DNA from: a virus
Direction: 5' to 3' (one strand)
Virus record (IMG/VR): IMGVR_UViG_3300010371_000016
Coordinates: 1 to 44,629 of that record
Length of the DNA stretch: 44,629 nt
Below are positions 1-44,629 of this stretch, in pieces. Every line of letters starts with the position of its first letter. Position 1 is the first letter of the stretch. The translations under genes were made by a program, and so were the position numbers. The notes beneath the pieces were generated by a model. That model had not been told where the DNA came from, searched no databases, and worked only from the letters and a program-made list of their open reading frames with translations.

Positions 1-123
1 GAGGTAAATAGGAGCAATCGTACTTGTACTAATGTAAAAATCTCCTTGCAATCCATTTGGTCTAATTTCAAGATACCAATTCTGTGCTTGAAGGCCCTGT
101 GAGGGATTTTGTAAACCAATACC
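1..123. repeat. Terminal direct repeat (left copy)
   Basis: Bases 1-123 are identical to 44507-44629. Because a gene reads in frame across the join, this is the overlap of a circularised assembly (or of a circularly permuted genome) and not two independent repeats. The unique circle is 44,506 bp. Confidence 0.95.
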
Positions 124-225
124 ACCGAGAGTCCAATCTGTTGTATTTGTGATAGGTAGGTTATCAGGAGTCAAATAGGGGTTATAGATAGGGGTTGGGT
201 TTGATAATGTGTTGGGAGAAAACAT
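1..225 (-). CDS. Phage structural protein, 5' part (gene continues at the right end of the window)
   Basis: This is the N-terminal part of a 206-residue protein whose remainder lies at 44506-44111 once the circle is closed. The ATG at 225-223 directly follows the stop of the upstream gene (TGA, 229-227), which suggests translational coupling. The reading frame runs through base 1 into the right-end copy without a break. The N-terminus is rich in Pro, Asn and Thr. The later part (segments FDQNMFPIISYVD, YYWYDPT and DDKRSIPTRVGSNDVILAY) looks like a beta-rich, probably propeller-type, virion protein found next to terminase genes in podoviruses. I infer a structural role from fold type and position; its exact function is unknown. 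Confidence 0.8.
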   Translation of the reverse strand, partial: MFSPNTLSNPTPIYNPYLTPDNLPITNTTDWTLGGIGLQNPSQGLQAQNWYLEIRPNGLQGDFYISTSTIAPIYL

Positions 226-226
226 A

Positions 227-1177
227 TCAATAACGAGCCCAAGATACATTCCAATTCATCGTAAGGGTATATAAATTAGTTTTAGGTATAGAAGGAGAGC
301 AGGAAAATTGATAAGTACCATGATTTGTTTGTATAGTGTAAGCAGATATACCGCCAGATAAATTAACTTGCGACAAATTAATAGTACAAGTCATAGGCAG
401 AGTATAGGTGCCAGGGGAGTAAGTTCCTATAATTGTTTGACCTTGTATAAGGTCAGAAGATCCTGTAGGGAAACCCGTTAAAGGACCTAACACACCATTA
501 TATCCAGTGAAGTAACCATTAACGCCATAATTGATATCAAAATAAACATTGAGGGCAAAATTAGGAACTGTTCCCGTAATAGCTCTTAAATAATTACCTG
601 TATAAGTAACCCCACTAATATTAAAGGAATATGGATTTGTGGTAAGATCAAGATATAGGCGCATCTCATGATATACAACAAGAGCATCGCTACTTGTAAC
701 AGTAATAGTCCCAGGACTACCACCTACAATAATAAGGGCGTGTGTAAATAGTTGAGGTTGTGTATCCGTTTGTATAGTATTTCCGATACCAACCTCAGCA
801 ATATTACCTACCACAGCACCAATTGCAAAGTTGTAGGTACGTATACCTGACCAATAGGCGGGGGGGCCCGCAACATATTGGGAGGAGGAAAAACCATAGA
901 CATTATTACTTGTGGAAGGGGGAAACATCGCAAGGAATGATGTAAGTTGTGTGTCCGTAAATGCAGGAGTTGTTGTGCCTGTACCAACCCCACAGTGTGT
1001 ACCTAGGTATTGTTGACCAAAAGAGACATTATAGTTTGGAGGGACTGACCCAATCCAATCCATTCCTTGATTTGTTATAAGGTTGGGAAACCAACCCGTA
1101 TCATCTTCCGTACCATCCTCATGCTTTACGCAGATACGAAAATACCCCTGCATTTTTGTCTCAGTATTTATATTCAC
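227..1177 (-). CDS. Putative tail or baseplate-type structural protein (316 aa)
   Basis: The N-terminal pattern (FRICVKHEDGTEDDTGWFPNLIT, then GVGTGTTTP, then a GNIAEVGIG...LFTHALI block at about residues 125-150) matches a phage structural family in which a domain responds to a GW..NLI/VGTGT signature, often encoded near fibre or terminase genes. It is beta-rich and lacks transmembrane segments. The start ATG (1177) overlaps the 3' end of the upstream gene (stop at 1174) by 4 nt, so the two are coupled. It lies between Ig-like proteins and the gene crossing the contig join. A role in the tail or a fibre is inferred, not shown. Confidence 0.75.
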   Translation of the reverse strand: MNINTETKMQGYFRICVKHEDGTEDDTGWFPNLITNQGMDWIGSVPPNYNVSFGQQYLGTHCGVGTGTTTPAFTDTQLTSFLAMFPPSTSNNVYGFSSSQYVAGPPAYWSGIRTYNFAIGAVVGNIAEVGIGNTIQTDTQPQLFTHALIIVGGSPGTITVTSSDALVVYHEMRLYLDLTTNPYSFNISGVTYTGNYLRAITGTVPNFALNVYFDINYGVNGYFTGYNGVLGPLTGFPTGSSDLIQGQTIIGTYSPGTYTLPMTCTINLSQVNLSGGISAYTIQTNHGTYQFSCSPSIPKTNLYTLTMNWNVSWARY

Positions 1178-1887
1178 ACCAAGGTTCCGTTTTGTATACT
1201 AATACTTGCAATGATATTGTCGGAGGGAATGTTATATGTAATAAGTGTGGCAGCAACAATTGTACCATTCAAGATAGCAATACCGGTCGTTATGCTTTCA
1301 GGACCATCACTGTAAGATATGTAAGATTGATATATAAGAGTACCATTACCCATCTGAATGCTTGTAGTAAAGGCATCTAGGGGGTATATGTAATAGTATT
1401 GTTGATAGGTTAGTACACTTGTATTAATAATAATGGAGGTGGTGATTCCATCCTCCGTTTGCAACACACCAAACAATTTTCCATTATTAATTATCGGAGC
1501 ATTGGCGATAAATGAATCCGATAAAACATAAGGGTATAGGGTAGATGTTTCAAAGATGTTTGTAAATTGTGGTGTTGCATTCCCCTCCTCCGGAAGGATA
1601 GCAAGTCTTGTTACTTTGTTATATTTATTATTGAGGGAAGTAACTACATCAAAATAGATTTCATATATTGTGCCTGGAATACCAAGGCGAATACGTTGTT
1701 CAATCCACCCTGCATGTGCCGTAATACCTTGATATAGCAAGGAGGAAGGGGAGGGATCCGACCCGCTGAATACTGTCACCGAGACAGTATAACTAACAAG
1801 TGTCTCCCCCACAGTAAGAACATCCCGAAAATCTCCCACATAAGAGATTGTCTCCACGCGTGTTTTACTATCGGAGGTATACAACAC
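1174..1887 (-). CDS. Ig-like domain virion protein (237 aa), paralogue of its upstream neighbour
   Basis: Residues 1-95 resemble the whole of the upstream 104-aa protein: a 'SKT..E.iSY..DF.D.L..GET' opening, then 'SGSDPSPSSLL', then a 'G..Y......S.N..Y.K..RLAI' strand pattern. That layout is typical of small phage Ig-like (BIG-type) domains. The rest (96-237) is a beta-rich C-terminal extension with repeated 'I.NGTL' and 'IQNGTLV'-like strands, perhaps a fibre or surface-display region. It starts 2 nt downstream of the neighbour's stop. The tandem pair probably arose by duplication followed by addition of the C-terminal part. Confidence 0.7.
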   Translation of the reverse strand: MLYTSDSKTRVETISYVGDFRDVLTVGETLVSYTVSVTVFSGSDPSPSSLLYQGITAHAGWIEQRIRLGIPGTIYEIYFDVVTSLNNKYNKVTRLAILPEEGNATPQFTNIFETSTLYPYVLSDSFIANAPIINNGKLFGVLQTEDGITTSIIINTSVLTYQQYYYIYPLDAFTTSIQMGNGTLIYQSYISYSDGPESITTGIAILNGTIVAATLITYNIPSDNIIASISIQNGTLV

Positions 1888-1889
1888 AG

Positions 1890-2204
1890 CTAGTAATTCC
1901 CGCCAGGGGTAATTACAGCGAGGCGTCCCTCCTTACTATAGTTATGGCTGTTTGACCCTGTAACTACGCAGGTCAGAAGGTAGAGATTTCCAACAACACC
2001 AGCAGAGATAAGGGCAGAGACGGTTGTTGAGGTGTTGGTGATAGCACCGACCATTGTATTTGGGGAAGGATCAGTGCCACTGACCACAGAACAGACAACG
2101 GCGCTACCCGTCACAGTTTCACCAAACTGTAACTTATCTTTGAAGTCGAATATGTAGGATACCGCCTCAGCGGGTGTCTTGCTCGGTAATTGAAGGAGGG
2201 TCAT
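1890..2204 (-). CDS. Ig-like domain protein (104 aa)
   Basis: A short beta-sandwich-like protein: 'SKTPAEAVSYIFDFKDKL', 'SGTDPSPNTM' and 'GSNSHNYSKEGRLAVI' fit the small Ig-like proteins that podoviruses encode beside their terminase or head genes. It starts 6 nt after the small terminase stop and is followed by a longer paralogue of the same domain. Such domains usually decorate capsids or tails and bind carbohydrate surfaces weakly; that function is inferred. Confidence 0.7.
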   Translation of the reverse strand: MTLLQLPSKTPAEAVSYIFDFKDKLQFGETVTGSAVVCSVVSGTDPSPNTMVGAITNTSTTVSALISAGVVGNLYLLTCVVTGSNSHNYSKEGRLAVITPGGNY

Positions 2205-2210
2205 TTCTTC

Positions 2211-2795
2211 TTACTCTTCCCCTTCTTCCCCTCTTGAGAAATGGGAAGACCCATCGCCATTCTCTTGTGCTGGTTGATTAAGGGAGAATCCTTCATCTGT
2301 TGTTTGGGCTTGATATGTGCCATTCTCATTTCTCCGAGTCTCAATTGTTTTGGTTACACCGCCTTGCAAATACAGCAGGCGTTCGGCGAGGCGTGCAAGA
2401 CGATCATTTGTATCAATTATTTCCTTCGGTATACTACTACCACTACCAATTCTTTTCGTGGCTTCCATCTGCAACCGTGCTGCCGCTACCCTCTCCTTTG
2501 GGCTACCATTTGCCATCACCTCACTAATAACTTTCACAGATTGCACAAACATTGCATCAAGTTGAAGGCCTGCCGCTTGGCACATTTCTGCAATGTATTC
2601 CTTCACCAAGGATTGTTTCGACAACATGGTGATATATTCGGGGGTACAGCCAACAACATTGGAAATAGTGCGACGGTCAATTCCCTGAGCCAACATAGCA
2701 CATACCTGCTTATGCTTCGGCTTCAATTCCTTCATTTGCCAACCTTGTGACTCCTCTTGTTCCTCAAGAGGTTCCTGTTGTAAGATAGCATTCAT
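2211..2795 (-). CDS. terS: Terminase small subunit (194 aa)
   Basis: The N-terminal third holds a helix-turn-helix of the type used by small terminases to bind pac/cos DNA: 'LKPKHKQVCAMLAQGIDRRTISNVVGCTPEYITML' (about residues 24-58). A helical, Ala/Met-rich oligomerisation segment follows (about 65-150). The C-terminus is polar and acidic (ends GEEGEE), as expected for the part that contacts the large subunit or portal. It begins directly after a small basic gene and precedes Ig-like proteins in the same leftward operon. The large terminase lies five genes on, across the contig join. Family is called from the motif and context. Confidence 0.75.
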   Translation of the reverse strand: MNAILQQEPLEEQEESQGWQMKELKPKHKQVCAMLAQGIDRRTISNVVGCTPEYITMLSKQSLVKEYIAEMCQAAGLQLDAMFVQSVKVISEVMANGSPKERVAAARLQMEATKRIGSGSSIPKEIIDTNDRLARLAERLLYLQGGVTKTIETRRNENGTYQAQTTDEGFSLNQPAQENGDGSSHFSRGEEGEE

Positions 2796-2965
2796 ACCTT
2801 ATATCGTCCAATAGGGCGGGCTGTCTTTGCTGCAACTCCTTTGGCAACACGAACCCTTCCCATTGAAGGGGCATGCATCTTCGCAAATCCCTCATTAATC
2901 TTCGCAACGTGTTGTTTTGGCACCGCCATCTTTGCAACCTGGAAACCTTTAAAGACATTACGCAT
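2792..2965 (-). CDS. Small basic protein (57 aa), unknown function
   Basis: ATG at 2965 sits a few bases behind a very strong AGGAGGAGG ribosome-binding site and overlaps the end of the upstream gene. The product is rich in Lys, Arg and Ala (for example VAKMAVPKQHVAKINEGFAK, then GRVRVAKGVAAKTARPIGR), so it is strongly basic and probably binds nucleic acid or packs with DNA. It overlaps the small terminase start by 4 nt. Longer frames upstream of this ATG are not supported by a ribosome-binding site. Confidence 0.6.
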   Translation of the reverse strand: MRNVFKGFQVAKMAVPKQHVAKINEGFAKMHAPSMGRVRVAKGVAAKTARPIGRYKV

Positions 2966-3107
2966 TTTCTTCCTCCTCCTTCCCTTCACAGGAATGTTCC
3001 AGGTACATTGGATCCTCCTGCAATTGATCTTGAACACGGCCCAACTCCTCCCTCTGTGCTGGGGATAGGAGAGATTGCAGGTATTCAAATTTACTCTTCA
3101 TCTTCAT
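2958..3107 (-). CDS. Small acidic protein (49 aa), first gene of the leftward arm
   Basis: From the ATG at 3107 the frame encodes a charged helical peptide (KFEYLQSLLSPAQREELGRV, then an acidic end ...CEGKEEEENA). 'Sxx(Q/E)REEL..v...L' suggests a short helical hairpin. A farther upstream TTG start at 3215 would add a hydrophobic stretch encoded by the control region; I think that unlikely because no ribosome-binding site precedes it. A second ATG at 3101 is equally possible. The run of Glu codons at its end doubles as the Shine-Dalgarno sequence of the next gene. Confidence 0.5.
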   Translation of the reverse strand: MKMKSKFEYLQSLLSPAQREELGRVQDQLQEDPMYLEHSCEGKEEEENA

Positions 3108-3313
3108 ATGTATAGGTAAAAGGAGAGGCAAGAGAATCGTAACACAAGGCAGCAGAGAGAGCAAGAGGATTCGTAGAAACACTGACACTTCATACAACAA
3201 TAATACCTTCAACAAAAGAGACCGAGAAGATAATATACCAAGAATTTGAAATATTCCGCAGGTGGAGGAATGTCTTTACGATTTTTTCGCAGTCACACGA
3301 TTGCCTCCGCCAC

Positions 3314-3330
3314 ATGCGAATAATTCGCAT
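3314..3330. repeat. Perfect 7-bp dyad, operator-like
   Basis: ATGCGAA-taa-TTCGCAT. Perfect inverted repeat with a 3-nt centre in the control region, about 210 bp before the leftward arm's first gene and 265 bp before the rightward one. Size and symmetry fit a dimeric regulator site. Confidence 0.55.
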
Positions 3331-3383
3331 TACCTTTGTGGAATGGTTATCGTTTCGTGCAAGGAATAATTCTCAATCATGCA

Positions 3384-3392
3384 TGTTATAAT
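3384..3392 (+). promoter_or_regulatory. Candidate extended -10 promoter (rightward)
   Basis: TGTTATAAT matches the extended -10 consensus exactly. The hexamer 17 bp upstream (GAATAA) is a poor -35. Transcription would start near 3399 and read towards the first rightward gene. Confidence 0.4.
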
Positions 3393-3424
3393 ACTGGACG
3401 GTTTATTATATTATTCCATGAGAT

Positions 3425-3466
3425 ATACTGATCGGTTCAGTATTGAAATAGGATGGATACTATAAT
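3425..3466 (+). promoter_or_regulatory. Dyad plus TATAAT: candidate regulated rightward promoter
   Basis: ATACTGA-tcggt-TCAGTAT (3425-3443) is a perfect 7-bp inverted repeat. TATAAT follows at 3461-3466 with 17 bp between, so the dyad occupies the -35 position, where no consensus -35 exists. This is the geometry of an operator or activator site on a promoter. Inference from sequence only. Confidence 0.45.
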
Positions 3467-3595
3467 GTACCGTGCAGTATAGTAATGAAAATAAATTGAA
3501 AATACTTTGAACTATTCTCGCCCGCTATTGTCTATCTATCTGTAACAAGCGAAACGTGCACGCTCATATGCACGATACGATTGGAGATTAAAAAC

Positions 3596-3898
3596 ATGAA
3601 CAACACGAATACGAAAGCGCGCTGCAAGGTGAACAATGTTGTGTACAAGTCAATTGTGACGATTGATTGGACCGATTGCACAATCGAAGATGTGCAGGCG
3701 TTAGCCAGTCAGAAGCTGGTGAATAAGGTGCAGACGGAGCAACGCGAAGCGGGTGTTGCGATCCCCGAGGCGTATACGATCAAGGCTGCCGGGTACAAGC
3801 AGGGAATGAGGAAGGCGGCCCAGACACCCGAACAGATCATCGCTTCTCTGTCGGAGGAACAGTTGATTGCACTGATGAAGTCTCGCGGTTTAATGTAA
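3596..3898 (+). CDS. Small protein (100 aa), first rightward gene; shared C-terminal tail family
   Basis: The ATG at 3596 lies 7 nt behind GGAGAT, which fixes the start over an earlier TTG at 3581. The protein has a short beta strand (KSIVTIDWTD), a helix (IEDVQALASQKLVNKVQ), a basic GYKQGMRKA segment and a C-terminal tail (EQIIASLSEEQLIALMKSRG). The same order of elements appears in the 113-aa product of 10175-10516, and the tail recurs at the ends of two other proteins in this genome. It stands alone between the control region and a terminator, so it is probably made early and in quantity. Function unknown. Confidence 0.75.
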   Translation: MNNTNTKARCKVNNVVYKSIVTIDWTDCTIEDVQALASQKLVNKVQTEQREAGVAIPEAYTIKAAGYKQGMRKAAQTPEQIIASLSEEQLIALMKSRGLM

Positions 3899-3914
3899 CA
3901 AGTGTTGGTAGAGT

Positions 3915-3950
3915 TATACGCCTTCCCCTCTTAAAGGAGGAGGGCGTATA
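3915..3950 (+). terminator. Hairpin after the first rightward gene
   Basis: TATACGCC pairs with GGCGTATA, and the inner CCCTC/GAGG tracts pair imperfectly around a short A-rich loop. An interrupted T tract follows at about 3963-3968. It fits an intrinsic terminator or processing hairpin closing a single-gene transcript. Confidence 0.6.
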
Positions 3951-3988
3951 TCTATACAAGCAATTTTTAAAAAATAATTTATTATAAT

Positions 3989-4020
3989 AAACCTCGTAAC
4001 AAATTGTTATGGGGTTTTTT
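3989..4020 (+). terminator. Strong intrinsic terminator built on the GTAACAA palindrome
   Basis: Fourteen pairs (two of them G-T) form between 3989-4002 and 4004-4017 and are followed by a run of T ending at 4020. The core is the genome's recurring 15-bp palindrome (3996-4010). It would stop transcription coming from the first rightward gene before the iteron cluster. Confidence 0.75.
3996..4010. repeat. GTAACAA palindrome, copy 1 of 8
   Basis: GTAACAAATTGTTAT, one base off the perfect dyad. Here it forms the heart of a terminator stem. Confidence 0.85.
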
Positions 4021-4035
4021 AATTTGTCGGTATTT

Positions 4036-4136
4036 TGTGTCAAATGTACTATGTGTCAAATGTGAATAGTGAATGTGTCAACCGGGCATGGGCTCTTTTG
4101 AAAAAATAAAAAAAACATATATACCCAGTTGACACA
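4036..4136. repeat. Iteron-like cluster in AT-rich DNA; candidate replication origin or operator array
   Basis: TGTGTCAAATGT occurs at 4036-4047 and 4052-4063. TGTGTCAA(C) follows at 4074-4082, and its exact reverse complement GTTGACACA lies at 4128-4136. Between the last two lies a very A-rich segment (about 4098-4122). Direct repeats beside an easily melted tract are a common origin design. The same sites could instead be operators for the promoter just downstream. Confidence 0.5.
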
Positions 4137-4153
4137 CACTTCACTACGCACAC

Positions 4154-4182
4154 TTGCTACACGTTCACACATTCTCTATACT
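4154..4182 (+). promoter_or_regulatory. Sigma-70-type promoter
   Basis: TTGCTA (4154-4159), a 17-bp spacer, then TATACT (4177-4182). Transcription would begin near 4189, upstream of the small-gene operon at 4229-5749. The iteron-like repeats lie immediately upstream. Confidence 0.55.
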
Positions 4183-4228
4183 AGACGTGCTGCAATCAGC
4201 AGCTCAGCAGCTCAGTCAGGCAGCACAC

Positions 4229-4438
4229 ATGAAACCTACACAGGAACAAATTGAACAGCATTTTGCAAGGTTGGGACAAATTAATACTTTGATCGGGGAG
4301 TGTACTGATTTTATGCCTTGGCATGTGGAGAATATACACATGTATAAGGTGCACGGAATGTTTGCTAGATTGCCGAAAAGGATGGAGGACATTAATAATG
4401 CCTGTCAGAAAATACTTCTAAGGGGGGAGAAGGAATGA
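4229..4438 (+). CDS. Hypothetical protein (69 aa)
   Basis: The frame is open from 4154, but its first TTG is inside the promoter's -35 element, so I place the start at the ATG at 4229 (MKPTQEQIEQHFARLGQI). The product is a helical, mildly charged protein with a Trp-His motif (MPWHVENIHMYKV). It shares an ATGA overlap with the next gene, so the two are coupled. No family recognised; no strong ribosome-binding site is visible, which keeps the start uncertain. Confidence 0.55.
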   Translation: MKPTQEQIEQHFARLGQINTLIGECTDFMPWHVENIHMYKVHGMFARLPKRMEDINNACQKILLRGEKE

Positions 4439-4905
4439 AGGGAGGAACAACAGCACATATTCGTATCTCCCCCTCGGATTGCCTATCAACACTGGATGTG
4501 TTGGAGGCAGCAGGTGTTAATACGTCAGGTATGTCTTTTGCATCCTGTGTTTCTCTTGCCTTCTCCTCCTTACTAGGAATGGCCCGACAAGCGAAGTTGA
4601 TTGAGGAACCAGACACCTTTCAATATTTGAACAGGATGCAACCTTATCTGGGAACGGGGAATAATAAGAGGAAACATGACATTACAAGGAATTTATATGA
4701 ACGATCACAGCACGGCTCACTTGCCGTGATGCTACCCTCTGTTCATGCATCTACACAGGGCGAGGTGATAGAGGAACAGGCACTTCGTGAATTGAAGGAT
4801 CGCTTCTCCCGATTGAATGACCGAAAGGAGGCAGATCTTCCCTTAACGGTTGAGGAGGAGAAGGAATGGCAGCACGGCTTCTCCATTCTGTATCCGGATG
4901 GTTGA
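4435..4905 (+). CDS. Hypothetical protein (156 aa)
   Basis: The ATG overlaps the stop of the previous gene (ATGA) and follows AGGGGGGAGAAGGA, a good ribosome-binding site. The N-terminal half (about residues 10-60) is mixed hydrophobic (CLSTLDVLEAAGVNTSGMSF, CVSLAFSSLLGMARQ). The C-terminal half is charged and helical (ALRELKDRFSRLNDRKEADL, EEEKEWQ). It looks like a soluble cytoplasmic protein that may bind nucleic acid or a host factor, but I do not recognise it. Confidence 0.7.
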   Translation: MKGGTTAHIRISPSDCLSTLDVLEAAGVNTSGMSFASCVSLAFSSLLGMARQAKLIEEPDTFQYLNRMQPYLGTGNNKRKHDITRNLYERSQHGSLAVMLPSVHASTQGEVIEEQALRELKDRFSRLNDRKEADLPLTVEEEKEWQHGFSILYPDG

Positions 4906-5045
4906 TACAACCGAGCATTGCGAGGGACGCATACGCTTCCAATATAAGGTAACAAAAGATAAACAAAAGTAAATTGAACTTTTCACATGTTTGATTGTCT
5001 AACACTATGTATGACAACGATTGAAAATATTGAGAGGGGTAAGGC

Positions 5046-5297
5046 ATGCAACTTCCCGCAGCAGAACAGTTCACACTGTTTGTTACGAGGAACAATGGCC
5101 ACGTTCTCGTCAAATTGACATTGTTGAATGACCGCCCCTCCCTAGATTTCATACATACAGCCTTCCTACACATTGTGACGGAAATGTTAGAGAGGGTGGA
5201 GTTTCTGCCGGACGGGAGTGAAAGGTGTATAACTGTTACAGATATATTAACGTATATTATTTCTAAGAACCTACAATGGGCAGGATTGGAGGGTTGA
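5046..5297 (+). CDS. Hypothetical protein (83 aa)
   Basis: Preceded by GAGAGGGG about 5 nt before the ATG. A compact alpha/beta protein with one Cys (RCITVTDILTYIISKNLQWAG). No recognisable domain. The 140 nt before it hold no gene and only weak promoter-like sequences. Confidence 0.6.
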   Translation: MQLPAAEQFTLFVTRNNGHVLVKLTLLNDRPSLDFIHTAFLHIVTEMLERVEFLPDGSERCITVTDILTYIISKNLQWAGLEG

Positions 5298-5303
5298 AGG
5301 CAG

Positions 5304-5540
5304 ATGAAAACAGTTATTGTTGATGGGAGTTTCGAAATGAACGAAATAATAGGGAATCAAATTCGTGTATATCAACTGAAGGTATGGCGGCAAGCATTAA
5401 AGTTGGAGTCTCTCGGCATGACTCGACGGGGTCCTTCCATGACAAGCATTCTAAAGAAGAGATATGGATTAGGAAGGAATGAGTCAAGGGAAAAGGTGTT
5501 GGAAATACTTGAAAAGGAAATAGAGGAGCAAGTTACATGA
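5304..5540 (+). CDS. Hypothetical protein (78 aa)
   Basis: Begins 6 nt after the previous stop, behind GAAGG. Basic middle (LESLGMTRRGPSMTSILKKR) and a helical charged end (ESREKVLEILEKEIEEQ). The pattern 'RRGPSMTSILKKRYGLG' resembles small phage proteins of unknown role. It overlaps the next gene by 4 nt. Confidence 0.65.
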   Translation: MKTVIVDGSFEMNEIIGNQIRVYQLKVWRQALKLESLGMTRRGPSMTSILKKRYGLGRNESREKVLEILEKEIEEQVT

Positions 5541-5749
5541 CAACCGACGCGCAAAGGAACATACAATCGACGAGACGGGCTGCCTGCCGAACAGGCAACC
5601 CTATCAAGGAACAACCGATCAAGTGTATTGTGATGCCCGGCTACTCACTCCTTCCTTCCCAACATAAGGTTGATGTACTGTTAACAAAATTGACCTCAGC
5701 ACAATTGATGGATATTGTGCAAGGCCTACTAATGAAACAAAAGTCGTAA
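5537..5749 (+). CDS. Hypothetical protein (70 aa) with the shared C-terminal tail
   Basis: ATGA overlap with the previous gene. Residues 1-45 are basic and probably flexible. The C-terminus (VDVLLTKLTSAQLMDIVQGL) matches the tail of the Mom-like protein (14384-15196) and of two small proteins (3596-3898, 10175-10516). The TAA stop lies inside the GTAACAA palindrome at 5746-5760. Function unknown; the tail is probably a docking or oligomerisation helix. Confidence 0.6.
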   Translation: MTTDAQRNIQSTRRAACRTGNPIKEQPIKCIVMPGYSLLPSQHKVDVLLTKLTSAQLMDIVQGLLMKQKS

Positions 5750-5760
5750 CAATTTGTTAC
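5746..5760. repeat. GTAACAA palindrome, copy 2 of 8
   Basis: GTAACAATTTGTTAC, overlapping the stop codon of the preceding gene. Confidence 0.9.
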
Positions 5761-5772
5761 CTTATGTAATTA

Positions 5773-5821
5773 TTTAATAAAGTTTACCCACAAGCCAATA
5801 CATCAGAAGAGGTTTATTAAA
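5773..5821 (+). promoter_or_regulatory. Inverted repeat enclosing the ribosome-binding site of the next gene
   Basis: TTTAATAAA (5773-5781) is the exact reverse complement of TTTATTAAA (5813-5821). The right arm lies between the Shine-Dalgarno GAAGAGG and the ATG at 5822. A folded transcript would hide the start, so translation may depend on melting or a bound factor. Inference from sequence. Confidence 0.4.
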
Positions 5822-5956
5822 ATGAAAATTACGCATATAGAGTTTACCAACGTCTATGTTGCCCTTCAAGAGGTTGCAAAAATACTTAAGTCGGGAGGTT
5901 TTGCTTACGTACTTAAATCAGACAGTAACTCAGCAACGGTAAGTATTTTTAATTGA
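5822..5956 (+). CDS. Hypothetical small protein (44 aa)
   Basis: ATG at 5822 follows GAAGAGG by about 9 nt. The 44-residue product (MKITHIEFTNVYVALQEVAK..., ending SATVSIFN) has a beta-alpha-beta character: strand, helix with a Lys-Ser-Gly-Gly turn, then two short strands. Too short to assign. Its stop is followed after 16 nt by the next gene. Confidence 0.55.
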   Translation: MKITHIEFTNVYVALQEVAKILKSGGFAYVLKSDSNSATVSIFN

Positions 5957-5972
5957 GCGAGGGAGCACAAAC

Positions 5973-6167
5973 ATGACCTACCGTGCGCAAGTAGTATTGC
6001 CAGGACAAGTACATACAAAGATGCCAACCTTCGAGACGGAGGAGGAGGCAGCCGAATACGCCGAACAACAAGCGGATGCCTGGCGACTCGCTACCGACTA
6101 CAATACTGTGTTGGTTGATCTGCCAGTAACACATGCCATGAGGCGAGGGAAATTGATTACCTTGTAA
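5973..6167 (+). CDS. Hypothetical protein (64 aa)
   Basis: Small acidic protein whose middle (FETEEEAAEYAEQQADAW) is a helix of the sort found in phage proteins with a beta-strand / 'F.T..EA..YA' / strand layout. GAGGGAGC provides a ribosome-binding site. No function recognised. A strong hairpin follows. Confidence 0.65.
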   Translation: MTYRAQVVLPGQVHTKMPTFETEEEAAEYAEQQADAWRLATDYNTVLVDLPVTHAMRRGKLITL

Positions 6168-6174
6168 CGCAAGT

Positions 6175-6208
6175 TATGCTCCTTCACAATTCATAAAGAA
6201 GGAGCATA
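6175..6208 (+). terminator. 11-bp hairpin with GGAG-containing arm
   Basis: TATGCTCCTTC (6175-6185) pairs perfectly with GAAGGAGCATA (6198-6208). No T run follows, so it may be a processing or stabilising hairpin and not an intrinsic terminator. Confidence 0.5.
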
Positions 6209-6234
6209 TCTGGCATTGCAATAGGAAGAAGGGT

Positions 6235-6504
6235 ATGACAAATGCCTACCAGCGGCGCAACTCGCACCGCCTTTCCAAACAGCGAGAGGCTTATGCAGTA
6301 AAGAAGTTGGATCAATTAATACGAATTGACCGCTTCATGTTATCCTTCGAGAATGCCTGGTATGCCCTCTACCATACGAATGTATTCGTGGAATATAAAG
6401 AGGGTTGGTATTGGGTAATGGGTCGCCGCATGCGTCATTCTGCACTTGAAAGGATGACAGAAATAATGGAAGCCGAGTTGCATGAAATTGAATTAGGAGA
6501 ATAA
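6235..6504 (+). CDS. Hypothetical protein (89 aa)
   Basis: Behind GGAAGAAGGG. Basic N-terminus (YQRRNSHRLSKQREAYAVKK), an aromatic middle (WYALYHTNVFVEYKEGWYWV) and an acidic C-terminal helix. Probably a soluble protein; no family recognised. Confidence 0.65.
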   Translation: MTNAYQRRNSHRLSKQREAYAVKKLDQLIRIDRFMLSFENAWYALYHTNVFVEYKEGWYWVMGRRMRHSALERMTEIMEAELHEIELGE

Positions 6505-6506
6505 CA

Positions 6507-6680
6507 ATGTCTGATACGTATAGAATTAAAATTAAAATTGGTGATTATGTTAGGTATCCCGATGGAGAAGTAGTACCCGTTATAGATATAAAGGGGGATC
6601 AACTTTTAGTTCGTACTAAGGATTTTGGTTCCTGTACAGAAGATCGAAAGGAAATGACCTTTGTTAGGACAGGAGAATAA
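6507..6680 (+). CDS. Small SH3-like/KOW-like protein (57 aa)
   Basis: ATG at 6507 follows AGGAGA of the previous gene's end. The sequence (IKIGDYVRYPDGEVVPVIDI, then KGDQLLVRT) is the classic small beta-barrel rhythm of SH3-like proteins: strand, Gly-Asp turn, strand, 'V..I.G..L.V'. The fold is inferred from the pattern; the partner is unknown. Confidence 0.6.
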   Translation: MSDTYRIKIKIGDYVRYPDGEVVPVIDIKGDQLLVRTKDFGSCTEDRKEMTFVRTGE

Positions 6681-6682
6681 CC

Positions 6683-6889
6683 GTGGGCATGCTTAGGCGT
6701 GGCAATCGTGATACTCTCCTCACCGATCGTATCAACTATGAGAAGGCAATTCGTAGGTACGATCACGTTGAGGAGAGTAAGGATATAAAAGAAGGGGAAG
6801 AGGTTATTATATTCCTCATTCTTAGCACCTGCACAATTCTAATACTTGGGTCCATCCTCTCCATCATTGCATCCCTTCGAGGTATATAA
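6683..6889 (+). CDS. Small membrane protein (68 aa)
   Basis: A basic N-terminal half (MGMLRRGNRDTLLTDRINYE) and one C-terminal transmembrane helix (VIIFLILSTCTILILGSI, about residues 41-65). The AGGAGAA at 6671-6677 is best spaced for the GTG at 6683; an ATG at 6689 is the alternative. Could modify the host envelope early in infection, but nothing specific is recognisable. Confidence 0.6.
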   Translation: MGMLRRGNRDTLLTDRINYEKAIRRYDHVEESKDIKEGEEVIIFLILSTCTILILGSILSIIASLRGI

Positions 6890-6891
6890 CA

Positions 6892-7107
6892 ATGTCCATT
6901 GATTCCTTCAATCGTGCACAATCAAACTACGATAATATGTCCCCTCCAGAAGATGACCTTCCAGAGGTTCCCTCCTGGAAAATTTCGGAGAAGTTGCAGG
7001 AATGGGTCAATGATACGCCGGAATGGTTGTATGAAAGGCTTGAGGAGGCATGCCTGGAAGATTACATAGCAAACAGGCGCCTTCGTGGGCGTAGGCAGGA
7101 GCCATGA
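6892..7107 (+). CDS. Conserved phage hypothetical protein (71 aa)
   Basis: The opening 'SFNRAQSNYDNMSPPEDD' resembles the 'FDRAQ..YDN..PPEDD' start common to small proteins in phages and prophages of Proteobacteria. The rest is a helical, Trp-containing segment ending in a basic tail (NRRLRGRRQEP). Function unknown. Confidence 0.7.
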   Translation: MSIDSFNRAQSNYDNMSPPEDDLPEVPSWKISEKLQEWVNDTPEWLYERLEEACLEDYIANRRLRGRRQEP

Positions 7108-7304
7108 TTACAACCGCCCTTTACCTTTTTTGGTTTTTCCTTCCTTTACAACCACTACATGGGCAGGTGCAGGCGCAGGAAAGGCATGAGATATGTAAAG
7201 GGGCAACCTTCTTCATTGTTCACGGGCATACGGCACCTTGGATAAAAAATAAGAAACTATTATGCCGCATAGGTGTACATGATTTCTATGAAGATAAGAA
7301 ATGA
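7104..7304 (+). CDS. Small secreted or membrane-anchored protein (66 aa)
   Basis: ATGA overlap with the previous gene. Residues 1-24 (TALYLFWFFLPLQPLHGQVQA) read as a signal peptide or N-terminal anchor with no positive charge before it. The mature part has two Cys (ICKG, LLCRIG) that could pair in the periplasm. A role in the envelope, such as superinfection exclusion, is possible but only guessed. Confidence 0.55.
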   Translation: MITTALYLFWFFLPLQPLHGQVQAQERHEICKGATFFIVHGHTAPWIKNKKLLCRIGVHDFYEDKK

Positions 7305-7552
7305 CCATGACTGACAAAATACCCGAAACGTTGCCGGTGCTTCAAGAATGTGCAAACACATTATGCACAGAAGAAAATGTCGAGCTTACTGTAAGGTGCA
7401 ACGAAGTGCGCGCCACACTCACTCATTTTATAGAACTTTCCGAAATCATTAATGCCAAGCTTTGTGCAGAGCCCGTGGCGAGATGGTTCCTTGATTTGCG
7501 GGTGCTGAAACAGTGGCAAGATGCTCTGTCCGACATGAGGAACCTGAAATGA
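7301..7552 (+). CDS. Hypothetical protein (83 aa)
   Basis: ATGA overlap with the previous gene, and ATGA again with the next. Helical, with Cys residues at about 17, 22, 33 and 55 (ECANTLCTEENV, RCNEV, KLCAEP). Base composition begins to rise towards GC from here. No family recognised. Confidence 0.6.
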   Translation: MTMTDKIPETLPVLQECANTLCTEENVELTVRCNEVRATLTHFIELSEIINAKLCAEPVARWFLDLRVLKQWQDALSDMRNLK

Positions 7553-8301
7553 CGAAGTATGAGTATTCGGTGGAGGAAGTGCGGAGGGCCGTCAAGTTGT
7601 TCGCCGGCTACAGCGCCACGCACCACGGCATCGGTGGCAAGCTGATGGATCTTGCACTCGCCTTCGCCGAGCGCATCGAGGCGGACGAAAGTGCGGTGCC
7701 GGTGGCCTCATTACATGCAGACGGATACTGGGCTTGGAATGGAACGCCGCCACATGAATCCAACTATGCAGGTTGGCGCATGGACGTATTCACCCACCCG
7801 TCAGCACAGGCGGCGCAGGTGGATGACAAGGTTGTCGTGATTCGCGATGGAAAGTCGACCACGCAAGGGCTTGTGCTTGCCGCTGCAATCTACATGGGGG
7901 CGGTGAAAGATGTCTTTGCGCTTCGGCCGGATGGTCCGCCATACAACGAACGGAAGGTGACAAAGGACGCTGCCGCATTACGCGCGTTCGATCACCTCGA
8001 CGCGGCCACGAAGGCGTTGCGCTCGGCGATCTCTCATTTCGCACCCACTGCCGAGCCAGTGGCGCAAGGTGAGGCGGGGCCGTACTGTGAGAGGAGTGAC
8101 TGCCCGTGCCGCATGGCAGTAGCAGATTGCCGTCACAAGAAGCCTCGTGGCGCCCAGCCTCCTGCAGTGCCGGATGCGCGCTATGTCGCACATCCCGGCG
8201 GGGACGGTAGCGTTGTTCGCCGGGGAGAAACTGAGCGCATGCCCGTCGCCGAAATCTTGGACGCGATGAACGCCGCCCCGTCGCCGGGAGAGTCGCCATG
8301 A
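7549..8301 (+). CDS. GC-rich imported gene, phage hypothetical protein (250 aa)
   Basis: The start is the ATG at 7549 (MTKYEYSVEEVRRAVKLFAG), coupled by ATGA to the gene before. An N-terminal helical part is followed by 'VPVASLHADGYWAWNGTPPH...FTHPS', a version of the phage 'EPVA...' module, then a second 'AEPVAQGEAGPYC' segment and a Cys-rich stretch (YCERSDCPCRMAVADCRHK) that could bind zinc. Codons are visibly richer in GC than in neighbours, which signals recent transfer from a high-GC phage or host. Function unknown. Confidence 0.7.
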   Translation: MTKYEYSVEEVRRAVKLFAGYSATHHGIGGKLMDLALAFAERIEADESAVPVASLHADGYWAWNGTPPHESNYAGWRMDVFTHPSAQAAQVDDKVVVIRDGKSTTQGLVLAAAIYMGAVKDVFALRPDGPPYNERKVTKDAAALRAFDHLDAATKALRSAISHFAPTAEPVAQGEAGPYCERSDCPCRMAVADCRHKKPRGAQPPAVPDARYVAHPGGDGSVVRRGETERMPVAEILDAMNAAPSPGESP

Positions 8302-8687
8302 CGATGACGTTGGACGACGTATTGGAGCAGTCCGAAGTGATGCTTGGCGTTGGCAAGTTACCCACCACAGATCAACTCATATCGTGGCGCAAGGCAATAG
8401 CTCTGCACCTTGCGGGGATGGGTGAGCCGGTGGCGTGGTTCACAGACGACAACCGCTCCGATAAATCGTCGACCACATATCGAAAGGACGTCGCGGATCA
8501 CTGGCGAATTAAAGGCTGGCCGGTAACACCTATGTATACCGCCCCACACATCAACTTTGCCGCTGTGCGCGAGGCGATTACACAACTCCAATGCACGGAC
8601 GAGACAGGCCTGAACGCTGAAGCTTGCTATCAGCTCGGCAACAAGCTAGAAACCGCCATCGTTATGCAACCAAAGGAGACGAAATGA
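8298..8687 (+). CDS. Phage hypothetical protein with EPVA/GWPVTP module (129 aa)
   Basis: ATGA overlap with the previous gene. Residues about 42-83 (GEPVAWFTDDNRSDKS... DHWRIKGWPVTPMYTAPH) form the module commonly seen in small proteins of Burkholderia, Pseudomonas and related phages; the upstream gene carries a diverged copy. GC-rich like its neighbour. The biochemical role of the module is not known to me. Confidence 0.7.
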   Translation: MTMTLDDVLEQSEVMLGVGKLPTTDQLISWRKAIALHLAGMGEPVAWFTDDNRSDKSSTTYRKDVADHWRIKGWPVTPMYTAPHINFAAVREAITQLQCTDETGLNAEACYQLGNKLETAIVMQPKETK

Positions 8688-8962
8688 GCGACATGCAAAA
8701 AGACTTGGCGGAGGTTGAACGTCCGATATTTGAAGCATGGATACAGACGACTTCTGGATGGAAGGCATGTAAGCAACGCGGCAAGCCTATGCACCTTCGG
8801 CAAAATTCGGATGGTAGCTACAACGATCTTCGCGTCAATGATCGTTGGTTTTCATGGCTAGGAGCAGTCATCCAGCAGAACGCCGAAGAATTAGCTGACT
8901 GGGAAGAATTCGGTAGGCGGATAGAAAAGAGACTGAGGATGCTAGGTGTCTTAAGGTATTGA
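8684..8962 (+). CDS. Hypothetical protein (92 aa)
   Basis: Start at ATG 8684 behind AAGGAG, coupled by ATGA to the gene before. Contains 'EAWIQTTSGWKACKQRGKPM' and 'VNDRWFSWLGAVIQQ', a Trp-rich small domain related to the short phage proteins found near EPVA-module genes. Marks the right edge of the GC-rich patch. Confidence 0.6.
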   Translation: MSDMQKDLAEVERPIFEAWIQTTSGWKACKQRGKPMHLRQNSDGSYNDLRVNDRWFSWLGAVIQQNAEELADWEEFGRRIEKRLRMLGVLRY

Positions 8963-9010
8963 AGCAAGTAAGAGCTGATGAACTTCTGTGTAAATGGGAG
9001 GATAATAAAA

Positions 9011-9199
9011 ATGCCTGATTTTCCCGAAGGTACAATACTGATCGAACTTCGAGGAATTTACGATGGCTGGTCGGTAGCCAAGTTGCCAATCGGTGAGTTG
9101 GTTAATCGCTGGGAACCTGGAACTCACAGGAATATCAAAACCCAGGAATGGATCAATGCGCAAAATTCACTTCTCATAAAATCTTGCGTAAAGAGGTGA
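9011..9199 (+). CDS. Hypothetical protein (62 aa)
   Basis: GGGAGG lies 9 nt before the ATG at 9011 (MPDFPEGTILIELRGIYDGW), which supports this start over the ATG at 8978. A small beta-rich protein ('GW.VA.LP.GEL...W'). No family recognised. Confidence 0.6.
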   Translation: MPDFPEGTILIELRGIYDGWSVAKLPIGELVNRWEPGTHRNIKTQEWINAQNSLLIKSCVKR

Positions 9200-9218
9200 A
9201 ACCTGATAACATGACTAA

Positions 9219-9509
9219 ATGAAAGAACCTCCAGCCAGCAAAGGAAAGGGATTATTTTCCCTATTTGATTCCGTACAGTGGACATCCTCAAAAGATGTAA
9301 TAAGGAGTGGAAAAATAACGCACATCATTCCTTACGGTACCTACCCAGCCGACATTTTTGGGAAGGACCTCCGAGGCTTACGATATCGAGGTTGGTGGAG
9401 AAACCATGAAAGCTACATAGTTGAAGATGTAGGTGGGAGAAGGTGGTGGCCTCGTGTATGTCACCTATCGTTACTTAAACCGGAAGGAAAGAAAGATGAG
9501 CAATGTTGA
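9219..9509 (+). CDS. Small phage protein with SH3-like and WPRV motifs (96 aa)
   Basis: The order 'VQWTSS...GKITHIIPYGTYP...WWRNHESYIVED...RRWWPRVCHLSLL' corresponds to a recurrent phage protein in which a small beta barrel is followed by 'R.HESY.V' and 'WPRV..L'. Arg/Trp-rich, so possibly nucleic-acid binding. Its ribosome-binding site is weak. The last bases overlap the next gene. Confidence 0.65.
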   Translation: MKEPPASKGKGLFSLFDSVQWTSSKDVIRSGKITHIIPYGTYPADIFGKDLRGLRYRGWWRNHESYIVEDVGGRRWWPRVCHLSLLKPEGKKDEQC

Positions 9510-9711
9510 AGAGATTTTTGCAAACCTAAAGAAGGAATTGATTTCCCTTGTAGGTGATTTGAGTGGTGTGCACAACGCCGTTGATGATGCTAGGATTGCA
9601 TTGCAACCTCACCTTCCAGGAGTAGCACAAGTAGAAGTAACACAGGTAAAGGAGGTAGAGAATGCCGGGCAGGATGACGAAAACGAAGGTGACACAACCA
9701 ACGCACCGTGA
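9496..9711 (+). CDS. Hypothetical protein (71 aa), acidic C-terminus
   Basis: Start at ATG 9496 (MSNVEEIFANLKKELISLVG) behind GGAAGGAAAG. A coiled helical N-terminal half is followed by a disordered acidic tail (NAGQDDENEGDTTNAP). No family recognised. Confidence 0.6.
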   Translation: MSNVEEIFANLKKELISLVGDLSGVHNAVDDARIALQPHLPGVAQVEVTQVKEVENAGQDDENEGDTTNAP

Positions 9712-9841
9712 TATTTGCCGAGCTACTGCCTCCATTGGTGCACACCTTCGTTGCGGCAACTGGTAGAAGGCGAATGAATGGTCCCTCATCCTCATGCAAT
9801 ATATGAAGGATATGGGATTGTTGAAGGAAACGGGTAAGTAA
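9662..9841 (+). pseudogene. Short open frame interrupted by one amber codon (59 codons if read through)
   Basis: From ATG 9662 the frame encodes MPGRMTKTKVTQPTHRDICR and on to ...GAHLRCGNW, then TAG at 9764-9766, then KANEWSLILMQYMKDMGLLK to a TAA at 9839-9841. The part after the amber keeps protein-like character and ends directly at a terminator hairpin. This suggests one gene with a recent nonsense change, a sequencing error or programmed read-through. Its first 50 nt overlap the preceding gene in another frame. Confidence 0.4.
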
Positions 9842-9844
9842 TAA

Positions 9845-9874
9845 AAAGGAGGTGCGATGTACTGCACCTCCTTT
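9845..9874 (+). terminator. Perfect 11-bp hairpin (terminator-like)
   Basis: AAAGGAGGTGC (9845-9855) pairs with GCACCTCCTTT (9864-9874) around an 8-nt loop. The T run is short, so termination may be partial. It closes the operon of small genes. Confidence 0.65.
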
Positions 9875-9886
9875 ATAATGAGCAGC

Positions 9887-9901
9887 GTAACAATTTGTTA
9901 C
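9887..9901. repeat. GTAACAA palindrome, copy 3 of 8
   Basis: GTAACAATTTGTTAC, between the hairpin at 9845-9874 and the promoter at 10006. Confidence 0.9.
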
Positions 9902-9917
9902 GACACCGAGTATAAAT

Positions 9918-9995
9918 ATGACCTACACGCAATTCTGGCTCCTTATATTGACCGTGATTATTGTTAGAGTAATCTGGTTCACAGTAAAGCGATGA
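9918..9995 (+). CDS. Possible single-helix membrane peptide (25 aa)
   Basis: MTYTQFWLLILTVIIVRVIW followed by FTVKR and a stop. It would be one transmembrane helix with a basic end. There is no clear ribosome-binding site, so the gene is doubtful. Confidence 0.3.
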   Translation: MTYTQFWLLILTVIIVRVIWFTVKR

Positions 9996-10005
9996 TAGAA
10001 AAAGC

Positions 10006-10034
10006 TTGACGTGCACGAGAAGAACAGATAATAT
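10006..10034 (+). promoter_or_regulatory. Sigma-70-type promoter
   Basis: TTGACG (10006-10011), 17-bp spacer, TAATAT (10029-10034). It would give a leader of about 135 nt before the gene at 10175. The leader can fold into two hairpins: CCTGT/ACAGG flanked by GCCT/AGGC at about 10098-10125, and CCTTCA-ttg-TGAAGG at about 10133-10147. Confidence 0.6.
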
Positions 10035-10174
10035 AACAACACGATTAAACGATTGACTGGAAATATTCCCCACGAAACAAAGCAAAGAAAGTTTCGCCTC
10101 TCCTGTCCTTAATACAGGTAGGCATAACCGCCATCCTTCATTGTGAAGGGGGCACAACAGCAGAGGAAAATGTA

Positions 10175-10516
10175 ATGGATATCAAGGCAAAAAGTAAGGA
10201 ACTGGCGGAGCCGATTATCGTTCAGTTTGACGTTCCTGATACGTTGAAGGCGTTGGTTGCAAAGTATGGTGAGGAGACGGTGCATGAATTGGCAGTGGCA
10301 GAGATTTGCCGTGCCATTCGTAACCTCACCCTCGTGAACAAGGCGAAGCCTCTTGCAGAAATCCAAGGTTTCGTTGATGGTTGGCAGCCTGGCGTTCGTC
10401 GTGCTCGTACCACCAAGACTCCCCTTGAGCGTGCATCAGCAGCGTTGTCCAGCATGTCCGCCGAAGACTTGGCAGCGTTGTTGGAGAAGGTTAAGGCTGC
10501 GAGGAAGTCCGCGTAA
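10175..10516 (+). CDS. Small basic protein (113 aa), divergent paralogue of the first rightward gene
   Basis: Element order matches the 3596-3898 product: a strand (PIIVQFDVPD), a helix (EETVHELAVAEICRAIRN), a Gly-x-x-x-Gly-x-Arg basic segment (GWQPGVRRARTTK) and the tail (ASAALSSMSAEDLAALLEKV). It has its own promoter and structured leader, and codon use is cleaner than in its neighbours, so it is probably abundant. Mixed charge with a basic end suggests DNA or RNA binding, for example a nucleoid-like protein. That is inference; the family is not one I can name. Confidence 0.75.
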   Translation: MDIKAKSKELAEPIIVQFDVPDTLKALVAKYGEETVHELAVAEICRAIRNLTLVNKAKPLAEIQGFVDGWQPGVRRARTTKTPLERASAALSSMSAEDLAALLEKVKAARKSA

Positions 10517-10529
10517 GGAAAGAAGTCTG

Positions 10530-10553
10530 CCTAACGTATCCCCCTGCGTTAGG
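10530..10553 (+). terminator. Hairpin after the 113-aa gene
   Basis: CCTAACG (10530-10536) pairs with CGTTAGG (10547-10553). No T run immediately follows; possibly a transcript-end or processing structure. Confidence 0.4.
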
Positions 10554-10751
10554 TGATGAAGGCGCTGGCATACCGCCGCTTTATTTCCCCTGATAGAGTA
10601 TGTATGCCCTTTGTGATATACCTTACTGAGGTGTAACTGAAACATGAGATTGACCCCGAGAAAGAATTCGAGTAGTCAAGGGTTGACAGGTATCCCAGTA
10701 AGTAAGGTGCATCACAAAGAAACTTAACGATAAAAAGACGAGAGAAAAACG

Positions 10752-11060
10752 ATGGGAAAGAAGGTATATATTCTTGCCGACGGTGGTCATGATTACAGTG
10801 ATGCGGAACGCTTCGGTACCCTTATTCACTTGACGGTGCCAACAAATGCAAAGTGGGATATTGCCGCCGTATTTGATTCCCTCAAGGAAGGTTTGAAGGA
10901 TGCCGAACATGACGATTATATTGTTGTGTCCCACCTGACTAGTGTCTGTTGTGTTGCCACCGCCATCATGGTTGAGTGGTTTGGCCGTGTCAACTTTCTT
11001 ATATACAGGTTTGATAAGTATGAGGAGAAGAATCTCCTACTTGATAACCTACCTGAGTAA
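10752..11060 (+). CDS. Conserved phage hypothetical protein (102 aa)
   Basis: The opening 'KVYILADGGHDYSDAERFG' and the middle 'DDYIVVSHLTSVCCVATAIM' match a phage protein family with the pattern 'VY.L..G.HDYS.AE.FG...DYI....LTS+C..A..I', which is widespread and has no known function to my knowledge. It looks like a Rossmann-like alpha/beta fold. It directly precedes the tRNA gene. Confidence 0.75.
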   Translation: MGKKVYILADGGHDYSDAERFGTLIHLTVPTNAKWDIAAVFDSLKEGLKDAEHDDYIVVSHLTSVCCVATAIMVEWFGRVNFLIYRFDKYEEKNLLLDNLPE

Positions 11061-11069
11061 TAAAAGAAT

Positions 11070-11145
11070 GCGTCCTTAGCTCAGTTGGTAGAGCATCTGT
11101 TTTCCAAACAGAGGGTCGTCGGTCCGAATCCGACAGGACGCTCCA
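11070..11145 (+). tRNA. tRNA-Gly (anticodon UCC)
   Basis: A full cloverleaf can be drawn: acceptor GCGTCCT/AGGACGC, D-arm GCTC...GAGC, anticodon stem TCTGT/ACAGA with loop TTTCCAA (anticodon TCC), T-arm GTCGG/CCGAC with loop TCCGAAT. The discriminator is U73, as in bacterial tRNA-Gly, and CCA is encoded. It reads GGA codons, which are frequent in this phage's genes, so it probably offsets a host bias. Confidence 0.95.
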
Positions 11146-11179
11146 CACGCAAAAGACGATTGCACGATAGGAGAGGAAG

Positions 11180-12151
11180 GTGTTCACAAAACAATCTCAA
11201 TACCTTGATAATACAAAAATTTCTACCTATAAAGAGTGCCCTCGTAAATACCTAATGCGACACGTATTGGGATGGACAGTTGATGGAGGAGGGCAAAAAC
11301 CCCCCGCACTTGTGTTCGGAAGTAGTTGGCATGCCGGTATGGATGCTGCATGGGGTGCCAGCAAAGATGCATCTATTGGTGACAGGGTTGACCTTGCGAT
11401 GGAAGGGTTTAGGAAACAATGGGAAGAAGATAACTATACCTTTGATTTGACAATGGAACAGCAGGACGACCTCGGTGCACGCACCCCTGGCACTGCCCAT
11501 GAAATGTTCTACTCCTACATAACACAACGGGAGAGGATGATTCGTGAATGCACCGTGCTGGGAATCGAACAACCGATTGCGATGCCCTTCCCTGATCTAA
11601 AAGATACATGGTATGTCGGTAAGTTGGACAAGGTTGTTGATTATAACGGTGTTCATGTTCTTGAACACAAGACCACAACCCTATACCGTATAAAAGGTAA
11701 TTTCGATAACGATTACTTGGAGAGTTGGAACTCTGCCTCGCAGGTCAAAGGTTACCAGATGACCGGTAGCATTTATTATCCGAAGCTGCAAGATGTGTGG
11801 GTTGATTGTTCCCTTGTACATAAAAAGGTACATGATGCCTTCAAGTTCGTCCCCGTTGCACATTCCTGGGATTTGTTGCAGGAATGGATCACCGACACAA
11901 GAAGGTGGATCGTATCTATTCAGGAAGAGGTGAAGGAATACGAACAGGTCGGAAGTCTTGAGAAGGGTACCTTCCGGCGCAATGAGGATAATTGTTATGG
12001 GAAATATAGCAAGTGTCCCTTCCTCAACATTTGCAGCACAACAAGTGACCCCACAAAATTGAAGGAAGTACCTGCCGGATATGTAGTTGATCGTTGGGAA
12101 CCTTTCGATGTATTGAAGTTGGACAAATTGATAAGGGGGAATGATAAATGA
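11180..12151 (+). CDS. PD-(D/E)XK exonuclease with Fe-S cluster cysteines (RecB/Cas4-like, 323 aa)
   Basis: GTG start behind GGAGAGGAAG. Active-site elements are in order: His51 (GSSWHAGMDAA), Asp150 (VGKLDKVVD), Glu162-x-Lys164 (VLEHKTT), then the QVKGYQ helix (188-193). Four cysteines (C20 in KECPRKY, then C272, C279, C285 in NCYGKYSKCPFLNICS) are placed as in Cas4/AddB-type nucleases, where they hold a 4Fe-4S cluster. The protein probably resects DNA ends for recombination together with the Sak4-like ATPase (12939) and its partner (13854). Nuclease family assignment is strong; its polarity cannot be read from sequence. Confidence 0.88.
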   Translation: MFTKQSQYLDNTKISTYKECPRKYLMRHVLGWTVDGGGQKPPALVFGSSWHAGMDAAWGASKDASIGDRVDLAMEGFRKQWEEDNYTFDLTMEQQDDLGARTPGTAHEMFYSYITQRERMIRECTVLGIEQPIAMPFPDLKDTWYVGKLDKVVDYNGVHVLEHKTTTLYRIKGNFDNDYLESWNSASQVKGYQMTGSIYYPKLQDVWVDCSLVHKKVHDAFKFVPVAHSWDLLQEWITDTRRWIVSIQEEVKEYEQVGSLEKGTFRRNEDNCYGKYSKCPFLNICSTTSDPTKLKEVPAGYVVDRWEPFDVLKLDKLIRGNDK

Positions 12152-12357
12152 CCATTGATGCAAGGTACAGTATGCGTGGTTACTTCAGTTTGGAAGAAGG
12201 AGGTGCCTACATTCGTTGCCGTATCTTCTCTGGACCTCTCGGTTATGGACTGAGCAACGGCGTTCTAAAATTCCCTATCACGGAGTGGACAATAGCGAAG
12301 GAAAGATTGAGTGGAATAACGTGGTATGAGGATGAACAACCCCTGATTCGTAATTAA
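12148..12357 (+). CDS. Hypothetical protein (69 aa)
   Basis: ATGA overlap with the nuclease gene. Beta-rich ('MRGYFSLEEGGAYIRCRIFS... ITEWTIAKERL'). Its position inside the recombination block suggests an accessory role, but nothing in the sequence identifies it. Confidence 0.65.
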   Translation: MTIDARYSMRGYFSLEEGGAYIRCRIFSGPLGYGLSNGVLKFPITEWTIAKERLSGITWYEDEQPLIRN

Positions 12358-12380
12358 CAATTGACTATTGGAGATATGTA

Positions 12381-12668
12381 ATGAAGGTTCAAATCAAACT
12401 TGGTTATTATGGTTATATAGTAGAAAGAGAAGATGCTCCTACCTTGATGGAGATTTTTTCCCGTGCAACAACGGCAGATGGATCTTTTGTGGAAGTATCA
12501 CTTGATAAGGTACCAGACCTTGTACGTATTGCCTTGAAGGAGGAAGTTAAGAAGGAGTTGGTGGATGAAACTGCAAAATATTCCAAATATTGGTTAGATG
12601 AACGTGCCATTAGTGATAAACTTCGGAAGGAGTTGGCTGAGTTGAAAGGGAATAATAATGAAACTTAA
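12381..12668 (+). CDS. Hypothetical protein (95 aa), coiled C-terminus
   Basis: Behind GGAGATATGTA. A short beta start (VQIKLGYYGYIVERE) and then a long charged helix (VRIALKEEVKKELVDETAKY, SDKLRKELAELKG) likely to form a coiled coil. Overlaps the next gene by 11 nt. Function unknown. Confidence 0.65.
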   Translation: MKVQIKLGYYGYIVEREDAPTLMEIFSRATTADGSFVEVSLDKVPDLVRIALKEEVKKELVDETAKYSKYWLDERAISDKLRKELAELKGNNNET

Positions 12669-12933
12669 TTTATCCAACATACCTTTGCATATGCATGAAG
12701 GTATTCAAGAATATGTAGACCATGGTTGGAGGCCCGGAGGTTTCTTTTATGCTGTGCTATGCAACGACCTTGTAGAGGCAGCCAATAAGGCGGATGATAT
12801 TAACAAACATTGCCTTTTTGATTACGCCTCACTTCTGTATAATGATATACCCTCTGCTGCCTGGGGTAGTCCTAAAAAAGTAGGTACTTGGGTTGACCAA
12901 GGCGGTATGGATTATTATAAAGGAAAGGAGTAA
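12658..12933 (+). CDS. Conserved phage hypothetical protein (91 aa)
   Basis: Shows 'IPLHMHEGIQEYVDHGWRPGGFFYAVLCNDLVEAANKADDIN' and 'SAAWGSP', a pattern ('IP..iH..I..Y...G..PG.FL.AVL.NDL..A...AD..N...P..AWGS') I know from many tailed phages, without a described function. Usually located among replication genes, as here. Confidence 0.75.
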   Translation: MKLNLSNIPLHMHEGIQEYVDHGWRPGGFFYAVLCNDLVEAANKADDINKHCLFDYASLLYNDIPSAAWGSPKKVGTWVDQGGMDYYKGKE

Positions 12934-12938
12934 GAAAA

Positions 12939-13742
12939 GTGCCCAATGCAATTGATAGCAAGGCTACAACGCAGCACCGTTTCCTTGTACTAGGTGACAC
13001 CGGCTCAGGTAAGACAACCCAATTTCTAACATTGCCAGGTAAGAAGTTTGCTTACCTTTTCGATCCCAATGCCCTCCTATCCCTTCGTGGTTACGATGTA
13101 GATTATGAGGAGTTTTTTCCCGACTCACTCAACCTTAATGTGCAATCATTGAGTAAGGCGAAGGGAGGAGACAACGTAACGGCTCATAAGAATATCGTAT
13201 ATCAGGAATGGCAGAAGGATTTTGAAAAGCGACTCAAGGATGGTTTCTTCGATGATTATGACGTTATCGGCATGGACAGCGCAACCACTTTCCTTGATTT
13301 GATAATGGATCGCACCTTAACGATCAATGGAAGGGCAGGAAGTTGGCCACAACAGGATGATTACGGTCCACAAATGACCGTATTCACAAATGTATGCCGT
13401 ACCTTGGTATCATTAGGGAAAACAATCTACATGACCGGGCACATGCAGATGAAGCAGGATGAATTAACTAAGAGAATCTTTCGTCAGCCGATGATGACTG
13501 GCCAATTGCGTAATAAAATTCCCTTGTTGTTCAGTGATATTTTTGTGGCGGAGGTGGAAAATGATGGGCAAGGACACATCCACCACAAATTCCAAACGGT
13601 ACCGGACAAGATTACAACCTCAATACGTACATCCATCAAGGGACTTGAACCATTTGAAGATGTAACCCTTGACTTCAACAAACCTCTTGAAGGGCAAGGT
13701 TTGGGACACATATTGCAGTTGGAAAAGGAGGGAAAGTTATAA
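12939..13742 (+). CDS. Sak4-like recombination ATPase (RecA-fold, 267 aa)
   Basis: GTG start behind AAGGAG. Walker A is GDTGSGKT (residues 19-26) and Walker B is YDVIGMDS (107-114). It is the size of Sak4-type phage proteins, minimal RecA-like single-strand annealing factors often annotated as 'phage nucleotide-binding protein'. As in other phages it is followed by a DUF669-like, ssDNA-binding-type protein (13854). With the PD-(D/E)XK nuclease upstream it forms a complete recombination set. The family is well supported by motifs and neighbours. Confidence 0.85.
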   Translation: MPNAIDSKATTQHRFLVLGDTGSGKTTQFLTLPGKKFAYLFDPNALLSLRGYDVDYEEFFPDSLNLNVQSLSKAKGGDNVTAHKNIVYQEWQKDFEKRLKDGFFDDYDVIGMDSATTFLDLIMDRTLTINGRAGSWPQQDDYGPQMTVFTNVCRTLVSLGKTIYMTGHMQMKQDELTKRIFRQPMMTGQLRNKIPLLFSDIFVAEVENDGQGHIHHKFQTVPDKITTSIRTSIKGLEPFEDVTLDFNKPLEGQGLGHILQLEKEGKL

Positions 13743-13750
13743 TAAATCCC

Positions 13751-13765
13751 ATAACAATTTGTTAC
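13751..13765. repeat. GTAACAA palindrome, copy 4 of 8
   Basis: ATAACAATTTGTTAC (first base differs), just after the Sak4-like gene. Two small purine-armed hairpins follow (CCTCTC/GAGAGG near 13771-13787 and CTCCTC/GAGGAG near 13803-13818). Confidence 0.8.
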
Positions 13766-13853
13766 GACTCCTCTCACAAAGAGAGGCAACAAGGTTCATA
13801 GCCTCCTCATTCGAGGAGAGTGAACAAACCAAAGCAGAAAGAGAGAAAATAAA

Positions 13854-14312
13854 ATGTCATACCTTCCTGAAAATCTCGATGATGTAGAAGAAAGCAAGCC
13901 GGTTGCACTCGGTACCTATGAGCTTCAAATTGTATCGTGTGAGGAAAAGGAAACAGGTCCGAATAGTAAGAACCCTGGCAAACCAATGTTCCGTGTTCAG
14001 TTGGCATTCACCGACCTTGAATTGAATGCCCCTGCTATTGGGCATTTCATCACCTTGCCATATGAAGGTGACGAGAATGGTGCCTTTAAGCTGTTGATGT
14101 TGAAGCGTTTCCTTGCCCTGTTCAATGTCCCCTACAGTAACGATACTAGCACCTTGGCCATGAATATGATTGGTCAAACTGCCCTCGTTGATGTTGGACT
14201 CGGTGAACCAAACGAAAATGGTGATATGTATAACCAGATTCGCATTCCGAAGATTCGAGGTGAAGTTGCGGGTGGTCGTGGAAAAGCGCCCGTTCGTAAG
14301 GCGCGTGGTTAA
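13854..14312 (+). CDS. DUF669-like / ssDNA-binding partner of the Sak4-like ATPase (152 aa)
   Basis: The opening 'LPENLDDVEESKPVALGTYELQIVSCEEKET...GKPMFRVQLAFTD' and an OB-like beta pattern followed by a basic, Gly/Arg tail (GEVAGGRGKAPVRKARG) match DUF669-type proteins that accompany Sak4 and act as, or with, single-strand binding proteins. The tail is basic, not acidic as in bacterial SSB. Followed by a strong terminator. Confidence 0.75.
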   Translation: MSYLPENLDDVEESKPVALGTYELQIVSCEEKETGPNSKNPGKPMFRVQLAFTDLELNAPAIGHFITLPYEGDENGAFKLLMLKRFLALFNVPYSNDTSTLAMNMIGQTALVDVGLGEPNENGDMYNQIRIPKIRGEVAGGRGKAPVRKARG

Positions 14313-14333
14313 TAGGTAACATTTGCAATGTTT

Positions 14334-14362
14334 GCCTCCTCCTTTACCGGAGGAGGCTTTTT
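14334..14362 (+). terminator. Intrinsic terminator
   Basis: GCCTCCTCC (14334-14342) pairs perfectly with GGAGGAGGC (14349-14357), 6-nt loop, then TTTTT. The best intrinsic terminator of the rightward arm. Confidence 0.9.
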
Positions 14363-14383
14363 GCGTTCCTTCGAGGTCATAAA

Positions 14384-15196
14384 ATGGATTCCACCAACAA
14401 CTTAGATACGAAGGATTGGTATGTTGCCGATTGCCTATTATTAGATGCACAGAATCTTGTAAAAGAATTTCACTACGCGAAGGGAGGAAGCACCAGTGCA
14501 ATTTACACACACGGATTATTCAGAAAGTGTGATAGTTTCCTCATGGGAATTGCTTGGTGGACACCTCCTACAAAAGACACCGCTCTCACTGTCAACGCAA
14601 GCGATTGGAGACGAGTCCTCAACCTATCTCGATTGGTTATCCGACCGGAGGCCCCAAGAAATGCTGCCTCCTTTTTGCTCGGAAAAAGTATCAAGATAAT
14701 TAAGAAAGATAAGAGGTTTGTAAGCCTAGTGACATTCGCCGATGAGGCACAAGGACATAGTGGGGGAATATACAAAGCAACCAATTGGCTTTATATGGGA
14801 CGTGTTGGTCCTCACGCAAGATGGATAGACCCCCGAACAGAACGGCAAGTAAGTAATGCACACAAGAATAGTACCGTTATGTATTCGATGGGTTATGTAA
14901 GGATGAAATCCTTCTACAAGCATAAATTTATTTTCCACCTTACCAAAAGTAACGGAGATAAGAAGGTGAGTCAATTAATTGATCTAGTTACACCTATAGA
15001 AAATCAGACGGACGAAGAATTACTGAAAAGATTGGACGACCTAAGGAATAGAAGGGAGGTAGTAAAGCCGGCAGCGAAGGCAAAAGTTGTGAAGGAGAAG
15101 AAAAAGGTACAAAAGAAAGCCGTCACTGTAGCGGAGAAACTCCTTGCCGATTTAACACCCGACCAACTTGCCATGCTACTGGAAGGATTGAAATGA
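14384..15196 (+). CDS. Mom-like DNA base-modifying acyltransferase (GNAT fold, 270 aa)
   Basis: Residues about 25-150 carry the signature I associate with phage Mu Mom and its relatives: 'FHYAKGGSTSAIYTHGLF' followed by LSRLVIRPEAPRNAASFLLG (81-100) and 'LVTFADEAQGHSGGIYKATNW' (115-135). Mom converts adenine to an N6-carbamoylmethyl derivative that blocks restriction enzymes. The region 205-245 is a Lys-rich linker, and the last 25 residues (AEKLLADLTPDQLAMLLEGL) match the tail of three other phage proteins. Start supported by GAGGT 7 nt upstream. Fold is likely; the exact modification is inferred. Confidence 0.72.
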   Translation: MDSTNNLDTKDWYVADCLLLDAQNLVKEFHYAKGGSTSAIYTHGLFRKCDSFLMGIAWWTPPTKDTALTVNASDWRRVLNLSRLVIRPEAPRNAASFLLGKSIKIIKKDKRFVSLVTFADEAQGHSGGIYKATNWLYMGRVGPHARWIDPRTERQVSNAHKNSTVMYSMGYVRMKSFYKHKFIFHLTKSNGDKKVSQLIDLVTPIENQTDEELLKRLDDLRNRREVVKPAAKAKVVKEKKKVQKKAVTVAEKLLADLTPDQLAMLLEGLK

Positions 15197-15399
15197 CTGT
15201 ATACGTACCAACAACACCTGCAGGAACTCCTGTACCATATGGTGCCGGCGCTTTAATGGGAAAGAAAATAGCCGCTAAGACTAGGGAGAAGGCAATTGAA
15301 AACCTCCTAAAGGATGCAGTACATATGCCTTATAAGACTTGGGAAAATTTTGAAAAGCGCGGTTACACAATACAGGAATATCCTGATGGCTCATTTTGA
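15193..15399 (+). CDS. Conserved phage hypothetical protein (68 aa)
   Basis: ATGA overlap with the Mom-like gene. 'TPAGTPVPYGAGALMGKKIAAKTREKAIENLLKDAVHMPYKTWENF..RGY' is a pattern I have seen in small phage proteins. Coupling to the Mom-like gene suggests a related role, for example control of modification, which is inference. Confidence 0.65.
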   Translation: MTVYVPTTPAGTPVPYGAGALMGKKIAAKTREKAIENLLKDAVHMPYKTWENFEKRGYTIQEYPDGSF

Positions 15400-15409
15400 G
15401 GGGAAAGTT

Positions 15410-16642
15410 GTGAAAGATAAATTGAAGATGATAAAGGTAACCGACATTATTGTTGATACCCGTTACCGTGTTGACCTCGGTAATATTGAGGAACTTCAGG
15501 AGAGTATTCGTGAAAAAGGTATACTCCAACCAATCACATTATCCTCAGACCTTCATCTATTGGCTGGCGGTCGCCGTTACACAGCTTGTGTGGCTTTGGG
15601 CATTGTAGAAATTCCTGCATTACTTCGTGTAATTGAAGGTGAGGTAGATGCTCGTGAAATTGAGTTGATTGAAAATATTCACCGCAAAGAATTCACCTGG
15701 CAAGAACAAGCCAAGTTAATTGCCCGAATACACACCCTTTACAGTGAGAAGGAAATTAATTGGACGGGGAGGAAAACAGCCGAGTTGATCGACAAAACAC
15801 CGATGACTGTTAGCCGTGCCATCCGACTTGCTGCTGGTATGGAAGTCCTCCCCTCTCTTGAACAGTGTAAGACGGCAGACGAAGCCAGCACAGTTATTAA
15901 GAAGGCGGAGGAAGATAGCATCGTACAGGAATTGGCTAGACGTCAATCAGCAAAGGTACAACAACATGAAAACAATCCTGCCAGTACCCAAAAAGAAAAG
16001 GGTATGGCCGCCACACTTCGATGTGCCTCCGATAATTATGTAATTGGGGATGCCTTCAAACATATGGAGCATATGAAGGTAAATGGTCACATCAACCTAA
16101 TAGAATGTGATGCTCCCTTTGAGTGTGCCAATGAGAAATTGACGAAGGAACTTTATAGAATAGCCGGAAAGGATAGCTGGTTGTTATATTGGTTCCCTCA
16201 CGAACGTTACATTGAAACCTACTCCGACCTCATTAGTGCTGATTGGAAGGTAGACCCAACACCATTTGTATGGTATCAAAATGGCGGTACAAATGTGAAG
16301 GACCCAGCCATGCTGAGTCACAATCATGATACCCTCTTCGTATGTAGGAAAGGATCAGTAAAATTAGCAAGGCAAGGGAGTATGAATACCGTCCTTTGCA
16401 GTGATGATAAACCTTCTTACCATCCGCAACAACGTCCCCTATCATTGATAAAAACCCTTCTCTCCATCTTCCTTGATGATATGCAATTTGTTTTTGTTCC
16501 CTTTTGCGGGAGTGGTGTTACTTTGAGGGCATGTTACGAACAAGGTTTGCAGGTATTGGGAGTTGAGATAAGCCCCGATTACAAAAGCAAGTTTCTTTTG
16601 ACCGTTGAGGAAGATACGAAAAAACTACTCGCGAAACAATAA
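15410..16642 (+). CDS. ParB-like nuclease domain / DNA methyltransferase fusion (410 aa)
   Basis: GTG at 15410 behind GAGGGG; an in-frame ATG upstream (15386) would overlap the previous gene. Residues 9-90 form a ParB/sulfiredoxin-like domain (IIVDTRYR, GGRRYTA at 53-59, IELIENIHRKEFTW), followed by a helix-turn-helix (about 117-142). A linker leads to a methyltransferase-like domain with the catalytic loop replaced as DAPF (234-237; usual DPPY/F) and the AdoMet loop as VPFCGSGVTLRAC (363-375; usual DPFxGSG). Such ParB-MTase fusions are common in phages. The altered motifs leave activity open; target base unknown. Confidence 0.8.
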   Translation: MKDKLKMIKVTDIIVDTRYRVDLGNIEELQESIREKGILQPITLSSDLHLLAGGRRYTACVALGIVEIPALLRVIEGEVDAREIELIENIHRKEFTWQEQAKLIARIHTLYSEKEINWTGRKTAELIDKTPMTVSRAIRLAAGMEVLPSLEQCKTADEASTVIKKAEEDSIVQELARRQSAKVQQHENNPASTQKEKGMAATLRCASDNYVIGDAFKHMEHMKVNGHINLIECDAPFECANEKLTKELYRIAGKDSWLLYWFPHERYIETYSDLISADWKVDPTPFVWYQNGGTNVKDPAMLSHNHDTLFVCRKGSVKLARQGSMNTVLCSDDKPSYHPQQRPLSLIKTLLSIFLDDMQFVFVPFCGSGVTLRACYEQGLQVLGVEISPDYKSKFLLTVEEDTKKLLAKQ

Positions 16643-16653
16643 GGTAAAATATC

Positions 16654-16848
16654 ATGGATACTAGAAGCCGCCTAAATGATTCTAGCTTAAATATATTAAT
16701 TTTATCTATACTAGTTAAACGACTTGGAGGAAAGGTAAAAATAACCCAGCATGATATAGATGATATTTCATATAATCGCCTTGAGGAAACAGTAGATATT
16801 GATGGCTCTCTTGAATTTAACTTTATAGAACGATCGACAAAACAATGA
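16654..16848 (+). CDS. Small conserved phage protein (64 aa)
   Basis: ATG behind AAGGTAAAATATC. The middle 'KRLGGKVKITQHDIDDISYN' is a strand-turn-helix pattern seen in short phage proteins located before DNA polymerase genes. Function unknown. Confidence 0.6.
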   Translation: MDTRSRLNDSSLNILILSILVKRLGGKVKITQHDIDDISYNRLEETVDIDGSLEFNFIERSTKQ

Positions 16849-16860
16849 TTGGAGTTCGCA

Positions 16861-17862
16861 ATGTTCCTCCCAGAGCAAGGTAAGATAGATGTTCCTCCTT
16901 ATGGAAATGAAAGGAGTAAGATTGCCATTGTCGGTGATTTCAGTAGTGGTTTTGATGTTCGCAACCGTAGACCCTTTAGCGGCCCCGACGGGAAAGTCCT
17001 AGAAGATTGCCTTCACCATGCTGGATTGATTCGAGGTGAGGTGTACATGACCAACCTCATGAAGTGTCGTTCGGATAACAGGCAATTATTTTTTGATGAG
17101 AAAAAGACAACCTTCACAGAAAGGGGTATGGAGTATGTACGCCTTTTACAAGCAGAAATGTCGGAAGTTGAGGCAAACATTATTATATCCTGCGGACCCG
17201 CCGCTTTTGCAGCTCTTTGCAGCCTTTCCCGCCTATCCCTTTATCGAGGATATGTATTCCCCTCCACACTTCTCCCTAGCAGGAAAGTAATTCCCACCTT
17301 CCATCCCTTTAATGCTTTGAGGGGTATGTATACGTACAGGTACATGATCGCAGCAGACTTCGGAAAGGCAAAGGAAGAGAGTAAATATCCCGAGTTGAGA
17401 AGGCCTGAGAGGCAACTCGTATACCACCATGATACAATACAAGATGCCCTTGATTGGTTATCCTTTTACGAGGAACAAACAATTGTGGGGTTCGATATTG
17501 AGGTAATCAATTATGAGGTATCCTGCATCAGTTTTAGTTCGTCACCGGAGCTTGCCTGTGTCATTCCAATATCAGAAAGATGGAACTTAGAGGAAGAATT
17601 TCAAATATGGAGAGGTATTCAGAGGGTACTTGGTAATCCTTCAAGTACGAAGGTCATACAAAATAGTATGTTTGATGTCCCCTTCCTGCTCACCCGAAAT
17701 GGTATTACGGTACGTGGTGAGATACATGACACAATGATTGCTCATTCAATTATGTTTCCTGAGCTGCAAAAGGGTCTTGGATTCCTCGGTAGTATCTACT
17801 GCGGCAGTCAAGAGTATTGGAAAGATACTGTTAAATTTAAGAACATAAAGGATGAATCCTAA
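16861..17862 (+). CDS. Uracil-DNA glycosylase-like domain fused to the N-terminal part of a 3'-5' exonuclease (333 aa)
   Basis: Start at ATG 16861 behind TTGGAG. Residues 20-170 resemble family 4/5 UDGs: IVGDFSSG...RRPFSGPDGKVLEDCL, a TNLMKCR strand (64-70), and the C-terminal TFHPF (146-150; usual HPS). Residues 205-320 are a DnaQ-fold proofreading exonuclease: Exo I FDIE (211-214), Exo II NSMFD (268-272), HDTM (289-292) and KGLGFL. Exo III, the YxxxD motif, is missing: it lies at the start of the polymerase gene (18249). The UDG could monitor uracil at the fork, but the altered motifs may mean it only binds. The gene ends within GATGAATC, repeated at 18258. Confidence 0.85.
   Translation: MFLPEQGKIDVPPYGNERSKIAIVGDFSSGFDVRNRRPFSGPDGKVLEDCLHHAGLIRGEVYMTNLMKCRSDNRQLFFDEKKTTFTERGMEYVRLLQAEMSEVEANIIISCGPAAFAALCSLSRLSLYRGYVFPSTLLPSRKVIPTFHPFNALRGMYTYRYMIAADFGKAKEESKYPELRRPERQLVYHHDTIQDALDWLSFYEEQTIVGFDIEVINYEVSCISFSSSPELACVIPISERWNLEEEFQIWRGIQRVLGNPSSTKVIQNSMFDVPFLLTRNGITVRGEIHDTMIAHSIMFPELQKGLGFLGSIYCGSQEYWKDTVKFKNIKDES
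17851..17858 (+). repeat. GATGAATC direct repeat, left copy
   Basis: In-frame Asp-Glu-Ser codons at the end of the exonuclease gene. The identical octamer at 18258-18265 encodes the same residues at the start of the polymerase. Confidence 0.7.
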
Positions 17863-18026
17863 TGACCGGCCCCTTAGTAATCTCTCATGATCCTAATGGT
17901 AAATGGTATTACATGGATGATGAAGGTACCTCCGATTACTTCGATAACACAGATGACCTCTTCCGTGAATTGAAGAAATTGGGAAAGGTAACAGATAATA
18001 ATTGCCCAACTTGTCAGGATGATTAA
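17862..18026 (+). CDS. Small acidic protein (54 aa) inside the split polymerase
   Basis: ATG overlaps the previous stop (TAATG). The product (MTGPLVISHDPNGKWYYMDD..., ending NNCPTCQDD) is acidic and ends in a CPTC pair that could bind a metal. It lies in the 407-bp segment separating exonuclease and polymerase. No homing-endonuclease motif is present. Function unknown. Confidence 0.6.
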   Translation: MTGPLVISHDPNGKWYYMDDEGTSDYFDNTDDLFRELKKLGKVTDNNCPTCQDD

Positions 18027-18028
18027 CC

Positions 18029-18262
18029 ATGATACCCATGAAAAATCCAAACCCGACAAGGGATATTGAGATACGTCTAGGAAATTTCAACACCTATACT
18101 TTCCTCCTATCAGAAGGGGAAATAACAATATATGAGAGCCTTCCCTTTGTAGAATACGAGGCATGCCTTAAGGAGAGTATCCATTACCTGGATGAACTGC
18201 ACGAAGTGAAACCTCTCCTCTGCCATACGAAACACTTTGGAGGTTACTATGAAAATGGATGA
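18029..18262 (+). CDS. Hypothetical protein (77 aa) inside the split polymerase
   Basis: ATG 2 nt after the previous stop. Acidic, alpha/beta (IEIRLGNFNTYTFLLSEGEI, then YEACLKESIHYLDELHEVK). Its stop codon lies within the first codons of the polymerase gene, so translation is coupled. Not recognised; may be a small partner of the polymerase or cargo of the insertion. Confidence 0.6.
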   Translation: MIPMKNPNPTRDIEIRLGNFNTYTFLLSEGEITIYESLPFVEYEACLKESIHYLDELHEVKPLLCHTKHFGGYYENG

Positions 18263-19787
18263 ATCTTTTTTAAGGTACAGTGCCCTTGATAGTGCCTGTA
18301 TGATTGAGATGCATAACAAATTTTGGCCTATGCTTTCCAATGGTTATGAAGCAACCTACAAGATGACAATGGATCTCCTTCCTGTATTGACCTTCATGCA
18401 AACCAAGGGGGTAAAAGTTAATCACCTGTTGATGGCGGATACGAAGAGGGAGGTATTGGAGAGTGCTGCCGATAAACAGAGGGAATTAGATGAACTGGTA
18501 GGCCACCCCTTGAATGTGAGTAGCAGCAAGGCCTGCGCTAGCTACTTCTATATTGAAATGGGTTTGCCTGCAATCATGTCTCCTAAGACAAAGAAGGTAA
18601 CAACCGATGACATGGCAATGCAAAGGCTTGTCCGAGGAACTGCCAAACAATCAGGACTTCGTCAGGCAAAACTTGTGCAAGAAATTCGTGGGTTACAGAA
18701 GCTCTACGGTACATATCTCGACATTAATTTTGATGAGGATGACCGTCTGCGGGGAGCATACAACCCTCGAGGTACTAAATTCGGTCGGTTATCCAGTAGT
18801 AAAACTGTATTCGGCACTGGAATGAATTTCCAAAACCTCCCACAGGACTTCAAAAAGTTTCTTGTTGCTGATGATGATTATGTGTTAATTGAGGTAGATA
18901 AAAAACAGGCAGAGTGGGTTGTAGTTGCCTACTTTGGTAATGATGCAAATATGATTACTGCCATTAAGGCAGGTGTTGATGTGCATTGTCATACCGCCTC
19001 CCTCATGTTTGGCCTTCCTGTTGAAATAGTTGAATATGAGGATGATATTGTAGGTCATGCAACCAGCGCAGATGCAATCCATAAGTTGCGTATGGAGGAT
19101 GAAGTCCTCAATAGGTTATACACAAGGGAATGGCCTCGTAGTATGTCCCTTCGACAGTGTGGTAAGAAATCTAATCACGGCCTTAATTACGATGAGCGTT
19201 ATCGTAACTTTGCCTTGATAAATGAAATGGAGGAGTCGGAGGCAAAACGAATCATTAACCTTTACCATGAAATCTATCCCGGTATTCGTCAAGGATATGA
19301 AGTAGTGAAGAGGCAATTACAGAAAGACCGTACCTTGACAAATTGTTTCGGTAGGCGTGTTCGATTTATGGGAGAATGGGGAGATGACCTTTGGAAATCT
19401 GCCTACAGCATGATCCCTCAATCAACAGTTGTAGACAGCCTGAACCAAGGAATGGTTCGTATATACAATGATGAATACATTACAAGAGAATTAAATGTAG
19501 ATATACTGGCACAAGTCCACGATAGTATCTTGATACAGGTACCAATCAAGGTTGTGAAGGACAAAGAAAAATATGAAAACCTGATGCACCGCATCTACGA
19601 TTATGTTAGCCCAACCATAACCTACAATGGTAATGAATTCAAAATTGCAACTGATGCAAAGTGTGGTTTAAATTGGGGAGGTATGCATAAGCAATATAAT
19701 AAACAAGGCATGCAAAAACTAAAAGAACATGCCGATATAATCAACCTCCTTGCAACAAGGGAAACGCATGGCACGGGAACTCACTAA
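18249..19787 (+). CDS. DNA polymerase, family A, carrying the last exonuclease motif (512 aa)
   Basis: ATG at 18249 behind a strong GGAGG (5-nt spacing), so it is translated independently. It begins with RYSALDSA, the Exo III YxxxD motif (Y10, D14) that belongs to the exonuclease on the preceding gene. Polymerase motifs follow: GRLSSS (179-184), motif A LIEVDKKQAEW with D217, motif B RQCGKKSNHGLNYD (302-315) and motif C QVHDS with H424/D425. The palm, fingers and thumb are therefore complete. Proofreading would require association of the two polypeptides. Followed by the helicase gene with a 20-nt overlap. Confidence 0.92.
   Translation: MKMDESFLRYSALDSACMIEMHNKFWPMLSNGYEATYKMTMDLLPVLTFMQTKGVKVNHLLMADTKREVLESAADKQRELDELVGHPLNVSSSKACASYFYIEMGLPAIMSPKTKKVTTDDMAMQRLVRGTAKQSGLRQAKLVQEIRGLQKLYGTYLDINFDEDDRLRGAYNPRGTKFGRLSSSKTVFGTGMNFQNLPQDFKKFLVADDDYVLIEVDKKQAEWVVVAYFGNDANMITAIKAGVDVHCHTASLMFGLPVEIVEYEDDIVGHATSADAIHKLRMEDEVLNRLYTREWPRSMSLRQCGKKSNHGLNYDERYRNFALINEMEESEAKRIINLYHEIYPGIRQGYEVVKRQLQKDRTLTNCFGRRVRFMGEWGDDLWKSAYSMIPQSTVVDSLNQGMVRIYNDEYITRELNVDILAQVHDSILIQVPIKVVKDKEKYENLMHRIYDYVSPTITYNGNEFKIATDAKCGLNWGGMHKQYNKQGMQKLKEHADIINLLATRETHGTGTH
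18258..18265 (+). repeat. GATGAATC direct repeat, right copy
   Basis: Matches 17851-17858. Removing 17851-18257 (407 nt) would join the exonuclease and polymerase into one continuous frame of 839 residues. Confidence 0.7.
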
Positions 19788-20976
19788 TTGGTTGGACTCA
19801 TACCTAGAGTACACCGATAGTACGGAGTCCCCTATCTCCTATCATCAATGGTGTAGTTTAAGTGCCGTGGCAGGAGCATTGCAGAGGAGGGTTTATTTAA
19901 GGTGGGGTCATGAAATAATCTACCCCAACTTGTATGTTGTGTTGATTGGGCCTTCGGGAAGGACAAGAAAGGGGACGGCCCTTGGTATTGCTAAGGAAAT
20001 ACTGAAAGAGATTCCAGGTGTGACCGTAACGCCTGAGAGTAGTAGTGGTAGGCAAGCAATGATCCTTGCCATGAAACGTGCCTCCGTCAACTTCCAGGAC
20101 CCATCCGATGGTAAGGTTAAATATCATTGTGCTGTCACGGCTTTCAGTGAAGAATTATCAGTGTTCCTTGGGCAAGGAGACATTGCATATCTATCTAATC
20201 TTACCGACTGGTATGATAGTAAGGATGACTGGGAATATGAAACTGTGGGGCGTGGTAAGGATACCCTTCACGGGTTATGCCTTAACCTTATGGGTGGAAC
20301 GGCCCCCGATTGGATTCAATCAATGATCCCACACGAGGCGGTCGGTGGCGGTTTCACCAGTCGCATCATATTCATTGTGGAGGAACACAAAAGAAAGATA
20401 GTCCCCGAACATACCTTGACGGTGAAGGAGACAGAATTAAAGGGAACGTTGATTAATGACCTTGAGAGGGTGAGTAAGCTGGCGGGGGAGGTAACCATGA
20501 CATCTGACGCCAAACAGGCATACGTATCATGGTACATTGAACAAGATCGTTTGACGGGGGAAGGACATCCCGCCATTGATGATCCTCGCTTCTCCGGTTA
20601 CTGTGAGAGAAGGGCAACACACCTTCGCAAATTAATGCTTGTATGCAGCGCAGCAAGGGGAGACGATCTCAAGATAACGACAGAGGACTTCAAACGCGCC
20701 TTGGGATACCTATTGGATGCTGAACACAATATGTATAAGACATTTGGAGGCTTCGGAAAGAGTAAGAGTAGCGATGCTACCGAAACCATTAAAAATTACA
20801 TAGAAAAAGTACAGTACACAACAAGGCGAACTGTACTATCAAGATTTTATCGTGACGTGGATGCCTTCACGCTAACACAGATTGAAACAACCTTAACACA
20901 GATGGGTTGCCTTAAAACGAAATTGATTACGGAATCACAAGATAAATCGTATGAATGGATCGGGAGTAAGCAATGA
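19768..20976 (+). CDS. DUF3987-like replicative helicase/primase-associated ATPase (402 aa)
   Basis: ATG at 19768 behind AAGGGAAA. The N-terminal layout 'SYHQWCSLSAVAGALQRRVY... IYPNLYVVLIGPSGRTRKGTA' matches DUF3987-type proteins. The Walker A-like loop is GPSGRTRKGT (61-70), an Arg-rich variant of GxxxxGK(S/T). An acidic pair (FSEELS) serves as Walker B, followed by a GG(T/F)xSR sensor-like segment (GGGFTSRIIFI). The C-terminal 60 residues (SDATETIKNYIEKVQYTTRR...) look like a winged helix for DNA binding. Its place directly after the polymerase supports a role as the replication helicase. No separate primase is seen. Confidence 0.75.
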   Translation: MARELTNWLDSYLEYTDSTESPISYHQWCSLSAVAGALQRRVYLRWGHEIIYPNLYVVLIGPSGRTRKGTALGIAKEILKEIPGVTVTPESSSGRQAMILAMKRASVNFQDPSDGKVKYHCAVTAFSEELSVFLGQGDIAYLSNLTDWYDSKDDWEYETVGRGKDTLHGLCLNLMGGTAPDWIQSMIPHEAVGGGFTSRIIFIVEEHKRKIVPEHTLTVKETELKGTLINDLERVSKLAGEVTMTSDAKQAYVSWYIEQDRLTGEGHPAIDDPRFSGYCERRATHLRKLMLVCSAARGDDLKITTEDFKRALGYLLDAEHNMYKTFGGFGKSKSSDATETIKNYIEKVQYTTRRTVLSRFYRDVDAFTLTQIETTLTQMGCLKTKLITESQDKSYEWIGSKQ

Positions 20977-21389
20977 CAACAATAGCATGGGATGGCTTTA
21001 CCTTAGCGGGAGATACACAATCTAACGCCATTATTAAAAGAAGGATACGTAAAGTATTTCAAATTAATGAGAATTCATATTTTGGAGGTTCTGGTTTTTA
21101 TGAAGATTGCCTTCTTGTACGAGATTGGTTAATCATTGGAGGTAATAAACCAACGATAGGAGATAATTTTAGCGGTATTATTATACGTGATGGAATTGCT
21201 TTTCGGATAGAACAAAAATTAATAGAGTCCCCAATACAAGAAAGCCATCATGCAATAGGTAGTGGTTCTGCCTATGCTATGATGGCTATGCATCTTGGAA
21301 AAACCGCGGAGGAGGCAGTGACACTTGCTAGCTTATTTGATTCTGATACTAACAATAATGTTACTATATTAAACTGTTTAATGAAGTAA
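20973..21389 (+). CDS. HslV/proteasome-like Ntn hydrolase (138 aa)
   Basis: ATGA overlap with the helicase gene. 'MTTIAWDGFTLAGDTQ' parallels HslV ('TTI...G..V.GGDGQ'): Thr2 would be the N-terminal nucleophile after Met removal, and Asp in AGD and a Lys in IIKRRIRKVF would complete the site. Further fit: 'GSGSAYAMMAMHLGKTAEEAV..A...D'. At 138 residues it is shorter than HslV (about 175). Phages carry such proteins with unknown substrates. The gene ends within the bidirectional terminator. Activity is inferred. Confidence 0.7.
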   Translation: MTTIAWDGFTLAGDTQSNAIIKRRIRKVFQINENSYFGGSGFYEDCLLVRDWLIIGGNKPTIGDNFSGIIIRDGIAFRIEQKLIESPIQESHHAIGSGSAYAMMAMHLGKTAEEAVTLASLFDSDTNNNVTILNCLMK

Positions 21390-21419
21390 ACATCGTAACA
21401 AATTGTTACCTTGTTTACT
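21385..21419. terminator. Bidirectional terminator between the two arms, centred on the palindrome
   Basis: AGTAAACA (21385-21392) pairs with TGTTTACT (21412-21419), and inside lies the 15-bp palindrome (21395-21409). A 2x2 mismatch separates the two stems. The 35-bp dyad covers the stop codons of both converging genes (21389 and 21418), as expected for shared termination. Confidence 0.75.
21395..21409. repeat. GTAACAA palindrome, copy 5 of 8
   Basis: GTAACAAATTGTTAC, the core of the convergent terminator. Confidence 0.9.
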
Positions 21420-21915
21420 ACTTATACACCTTTTGTTCTTCCCGTACCCAACCTTGAAGTGCCTTCAATTGTTCTGTTTGATTATGGTAGAGTTCTGCTT
21501 CAACAGCATGCTGTGATGCAACGTCTGAGAGGATAACGGAACTGGTGCCTTCATTAGCAGCGGTGGTGGTGTTGGGAAGGAGCATTTTATTGGCACCGTT
21601 CCACAACTGCACAAACCCATTATTAATAACACAACGGGAGGAATCTTCATGAGTAACATAGACAGGGACCTTTTTGATAATTGTTGCGCCGACATCGTGA
21701 ATAACTTGCACACGGGTAAGGTAACGTGTCTCAACCTTAGTCGTGATAACCTCTCCCTTTGTTTGTACTACAAGGGCAGCGGCCTTATCCTTACCAAGCT
21801 GTTCCAATACCCCTTTGCGAAACTCTCGGTGACCAAATCCCCACAACCCCACTGCAAGAAGTGACATACCTATAAGAAATAGGAGCCATTCATATGGACG
21901 GAGAAAAGAAAGCAT
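21418..21915 (-). CDS. Inner-membrane spanin (Rz-like, 165 aa)
   Basis: One N-terminal transmembrane helix (WLLFLIGMSLLAVGLWGF, about residues 9-28) and then a periplasmic, mostly helical domain. An out-of-frame lipoprotein gene lies wholly inside it (21465-21659), the hallmark of the Rz/Rz1 pair, which fuses the inner and outer membranes at the last step of lysis. Start supported by GAAGGTGAT. Last gene of the leftward arm. Confidence 0.85.
   Translation of the reverse strand: MLSFLRPYEWLLFLIGMSLLAVGLWGFGHREFRKGVLEQLGKDKAAALVVQTKGEVITTKVETRYLTRVQVIHDVGATIIKKVPVYVTHEDSSRCVINNGFVQLWNGANKMLLPNTTTAANEGTSSVILSDVASQHAVEAELYHNQTEQLKALQGWVREEQKVYK
21465..21659 (-). CDS. Outer-membrane spanin lipoprotein (Rz1-like, 64 aa), nested in the Rz-like gene
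   Basis: Read in another frame inside the i-spanin gene. From ATG 21659 (AAGG 9 nt upstream; a second ATG is at 21650) it has a signal peptide (MLLMKIPPVVLLIMG), a lipobox LCSC with the lipidated Cys at residue 19, and a Pro-rich start of the mature part (PTPPPLLMKAPVP), all features of Rz1 proteins. The mature lipoprotein of about 46 residues would bind its partner through the periplasm. Confidence 0.8.
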   Translation of the reverse strand: MLLMKIPPVVLLIMGLCSCGTVPIKCSFPTPPPLLMKAPVPLSSQTLHHSMLLKQNSTIIKQNN

Positions 21916-21918
21916 GTA

Positions 21919-22179
21919 TCACCTTCTCGGTCGAGAAATAATTTCCTGTTTAATATCCTCCAACAATTGTGATTGTTTCGCCAACTGTTGGTTAATTGGT
22001 TGCAACTGAGTTTGAAGTGAGGCAATTTGAATATCTTGCAAGGACTGGTGCTGCCTTATATTACTAATTATATCATACTGTATACCTGCGTTAAAAATAA
22101 CGCCGGCAGTGAATATGATAGCGGCCGTTGATAGCGTAACATTGATCTTATGTTTAATTCCAGCAGGAAGATGCTCCAC
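21919..22179 (-). CDS. Small membrane protein with coiled coil (lysis cassette, 86 aa)
   Basis: GTG start behind AAGGAT. 'HLPAGIKHKINVTLSTAAIIFTAGVIFNAG' gives one transmembrane helix (about residues 17-36). A coiled coil rich in Gln and Leu follows (IQIASLQTQLQPINQQLAKQ). Placed between endolysin and spanins, it could be a second holin, an antiholin or a lysis regulator; sequence alone does not decide. Confidence 0.65.
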   Translation of the reverse strand: MEHLPAGIKHKINVTLSTAAIIFTAGVIFNAGIQYDIISNIRQHQSLQDIQIASLQTQLQPINQQLAKQSQLLEDIKQEIISRPRR

Positions 22180-22188
22180 GGGATATCC

Positions 22189-22665
22189 TTAGTTAGGTGT
22201 GATACAAATTGTGTATTCTGCTTGCCGCCTAGCTACCAATCCTGGCAATTTCTTCCCTCCTGCATATACCCACTTCAACAACTCTTTACATGCCTCTGTT
22301 ACCTTTCCCTCATTAATGAGGCGTAACATAGTTGAGTGTTTGAATTTGTCCTCCCCTATGTTATAGATAATGTCAGTAAAGGCAGCCCTTTGATTATTTG
22401 TAACTGGCCTATCAACAAGCTTATCAAAAGAGTTAAGTGCCTCCTTCTCATTATTAGCATTTATGGTTGCGCACAATTCAGGAGTTACAATAATTGTAGG
22501 ATCAACCCCATGTGTATTCCCATCACAATTTGTCCAAACACCAGTAACATCTTTGTAGGGAGTACCTGGGGTAAGGGAAGGTTCAAAATATCCAACCAAG
22601 GCAGACAACAATACGATTGAGGAACCCCCGCCTATTGCGATTTTCTTCCACCGTGAGATAGTCAT
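22189..22665 (-). CDS. Endolysin: GH24 lysozyme with SAR N-terminus (158 aa)
   Basis: The catalytic residues of phage lysozymes can be placed: Glu28 (YFEPSL), Asp39 (YKDVTG) and Thr45 (GVWTNCDG), spaced much as in T4 and P21 lysozyme apart from a two-residue insertion. 'NNQRAAFTDIIYNIG' and 'GLVARRQAEYTIC' are typical later motifs. Residues 9-27 (IAIGGGSSIVLLSALVGYF) are a Gly/Ser-rich signal-anchor-release helix, so export should use the host Sec system. ATGA overlap with the holin-like gene. Confidence 0.9.
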   Translation of the reverse strand: MTISRWKKIAIGGGSSIVLLSALVGYFEPSLTPGTPYKDVTGVWTNCDGNTHGVDPTIIVTPELCATINANNEKEALNSFDKLVDRPVTNNQRAAFTDIIYNIGEDKFKHSTMLRLINEGKVTEACKELLKWVYAGGKKLPGLVARRQAEYTICITPN

Positions 22666-22877
22666 TGTTTAATAAACCTCCCAATAAATGCTCCCACAAA
22701 GATGAAGAAAAAGATTGGGTAGGTAATCCAGGTAGGTAACATAGCATGTTGCACACTATCTTGAGCACCGTACAGCAAGGCTAATCCAGTGCCAGTAGCA
22801 GAGAAGATTAGTCCGATAATATGAAACCTTGTCGAGTACAGACGAAGTCCCTTCTTCCAATCCTCAATTAATTTCAT
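22662..22877 (-). CDS. Holin-like membrane protein (71 aa)
   Basis: ATG at 22877 overlaps the previous stop (ATGA). 'IEDWKKGLRLYSTRFHIIGLIFSATGTGLALL' and 'MLPTWITYPIFFFIFVGAFIGRFIK' give two membrane segments (about 17-36 and 50-68) with a charged N-terminus and basic C-terminus, the layout of a class II phage holin placed directly before the endolysin. With a SAR endolysin it could act as a pinholin. Membrane topology is the only evidence. Confidence 0.75.
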   Translation of the reverse strand: MKLIEDWKKGLRLYSTRFHIIGLIFSATGTGLALLYGAQDSVQHAMLPTWITYPIFFFIFVGAFIGRFIKQ

Positions 22878-23299
22878 GCCATTGTCTCCGTACCCGAGGC
22901 TGATACAATTGTATACTTTGCGGGAGAGGTTGTCAAGGTTATACCTCCCTTCCCGTTCGTTGTATAGGCGCCTGTTGGTGTACCCGCAACCTCTACCTGC
23001 GTGACTGTCACCGCATAGAGGCCACAACCCAATTTAAAAAATTTATTAATTCCATCCCCCTGCCCAAGAGATACATTAGTGTAGGTATAGATGGCGGCAG
23101 GTGCTGGTTGTACCCAAGGCGCTGTCTGGTTATCTGGCACACCTCTAACAAAGTCTTGTGTTTGCCTTGGTTCATTATGTTTCGGATGAACATAGTAACC
23201 CTGCCAATTGCGTACAAGGTCACTTGCCTTCGCCTTAAAGCCACATTGGAAACAAACGGTATTCCAATCACCAAGGCGTAAAAAGTCTGCACGTCCCAT
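22874..23299 (-). CDS. Conserved structural or assembly protein with zinc-ribbon-like start (141 aa)
   Basis: ATG at 23299 lies 6 nt behind GGAGG. 'CFQCGFKAKASDLVRNWQGYYVHPKHNEPRQTQDFVRGVPDNQTAPW' is a widespread phage segment in which a CxxC pair is followed by 'W.G..V...H...R..QDF.RG..D...PW'. The C-terminal half (TYTNVSLGQGDGINKFFKLG and on) is beta-rich. Situated between the ejection proteins and holin. Function unknown, virion association likely. Confidence 0.75.
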   Translation of the reverse strand: MGRADFLRLGDWNTVCFQCGFKAKASDLVRNWQGYYVHPKHNEPRQTQDFVRGVPDNQTAPWVQPAPAAIYTYTNVSLGQGDGINKFFKLGCGLYAVTVTQVEVAGTPTGAYTTNGKGGITLTTSPAKYTIVSASGTETMA

Positions 23300-26200
23300 C
23301 ACTCACCTCCCGACATTTTAAACATCCTTTCCTGAATCTTCCTGTTACGGCGTTGCAACATCGCCTCCCTCTTCGATTCAGGAGTCATACCATAGATGGG
23401 ATGTCCCAACATACTAGATATATCTGCGCCGATACCTCCCGTATTATTCTGCGACATGGAGAAGGGAGACATTGTTTCAAGGAGATTCTCTACACGATCC
23501 GTCGGTGTTTTAAGTGAAGGTGCATATCCTTTCGCAGAGAGGTATGCCTTCCCTGTTGCCTGTTGAGCAATGGCATGAATTGTTGGGGATAATTTATTAA
23601 GGAGTTCCTGCGCAGGGTCCATAACAAGGCGAGGAAAGTCGGAAAGTTCCTTCATCCAAGGAGTCTTTTGACCGTCCCCAAGATCAATCATAAATTTATC
23701 CTTATTCTCCATCATGGAATGTCCCGAAAACATCCAATTCAAGGCATTACCAAAAATGGTAGAATAAATAAGACTCTTCACCAACCAAGACCTGTGAAGA
23801 TCAACCGCATTCAAGGGATGTATTGGAGAGCCTTCTCCTTTCCCGAAAAGTGCCTTCGTCCAATGCATTGTGGTGGAGGTAAGCCATTCAGGAGCAAGCA
23901 TGATATTTTGAATGGCTCGACGCCCAGTCGGGGAGAAGGTTGACATAAGGAATGTTCTCATATATTTATTACTGACCTCATTCGCCATCCTTCGCCAATT
24001 CAAACTACCGAAAGATACAGAGGACATAGCAGCAGAGCGCCTCATTAATTCCTCATCGGTTGGCATAACCTTAGAGGGATCCTTCTCAATAGCCTTAATC
24101 CAGTTAGCCTTCAATTTCTCGAAATTAACATGTGTCGCCATACCCATCAAACCGCCACCCAAACGATTGAAGATGATATGTTGGTAAACATGGTCTATTG
24201 CGGCAGCCACCCTGGGCAATTTACCAAGGCCTGGAAAGAGTGCATTCAATTGAGACTCAAGGAACTTAAATCCCTCACCCATACTCCTTCCCATATCCTC
24301 CGTAAATCCAGCATTGTTGGACGGCACCTTCTGGCCTGTATCCAGAATCTTATCAACCATATCTCCTGGGTGTGGGTTTTTGATAGACTTCTGAAATTCA
24401 GTACTATTTGTTAATGCCTGAAGAGTTGTCTTAATGTTCCTGTAAGGGTTGAGGGACATACCTGTTTGAACATCGGCAAGAGTCTGCCCATGAAATAGGC
24501 TACCCATGAAGGCAATTCTTTTAAGTGCCGAATTGACAAACCCATAAGCGGCACCCATATGTGTTGGTGTATAGGAATCAAACATATGTGACATTTCTGC
24601 CACAATTGCGGGATGTACTGATAGGCCACGAAGGGCAGGATGATTAATTACTTGATAACCATAAGGTGCCCTTCCCGATTTAATTAGAAGTTTTCTTCCT
24701 TCAAGATCAGTAGCAACTTTAAGGGAATCAATGGCCACCTTAGTATGCATTGCCGCAAGCATTGACTTGTAGTAATCTGCAAAGGTATCTGCAAAGTTAT
24801 CATGCTTTAATTCCATACCTTTATCAAGTGCCTGGGCAAGTGTTATCCTCAACTTACGTGTCTTGGTGAAGGGGGAATTTGTATTAAGTGGAGTTGATTT
24901 CTGTTTATTGAAGGCATCCATGATTGCCTTATTCTTCTCCGTATTAGCAAACAAATGAGTTGTATAATTCTCCAACTCCTTCATTGACATACCAACAGCT
25001 TTCGCCATTCCACGAATGTGAGCATAGAGAGCTTTGGCAGTCTCCTTCACCTTCTCCTGTGCGGGTGTCAATCGAATAGATGTATCACCCTCAAGGGAAT
25101 GGGCAATGTTGAGACTATCGGCACCTTGCAAGGCATGCATTTGTGCTTGTATATTCTCCGTATGCCGCTGTAATTTTCCAAGGCTTCCCTCCAACCTATC
25201 AAGAGTACCGCTTGCTTTTGGAAGTGTATCGGCAGATTTCACATCCCTATACACACGGGCAATGCCTTTGAAGGTAATGGCACCCGCACCAATGCCTGCG
25301 AGGGCACCATAGAAGGCATCCTTCACTTTATGATCCTGTCCTCCCAATGTATATCCAGCGAAGGCACCTGCCCCCAGCAAAGCTGCCCTCTTCATTTGGT
25401 CGAAGGTTGCAAAACCTCCCTGTTTCCTGAAGTTAGCTCCGTGTCCTCTCTTGATTGATTCTTCAATCATATCCCTACCACGATTTAGACGGCTACGGAT
25501 GGTACCAACAGGTACACCCTGCTCTGCTGCAATTTCTTCATATGACTTCCCTTCCATTTCGTAAGCCTTAATAGCCTCACGAATATCGGAGGGGAGTTTA
25601 GAGATTGCATGTTGTACCATGTTACTTGTTTGCCGAGCAATCATATGCTCTTCAGGTGTACCTTCCCCCGATTCAACATTTCTCGCCGTCTCCGTTACGT
25701 TGGAGACAGGTGCCCCGAATTGGTCATGGGTTGCACCATGGATACTCTCCGTAGGTACAGTCCTCCCTGACCTAGAAATTTCATTCAAACCAGTATTATG
25801 AAGAATAGTATGCATCCATGTATAGAAGGAACTATCCCCTTTAAAGGTACCCGCCTTCAGGTGCATAATTGCCTTATGAAAGACATACATGGCGAGGTCT
25901 TCGGCATCCATGCCGAGACGAGGACCAGCGACTCTCATAAGACCGCGGGCATTTCTAATCAAGCGGGGCATGTATTGTTTGTACAAGGCAGAAATGGCAC
26001 CTTGGTCGTTGTTGGCTGCCTTCTTCAATACCTCAGATTCATTGGGAAGTTTATCCTCCTTGAGAACCATACCACTCAACTTACCTTCATCATCCATCTC
26101 ACCTGTTTTTTGCAGGTGTTCAGAGATAGGCATTTCATGTGCTTGTAGGTGTGGAGATTGTTCCCTATTATATTCCACACGCTGTTCGGGAAATGCAATC

Positions 26201-29175
26201 TTTGTACTTACATGAGGGGCTAGTTCCCTCCTAGTAGTCTTATCAAAGTTAAGTCGATTTTGTACATTTACTGCCTGGGATTCCCCAGCAGACGCATTGT
26301 ACCTTCTCCTTGCCTCCTTCTTTATATTATCCACCGTATACTCAGTAGATAATTGTTTATCAATCCTATCAATAGATTCTCTATAATTCTTTACCTTAAT
26401 CTGATCTGGATTATTCTTCTGTAACTCTTCCCTAAGGAGTTTTTCAAGATAATCAGAATGATTAATTAAGTTATCTGCCTCCTCATTTAATTGAATAATA
26501 TGCCTACCGACATTATCCCCCTTCGGTAGACCCTCCACATGTTGCACCGCATGCATTAATTCATGCGCAATAATACTACGAGGGCGAAGTCCTGGATCCT
26601 TATATTTAATGGCAAGCTGTTCTAACTCACCTGGATTACTAATAGTGATGTTACCTGTTACTGGGTCGTAGTGTGCTCCAGGAGTACCCTCCTTAATATG
26701 TACCTTAATTGAATCCATCAATTTAGGATAATTACGGGCAAACTCATCATGTTTCATTACTTCACGTAGAGGTACTCCACTCTCCTTAGCCTTCTGCCAG
26801 ATAGGATCATTATGTGCCTTAAGAGACATGGCAGAATCATCAATTTCATGTAACCATTTACCACCAACAGCCCTATGATATCCAGTCGCAAGATTGATTT
26901 GTTCCGGGGTACGTCCCGCACTCTCCATACCCTCCGCAGCACGAACTAGGATTGGATTGAAGTCACGAGAAAAGGCACCGGCAAAGATAGCATGGTGACC
27001 AAACATAGTCATACCACCAAATAGTCCCTTAAATGTGCCCTCCTGCCGATGCCCCGGGCCAGCTTGGTAAGCACCATAGCCAGCAGCACCGAGTGTAAGG
27101 GCAGTGGCTGCAATGGCTCCTTTATTAATAGGACTAATATTCTTATCTGAAATGGTTTTATCAGAAGCACCAGCCACTGGCTGTCCTGTATCCTGCGCCG
27201 GCCTATTCCCCTGCCCATGCAATTGTTCTGGATGCCCCATATTATCATAAGGTTTTGTATCCAAATTTGCCGGAATATCCTCCGCAGTTGCTTTTATAGA
27301 ATCCTTAGCCACCTTAGCAATATGCGGCTTTAGTGAATCTTGATACACATTATGGTCGACCCCATACATACTCTCAACAAGGTGATTCTCCGAACGTGTT
27401 GCAATATCATGTGCTTCACCATAGGAAAGTCCTTTACCTGCACGCAGCTTAGTTTCTACCTCTGCCGGAAGATGTGAATAAGGACCCATCCTCTCCTTAA
27501 TTAGTTGCATTTGTGCATCACTTACGGGACCTGTAAGGTGCATGAGTGGATGTTCCACTGACTCATGATAGGCAACGGTCTGACGCACCGGCACCTGTAC
27601 TGTGCTGCCCGCCTTATCCTTCATATCAATATGTGTAGGTGTATCCTTTGAGATGTGAATTATGTTACCTTCAGCATCTACACCACCATAATAAGGGACA
27701 ACCTTAGTTGCATCAACGGGTGTTGTGGAAGGAAGGGGTTGCCCAGGCTCCCTTGCTGTAACGGGGCCTTTCTTCGGAGCCTCTCCTGTAGGTGTATCAG
27801 TATGCGTACGAGGTATATTTTCCTTACCAAGGGCACCCAAAGTACCACCAAGAACGGCCCCAGTAATACCGGCAGCTTGCGTATCCTTCTGACGAGAGAA
27901 TCCCTGTTCCTGTACCTGTTGCTGTTGAGATATAATAGAATTAATGCTCGCACCTGCACCAGCAGCACCTACAACATTTCCACCCTTTTGCAACTTAGCA
28001 AGTCGGGATGCATTTGCCTCCGCCTTATCAGCTACATTGCCATACACCTTAATATATTTATCTGCTTTCTCCAGGACAGATGCCTTATTGGCAACATTAT
28101 TGGTAGCAGCAAATTCCTTAATCTTCTGGGCAGAGGCAACAATCTCCCTCGCATCATTGGCTGCCTTGGTTGCTTTTACTAAATTTGTCCCATAAGTAAG
28201 AGTACCTAGTTTAGCCTCTGGAGCTACAAGGAATGCAGGGTCGGCAAAGGAAGTAATAGCATCCACGGGATTGTTTAGGATGGATTTAATACCCTCCTTA
28301 ACCTTCTCCATAGTAGACATGGTTTCTTGTTGCCTATAATCATTCAATACTTGTTTAGCTTGCCCAACCTGCGTAGGTGTATACCTATTGGGATGTGCAA
28401 CAATATCCTGTTGCTTCATTATTCCTTGTACGGATTGTTGCAACTTAGTTGCACTAAGATGAGGACTTGCCAAATCCTGTACTTGTTTAGATAAAAAAGA
28501 TTTATTCAATAGATAGCCGACTACAGAGGGATGAAGGTCCTTATCACCTGCACCGGATAAATCTTCCCCCTCCTTTGTTTTATAGGTGGGTGCAAAAGAG
28601 TAACCTGTAGGGCTATTCAGGTCAATTACAAGTGTGCCATCCAATGCTGCTTGACCTGGATTAATGCCACCAGCCTTCATAGCCAACATCTCCGAGGGAG
28701 TTACAGGCCTACTAGGTACTGTTTGATGATTGGCATGAAAATTGGAAAAATAATTGTGTACTCCTTCCAAGGTATCTGTTACGTCACCTACAGATTTACT
28801 ATAGTAATCCTTAGCACTCTCACCAACGGCCGACACAGCACTCTGTAAGGCAGTGTCAGAAGTGCCTTGATTACCCTCAACTTTTACGGGTGTTGGGATA
28901 GGACTGAAGTCATCCTCTGAATAAGTAGTAGGTGTGGTTGAGGCACCCGACATCTTAGCAAGAAGCCACTTCTGCGCCGCCTCCTGATTTGCTCCTGGGC
29001 CTCCTTCATTAGCCATAGCAGTTGCCTGCTTGGTCCAGGCAGTTATATCATCGTCGGATGCATCTACATTGTAATTTGTCTTTGGTAATTGTTCAGGTAC
29101 GTTGGGTGTAGGAGAAGTTGACGATGCTCCAACGGGACCAAAATCAGTATCCGAATATGTAATAGAATCAGACAT
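23299..29175 (-). CDS. Giant internal virion (ejection) protein with HExxH peptidase-like and embedded ECF sigma-factor domains (1958 aa)
   Basis: Polyvalent multi-domain protein, the last of three internal virion proteins. Residues 1-450 are low-complexity and helical. About 525-605 is a conserved phage domain (YHESVEHPLMHL, SYGEAHDIATRSENHLVE). About 735-1000 is a metallopeptidase-like domain with HELMH (871-875), E881 and GE.QAVNVQNR (964-973). About 1046-1245 is an ECF sigma factor: region 2 (LKKAANNDQGAISALYKQY... DAEDLAMYVFHKA... SSFYTWMHTI) and region 4 (LPSDIREAIKAYEMEGKSYEE, VPVGTIRSRLNRGRDMI). Gly-rich hydrophobic segments lie at about 435-450, 686-703 and 1264-1306 and may insert in membranes. 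The C-terminal third is helical. Probably ejected with DNA; the sigma domain would reach host RNA polymerase. Domain calls are by motif. Confidence 0.88.
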   Translation of the reverse strand: MSDSITYSDTDFGPVGASSTSPTPNVPEQLPKTNYNVDASDDDITAWTKQATAMANEGGPGANQEAAQKWLLAKMSGASTTPTTYSEDDFSPIPTPVKVEGNQGTSDTALQSAVSAVGESAKDYYSKSVGDVTDTLEGVHNYFSNFHANHQTVPSRPVTPSEMLAMKAGGINPGQAALDGTLVIDLNSPTGYSFAPTYKTKEGEDLSGAGDKDLHPSVVGYLLNKSFLSKQVQDLASPHLSATKLQQSVQGIMKQQDIVAHPNRYTPTQVGQAKQVLNDYRQQETMSTMEKVKEGIKSILNNPVDAITSFADPAFLVAPEAKLGTLTYGTNLVKATKAANDAREIVASAQKIKEFAATNNVANKASVLEKADKYIKVYGNVADKAEANASRLAKLQKGGNVVGAAGAGASINSIISQQQQVQEQGFSRQKDTQAAGITGAVLGGTLGALGKENIPRTHTDTPTGEAPKKGPVTAREPGQPLPSTTPVDATKVVPYYGGVDAEGNIIHISKDTPTHIDMKDKAGSTVQVPVRQTVAYHESVEHPLMHLTGPVSDAQMQLIKERMGPYSHLPAEVETKLRAGKGLSYGEAHDIATRSENHLVESMYGVDHNVYQDSLKPHIAKVAKDSIKATAEDIPANLDTKPYDNMGHPEQLHGQGNRPAQDTGQPVAGASDKTISDKNISPINKGAIAATALTLGAAGYGAYQAGPGHRQEGTFKGLFGGMTMFGHHAIFAGAFSRDFNPILVRAAEGMESAGRTPEQINLATGYHRAVGGKWLHEIDDSAMSLKAHNDPIWQKAKESGVPLREVMKHDEFARNYPKLMDSIKVHIKEGTPGAHYDPVTGNITISNPGELEQLAIKYKDPGLRPRSIIAHELMHAVQHVEGLPKGDNVGRHIIQLNEEADNLINHSDYLEKLLREELQKNNPDQIKVKNYRESIDRIDKQLSTEYTVDNIKKEARRRYNASAGESQAVNVQNRLNFDKTTRRELAPHVSTKIAFPEQRVEYNREQSPHLQAHEMPISEHLQKTGEMDDEGKLSGMVLKEDKLPNESEVLKKAANNDQGAISALYKQYMPRLIRNARGLMRVAGPRLGMDAEDLAMYVFHKAIMHLKAGTFKGDSSFYTWMHTILHNTGLNEISRSGRTVPTESIHGATHDQFGAPVSNVTETARNVESGEGTPEEHMIARQTSNMVQHAISKLPSDIREAIKAYEMEGKSYEEIAAEQGVPVGTIRSRLNRGRDMIEESIKRGHGANFRKQGGFATFDQMKRAALLGAGAFAGYTLGGQDHKVKDAFYGALAGIGAGAITFKGIARVYRDVKSADTLPKASGTLDRLEGSLGKLQRHTENIQAQMHALQGADSLNIAHSLEGDTSIRLTPAQEKVKETAKALYAHIRGMAKAVGMSMKELENYTTHLFANTEKNKAIMDAFNKQKSTPLNTNSPFTKTRKLRITLAQALDKGMELKHDNFADTFADYYKSMLAAMHTKVAIDSLKVATDLEGRKLLIKSGRAPYGYQVINHPALRGLSVHPAIVAEMSHMFDSYTPTHMGAAYGFVNSALKRIAFMGSLFHGQTLADVQTGMSLNPYRNIKTTLQALTNSTEFQKSIKNPHPGDMVDKILDTGQKVPSNNAGFTEDMGRSMGEGFKFLESQLNALFPGLGKLPRVAAAIDHVYQHIIFNRLGGGLMGMATHVNFEKLKANWIKAIEKDPSKVMPTDEELMRRSAAMSSVSFGSLNWRRMANEVSNKYMRTFLMSTFSPTGRRAIQNIMLAPEWLTSTTMHWTKALFGKGEGSPIHPLNAVDLHRSWLVKSLIYSTIFGNALNWMFSGHSMMENKDKFMIDLGDGQKTPWMKELSDFPRLVMDPAQELLNKLSPTIHAIAQQATGKAYLSAKGYAPSLKTPTDRVENLLETMSPFSMSQNNTGGIGADISSMLGHPIYGMTPESKREAMLQRRNRKIQERMFKMSGGE

Positions 29176-29188
29176 TATGATAAATCCG

Positions 29189-29203
29189 GTAACAAATTGT
29201 TAC
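29189..29203. repeat. GTAACAA palindrome, copy 6 of 8
   Basis: GTAACAAATTGTTAC in the gap before the giant protein's start codon (ATG at 29175). Confidence 0.9.
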
Positions 29204-29227
29204 GAGGCATGTGAATAACAAGGGATA

Positions 29228-30544
29228 TCAAGGCTGAACCCAACCCTCCTTAGTCCACCTCATCGCAACCTTCTCCTTAGTCTTATTATTAATCATCTGA
29301 TATACCTTTCCTGGAATCCTATCAGATACATTCTTATGCAATTCAGGAGTAAGTGGGATTGGTTTATCGACGGTATCACCGAGGCCTGTAAAGGAGGCAG
29401 GTTTTGTACTTGTATCTGTGCCGAAGAACATTCCTGGAGAGGTAACAGTTGTAGGTTTAACAAGAGTTCCATTTGCAATAGCCCTCTGAGTTGCTTGTGC
29501 CACTGCCTGTGGATACGTAAGTGTCCTACTTTCATCCGAAGCAAGAATTTGCTTAGCCTCTGAGGCAATCTCTGTCAAGGCAGGAGTTACAAGATCCCTT
29601 GTACCACCAGAGGCAGATATATTAGTTCCTGAAAACATTGGATCATTAAGGTGTGAGGTACCATCAGCGCCATACAAAAGGTTGGCAACAATAGGCGCCG
29701 CCGACTTTAATTCCTCTGACGAGGGAGCTTTACTAACCGCACCTGCCTTTTTATTAGCTCCCTTCAATACAAGATCGGCAGAACGGTAGGCCTCCGTATT
29801 AGCATCCCTAATAGATGCCTGCCTCTCCTGAATACGATCGTGCATTTCTGTATTAGCAAGTCGCGCCTGTTCAATAGATTGAGTTGCCCTCTGTGCTGCC
29901 GTCATACCACTTTGTGCAATCTTCTGCATAATACCAGGTGTGTACTGAAGTTTAGCGAAATTCTGCCTTTCAATAGGTGAAGAATTAGGATCAGAAAGAA
30001 CCGACATCTTCAATTGCTGAAAGCCTTCAGGAGTATCAGGCAAGGTAGAGGCGGCAGTTGCTGTCATTCCGAAGTGTTTTTCTTGCCGAGTCAACTCAGC
30101 CGTCTGCATTGCAGATTGTTCCTGCTGCTGTTTGATTTGAGAACTCTGATAATTCGTAAGGTTAGATAGTGCTTCACTTGCACCTACCAAATCCCCATGT
30201 GACCTAGCAGAGGCAGCCAGTTGCGTGAAGAAGGAAACAGGATCATTCTGTTGCGCCTGTTGTTCAGCGGTAGGTTGTGCTGGTGGAGGTGGAGTACCGA
30301 GAGGTCTTCCATTGACAGGATCAATAATAGGAGTCGGTTTCGCAAGACTTCCCTTCATCATATCATCCATCTCTTGTTGCTGCCATTGTGCCTTCTGTGT
30401 ATTTTGGGCGGCAATTTGTTGAGCATTTTGAAGGGACAAGGCTTGCATTTGTTTAGCATAATCAATTTGATTTGCCTGATCCTGCCCTTGCAAGAATCCA
30501 GTACCAAAATTGGACCCTGCCTCTAATCCACTAAAAAGATTCAT
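29228..30544 (-). CDS. Internal virion protein (438 aa), helical and Gln-rich
   Basis: Starts on a TAATG overlap with the upstream gene. The N-terminal third is Gln/Ala-rich coiled coil (QANQIDYAKQMQALSLQNAQ), followed by a Pro-rich linker and long helices (for example QSIEQARLANTEMHDRIQER). No enzymatic motif. Together with its neighbours (188 aa and 1958 aa) it forms the ejection-protein set typical of podoviruses, which builds the internal core or the DNA channel through the host envelope. Role inferred from composition and order. Confidence 0.75.
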   Translation of the reverse strand: MNLFSGLEAGSNFGTGFLQGQDQANQIDYAKQMQALSLQNAQQIAAQNTQKAQWQQQEMDDMMKGSLAKPTPIIDPVNGRPLGTPPPPAQPTAEQQAQQNDPVSFFTQLAASARSHGDLVGASEALSNLTNYQSSQIKQQQEQSAMQTAELTRQEKHFGMTATAASTLPDTPEGFQQLKMSVLSDPNSSPIERQNFAKLQYTPGIMQKIAQSGMTAAQRATQSIEQARLANTEMHDRIQERQASIRDANTEAYRSADLVLKGANKKAGAVSKAPSSEELKSAAPIVANLLYGADGTSHLNDPMFSGTNISASGGTRDLVTPALTEIASEAKQILASDESRTLTYPQAVAQATQRAIANGTLVKPTTVTSPGMFFGTDTSTKPASFTGLGDTVDKPIPLTPELHKNVSDRIPGKVYQMINNKTKEKVAMRWTKEGWVQP

Positions 30545-31110
30545 TAGCTTAACCCCATAGAGGCATCAATTTGATTGAAGGAGGCTGTATTGTCTGTATA
30601 AGCAGCCTGCTGTTGTTCAGGAGACATTGTATCATTACCACCGCCGCTGTTATTCCAAGCAGTGATACCACGACCAACAAGATTACCGATGCCACCCCAC
30701 ATTGCATTACTCTGTTGCTGATTAGCAAGGGCTCCGGATGTTTGTGCCTGAGCCGCCTGCGCAGGAGATTGTGTAGCACCTGACAGCATAGCAAGATCAT
30801 TGAATTGTTGTTGGTAGGCATTACCTCCAGCATTGGCCGCAGCTACGAGTGCGTTACCACTACCTGTATAACCCTGTGCCGCCATAGTACGACTGGCTGC
30901 TTGTTGTTCTGCCAAACCATACCCACTGTCAACGGCAGATGAGGGATTCTTCATAAGGTCGTTGAGTTGTTGCGCTGCTGCAGGTCGATAAGAGGCATAG
31001 GGATCATAAGCACCACTACTAGCACTGCCACTGGCCTTACCTCCAGAGCCACCCATCAAAGCTCCTCCAACAACAGTAACTGCCGCTGCACCTACAAGTC
31101 CCCAAGTCAT
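30544..31110 (-). CDS. Internal virion / DNA pilot-like protein (188 aa)
   Basis: Starts with a hydrophobic Gly-rich helix (GLVGAAAVTVVGGALMGGSG), followed by 'YDPYASYRPAAAQQLNDLMKNPSSAVDSGYGLAEQQ' and 'AAQGYTGSGNALVAAANAGG', a signature of P22 gp7-like / pilot-type ejection proteins in podoviruses. The amphipathic, Ala/Gln-rich composition suits a protein that leaves the capsid with DNA. GGGAG ribosome-binding site; TAATG overlap with the upstream gene. Confidence 0.8.
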   Translation of the reverse strand: MTWGLVGAAAVTVVGGALMGGSGGKASGSASSGAYDPYASYRPAAAQQLNDLMKNPSSAVDSGYGLAEQQAASRTMAAQGYTGSGNALVAAANAGGNAYQQQFNDLAMLSGATQSPAQAAQAQTSGALANQQQSNAMWGGIGNLVGRGITAWNNSGGGNDTMSPEQQQAAYTDNTASFNQIDASMGLS

Positions 31111-31562
31111 TATATATCTCCCAACAATAATTGCGAATCAAGTTCAGGGAATAGTTGTTTCTGTTCCTGAGGACGTATAAATATATTTTCCAGTATTTCC
31201 TGACTTGTTTCATTGTTCGGGTTTGGGTGAGTAGTCATCCAAATTGTATCGGTATGCATTAGAAGACATTTCTGCTCTCCTGCCATACTCTCAAATGTGC
31301 AGGGACCTTCCAAGTCTTGACGACCATAAATAGTCCAAAGGGTTACACGACCCTTTATAATAGTATTAAGGTGTCGAGTTGCATGTACCTTCCCAATAAC
31401 ACGGGAACCTGCGGGCATGAATATCTCTCTCTGATAAATACCTGGAGAGAAGTAATGCTTTACCTTAAACTCAAGCTGAGGTAAAGTTTTAAGATAGGCA
31501 ACGGCATGATTAATATCAGATACTGTGGGTGCATAATTAGGTAAAACTCTAAATATATTCAT
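31110..31562 (-). CDS. Cupin-like protein (150 aa)
   Basis: Residues 45-125 read as a beta helix or cupin barrel: IYQREIFMPAGSRVIGKVHA, 'TRHLNTIIKGRVTLWTIYGRQD' and 'TFESMAGEQKCLLMHTDTIW', which correspond to the Gly-rich turns and His-containing strands of cupins. Phage cupin-like proteins are known near tail genes, without a clear role. The 80 nt before the start are AT-rich and hold no gene. Confidence 0.65.
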   Translation of the reverse strand: MNIFRVLPNYAPTVSDINHAVAYLKTLPQLEFKVKHYFSPGIYQREIFMPAGSRVIGKVHATRHLNTIIKGRVTLWTIYGRQDLEGPCTFESMAGEQKCLLMHTDTIWMTTHPNPNNETSQEILENIFIRPQEQKQLFPELDSQLLLGDI

Positions 31563-31644
31563 ATTAGAAATATTATCTGATTAATTTATGCATGAGGTAT
31601 ACGAGTATGTATCACTATTGCCTTTTCCATTTAACTTTCAATTA

Positions 31645-32340
31645 TCAAGAATTTGGGAAGGGTGATGTAGGAGGAGTAAAAGCTGTTATATATCTAGCTA
31701 TTCCTTTAGTCACTCTAACCTCCGCTATATTTCCCGCAAAAGGTGTGGTACCATCCCCGGTCCCGCCTATTGTTAAAGGTTTACTCCCCCCAGAATATAA
31801 GGATCCTGAAAAGCCACTACCTGTTAATAAAGATACACCATCCAACCAACAAAATACATTGGTAACATTCCTACAAATTGCTAGATGATGAAATACATTC
31901 TGTGTGAACTGTGATCCAGAGGATAGAAGATTTAAATCCCAGCCAGAAGCGGCTAAAGACATTAATACTCCTATATTATTTCCGGTTGAATAAATCTCAA
32001 AAGCTCCATAGGTTGCAGCAGTAGATACTCGGGATAAAATAGCCGAGGTGGCGCTACCTGTACTATATACCCAACATTCTAAGGTAAAATCACCGGAACC
32101 AAAATCCCAATCCACATTGCTAGAAGATATAATTGAGGAGGAAGCTCCACTAAATAAGGCAGAACTACCATTAAATTTATAAATAGTAGTACTTGTTATA
32201 GCACTCCCAACAGCAGTAAATATATGACCTTTTATATCAGGAAAAGTTGTTCCACCATTACTACCATTCATATGAAGTAAGGCGGTTACGTAGGAAAAAT
32301 AAGGATCATGTGATCCCAGGCAACCTATAAGGGCGCTCAT
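31645..32340 (-). CDS. LamG / concanavalin A-like lectin domain tail protein (231 aa)
   Basis: ATG at 32340 overlaps the previous stop (ATGA); another ATG at 32352 would add four residues. Residues about 20-215 show the laminin-G-like pattern: 'LLHMNGSNGGTTFPD', 'KFNGSSALFSG', 'WDFGSGDFTLECWVYSTG', 'FHHLAICRNVTNVFCWLDGV' and 'PLTIGGTGDGTTPFAGNIAEVRVTKGIARY'. Such lectin-like folds at the tail bind surface sugars, so this is a good receptor-binding candidate. Confidence 0.8.
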   Translation of the reverse strand: MSALIGCLGSHDPYFSYVTALLHMNGSNGGTTFPDIKGHIFTAVGSAITSTTIYKFNGSSALFSGASSSIISSSNVDWDFGSGDFTLECWVYSTGSATSAILSRVSTAATYGAFEIYSTGNNIGVLMSLAASGWDLNLLSSGSQFTQNVFHHLAICRNVTNVFCWLDGVSLLTGSGFSGSLYSGGSKPLTIGGTGDGTTPFAGNIAEVRVTKGIARYITAFTPPTSPFPNS

Positions 32341-32861
32341 GGAATTACCCATTCATCAGTACCAATCTTTAATAAAGACCTAACACCATATTGAGATGCA
32401 GATGTTGCAGTACTCGGTACACGTAAAGTTACACCACTAATACCTACTACCGTTACAACACCTGCACCATACTGCATCCAATATATAGTTGTATTTATAG
32501 GAAAGGCTACACTACTATTAAGTGGAATAGTTAGGGTAATTGCAGATGCATTATTAAGGGATATAAGCTTATTCTGATCTCCTATTACGAGTGTGTATGT
32601 CGTACCGGTCTGTGTATTTATACCAGCAAAACCTAAGGAGTTATATAGATCGGTTTGACTAGATAATGTACCAGTAATAGTACCCCATATAGCAGTACCT
32701 GCTGCGGCAATAGGAATACCTCCAGCCGTTGATCCATCTCCAATATATGCTGTATTTAGGGTAGTGTCAAAACAAATCTCCCCTACCAGCAAAGTAACTG
32801 CCATTCGCTGGGTAGTTGTTCCCCTAGCTACCTGTATGGAACCTAAAAGAGTAAGGCTCAT
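32337..32861 (-). CDS. Tail fibre-type protein with major-tropism-determinant-like N-terminus (174 aa)
   Basis: 'LLGSIQVARGTTTQRMAVTLLVGEICFDTTLNTAYIGDGSTAGGIPI' is the phage tail repeat ('Q.RRGT..Q.....L..GE..YDT....+.iGDG.T.GG') that forms the shaft of many fibres and the N-terminus of Mtd. The remainder is beta-rich with a short receptor-proximal domain. Small for a fibre, it probably trimerises. Confidence 0.75.
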   Translation of the reverse strand: MSLTLLGSIQVARGTTTQRMAVTLLVGEICFDTTLNTAYIGDGSTAGGIPIAAAGTAIWGTITGTLSSQTDLYNSLGFAGINTQTGTTYTLVIGDQNKLISLNNASAITLTIPLNSSVAFPINTTIYWMQYGAGVVTVVGISGVTLRVPSTATSASQYGVRSLLKIGTDEWVIP

Positions 32862-33310
32862 ACATGTACCGTCCCTGCATCATATTGGTCAGATTCTCGA
32901 AAAGGAAGGGCTCCTCCATCTATTATATCATCATAGGTAGTCGCAATACTACCTCCATTAAAATTCAGTATACCATAACCAGCACTACCTGCGGTGCCAT
33001 TACTTGCCGACGTCAGTCGTCCATCTGCCTGTACCGTCAAGGTTGCATTTGTATATGTTCCTGGGGTAACTGTCGTAGTTACGGGATTATATCCCCAGGT
33101 TGTACCATTCCAATATACGTAACTACTGGTACCTCCAGAAGGTTTTGGTAATGTAGAAATGCCTACAAGAGTTGCATTTAATACATTAATTTTAATCTGT
33201 GCGTTAGTAAGCCACTGATTCCAAGTAAATGTAACCTGCCCAGTATCCTTATCTGCAATAGGTACTGTGTTAGGAGTATTAGCAAGATTATTAGATTGTG
33301 TAGAACCCAT
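32858..33310 (-). CDS. Putative tail fibre or tail assembly protein (150 aa)
   Basis: Contains 'DKDTGQVTFTWNQWLTNAQIKINVLN' and 'TPGTYTNATLTVQADGRLTSASNG', the latter a common shaft motif in phage fibre proteins. TAATG-type linkage to the gp10-like gene and overlap with the next fibre gene. Beta-rich throughout. Confidence 0.65.
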   Translation of the reverse strand: MGSTQSNNLANTPNTVPIADKDTGQVTFTWNQWLTNAQIKINVLNATLVGISTLPKPSGGTSSYVYWNGTTWGYNPVTTTVTPGTYTNATLTVQADGRLTSASNGTAGSAGYGILNFNGGSIATTYDDIIDGGALPFRESDQYDAGTVHV

Positions 33311-34746
33311 TACAGTGTTCCTACGTCAAATGATAATTCCACGCCTTTCAATCGGAAGGGAAGATTATTATTGATTGTATATTTAAAGGCACGCCTCTTG
33401 AAGGTACCACAATTAGGTAATGTAGGGAAGGGAAGGGACATATCAATTTTCCTTGGTTGTGACCAAGTTTGGTAATCGTCGTCACTTACCTGCAAATACA
33501 TTATTGCTCCTGTTACCTGATCCGTATCATGTATCATCATACCAAGGGTTTTTCTACGGGAAGAACCGGCATCAAATAGAGGTGTGATAAAAGTAACAGG
33601 CATCACAAGGGTATCGTCGGTCAAATAATTAGGACCTGCATAATACAAAGTCCCATTACTTTCATGCTGCAATATATGATTCCCGGCAGAGTCTCGGCAA
33701 GAGGCAACAATAGGAACATAATTCCCATTTGTATCCGTCCACTGTGTCCACCTATCCTGTGAAAGATCATAGGCAAGTGTAAGGTTGGCATTTTTAATTG
33801 TAAGAACATAAAAGGAATGCCCATTACATTTAATCTGCCAACTATATACAATTGATAGGTCAATTTGATTGAGAAGTCTATCTATTGCAGCATCAGAAAT
33901 AATCCTAGGTTGAGTCTTATCCATCATTATGATTTGATTGGAGGCAGACCTATTTGTACTTATCCAGAATAATACTTCCCCAATGGATTGAACACTATCG
34001 GCGGAGGCACAACCATAATTCAACTTACCGGCGGGATAAAACTGAAGTGGTGACCCAGAAGGATTACCTACATCACTAAAAAATTCCGTTGTCCATTCCT
34101 TCATCGCCACAACATACACAAGTTGTTTCGAGAGATAAACACCACTATCAGGCTCAATCTGTGCTGTGATAAAATCAAGAGGATCCCAATCCCCCGTAAC
34201 GGATACACTATTTGGTACACTACCCCAAATTACCGCAGGTGTAATATTCGTACCGAAAAAATGCTGCATTACATATGTTGCACCATTCAGATAGGCAAGC
34301 CCCTTCGTTGTATACTGAGGATAGTTAGCATTAATTGAATGAAGATTAGCAGTTAAAAGGCCTGTATCATCGTAAGCGTATCCTTGTGCACCATTTTGCA
34401 ATACCATTTTTGGCGTTGCTCCCATAATACTACTGAAGGAATAAACACCTCCAGTACCATCAAGGCCTGTTGCAACAGAGGCAAGATTTTTATAAAGAGT
34501 AGTTCCAAAAATGGAATAGACATTACCATTCCAATAATATACACCTCGTCCAGCGGCAGCCCCAGCGGCAGGAAGTCCCCAAGTCAACATACCTGGGCGA
34601 CGGTACACATGAGTAGCTTCATTGTGACCTACCTCCACGTAACAATTAATGAGTCGTGCATCTTTCCCCGTTGAATTATCCCTATTCTCTGGGCCTGCAA
34701 CAAGGGGAAGTCGCATAGGTACTGCAACTGTTTGCGCCTGTCCCAT
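33310..34746 (-). CDS. P22 gp10-like tail neck / DNA stabilisation protein (478 aa)
   Basis: The opening 'VAVPMRLPLVAGPENRDNSTGKDARLINCYVEVGHN' followed by 'YRRPGML' and 'GAAAGRGVYYWNGNVYSIFG' is the pattern of the P22 gp10 (packaged DNA stabilisation) family; the length (P22 gp10, 472 aa) also agrees. Gp10 forms the hexameric plug-side ring under gp4. Directly follows the gp4-like gene with a TAATG overlap, as in P22 order (4 then 10). Confidence 0.82.
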   Translation of the reverse strand: MGQAQTVAVPMRLPLVAGPENRDNSTGKDARLINCYVEVGHNEATHVYRRPGMLTWGLPAAGAAAGRGVYYWNGNVYSIFGTTLYKNLASVATGLDGTGGVYSFSSIMGATPKMVLQNGAQGYAYDDTGLLTANLHSINANYPQYTTKGLAYLNGATYVMQHFFGTNITPAVIWGSVPNSVSVTGDWDPLDFITAQIEPDSGVYLSKQLVYVVAMKEWTTEFFSDVGNPSGSPLQFYPAGKLNYGCASADSVQSIGEVLFWISTNRSASNQIIMMDKTQPRIISDAAIDRLLNQIDLSIVYSWQIKCNGHSFYVLTIKNANLTLAYDLSQDRWTQWTDTNGNYVPIVASCRDSAGNHILQHESNGTLYYAGPNYLTDDTLVMPVTFITPLFDAGSSRRKTLGMMIHDTDQVTGAIMYLQVSDDDYQTWSQPRKIDMSLPFPTLPNCGTFKRRAFKYTINNNLPFRLKGVELSFDVGTL

Positions 34747-35465
34747 TAACGAAACCTTCCAGAGGTATTATAGAAACGACTATCCACAGCGAATAATGTA
34801 GAGGCATCCTCCACATCAAAATTCTCTAAGGTATTTCGATAGGCAGTTGCCCTCTCTTGACACCTCTGCATTATGATTTGCGGCTGTCCGGTGCAAATAT
34901 CATCTGCCAATCCCCACCTCAGGGCCATCCTCCATTCTTGCGGGAAGGAAGTATTATCCGTCAAGAGGATTGGATTCGTTGCCTGAACACGCATAAGAAA
35001 AGTTGCGGTATTTAATACCTCCGTATTATCGGGGGCAGGCCACAAATTTAAATTAAGGGCATATGACTGCTTGTCGGGGAAGAATGAATTAATGGTACCT
35101 GAATTACCGGATACCTGTGAAAGGCGTTCCCATTCATCCCTACTCAACAATACAAGAGGCCTTCTTGTATTAGAAGTATTAAGTACAAACCCCGACAATA
35201 CTTGAAGGGGCTTGGCCATCGTCACTGCGGGACCAATCGGTCCTATAACATACTGTGTCTGGTTTAGGACAAGGGGAACTGTTACCTCCTCCTGAAGGAA
35301 CAACTTGATACCTTGTGTTTGCCACAAGTTGATAATGTCACAGAGGCGTCTCATATGAATCGACAACTGCTCTGAGTTCGCCTCCGCACCTTCCTGTAGA
35401 TAGCCGGCATCAAACATGGCATCATTGATAATACCATAGGCTGTATTGGAGGTAGAGTTCGCCAT
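34746..35465 (-). CDS. P22 gp4-like tail accessory / head completion protein (239 aa)
   Basis: 'AYGIINDAMFDAGYLQEGAEANSEQLSIHMRRLCDIINLWQTQGIKLFLQEE' matches the gp4-like family: an N-terminal helical region with 'DA....G......D....A+RRL..ML..W...GI..F', then a region with 'LPQEW..AL+WGLADD'. In P22, gp4 binds the portal and starts tail assembly. Together with the gp10-like gene this defines a P22-type tail. Confidence 0.82.
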   Translation of the reverse strand: MANSTSNTAYGIINDAMFDAGYLQEGAEANSEQLSIHMRRLCDIINLWQTQGIKLFLQEEVTVPLVLNQTQYVIGPIGPAVTMAKPLQVLSGFVLNTSNTRRPLVLLSRDEWERLSQVSGNSGTINSFFPDKQSYALNLNLWPAPDNTEVLNTATFLMRVQATNPILLTDNTSFPQEWRMALRWGLADDICTGQPQIIMQRCQERATAYRNTLENFDVEDASTLFAVDSRFYNTSGRFR

Positions 35466-35468
35466 AGG

Positions 35469-35903
35469 TTACGCCGGGTAAATAGGTTGGAGTTTTACAC
35501 ATTCTACAATACAAGCAAAGGTCCAAAAATTGCCTGCCTGTGCTGTTGCCCCGGTGGCACCCGTTGTACCAAATAAAATATTACCCGTCTTACCAACCCC
35601 GGCATTATTAGTAATACCCCCAAAATTGGAAAACTCATTATCGTCACCTCCTGCCATACCCCAAAAAAGTACAGGGGCAGTAGCATCCCACCACAACTGA
35701 ACATCCAAGGGGCATCCATGAGGAAGGGAAAATTTAACTCTATCCACACGGAGAGCGAGACAAGGAGGATTCATAGTAGCAATATTAGTCAAAGCAATAG
35801 GAGCAATGTCGGTCGGTGCTGTAAGATCAATCTCACCAGTAACCCGAATAACAAAGTTCCTCATACCATCCCTAAGAATTTGGGTATTGTATGAGTTGGC
35901 CAT
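35469..35903 (-). CDS. Hypothetical structural protein (144 aa)
   Basis: Beta-rich protein with 'FVIRVTGEIDLTAPTDIAPIALTNIA', a strand pattern seen in phage structural proteins located between the capsid and gp4-like genes. Begins 2 nt after the preceding gene. Probably capsid- or connector-associated. Confidence 0.65.
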   Translation of the reverse strand: MANSYNTQILRDGMRNFVIRVTGEIDLTAPTDIAPIALTNIATMNPPCLALRVDRVKFSLPHGCPLDVQLWWDATAPVLFWGMAGGDDNEFSNFGGITNNAGVGKTGNILFGTTGATGATAQAGNFWTFACIVECVKLQPIYPA

Positions 35904-35905
35904 GA

Positions 35906-36649
35906 TTAACGCTCCTGCGCTGCATACATGAAGTCCGCATTTCCAGTAATTGCAGCGGCGGTGGCACCATTACCAATTGAAATGGTGGGATTCAACAGGA
36001 CAGCAGTCATTGTTCCCGTCAAGGAGGAAGCAAGAATCTTTCCAGTAGGTCCAAGAATATCGGTATTCTGTCTCTGCTGCCCAATCAAATTATTACCTGC
36101 GTAGATCAAAATATTACCGAGGCGATCGACGGTGAAGCCAAGGTCAATATCAGTGTTGGCAGTTAGCAACCCCGACAAGGTAACCGTACCAATAACAACA
36201 CTACCAGTAACCACAGTAACAACAATGTTGGTGGAGGCAGCAGCCTTCAGGAAATAGATGCCATCCGTAATAGTTGTGAAAGGGGTCGTGGTTGTATCAA
36301 TAAGACCTGCAATAAACGTATCATTAGTAATGTTATCAATTTGCAGGCGGCACAGGTAAGCCAACTTCTTGGTAGCAGTGTATTGGAAAGAAGCTACCGG
36401 AAGTTGAATAGTGGGATAACTTGCTGCGGTGGCGGCTGTGGTAAAGAGGATACGACCGCCAGAACCCTTCGTTGCCGTTGCAGCAATAGAACCTCCAGAT
36501 GCCGTTGCTGTGTAAAGGGCTGCATTATATGGAAGGAAGTCATCCTCATAATATGCATAGAAGAAGGGATCAGGAACACCAATCTGACCGAGAGGTTGAT
36601 AGGTTGCATCTTGAGTAAAGCCGGCGGTGAGACGAACTGGATTGCCCAT
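35906..36649 (-). CDS. Jelly-roll type structural protein (247 aa)
   Basis: A beta-rich protein with 'DDFLPYNAALYTATASGGSIAATATKGSGGRILFTTA' and a sequence of strands ending 'ADFMYAAQE'. This resembles the concanavalin-like jelly-roll decoration or structural proteins of podoviruses. Leader of the gene contains a palindrome and a strong hairpin. GGACA ribosome-binding site. Role inferred. Confidence 0.65.
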   Translation of the reverse strand: MGNPVRLTAGFTQDATYQPLGQIGVPDPFFYAYYEDDFLPYNAALYTATASGGSIAATATKGSGGRILFTTAATAASYPTIQLPVASFQYTATKKLAYLCRLQIDNITNDTFIAGLIDTTTTPFTTITDGIYFLKAAASTNIVVTVVTGSVVIGTVTLSGLLTANTDIDLGFTVDRLGNILIYAGNNLIGQQRQNTDILGPTGKILASSLTGTMTAVLLNPTISIGNGATAAAITGNADFMYAAQER

Positions 36650-36685
36650 TTTATTTGTCCTGATGATAACGCCATTATGGAAAGG

Positions 36686-36714
36686 CGTCCCCTACTCATA
36701 GAAGGAGTGGGGAC
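36686..36714 (-). promoter_or_regulatory. Stem-loop in the leader of the 247-aa gene
   Basis: CGTCCCC/GGGGACG and ACTC/GAGT form an 11-bp stem with one bulged base and a 7-nt loop, 37 nt before the start codon on the minus strand. Could be a partial terminator after the capsid block or an RNA processing site. Few T follow, so not a clear intrinsic terminator. Confidence 0.5.
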
Positions 36715-36726
36715 GTTATACACCGC

Positions 36727-36741
36727 GTAACAATTTGTTAC
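36727..36741. repeat. GTAACAA palindrome, copy 7 of 8
   Basis: GTAACAATTTGTTAC, between the basic 61-aa gene and the leader hairpin. Confidence 0.9.
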
Positions 36742-36746
36742 CTCAC

Positions 36747-36932
36747 TTACTTCTTTTTACCTCTCTTATGTCCGTGATAGTTTTTCTGCCCAGGAGCGGC
36801 TTGTGCAAGGCGTGCCATCTTACCAATAACTCCACCAGGAACACCTTGTGCCTTCATCTGGGCAGCACGGCCACCATGCCCTAACTTATTACTCTTTCCT
36901 TTATAGGAACCGGACTTCTTAATAGTGGCCAT
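36747..36932 (-). CDS. Small basic virion-associated protein (61 aa)
   Basis: Extremely Lys/Gly-rich: 'KKSGSYKGKSNKLGHGGRAAQMKAQGVPGGVIGKMARLAQAAPGQKNYHGHKRGKKK' in parts. The pattern 'GSY+GKSNKLG.GGRAAQ.KA.GVPGGVIG..AR.A.AAPGQKNYHG' is widespread beside capsid genes. Suited to binding packaged DNA. It lies just after the 62-aa gene downstream of the capsid. Confidence 0.75.
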   Translation of the reverse strand: MATIKKSGSYKGKSNKLGHGGRAAQMKAQGVPGGVIGKMARLAQAAPGQKNYHGHKRGKKK

Positions 36933-36942
36933 ACATTACTCC

Positions 36943-37131
36943 TTACGACTCCTTAACTACAAACCAACGGGTGCTGGTGAGGAAGTCACTGAACATTGAG
37001 GTAGGATAATCCAAGGGAACAGATTTTAACAAAATATCTGGTTGTCCCTCAGGATATCCCTTATCCCAAACCTCAACAACTACTTTATATGTAGAAGTGT
37101 CGGCATTTTCAATACGAACATGTTTGGTCAT
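36943..37131 (-). CDS. Conserved small protein downstream of the capsid (62 aa)
   Basis: 'TKHVRIENADTSTYKVVVEVWDKG...LDYPTSMFSDFLTSTRWFVVKE' is a beta-sandwich-like pattern often encoded right after major capsid genes in podoviruses. GGAGATAGG ribosome-binding site. Perhaps a decoration protein; function unproven. Confidence 0.7.
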   Translation of the reverse strand: MTKHVRIENADTSTYKVVVEVWDKGYPEGQPDILLKSVPLDYPTSMFSDFLTSTRWFVVKES

Positions 37132-37144
37132 AACCTATCTCCTA

Positions 37145-38062
37145 TCAGGGACCATTGCTACCATAGATACCACGTGGATCGGTACAACCGAGCGAGAACC
37201 TCATGTAACTAGCTGCCTTAGCATTCTTCGTATCGAAGTCATTATCCTGAGCGAACTCAGGTTTGGCCCTCCAAAAAAACCTCATACCATTCGGTACATT
37301 AGTACGGACAAACCATGCACTCGGCTGAGTAAAGTAATGATTCAACTTCACACCCTTCGGGAATGCTCCGGTAGCCTTCAACACATTAATGTTGTTGTTT
37401 GCCGTATCACTCTGAAGGACACTCTTGAGGATTCGCTCCGCATTATAATGTTCCTGCGGTGCAATATGCAACGACTGCCCCATCGCCGCAACCCTCAAAC
37501 CCTTATCCGAGGTCATCTGCATGATCTGAATGCCCATGTCCTCAAGGGCCGCCTCACTCAAATCGGCACCGGGAGTCAAGGCATTACTGAAGGTACCTCC
37601 ACTCACTTGCACATGTGCCGCACTAATCAACGGCTGTCCATCAGGCATTGCGAAGAAGGAACTATTAAATGCATTATTGTAAAGGAAAGCAGAGACATTT
37701 TCCACCGTCTGATTCATTGAAAATGCATTCGCCTTTGCACGCCGAGTTGCAACCTCCTTATACAAATTATCCTGAATCTCCTCATGAGTTACAATGAAAC
37801 CGAGACCATACGCAATATGCGTGTAACGAGTTACATAGCCTTGCTCCTCACCATCATACTCGACTGGTGCACCCTGCCCTTTAACAGTTGCAAGGCCAAA
37901 CCCAGTGACCTGCACATCCTCCTCATAGGCCTTCTTTGAGGTCTCACACTCATAGAGGTCCGTATATTCCACCGGATGTTCATTATACATCTGACCCCAT
38001 ACGGTATGAACACCAGGCCAAAGTAGTTTCGGGTGGGTACCAGTATTAATTACGCCTGCCAT
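37145..38062 (-). CDS. Major capsid protein (305 aa)
   Basis: Matches a well-known podovirus capsid type: 'HPKLLWPGVHTVWGQMYNEHPVEYTDLYECETSKKAYEEDVQVTGFGLATVKGQGAPVEYD', 'TRYTHIAYGLGFIVTHEEIQDNLY' and 'GMRFFWRAKPEFAQDNDFDTKNAKAASYMRFSLGCTDPRGIYGSN'. HK97-fold is expected from the family and from the scaffold and portal next to it. It has a strong AAGGAG ribosome-binding site, consistent with the most abundant virion protein. No protease gene or prohead protease domain is visible, so maturation may be protease-free. Confidence 0.88.
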   Translation of the reverse strand: MAGVINTGTHPKLLWPGVHTVWGQMYNEHPVEYTDLYECETSKKAYEEDVQVTGFGLATVKGQGAPVEYDGEEQGYVTRYTHIAYGLGFIVTHEEIQDNLYKEVATRRAKANAFSMNQTVENVSAFLYNNAFNSSFFAMPDGQPLISAAHVQVSGGTFSNALTPGADLSEAALEDMGIQIMQMTSDKGLRVAAMGQSLHIAPQEHYNAERILKSVLQSDTANNNINVLKATGAFPKGVKLNHYFTQPSAWFVRTNVPNGMRFFWRAKPEFAQDNDFDTKNAKAASYMRFSLGCTDPRGIYGSNGP

Positions 38063-38073
38063 AGGTTATCTCC

Positions 38074-38676
38074 TTAGACGCCAGCCGTTGCGGCGGCAAG
38101 TTCGTGTACGTTGATCTTGACAAGCCACTTGGCATTACCGCCGAAGGAATTATCAGAACTACGATCCAACCCAAGCAGGCGAACTTGCAGGGTACTAGTG
38201 GTTGCGGGTGCATTATCCGTGGTGCTACACAACTGCCAACCAGAGGAGAAGCCATTATTCGTTCCGAGGAACAAATTCTGGTTAAATCCAATGGCAGCGG
38301 CGGTCATCTGCGTACCATTGGTATGTTCCTGAACCTTGAAAATAAGGTCGGGAGAGTCGGCAACGATAGCATACCAATCAGTTGCCTGAGCGGCCGCCGG
38401 ACGTGTGGTACTATTCAAGTTGAGGGGATTTGCAATCAACCCCTCTGCGGTGCCAAGACCCATGATAACGCCACGGATGGCACCGGTTGCTGCTGCGAGA
38501 GTAATACCAGGAACACCATTTGCATCACCACTGCCACTACTAACAACAGGATCACCAATGGCATAGCCATGAGTGTCCGCAGCTGCGATCTGATAGATGT
38601 TACCCTGGCCGTTATATGGCGCCCCAGTTAGATGTTTAACGGGGGACAGACCATTAGGGCGATTTACATTTGCCAT
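38074..38676 (-). CDS. Capsid-associated / decoration protein (200 aa)
   Basis: Opens 'ANVNRPNGLSPVKHLTGAPYNGQGNIYQI', then 'GDPVVSSGSGDANGVPGITLAAATGAIRGVIMGLG', 'DWYAIVADSPDLIFKVQE' and 'LLGLDRSSDNSFGGNAKWLVKINVHEL'. This set of motifs appears in phage virion proteins encoded directly before the major capsid gene in similar phages. Beta-rich; likely a head decoration or cement protein. Role inferred. Confidence 0.75.
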   Translation of the reverse strand: MANVNRPNGLSPVKHLTGAPYNGQGNIYQIAAADTHGYAIGDPVVSSGSGDANGVPGITLAAATGAIRGVIMGLGTAEGLIANPLNLNSTTRPAAAQATDWYAIVADSPDLIFKVQEHTNGTQMTAAAIGFNQNLFLGTNNGFSSGWQLCSTTDNAPATTSTLQVRLLGLDRSSDNSFGGNAKWLVKINVHELAAATAGV

Positions 38677-38688
38677 AGGGGTTTCCCA

Positions 38689-39186
38689 TTATGATTTTCG
38701 AGTGAATAGGCTATTTTTACCAGTACGTTTATCAATGTATCGTCTCTTCCTGTCCTCGCCTGACTCACCTGAACTATCACTACCTATGGTACCGCCTTGC
38801 AATGTATTCGCTAATTCATCTGATTGTTTACCCAACAAAGATTGAGCATACTCAAAGATTTCATTGGGGCATTCCATCAGGTACATGCGTGTGGGACCTT
38901 CCCCACTTCCAATAGAGATACGGGTTCCCATATCACTATTACCTGTTTTTGAACTATCACCTGCAATGTCGAAATTATTAACGTCAACATCATCGGGGTC
39001 TACATATCTATAACCTGCCTGGACTGCCTGACTGAGCCGTGCTGGAACTCCCCGAAACCAATGCCGATGCCAGCCAGGTTTCTCCGGTACTTCCAAACGT
39101 AGAGTACCTCCCGTCATTGGCTTATATCCCTTTGGAAGGGATAACGGTGGATTGGAAGGGGACTGTTTCTCTTTCTGCACGGCCAT
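38689..39186 (-). CDS. Conserved head-module protein (165 aa)
   Basis: 'LRLEVPEKPGWHRHWFRGVPARLSQAVQAGYRYVDPDDVDV' followed by 'SDMGTRISIGSG' and 'MYLMECPNEIFEYAQSLL' matches a phage family located between scaffold and capsid genes. The C-terminus is Lys/Arg-rich (DRKRRYIDKRTGKNSLFTRK). Its exact role in head assembly is not known to me. Confidence 0.75.
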   Translation of the reverse strand: MAVQKEKQSPSNPPLSLPKGYKPMTGGTLRLEVPEKPGWHRHWFRGVPARLSQAVQAGYRYVDPDDVDVNNFDIAGDSSKTGNSDMGTRISIGSGEGPTRMYLMECPNEIFEYAQSLLGKQSDELANTLQGGTIGSDSSGESGEDRKRRYIDKRTGKNSLFTRKS

Positions 39187-39188
39187 AA

Positions 39189-40055
39189 TTAACCCTCACT
39201 CTCTTTGTATTTATTATAGAAATGGTTTTCCCATTCCTTAACGGTCTTAAACATCTTTCCAGGACCTACGAAGGTATCATTATCCTCATGACAGACATCA
39301 CGTGCCTCCTTCGATAGAGTGGAGAAACCTCCATTATCCCTACCTGACCTATTCGTACCTCCCTCAACCTTACTAACCGTGCGAACACCCTTCCCTTCCC
39401 TCTCCTCAAGAATCTTGAGGCATTTATCCATGAAGGCACGACCAGTTGACTTCTCCCCATCATCACGAAGATCGGCACCAATATTTACAAGTGCGCGAGT
39501 ACGTTTACGATTGACGACATCACCTTCATCACCAAACCAATCATTTTCCTCATTCCAGGCAATAAATTCAGGATCAAGGCCACTTACTTTTGCCTCCTCC
39601 TTCTTCTCCGCTGCCTCCTGCTTACTCTCCTTGACGGCATTCTTGAGTTCATCCAATTTATCAAGGACGTCAAGTTCGGTATCTACATCCCCTACTTCCT
39701 TGGCTGCCTTCAACTGCGCCCTCAACTCGGTGCGGGCCTCCTCAACTTTCAGTTGCGTACTCTCCGTATAGGATTTCTGCAATGCTTTGATGGCGATCTG
39801 GGAGGATTCTACAGCCTTCTTTAGACTAGCAACCTCTCCGTCCCTTGTCAATAGTTCAGCTTTCAATTTCTTGACAGTTGCCTGCACGATCGGGAGGATG
39901 TGTTCCCCTCTCTCCACGAACTCACCTGCATCCCTCCAATTCTTTATATCACCTCGGTACTCTTCTTTCGGTACCCAACCCATCTCCTTCGCCTGCTCAA
40001 CAATCTTGTCGTTGGCACCTTCATCAACACCTTCATTCTCTACTGTGTCATTCAT
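39189..40055 (-). CDS. Scaffolding protein (288 aa)
   Basis: Acidic and largely helical. The N-terminal 'KEMGWVPKEEYRGDIKNWRDAGEFVERGEHILPI' is a signature of phage scaffold proteins. A long coiled coil follows (VKKLKAELLTRDGEVASLKK, LKVEEARTELRAQLKAAKEV), and the C-terminal part is charged and probably contacts the capsid. Encoded between the portal block and the capsid as usual. GAGGAG ribosome-binding site. Confidence 0.82.
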   Translation of the reverse strand: MNDTVENEGVDEGANDKIVEQAKEMGWVPKEEYRGDIKNWRDAGEFVERGEHILPIVQATVKKLKAELLTRDGEVASLKKAVESSQIAIKALQKSYTESTQLKVEEARTELRAQLKAAKEVGDVDTELDVLDKLDELKNAVKESKQEAAEKKEEAKVSGLDPEFIAWNEENDWFGDEGDVVNRKRTRALVNIGADLRDDGEKSTGRAFMDKCLKILEEREGKGVRTVSKVEGGTNRSGRDNGGFSTLSKEARDVCHEDNDTFVGPGKMFKTVKEWENHFYNKYKESEG

Positions 40056-40060
40056 AAACC

Positions 40061-40366
40061 TTACTCCTCAATACCTGCAAAAATGTCCCGGTCATTTACA
40101 AACCGATACTGTTCTTTATCCTTCACACCTGTAGCCATGTAACCGGCATAGGCACTAATCAATACATGCTCTCCTTTCACTGCACGAGGGGTTGATTCCT
40201 CCTTCCAACACTCCGGACCAATTGCAATAACAATGGCACGTTGCTCAACCGTCTGCATGTTCGCCTTTACACTGTCGGGGATAATAATTGACCCCTGTGC
40301 AATTGTTGGCTCGTAGGGTTTGACTAGCACGGCACGACCCTTCGGATTCAATCCACTATTATTCAT
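40061..40366 (-). CDS. GroES-like co-chaperonin (101 aa)
   Basis: Length and pattern fit the Cpn10 fold: 'GRAVLVKPYEPTIAQGSIIIPDSVKANMQTVEQRAIVIAIGPECW', 'PRAVKGEHVLISAYAGYMATG' and 'DKEQYRFVNDRDIFAGIEE', which correspond to GroES strands and the closing 'ED.Ilav' end. The mobile loop (about residues 20-33) is present. As with T4 gp31, it probably lets the host GroEL fold the phage capsid protein; it sits between portal and scaffold in the head operon. ATGA overlap with the upstream gene. Confidence 0.85.
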   Translation of the reverse strand: MNNSGLNPKGRAVLVKPYEPTIAQGSIIIPDSVKANMQTVEQRAIVIAIGPECWKEESTPRAVKGEHVLISAYAGYMATGVKDKEQYRFVNDRDIFAGIEE

Positions 40367-40620
40367 TCCCTTCCCTCCAATTCAACATAATCAATTGCCA
40401 GTAAATCTCGAAGGGCATTACAATATCCAGTAGCTCCTGCATTCTTAACCAACATTTCCGTGGTAAAGGCAGCACTCATACTTCCCTCAGCCCATTGCTC
40501 CATCAACACTTGCCGACGTTCCTTGGCCCATACCATCAACATTTCCGTTACTGGATGGTCCACCCAACTGAGGAATAATTCCTTGTCCGCCTGTTGCATC
40601 TTGCCCTGTACCGTTGTCAT
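40363..40620 (-). CDS. Hypothetical protein (85 aa), overlapping the portal gene by 134 nt
   Basis: Starts at ATG 40620 behind AGGTAGGCGGAA, inside the portal's C-terminal coding region in another frame; the portal ends at 40487. The sequence (ELFLSWVDHPVTEMLMVWAK, AEGSMSAAFTTEMLVKNAGA, YCNALRDLLAIDY) looks like a real helical protein similar in style to small head-module proteins ('W..HP.T..L......R..L.EQW..G...'). Confidence 0.65.
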   Translation of the reverse strand: MTTVQGKMQQADKELFLSWVDHPVTEMLMVWAKERRQVLMEQWAEGSMSAAFTTEMLVKNAGATGYCNALRDLLAIDYVELEGRE

Positions 40621-42607
40621 TTCCGCCTACCTCTTTCTGCTGTTGTGATATGGAATCATTTACCATCTTTAAAGCATCAATCTGTGCCGTGAATGCAGCA
40701 ATGTTACTAGCTGCGCCTACCCCTCCTGCCTGCTCCTGTGCCAATGCTGCCTGTGCATAGAGGGAGATTATTTTTGCCTCATTCAAACGTCTCTGCTCAA
40801 ACAAGGAACTCATATATTGCAACTTCTTCCATTGCAGGTTTGCCATTGCTACCTGCACCTTCAATTGTTCAATCTGTACCTTTTCAGTTAAGGGTGGTGG
40901 TAACTTTCGTTTCATACCAAGGTAGACCTTATCTATGTTAGGTATCTTAGCTGCCTTCAATATGTACTTATTCACTTCATCAGGATCATACAGAAGGTTA
41001 CCGCGAGCGATGGATTCAAGGAATTGTGCCTGTTTAAATCGTGCCTGATCACTCATTACATTGGGATCAGCAACCGGCACAACAGAGCTACTATCCCCAA
41101 GGTAGTCAAACTTACTAATGTAGGTATCACTACCTGCAAAGTATGTCTTACCGGCAGGAAGGTGAATTGCATTTAGTATGTATAGTTTTTTATACTCCTG
41201 TTTTAAGGAACGCCAGATACGTTTGAAAATTGCGGCGTATACCTTCTGCCCCTGCTCAATCATTGTCTGACTTGTTTGGGCAGGTGTATTCTGACCTGGA
41301 TTCCCTCCCGTACTAATATCAACCGCTCCACTAATTTTCTCCGTATAATTAATGAGAAGGGAGAGAAGTTGATACATCACATTACTTGGTTCCCGCACAG
41401 GCAAGGGGATGACTGATTTACGCAAGTCATCCCCATTGCTATCAACTCTATTCCACTCGAAGGGGGAAAAGTTATACACACCTCCCCGGATTTTTGCGCC
41501 ACGACCAAGAAATCCCCCCGCAGTATTACTGATTGTTCCTGAGTCGAACAATTGGTTGACGGCACTATTAACAGATTCATTTAATGGTCCCAGCAAAACA
41601 CCGTACCCAATATCCATAATACTGCCATCAGCAGAGGGGATGAAGGGAATTTTCGTAAAATATTCATGTGCCTTGATGCGGATTATTTCCCCATCTTCGG
41701 TACGCTGAACATCCTGTTCACTGTTAGCACGGGCTACAATACGAAGCACACAATGGGTGGTACTCTCAATGGTTACGATATATGGTTCTGCGTAACCATC
41801 GCCGTCAAGATCAAGTGTACGGTGTTGTTCAAGAGCGAGGAAAGGGGTGCGTGTATCAGGTTGTGGTTGATCCATGCCCGATCTATTATCTACTTCTACA
41901 TCCTCCGCACTCTGCTGCACCTGTGGAGCAACTTCGGTGTACCATTCCTCTTCCCTTACATCCCTATAAGTGTCGGTCAATATACGACTATGTATCTTGT
42001 TGCGAGAAAGGGGAATGAGGTGAGTCTTTGTATAATCCTCAACATTCTTTGCCCAGTAATTAATTACTAAATCTCGTGCCAATACCAGGTCACTTTCATT
42101 GCGTCCAAACTCCCCACTGAAGTAGGTCTTTTTCCACGCCGTACCGACGATTGGTACATTCAACAAGGCACGATCTGTCTGCTCCTCCCAATCTTCATCC
42201 TCCTCCAGAAGTTGCCAACTCATGTGTGTTGATACGCGTTCGGCGCGCTCCATCTTTTTCCCGTCTGGATCGGGACCTATCACACGAGCCTGTACCACAT
42301 CAATACCATCTACGATATCGGGATAGGCACGGCTATGGAATTGCAATGCAGCAATCGTAATAAGAGGAAAGGCGATGTTACTGCAACCTGCCCAAGGGAA
42401 ACTTTTATCCTTCTGAATCTGCATGGCAAGGTCCATGCCAGCAGAGTTACGCTCCAACCAGTGTATGCGTGATTGAACATCTGTCTGATAATCCTCCCAC
42501 ACTAGGTCGCCAATCTTTTGCAGATCAGTATCTGTAAATTTATGACAGAGGTTAGGAGAATCAATTGTCTCCTTGTCAAAGGTTAATTTATTATCAAGAT
42601 CAAGCAT
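40487..42607 (-). CDS. Portal protein (706 aa)
   Basis: Characteristic start and middle: 'DYQTDVQSRIHWLERNSAGMDLAMQI', 'KSFPWAGCSNIAFPLITIAALQFHSRAYP', 'LLNVPIVGTAWKKTYF' and 'LINYTEKISGAVDISTGGNPGQNTPAQTSQTMIEQGQKVY', all common in podovirus portals. The last 60 residues are Gly/Asn/Gln-rich and probably disordered (barrel tail); there the next gene overlaps in another frame. Placed between large terminase and scaffold, as expected for the DNA entry vertex. Ribosome-binding site AGGA. Confidence 0.88.
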   Translation of the reverse strand: MLDLDNKLTFDKETIDSPNLCHKFTDTDLQKIGDLVWEDYQTDVQSRIHWLERNSAGMDLAMQIQKDKSFPWAGCSNIAFPLITIAALQFHSRAYPDIVDGIDVVQARVIGPDPDGKKMERAERVSTHMSWQLLEEDEDWEEQTDRALLNVPIVGTAWKKTYFSGEFGRNESDLVLARDLVINYWAKNVEDYTKTHLIPLSRNKIHSRILTDTYRDVREEEWYTEVAPQVQQSAEDVEVDNRSGMDQPQPDTRTPFLALEQHRTLDLDGDGYAEPYIVTIESTTHCVLRIVARANSEQDVQRTEDGEIIRIKAHEYFTKIPFIPSADGSIMDIGYGVLLGPLNESVNSAVNQLFDSGTISNTAGGFLGRGAKIRGGVYNFSPFEWNRVDSNGDDLRKSVIPLPVREPSNVMYQLLSLLINYTEKISGAVDISTGGNPGQNTPAQTSQTMIEQGQKVYAAIFKRIWRSLKQEYKKLYILNAIHLPAGKTYFAGSDTYISKFDYLGDSSSVVPVADPNVMSDQARFKQAQFLESIARGNLLYDPDEVNKYILKAAKIPNIDKVYLGMKRKLPPPLTEKVQIEQLKVQVAMANLQWKKLQYMSSLFEQRRLNEAKIISLYAQAALAQEQAGGVGAASNIAAFTAQIDALKMVNDSISQQQKEVGGNDNGTGQDATGGQGIIPQLGGPSSNGNVDGMGQGTSASVDGAMG

Positions 42608-42636
42608 CTGTATGTCCTATCATTATAATCAAGATC

Positions 42637-42651
42637 GTAACAATTTGTTAC
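42637..42651. repeat. GTAACAA palindrome, copy 8 of 8
   Basis: GTAACAATTTGTTAC between the end of the large terminase and the portal start. On the minus strand a TATAAT follows 18 bp after the GTAACA half. Confidence 0.9.
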
Positions 42652-42656
42652 GTGTT

Positions 42657-44120
42657 TTAATATCCAGTATGCCTGTTACGACCAATCGCATTTTCTCTAT
42701 AATATTGATTTTCTTCTGCCTCGAGGTCGTCCTCTTCCTCGAAATCTTCCTCCTCCAATTGCCCTATCATATCTAGGCCAATACAGAGAGTGGCATCACT
42801 ATCAAACTGATCGTCCAATTTTGCCTGTTTCCCCCCCGTAAACTTCAACAACTCTTCCTTATGCCCAGGATACCATGACCCCTTAGTATCGAATCTCATC
42901 ATGCCAGACTTCATTCTCTTCTGGAAGGAACGACCCCTCGTTGCTTTATCCTTCACAGGATTTAATACCTCAAAGTTGAGGTAGATATCACGGTCCTGCA
43001 TTTCATTACGAATCATGGGGTATACGGATTTCCAAATTACTCCTCCTTCAACGAAGAATAATTCTGGTTTCCATCTCTCCTGAATGGTGAACATTTCCTC
43101 CATCCATTCAACTGAATCCCATCTATTTACACGAACATCTGTTACATGAGTAAGATTATTTATATCTTTCCCACCAATAGTAAAAGAGGTACGATTTGCT
43201 AGGTCAGCTTTGGAAACAGCAAAATCACAACCAACATAATACTTCTTTTCTTGTGCAAAGTCATCCTCATTCATGGGAATGAATTGTTCTTCCTTAAGGT
43301 AGGCGTCTGCCATGTCTTGAGGATCATTAAGGAACTCTTGTGCGTAACCGCCTGGGTCTCCGTCCTCCTCAAACTCCTCCTGTTTATCCCTCAACTGTTG
43401 TGCGGTCCATCTTTCTGGCCACAGTATATTAGAGAAGTCATCGTAGGATTGATGTGCCTTATAGAAAAGGAAATGCCATTTTTTATTCTTCAACAGGCGA
43501 GATAGAAGGGAATCTTCGTGAAGGATTGTTCCATGAACTCTTATCTTTCCTGTTTTGGAGAGCGCCTGTTTACAGGCCCGAAAGAACCATCTACGAAATT
43601 TCTCCCTTCGATCCTTACTCTCGACCTGCTCATCATCCTCCATATCATCGCAGACGATAAGATTTGGTCTTTTTCCATTCCACAAGGCACCGCGAATTTT
43701 CTGTTCCGAACCTCTCGCATTAATTCGGAACCTATGACCGTCATCACATACAACAATAATTTCTGTCTTGGCGTCACTCTCAAACCCTACAATACCAAAC
43801 TCTTCCCTAAGGTCTATATTATTATGCAACTCCTCGCTAATGTTACTGAGTTGTTCACTTGCCTTCGGCTCTGTACTACCTATCAATATAACATAATCAG
43901 AGGTACGAAAACATACCTCCGCCATTATGTAATCAAATGTCAGACCTGTTGACTTGGCATGGTCACGAGGGGCAATACAACCACAACTATCATAATCACT
44001 TGTATATAAGGCCCATGCCTCCCTATGAAAGGGGGGTGTAGGCATGGCATTATCATATCGGGGAGAGAGGAAGGTACCTGCAAAAGCTTCCACAAGTTGT
44101 GAGGTAAGTTTTACTGCCAT
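42657..44120 (-). CDS. terL: Terminase large subunit (487 aa)
   Basis: ATPase motifs: Walker A-type APRDHAKST (50-58; the R-x-H-x-K-S form of T7-like terminases) and Walker B LIVCDD (153-158). The C-terminal nuclease has YYVGCDFAVS with the first catalytic Asp at 298 and later acidic residues (FFVEGG, DDQFDSDAT). It pumps DNA into the head through the portal next in the operon. Start overlaps the previous gene's end by 10 nt. The T7-type motor combined with a P22-type tail marks a mosaic podovirus. Confidence 0.93.
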   Translation of the reverse strand: MAVKLTSQLVEAFAGTFLSPRYDNAMPTPPFHREAWALYTSDYDSCGCIAPRDHAKSTGLTFDYIMAEVCFRTSDYVILIGSTEPKASEQLSNISEELHNNIDLREEFGIVGFESDAKTEIIVVCDDGHRFRINARGSEQKIRGALWNGKRPNLIVCDDMEDDEQVESKDRREKFRRWFFRACKQALSKTGKIRVHGTILHEDSLLSRLLKNKKWHFLFYKAHQSYDDFSNILWPERWTAQQLRDKQEEFEEDGDPGGYAQEFLNDPQDMADAYLKEEQFIPMNEDDFAQEKKYYVGCDFAVSKADLANRTSFTIGGKDINNLTHVTDVRVNRWDSVEWMEEMFTIQERWKPELFFVEGGVIWKSVYPMIRNEMQDRDIYLNFEVLNPVKDKATRGRSFQKRMKSGMMRFDTKGSWYPGHKEELLKFTGGKQAKLDDQFDSDATLCIGLDMIGQLEEEDFEEEDDLEAEENQYYRENAIGRNRHTGY

Positions 44121-44629
44121 AGATTTCCATGAACCTCAAACTGTAACCTACTTCCGCTATTCATACCAATACGCCAAAGGGATGGATTCGGTATGTAATT
44201 GCTAACACTTGTAAGAAGAACATACTCCGTACCATAACGATCTCTCTGCTGCCGATAACAGAGATTGTTGTTATTGAGGTAAGCGAGGATAACATCATTT
44301 GATCCTACCCTTGTTGGAATTGACCTTTTATCATCCATAGTTACACAGGGAAAGGTGACAGTAGAGGACATAGTAACAAAGGCAAATGAATGCGATGTTG
44401 GATCATACCAATAATAACCTGCACCATTTACATCAACATAGGATATAATTGGAAACATATTTTGATCAAATGCTAAACGTCCCCAGGTTACGTTTGTCCT
44501 ACTGAAGAGGTAAATAGGAGCAATCGTACTTGTACTAATGTAAAAATCTCCTTGCAATCCATTTGGTCTAATTTCAAGATACCAATTCTGTGCTTGAAGG
44601 CCCTGTGAGGGATTTTGTAAACCAATACC
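44111..44629 (-). CDS. Phage structural protein, 3' part (gene starts at 225 across the contig join)
   Basis: Carries the stop (44113-44111) and the C-terminal two thirds of the 206-aa protein whose start is at 225. Bases 44507-44629 duplicate 1-123, so 44506 follows base 1 in the closed circle. Motifs WGRLAFDQNMFPIISYVDVN, YYWYDPTSHSF, DDKRSIPTRVGSNDVILAY, LCYRQQRDRYGTEYVLL and RIGMNSGSRLQFEVHG give a repeated beta rhythm. Its end overlaps the terminase start by 10 nt. Confidence 0.8.
   Translation of the reverse strand, partial: GIGLQNPSQGLQAQNWYLEIRPNGLQGDFYISTSTIAPIYLFSRTNVTWGRLAFDQNMFPIISYVDVNGAGYYWYDPTSHSFAFVTMSSTVTFPCVTMDDKRSIPTRVGSNDVILAYLNNNNLCYRQQRDRYGTEYVLLTSVSNYIPNPSLWRIGMNSGSRLQFEVHGNLWQ
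44507..44629. repeat. Terminal direct repeat (right copy)
   Basis: Identical to 1-123; marks closure of the circle. Confidence 0.95.

Follow-up and report, generated by a model that had tools for sequence, protein, structure and literature searches.

Our analysis points to a phage virion that injects an RpoE-like sigma factor directing host RNA polymerase to early phage promoters, a reading to which we assign a probability of roughly two in three. Under this mechanism, a 1958-aa protein would be packaged as the largest member of an ejection-protein trio in a podovirus-like phage and would carry an RpoE/AlgU-like sigma domain into the cell alongside the DNA. A zincin-like peptidase just upstream would perhaps free the sigma domain, which would then join the host core RNA polymerase. 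The polymerase would in turn be directed to two or more early promoters of the phage, of the form TTGAACTW-N12-ATTGTCTAW.

Genome layout and the giant late protein

The window, by which we mean the whole stretch of 44,629 nucleotides analyzed here, is the 44.6-kb genome record of a phage. Both of its ends carry a 123-bp direct repeat, so the record probably represents a complete genome. The minus strand encodes the late genes (terminase, portal, head, head closure, tail, and lysozyme), and the plus strand encodes replication and other early genes. The portal matches the SU10 portal family. The DNA polymerase is split over two open reading frames (ORFs; 16849-17862 and 18237-19787, with ∼375 nt between them), which match positions 473-798 and 805-1240 of phrog_17; the polymerase of a relative is split likewise. 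A ParB-like domain fused to a DNA methyltransferase (15314-16642) and a Mom-like DNA modification protein (14384-15196) likely act in anti-restriction. At 31645-32861, a Laminin-G-like domain protein adjoins a second protein bearing a major tropism determinant N-terminal domain, and the two are probable receptor-binding proteins.

The 1958-aa ORF is placed in the late run, with tail genes on one side and the lysozyme gene on the other. Homologs were detected in two relatives: L002, an IMG/VR fragment, and L010, a phage contig of 44.5 kb that was binned with a Pseudomonadota metagenome-assembled genome (MAG; 3.4 Mb). The giant protein, its parts, and its two neighbors are as follows.

23299..29175, minus strand: giant polyvalent ejection-type protein (putative), 1958 aa, 0 Cys; homologs in L002 (2197 aa) and L010 (1946 aa) also 0 Cys
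27196..27765, minus strand: conserved block, residues 471-660, HESVEH...YGEAHDIATRSEN; 90% identity to L002
26818..26988, minus strand: LPD23 (large polyvalent protein associated domain 23), residues 730-786; Pfam PF18838 over cut-off
26206..26805, minus strand: zincin-like metallopeptidase region, residues 791-990, HELMH at 871-875; directly precedes the sigma domain
25762..26040, minus strand: sigma region 2, residues 1046-1138; Pfam PF04542 over cut-off; 87% identity in L002
25630..25761, minus strand: linker, residues 1139-1182; aligns with the sigma-E linker; 70% identity in L002
25441..25629, minus strand: sigma region 4, residues 1183-1245, with predicted −35 recognition helix VPVGTIRSRLNRGRDMI; PF08281; 92% identity in L002
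29228..30544, minus strand: second ejection protein (probable), 438 aa, 0 Cys; position as N4 gp51
30544..31110, minus strand: first ejection protein (probable), 188 aa, Ala/Gly/Gln-rich, 0 Cys; position as N4 gp52

The giant protein has the makeup of a polyvalent protein: LPD23 and sigma regions 2 and 4 reside in one large protein, and its gene shares strand and run with the terminase, portal, head, and tail genes, ahead of the lysozyme gene. PF18838 exceeded its cut-off in each of the three phages as well as in gp16 of Pseudomonas phage AF. These four phages also retain the HExxH motif of the zincin-like region, which is a candidate for release of the sigma domain; the match of this region to MPTase-PolyVal was below its cut-off, and the AlphaFold model of residues 461-1260 was too poor for a verdict on the zincin. 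The conserved block at residues 471-660 matched nothing in Pfam, PHROGs, or NCBIfam and may be a second metallopeptidase-like domain. In L002, whose giant gene lies at 4332-10925, ∼240 additional residues separate this block from LPD23; such an insert is as expected, since polyvalent proteins swap domains. No polymerase family in Pfam or PHROGs matched the giant protein. The PF00940 profile had no match in the window, and the control genomes were likewise without a match.

Cysteine is entirely absent from the giant protein, whereas ∼20 residues would be predicted from the remaining late genes (P ∼3e-9). It is likewise absent from the trio of L010, from the giant of L002, and from the partial giant of a further fragment, G383, and its two neighbors. 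As yardsticks we took the textbook ejection proteins of T7, N4, and P22: N4 gp50 (3500 aa), gp51, and gp52, T7 gp15 and gp16, and P22 gp7, gp20, and gp16 contain no cysteine, and T7 gp14 contains one. Cysteine-free structural proteins of other kinds exist (the N4 major head protein and gp57), and the mark is therefore strong for large proteins only. Position in the late operon, polyvalent domains, and the lack of cysteine together make a good case that the giant is a virion protein.

The RpoE-like sigma domain

The first-pass annotation had read an ECF-type sigma factor in residues 1046-1245 of the 1958-aa ORF. Sequence profiles confirmed this span, which maps exactly to 25441-26040 on the minus strand, as a full RpoE/AlgU-like ECF sigma factor with regions 2 and 4. 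The motifs quoted in support are all present (SALYKQYMP, DAEDLAMYVFHKA, SSFYTWMHTILHN, LPSDIREAI, SYEEIA, and the recognition helix), and the proposed order of the two regions with a linker between them was borne out by Pfam, NCBIfam, and PDB alignment, at a level that coincidence does not explain. In Pfam, Sigma70_r4_2 (PF08281; E=9.6e-13) and Sigma70_r2 (PF04542; E=2.7e-5) were both above the curated cut-off. In NCBIfam, the sigma70-ECF superfamily (TIGR02937) scored 76.9 bits (cut-off, 42.9), and RpoE_Sigma70 matched at E=1.2e-28, below its equivalog cut-off. PDB chains of sigma-E and AlgU matched at E ∼2e-21, spanning both regions. The FYTW motif of region 2 is the same as in RpoE, and alignment to sigma-E showed that regions 1.1 and 3 are absent, with a 44-residue linker alone between regions 2 and 4.

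Structure prediction agreed with this assignment. Foldseek searches with the AlphaFold model returned E. coli sigma-E and P. aeruginosa AlgU as top matches (probability 1.00), and the region 4 model superposed on E. coli sigma-E region 4 with −35 DNA (2h27) at an rmsd of 1.5-2.0 Å. Confidence in the sigma-domain model was moderate (mean pLDDT, 61; pTM, 0.40), so the mutual placement of regions 2 and 4 is unreliable. A separate nested sigma gene was also considered and rejected: neither the window nor L010 offers a nearby internal start equipped with a ribosome-binding site, and L002 has one weak candidate internal start, within region 2 only.

The same fusion occurs at the same position in L002 and L010; with two independent relatives sharing it, it is no artifact of assembly. 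Identity to L002 is 85% in the sigma domain, with a dN/dS of ∼0.08 (dS being close to saturation), versus 30% and a dN/dS of 0.35 in the C-terminal 700 residues; selection therefore maintains the sigma domain as a protein. The first-pass annotation had asked whether homologous phages conserve the domain with its key residues. The fusion is indeed kept, under strong purifying selection, but a conserved pair in region 2.2 is replaced.

The closest bacterial relatives of the domain are RpoE factors (33-41% identity), and an RpoE-like relative was present in most Pseudomonadota genomes sampled, including the MAG carrying L010. Pattern searches for more relatives, using the whole protein, the sigma domain, and the head-closure protein, returned mostly one IMG/VR contig or none, and a search for prophage relatives in 274 genomes of the class of the MAG returned a single weak match besides the phage contig. 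Several candidate relatives were discarded: the Spartobacteria matches (L011-L019) proved to be normal-sized ORFs for ordinary ECF sigmas, the plasmid matches that were examined are RpoE-like sigmas, and a bacterial match in an 857-aa open frame is a normal RpoE with the open frame lying upstream.

The replaced pair is the Gln-Glu of region 2.2, which is near-invariant in ECF factors and reads Met-Tyr or Met-Gln in the three phages; in the 1958-aa protein it is M1096/Y1097. In sigma-70, this pair contacts the beta-prime clamp of RNA polymerase. Core binding by the phage domain may therefore be weak. The Gln was found in 30 of 32 compared sigmas; the two exceptions are crAss-phage sigmas, in which the pair is Ser-Met, and phage sigmas may therefore tolerate the replacement. 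Region 2 of the phage domain also contains small insertions, and all three phages have Val in place of a conserved Cys of RpoE (CPxGT, before the recognition helix), which was present in 29/29 bacterial RpoE sequences sampled. The first-pass annotation had named a missing sigma fold or missing core-binding residues as evidence against its reading: the fold was found, but the Gln-Glu pair was not. Given this replacement, we class the domain as RpoE-derived and sigma-like, a candidate rather than an established working sigma factor.

Sigma-E-type sites ahead of early genes

Entry of a sigma-E-like factor together with the DNA would lead one to expect sigma-E-like promoters before the early genes. 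A virion sigma of this kind had been proposed to let the host polymerase read phage promoters from the first moment of infection, and predicted sites of the sigma-E type do precede early genes in three phages. Those of the window are listed below with the genes behind them.

3507..3535, plus strand: predicted early promoter 1, RpoE/AlgU type, TTGAACTA-N12-ATTGTCTAT; 60 nt upstream of start codon 3596
3596..3898, plus strand: first early gene, 100 aa; kept in relatives
4974..5002, plus strand: predicted early promoter 2, RpoE/AlgU type, TTGAACTT-N12-ATTGTCTAA; 43 nt upstream of start codon 5046
5046..5297, plus strand: early gene behind promoter 2, 83 aa

We scanned with the consensus GGAACTT, a gap of 14-16 nt, and GTCTAA or GTCTGA (maximum score, 13). 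The top-scoring site in each of the two genomes, the window and the L010 contig, was orthologous and lay upstream of an early gene (promoter 2; TGAACTT-N15-GTCTAA, 12/13). A second conserved site, TGAACTA-N15-GTCTAT, precedes the first early gene; this promoter 1 is orthologous in the contig of L010 and in G383. Both sites in both phages share TTGAACTW-N12-ATTGTCTAW at 17/17 positions, their spacers having diverged, and the next best extended-motif score was 13 in the window and 14 in the relative. When the consensus letters were permuted, a result at least as good (two or more conserved intergenic sites, the best scoring 12 or more) arose in 2/3000 cases, intergenic DNA being defined by a hand-made gene list. 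The extended motif had zero copies in 17.9 Mb of Markov sequences, and the 3.4-Mb MAG contained no exact copies beyond the phage contig. In G383, which was located via an unrelated motif, two exact copies and one with a single mismatch lie on the early strand before small genes, and their leaders have ACGATTGGAG or a variant in common. The sigma-E-type sites surfaced only after we allowed the GTCTAA form and compared the genome of the relative; a strict promoter search with TCTGA as the −10 element gave nothing above shuffles.

The published AlgU consensus is GAACTT-N16/17-TCtgA (PMC3819740; PMC10651043), and Shewanella RpoE promoters, such as that of rpoH, read GAACTT-N16-TCTAT (PMC4336711). 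The phage sites, GAACTT-N16-TCTAA and GAACTA-N16-TCTAT, agree with these published promoters in both sequence and spacing. The sigma fusion is thus present in three phages and the predicted promoter set in three, with both together in two (the window and the L010 contig), because L002 is without an early region and G383 ends within its giant gene.

The control regions contain other repeats. A 15-bp palindrome, GTAACAAWTTGTTAC, occurs at eight sites where none is expected (3996, 5746, 9887, 13751, 21395, 29189, 36727, and 42637; six exact and two with one mismatch), all intergenic or at gene ends. Matching places hold eight sites in the relative and five in G383, and exact copies in the 3.4-Mb MAG are confined to the phage contig. 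A ATTATAAT box often lies 7-8 nt to the left of the palindrome, and the copy at 29189 just precedes the start codon of the giant gene. The palindrome was rejected as the promoter of the sigma: the orientation of the AT-rich box follows the genome, not transcription. It was therefore set aside as a separate element, possibly an operator or a middle/late promoter element. The divergent early/late control region (3390-3500) contains three inverted repeats like ATACTGNACGGTTCAGTAT, kept in the relative, which are candidate repressor or activator sites.

Alternative readings and known systems

The main rival to an injected, promoter-reading sigma is that host RpoE, induced by envelope damage on entry, reads the early promoters, the phage domain doing something else, such as titrating the anti-sigma factor RseA/MucA and thereby freeing host RpoE. 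The phage promoters match the host RpoE/AlgU consensus itself, RpoE-like factors are widespread in the sampled Pseudomonadota genomes and encoded by the MAG with L010, and the core-binding residues of region 2.2 are altered, all as this rival would have it. However, strong purifying selection has preserved the −35 recognition helix nearly letter-perfect, something an anti-sigma decoy would not require, and the phage promoters have in common an extended motif beyond the host consensus. We regard host RpoE as an unlikely reader of these promoters.

Gene order also raises the possibility that the domain is an ordinary late sigma, abundant late in infection as the product of a late-operon gene and active in the producing cell before packaging, its presence in the virion being incidental. 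Yet the candidate promoters are all confined to the early strand of the early region, with none before late genes, and the cysteine purge fits ejection; a late role thus seems highly improbable. Loss of the region 2.2 Gln-Glu, together with the small insertions in region 2, would suit a sigma relic that has lost RNA polymerase binding and serves as a DNA-binding or packaging module of the ejection protein. Such a relic sits poorly with regions 2 and 4 at 87-92% identity, against a C-terminal part drifting to 30%, and with the presence of matching promoters, and we give it very little credence. We infer instead that the ejected domain itself reads the early promoters. Because this sigma would arrive from outside, it would be free of host anti-sigma at entry, and it is fairly probable that an ejection-protein sigma with dedicated early promoters redirects the host polymerase before phage expression, beyond anti-sigma reach.

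We rate the proposed virion sigma as a new tool in a known strategy, that of injected transcription starters. The virion RNA polymerase of N4 is injected and starts early transcription at few early promoters (PMC4496689). The trio described here resembles N4 gp50/51/52 in being cysteine free, in gene order, and in rising size (188, 438, and 1958 aa here versus 150, 644, and 3500 aa in N4). In contrast, N4 carries a whole T7-like polymerase that uses hairpin promoters, whereas a sigma alone was found here and the host enzyme would be needed. A role in starting transcription once the phage has entered has been predicted for polyvalent proteins (Iyer et al. 2017; PMC5512222). As the main text of that survey presents them, they resemble the giant in being large and multidomain, in combining LPD23 with a candidate zincin-like region, and in lying beside virion genes, but the same main text contains 0 mentions of sigma factors, and none of its examples has a sigma domain.

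Among sigma factors, the phage domain resembles RpoE/AlgU ECF factors in the order of regions 2 and 4, the FYTW motif, the GT-RSR helix, and the promoter type (GAACTT-N16-TCTAA), but it lies within a giant late protein, contains no cysteine, has lost the Gln-Glu pair, and has insertions in region 2. Podoviruses phiEco32 and SU10 also encode an ECF sigma (gp36/CDS32); theirs, however, is a small, separate middle gene associated with middle/late promoters (tAATGTATAtA). A single sigma peptide was reported from an SU10 particle preparation, not within an ejection protein (PMC4281155). The crAss-phage RNA polymerase sigmas likewise are phage sigmas without the region 2.2 Gln, but they are encoded by separate genes (∼180 aa) outside virion proteins. 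Pseudomonas phage AF gp16 (2213 aa) is a cysteine-free late giant with LPD23 and HExxH that adjoins internal virion protein genes; unlike the giant described here, it is without a sigma domain. The literature searched, which took in a minority of subscription papers, yielded no precedent for an injected or virion sigma factor, in keeping with the earlier remark that no described phage is known to inject one within an ejection protein.

This reading yields exact predictions, namely, two promoters at named coordinates and one 200-residue domain. Cysteine loss may offer a sequence screen for ejected proteins and could uncover other injected domains. Known phage strategies include injecting a polymerase, as N4 does, or enzymes that modify the polymerase, such as T4 Alt; many phages also produce sigma factors after infection. 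A virion-delivered sigma, if true, would be a third and more economical way to start an infection, one that makes immediate use of the host enzyme.
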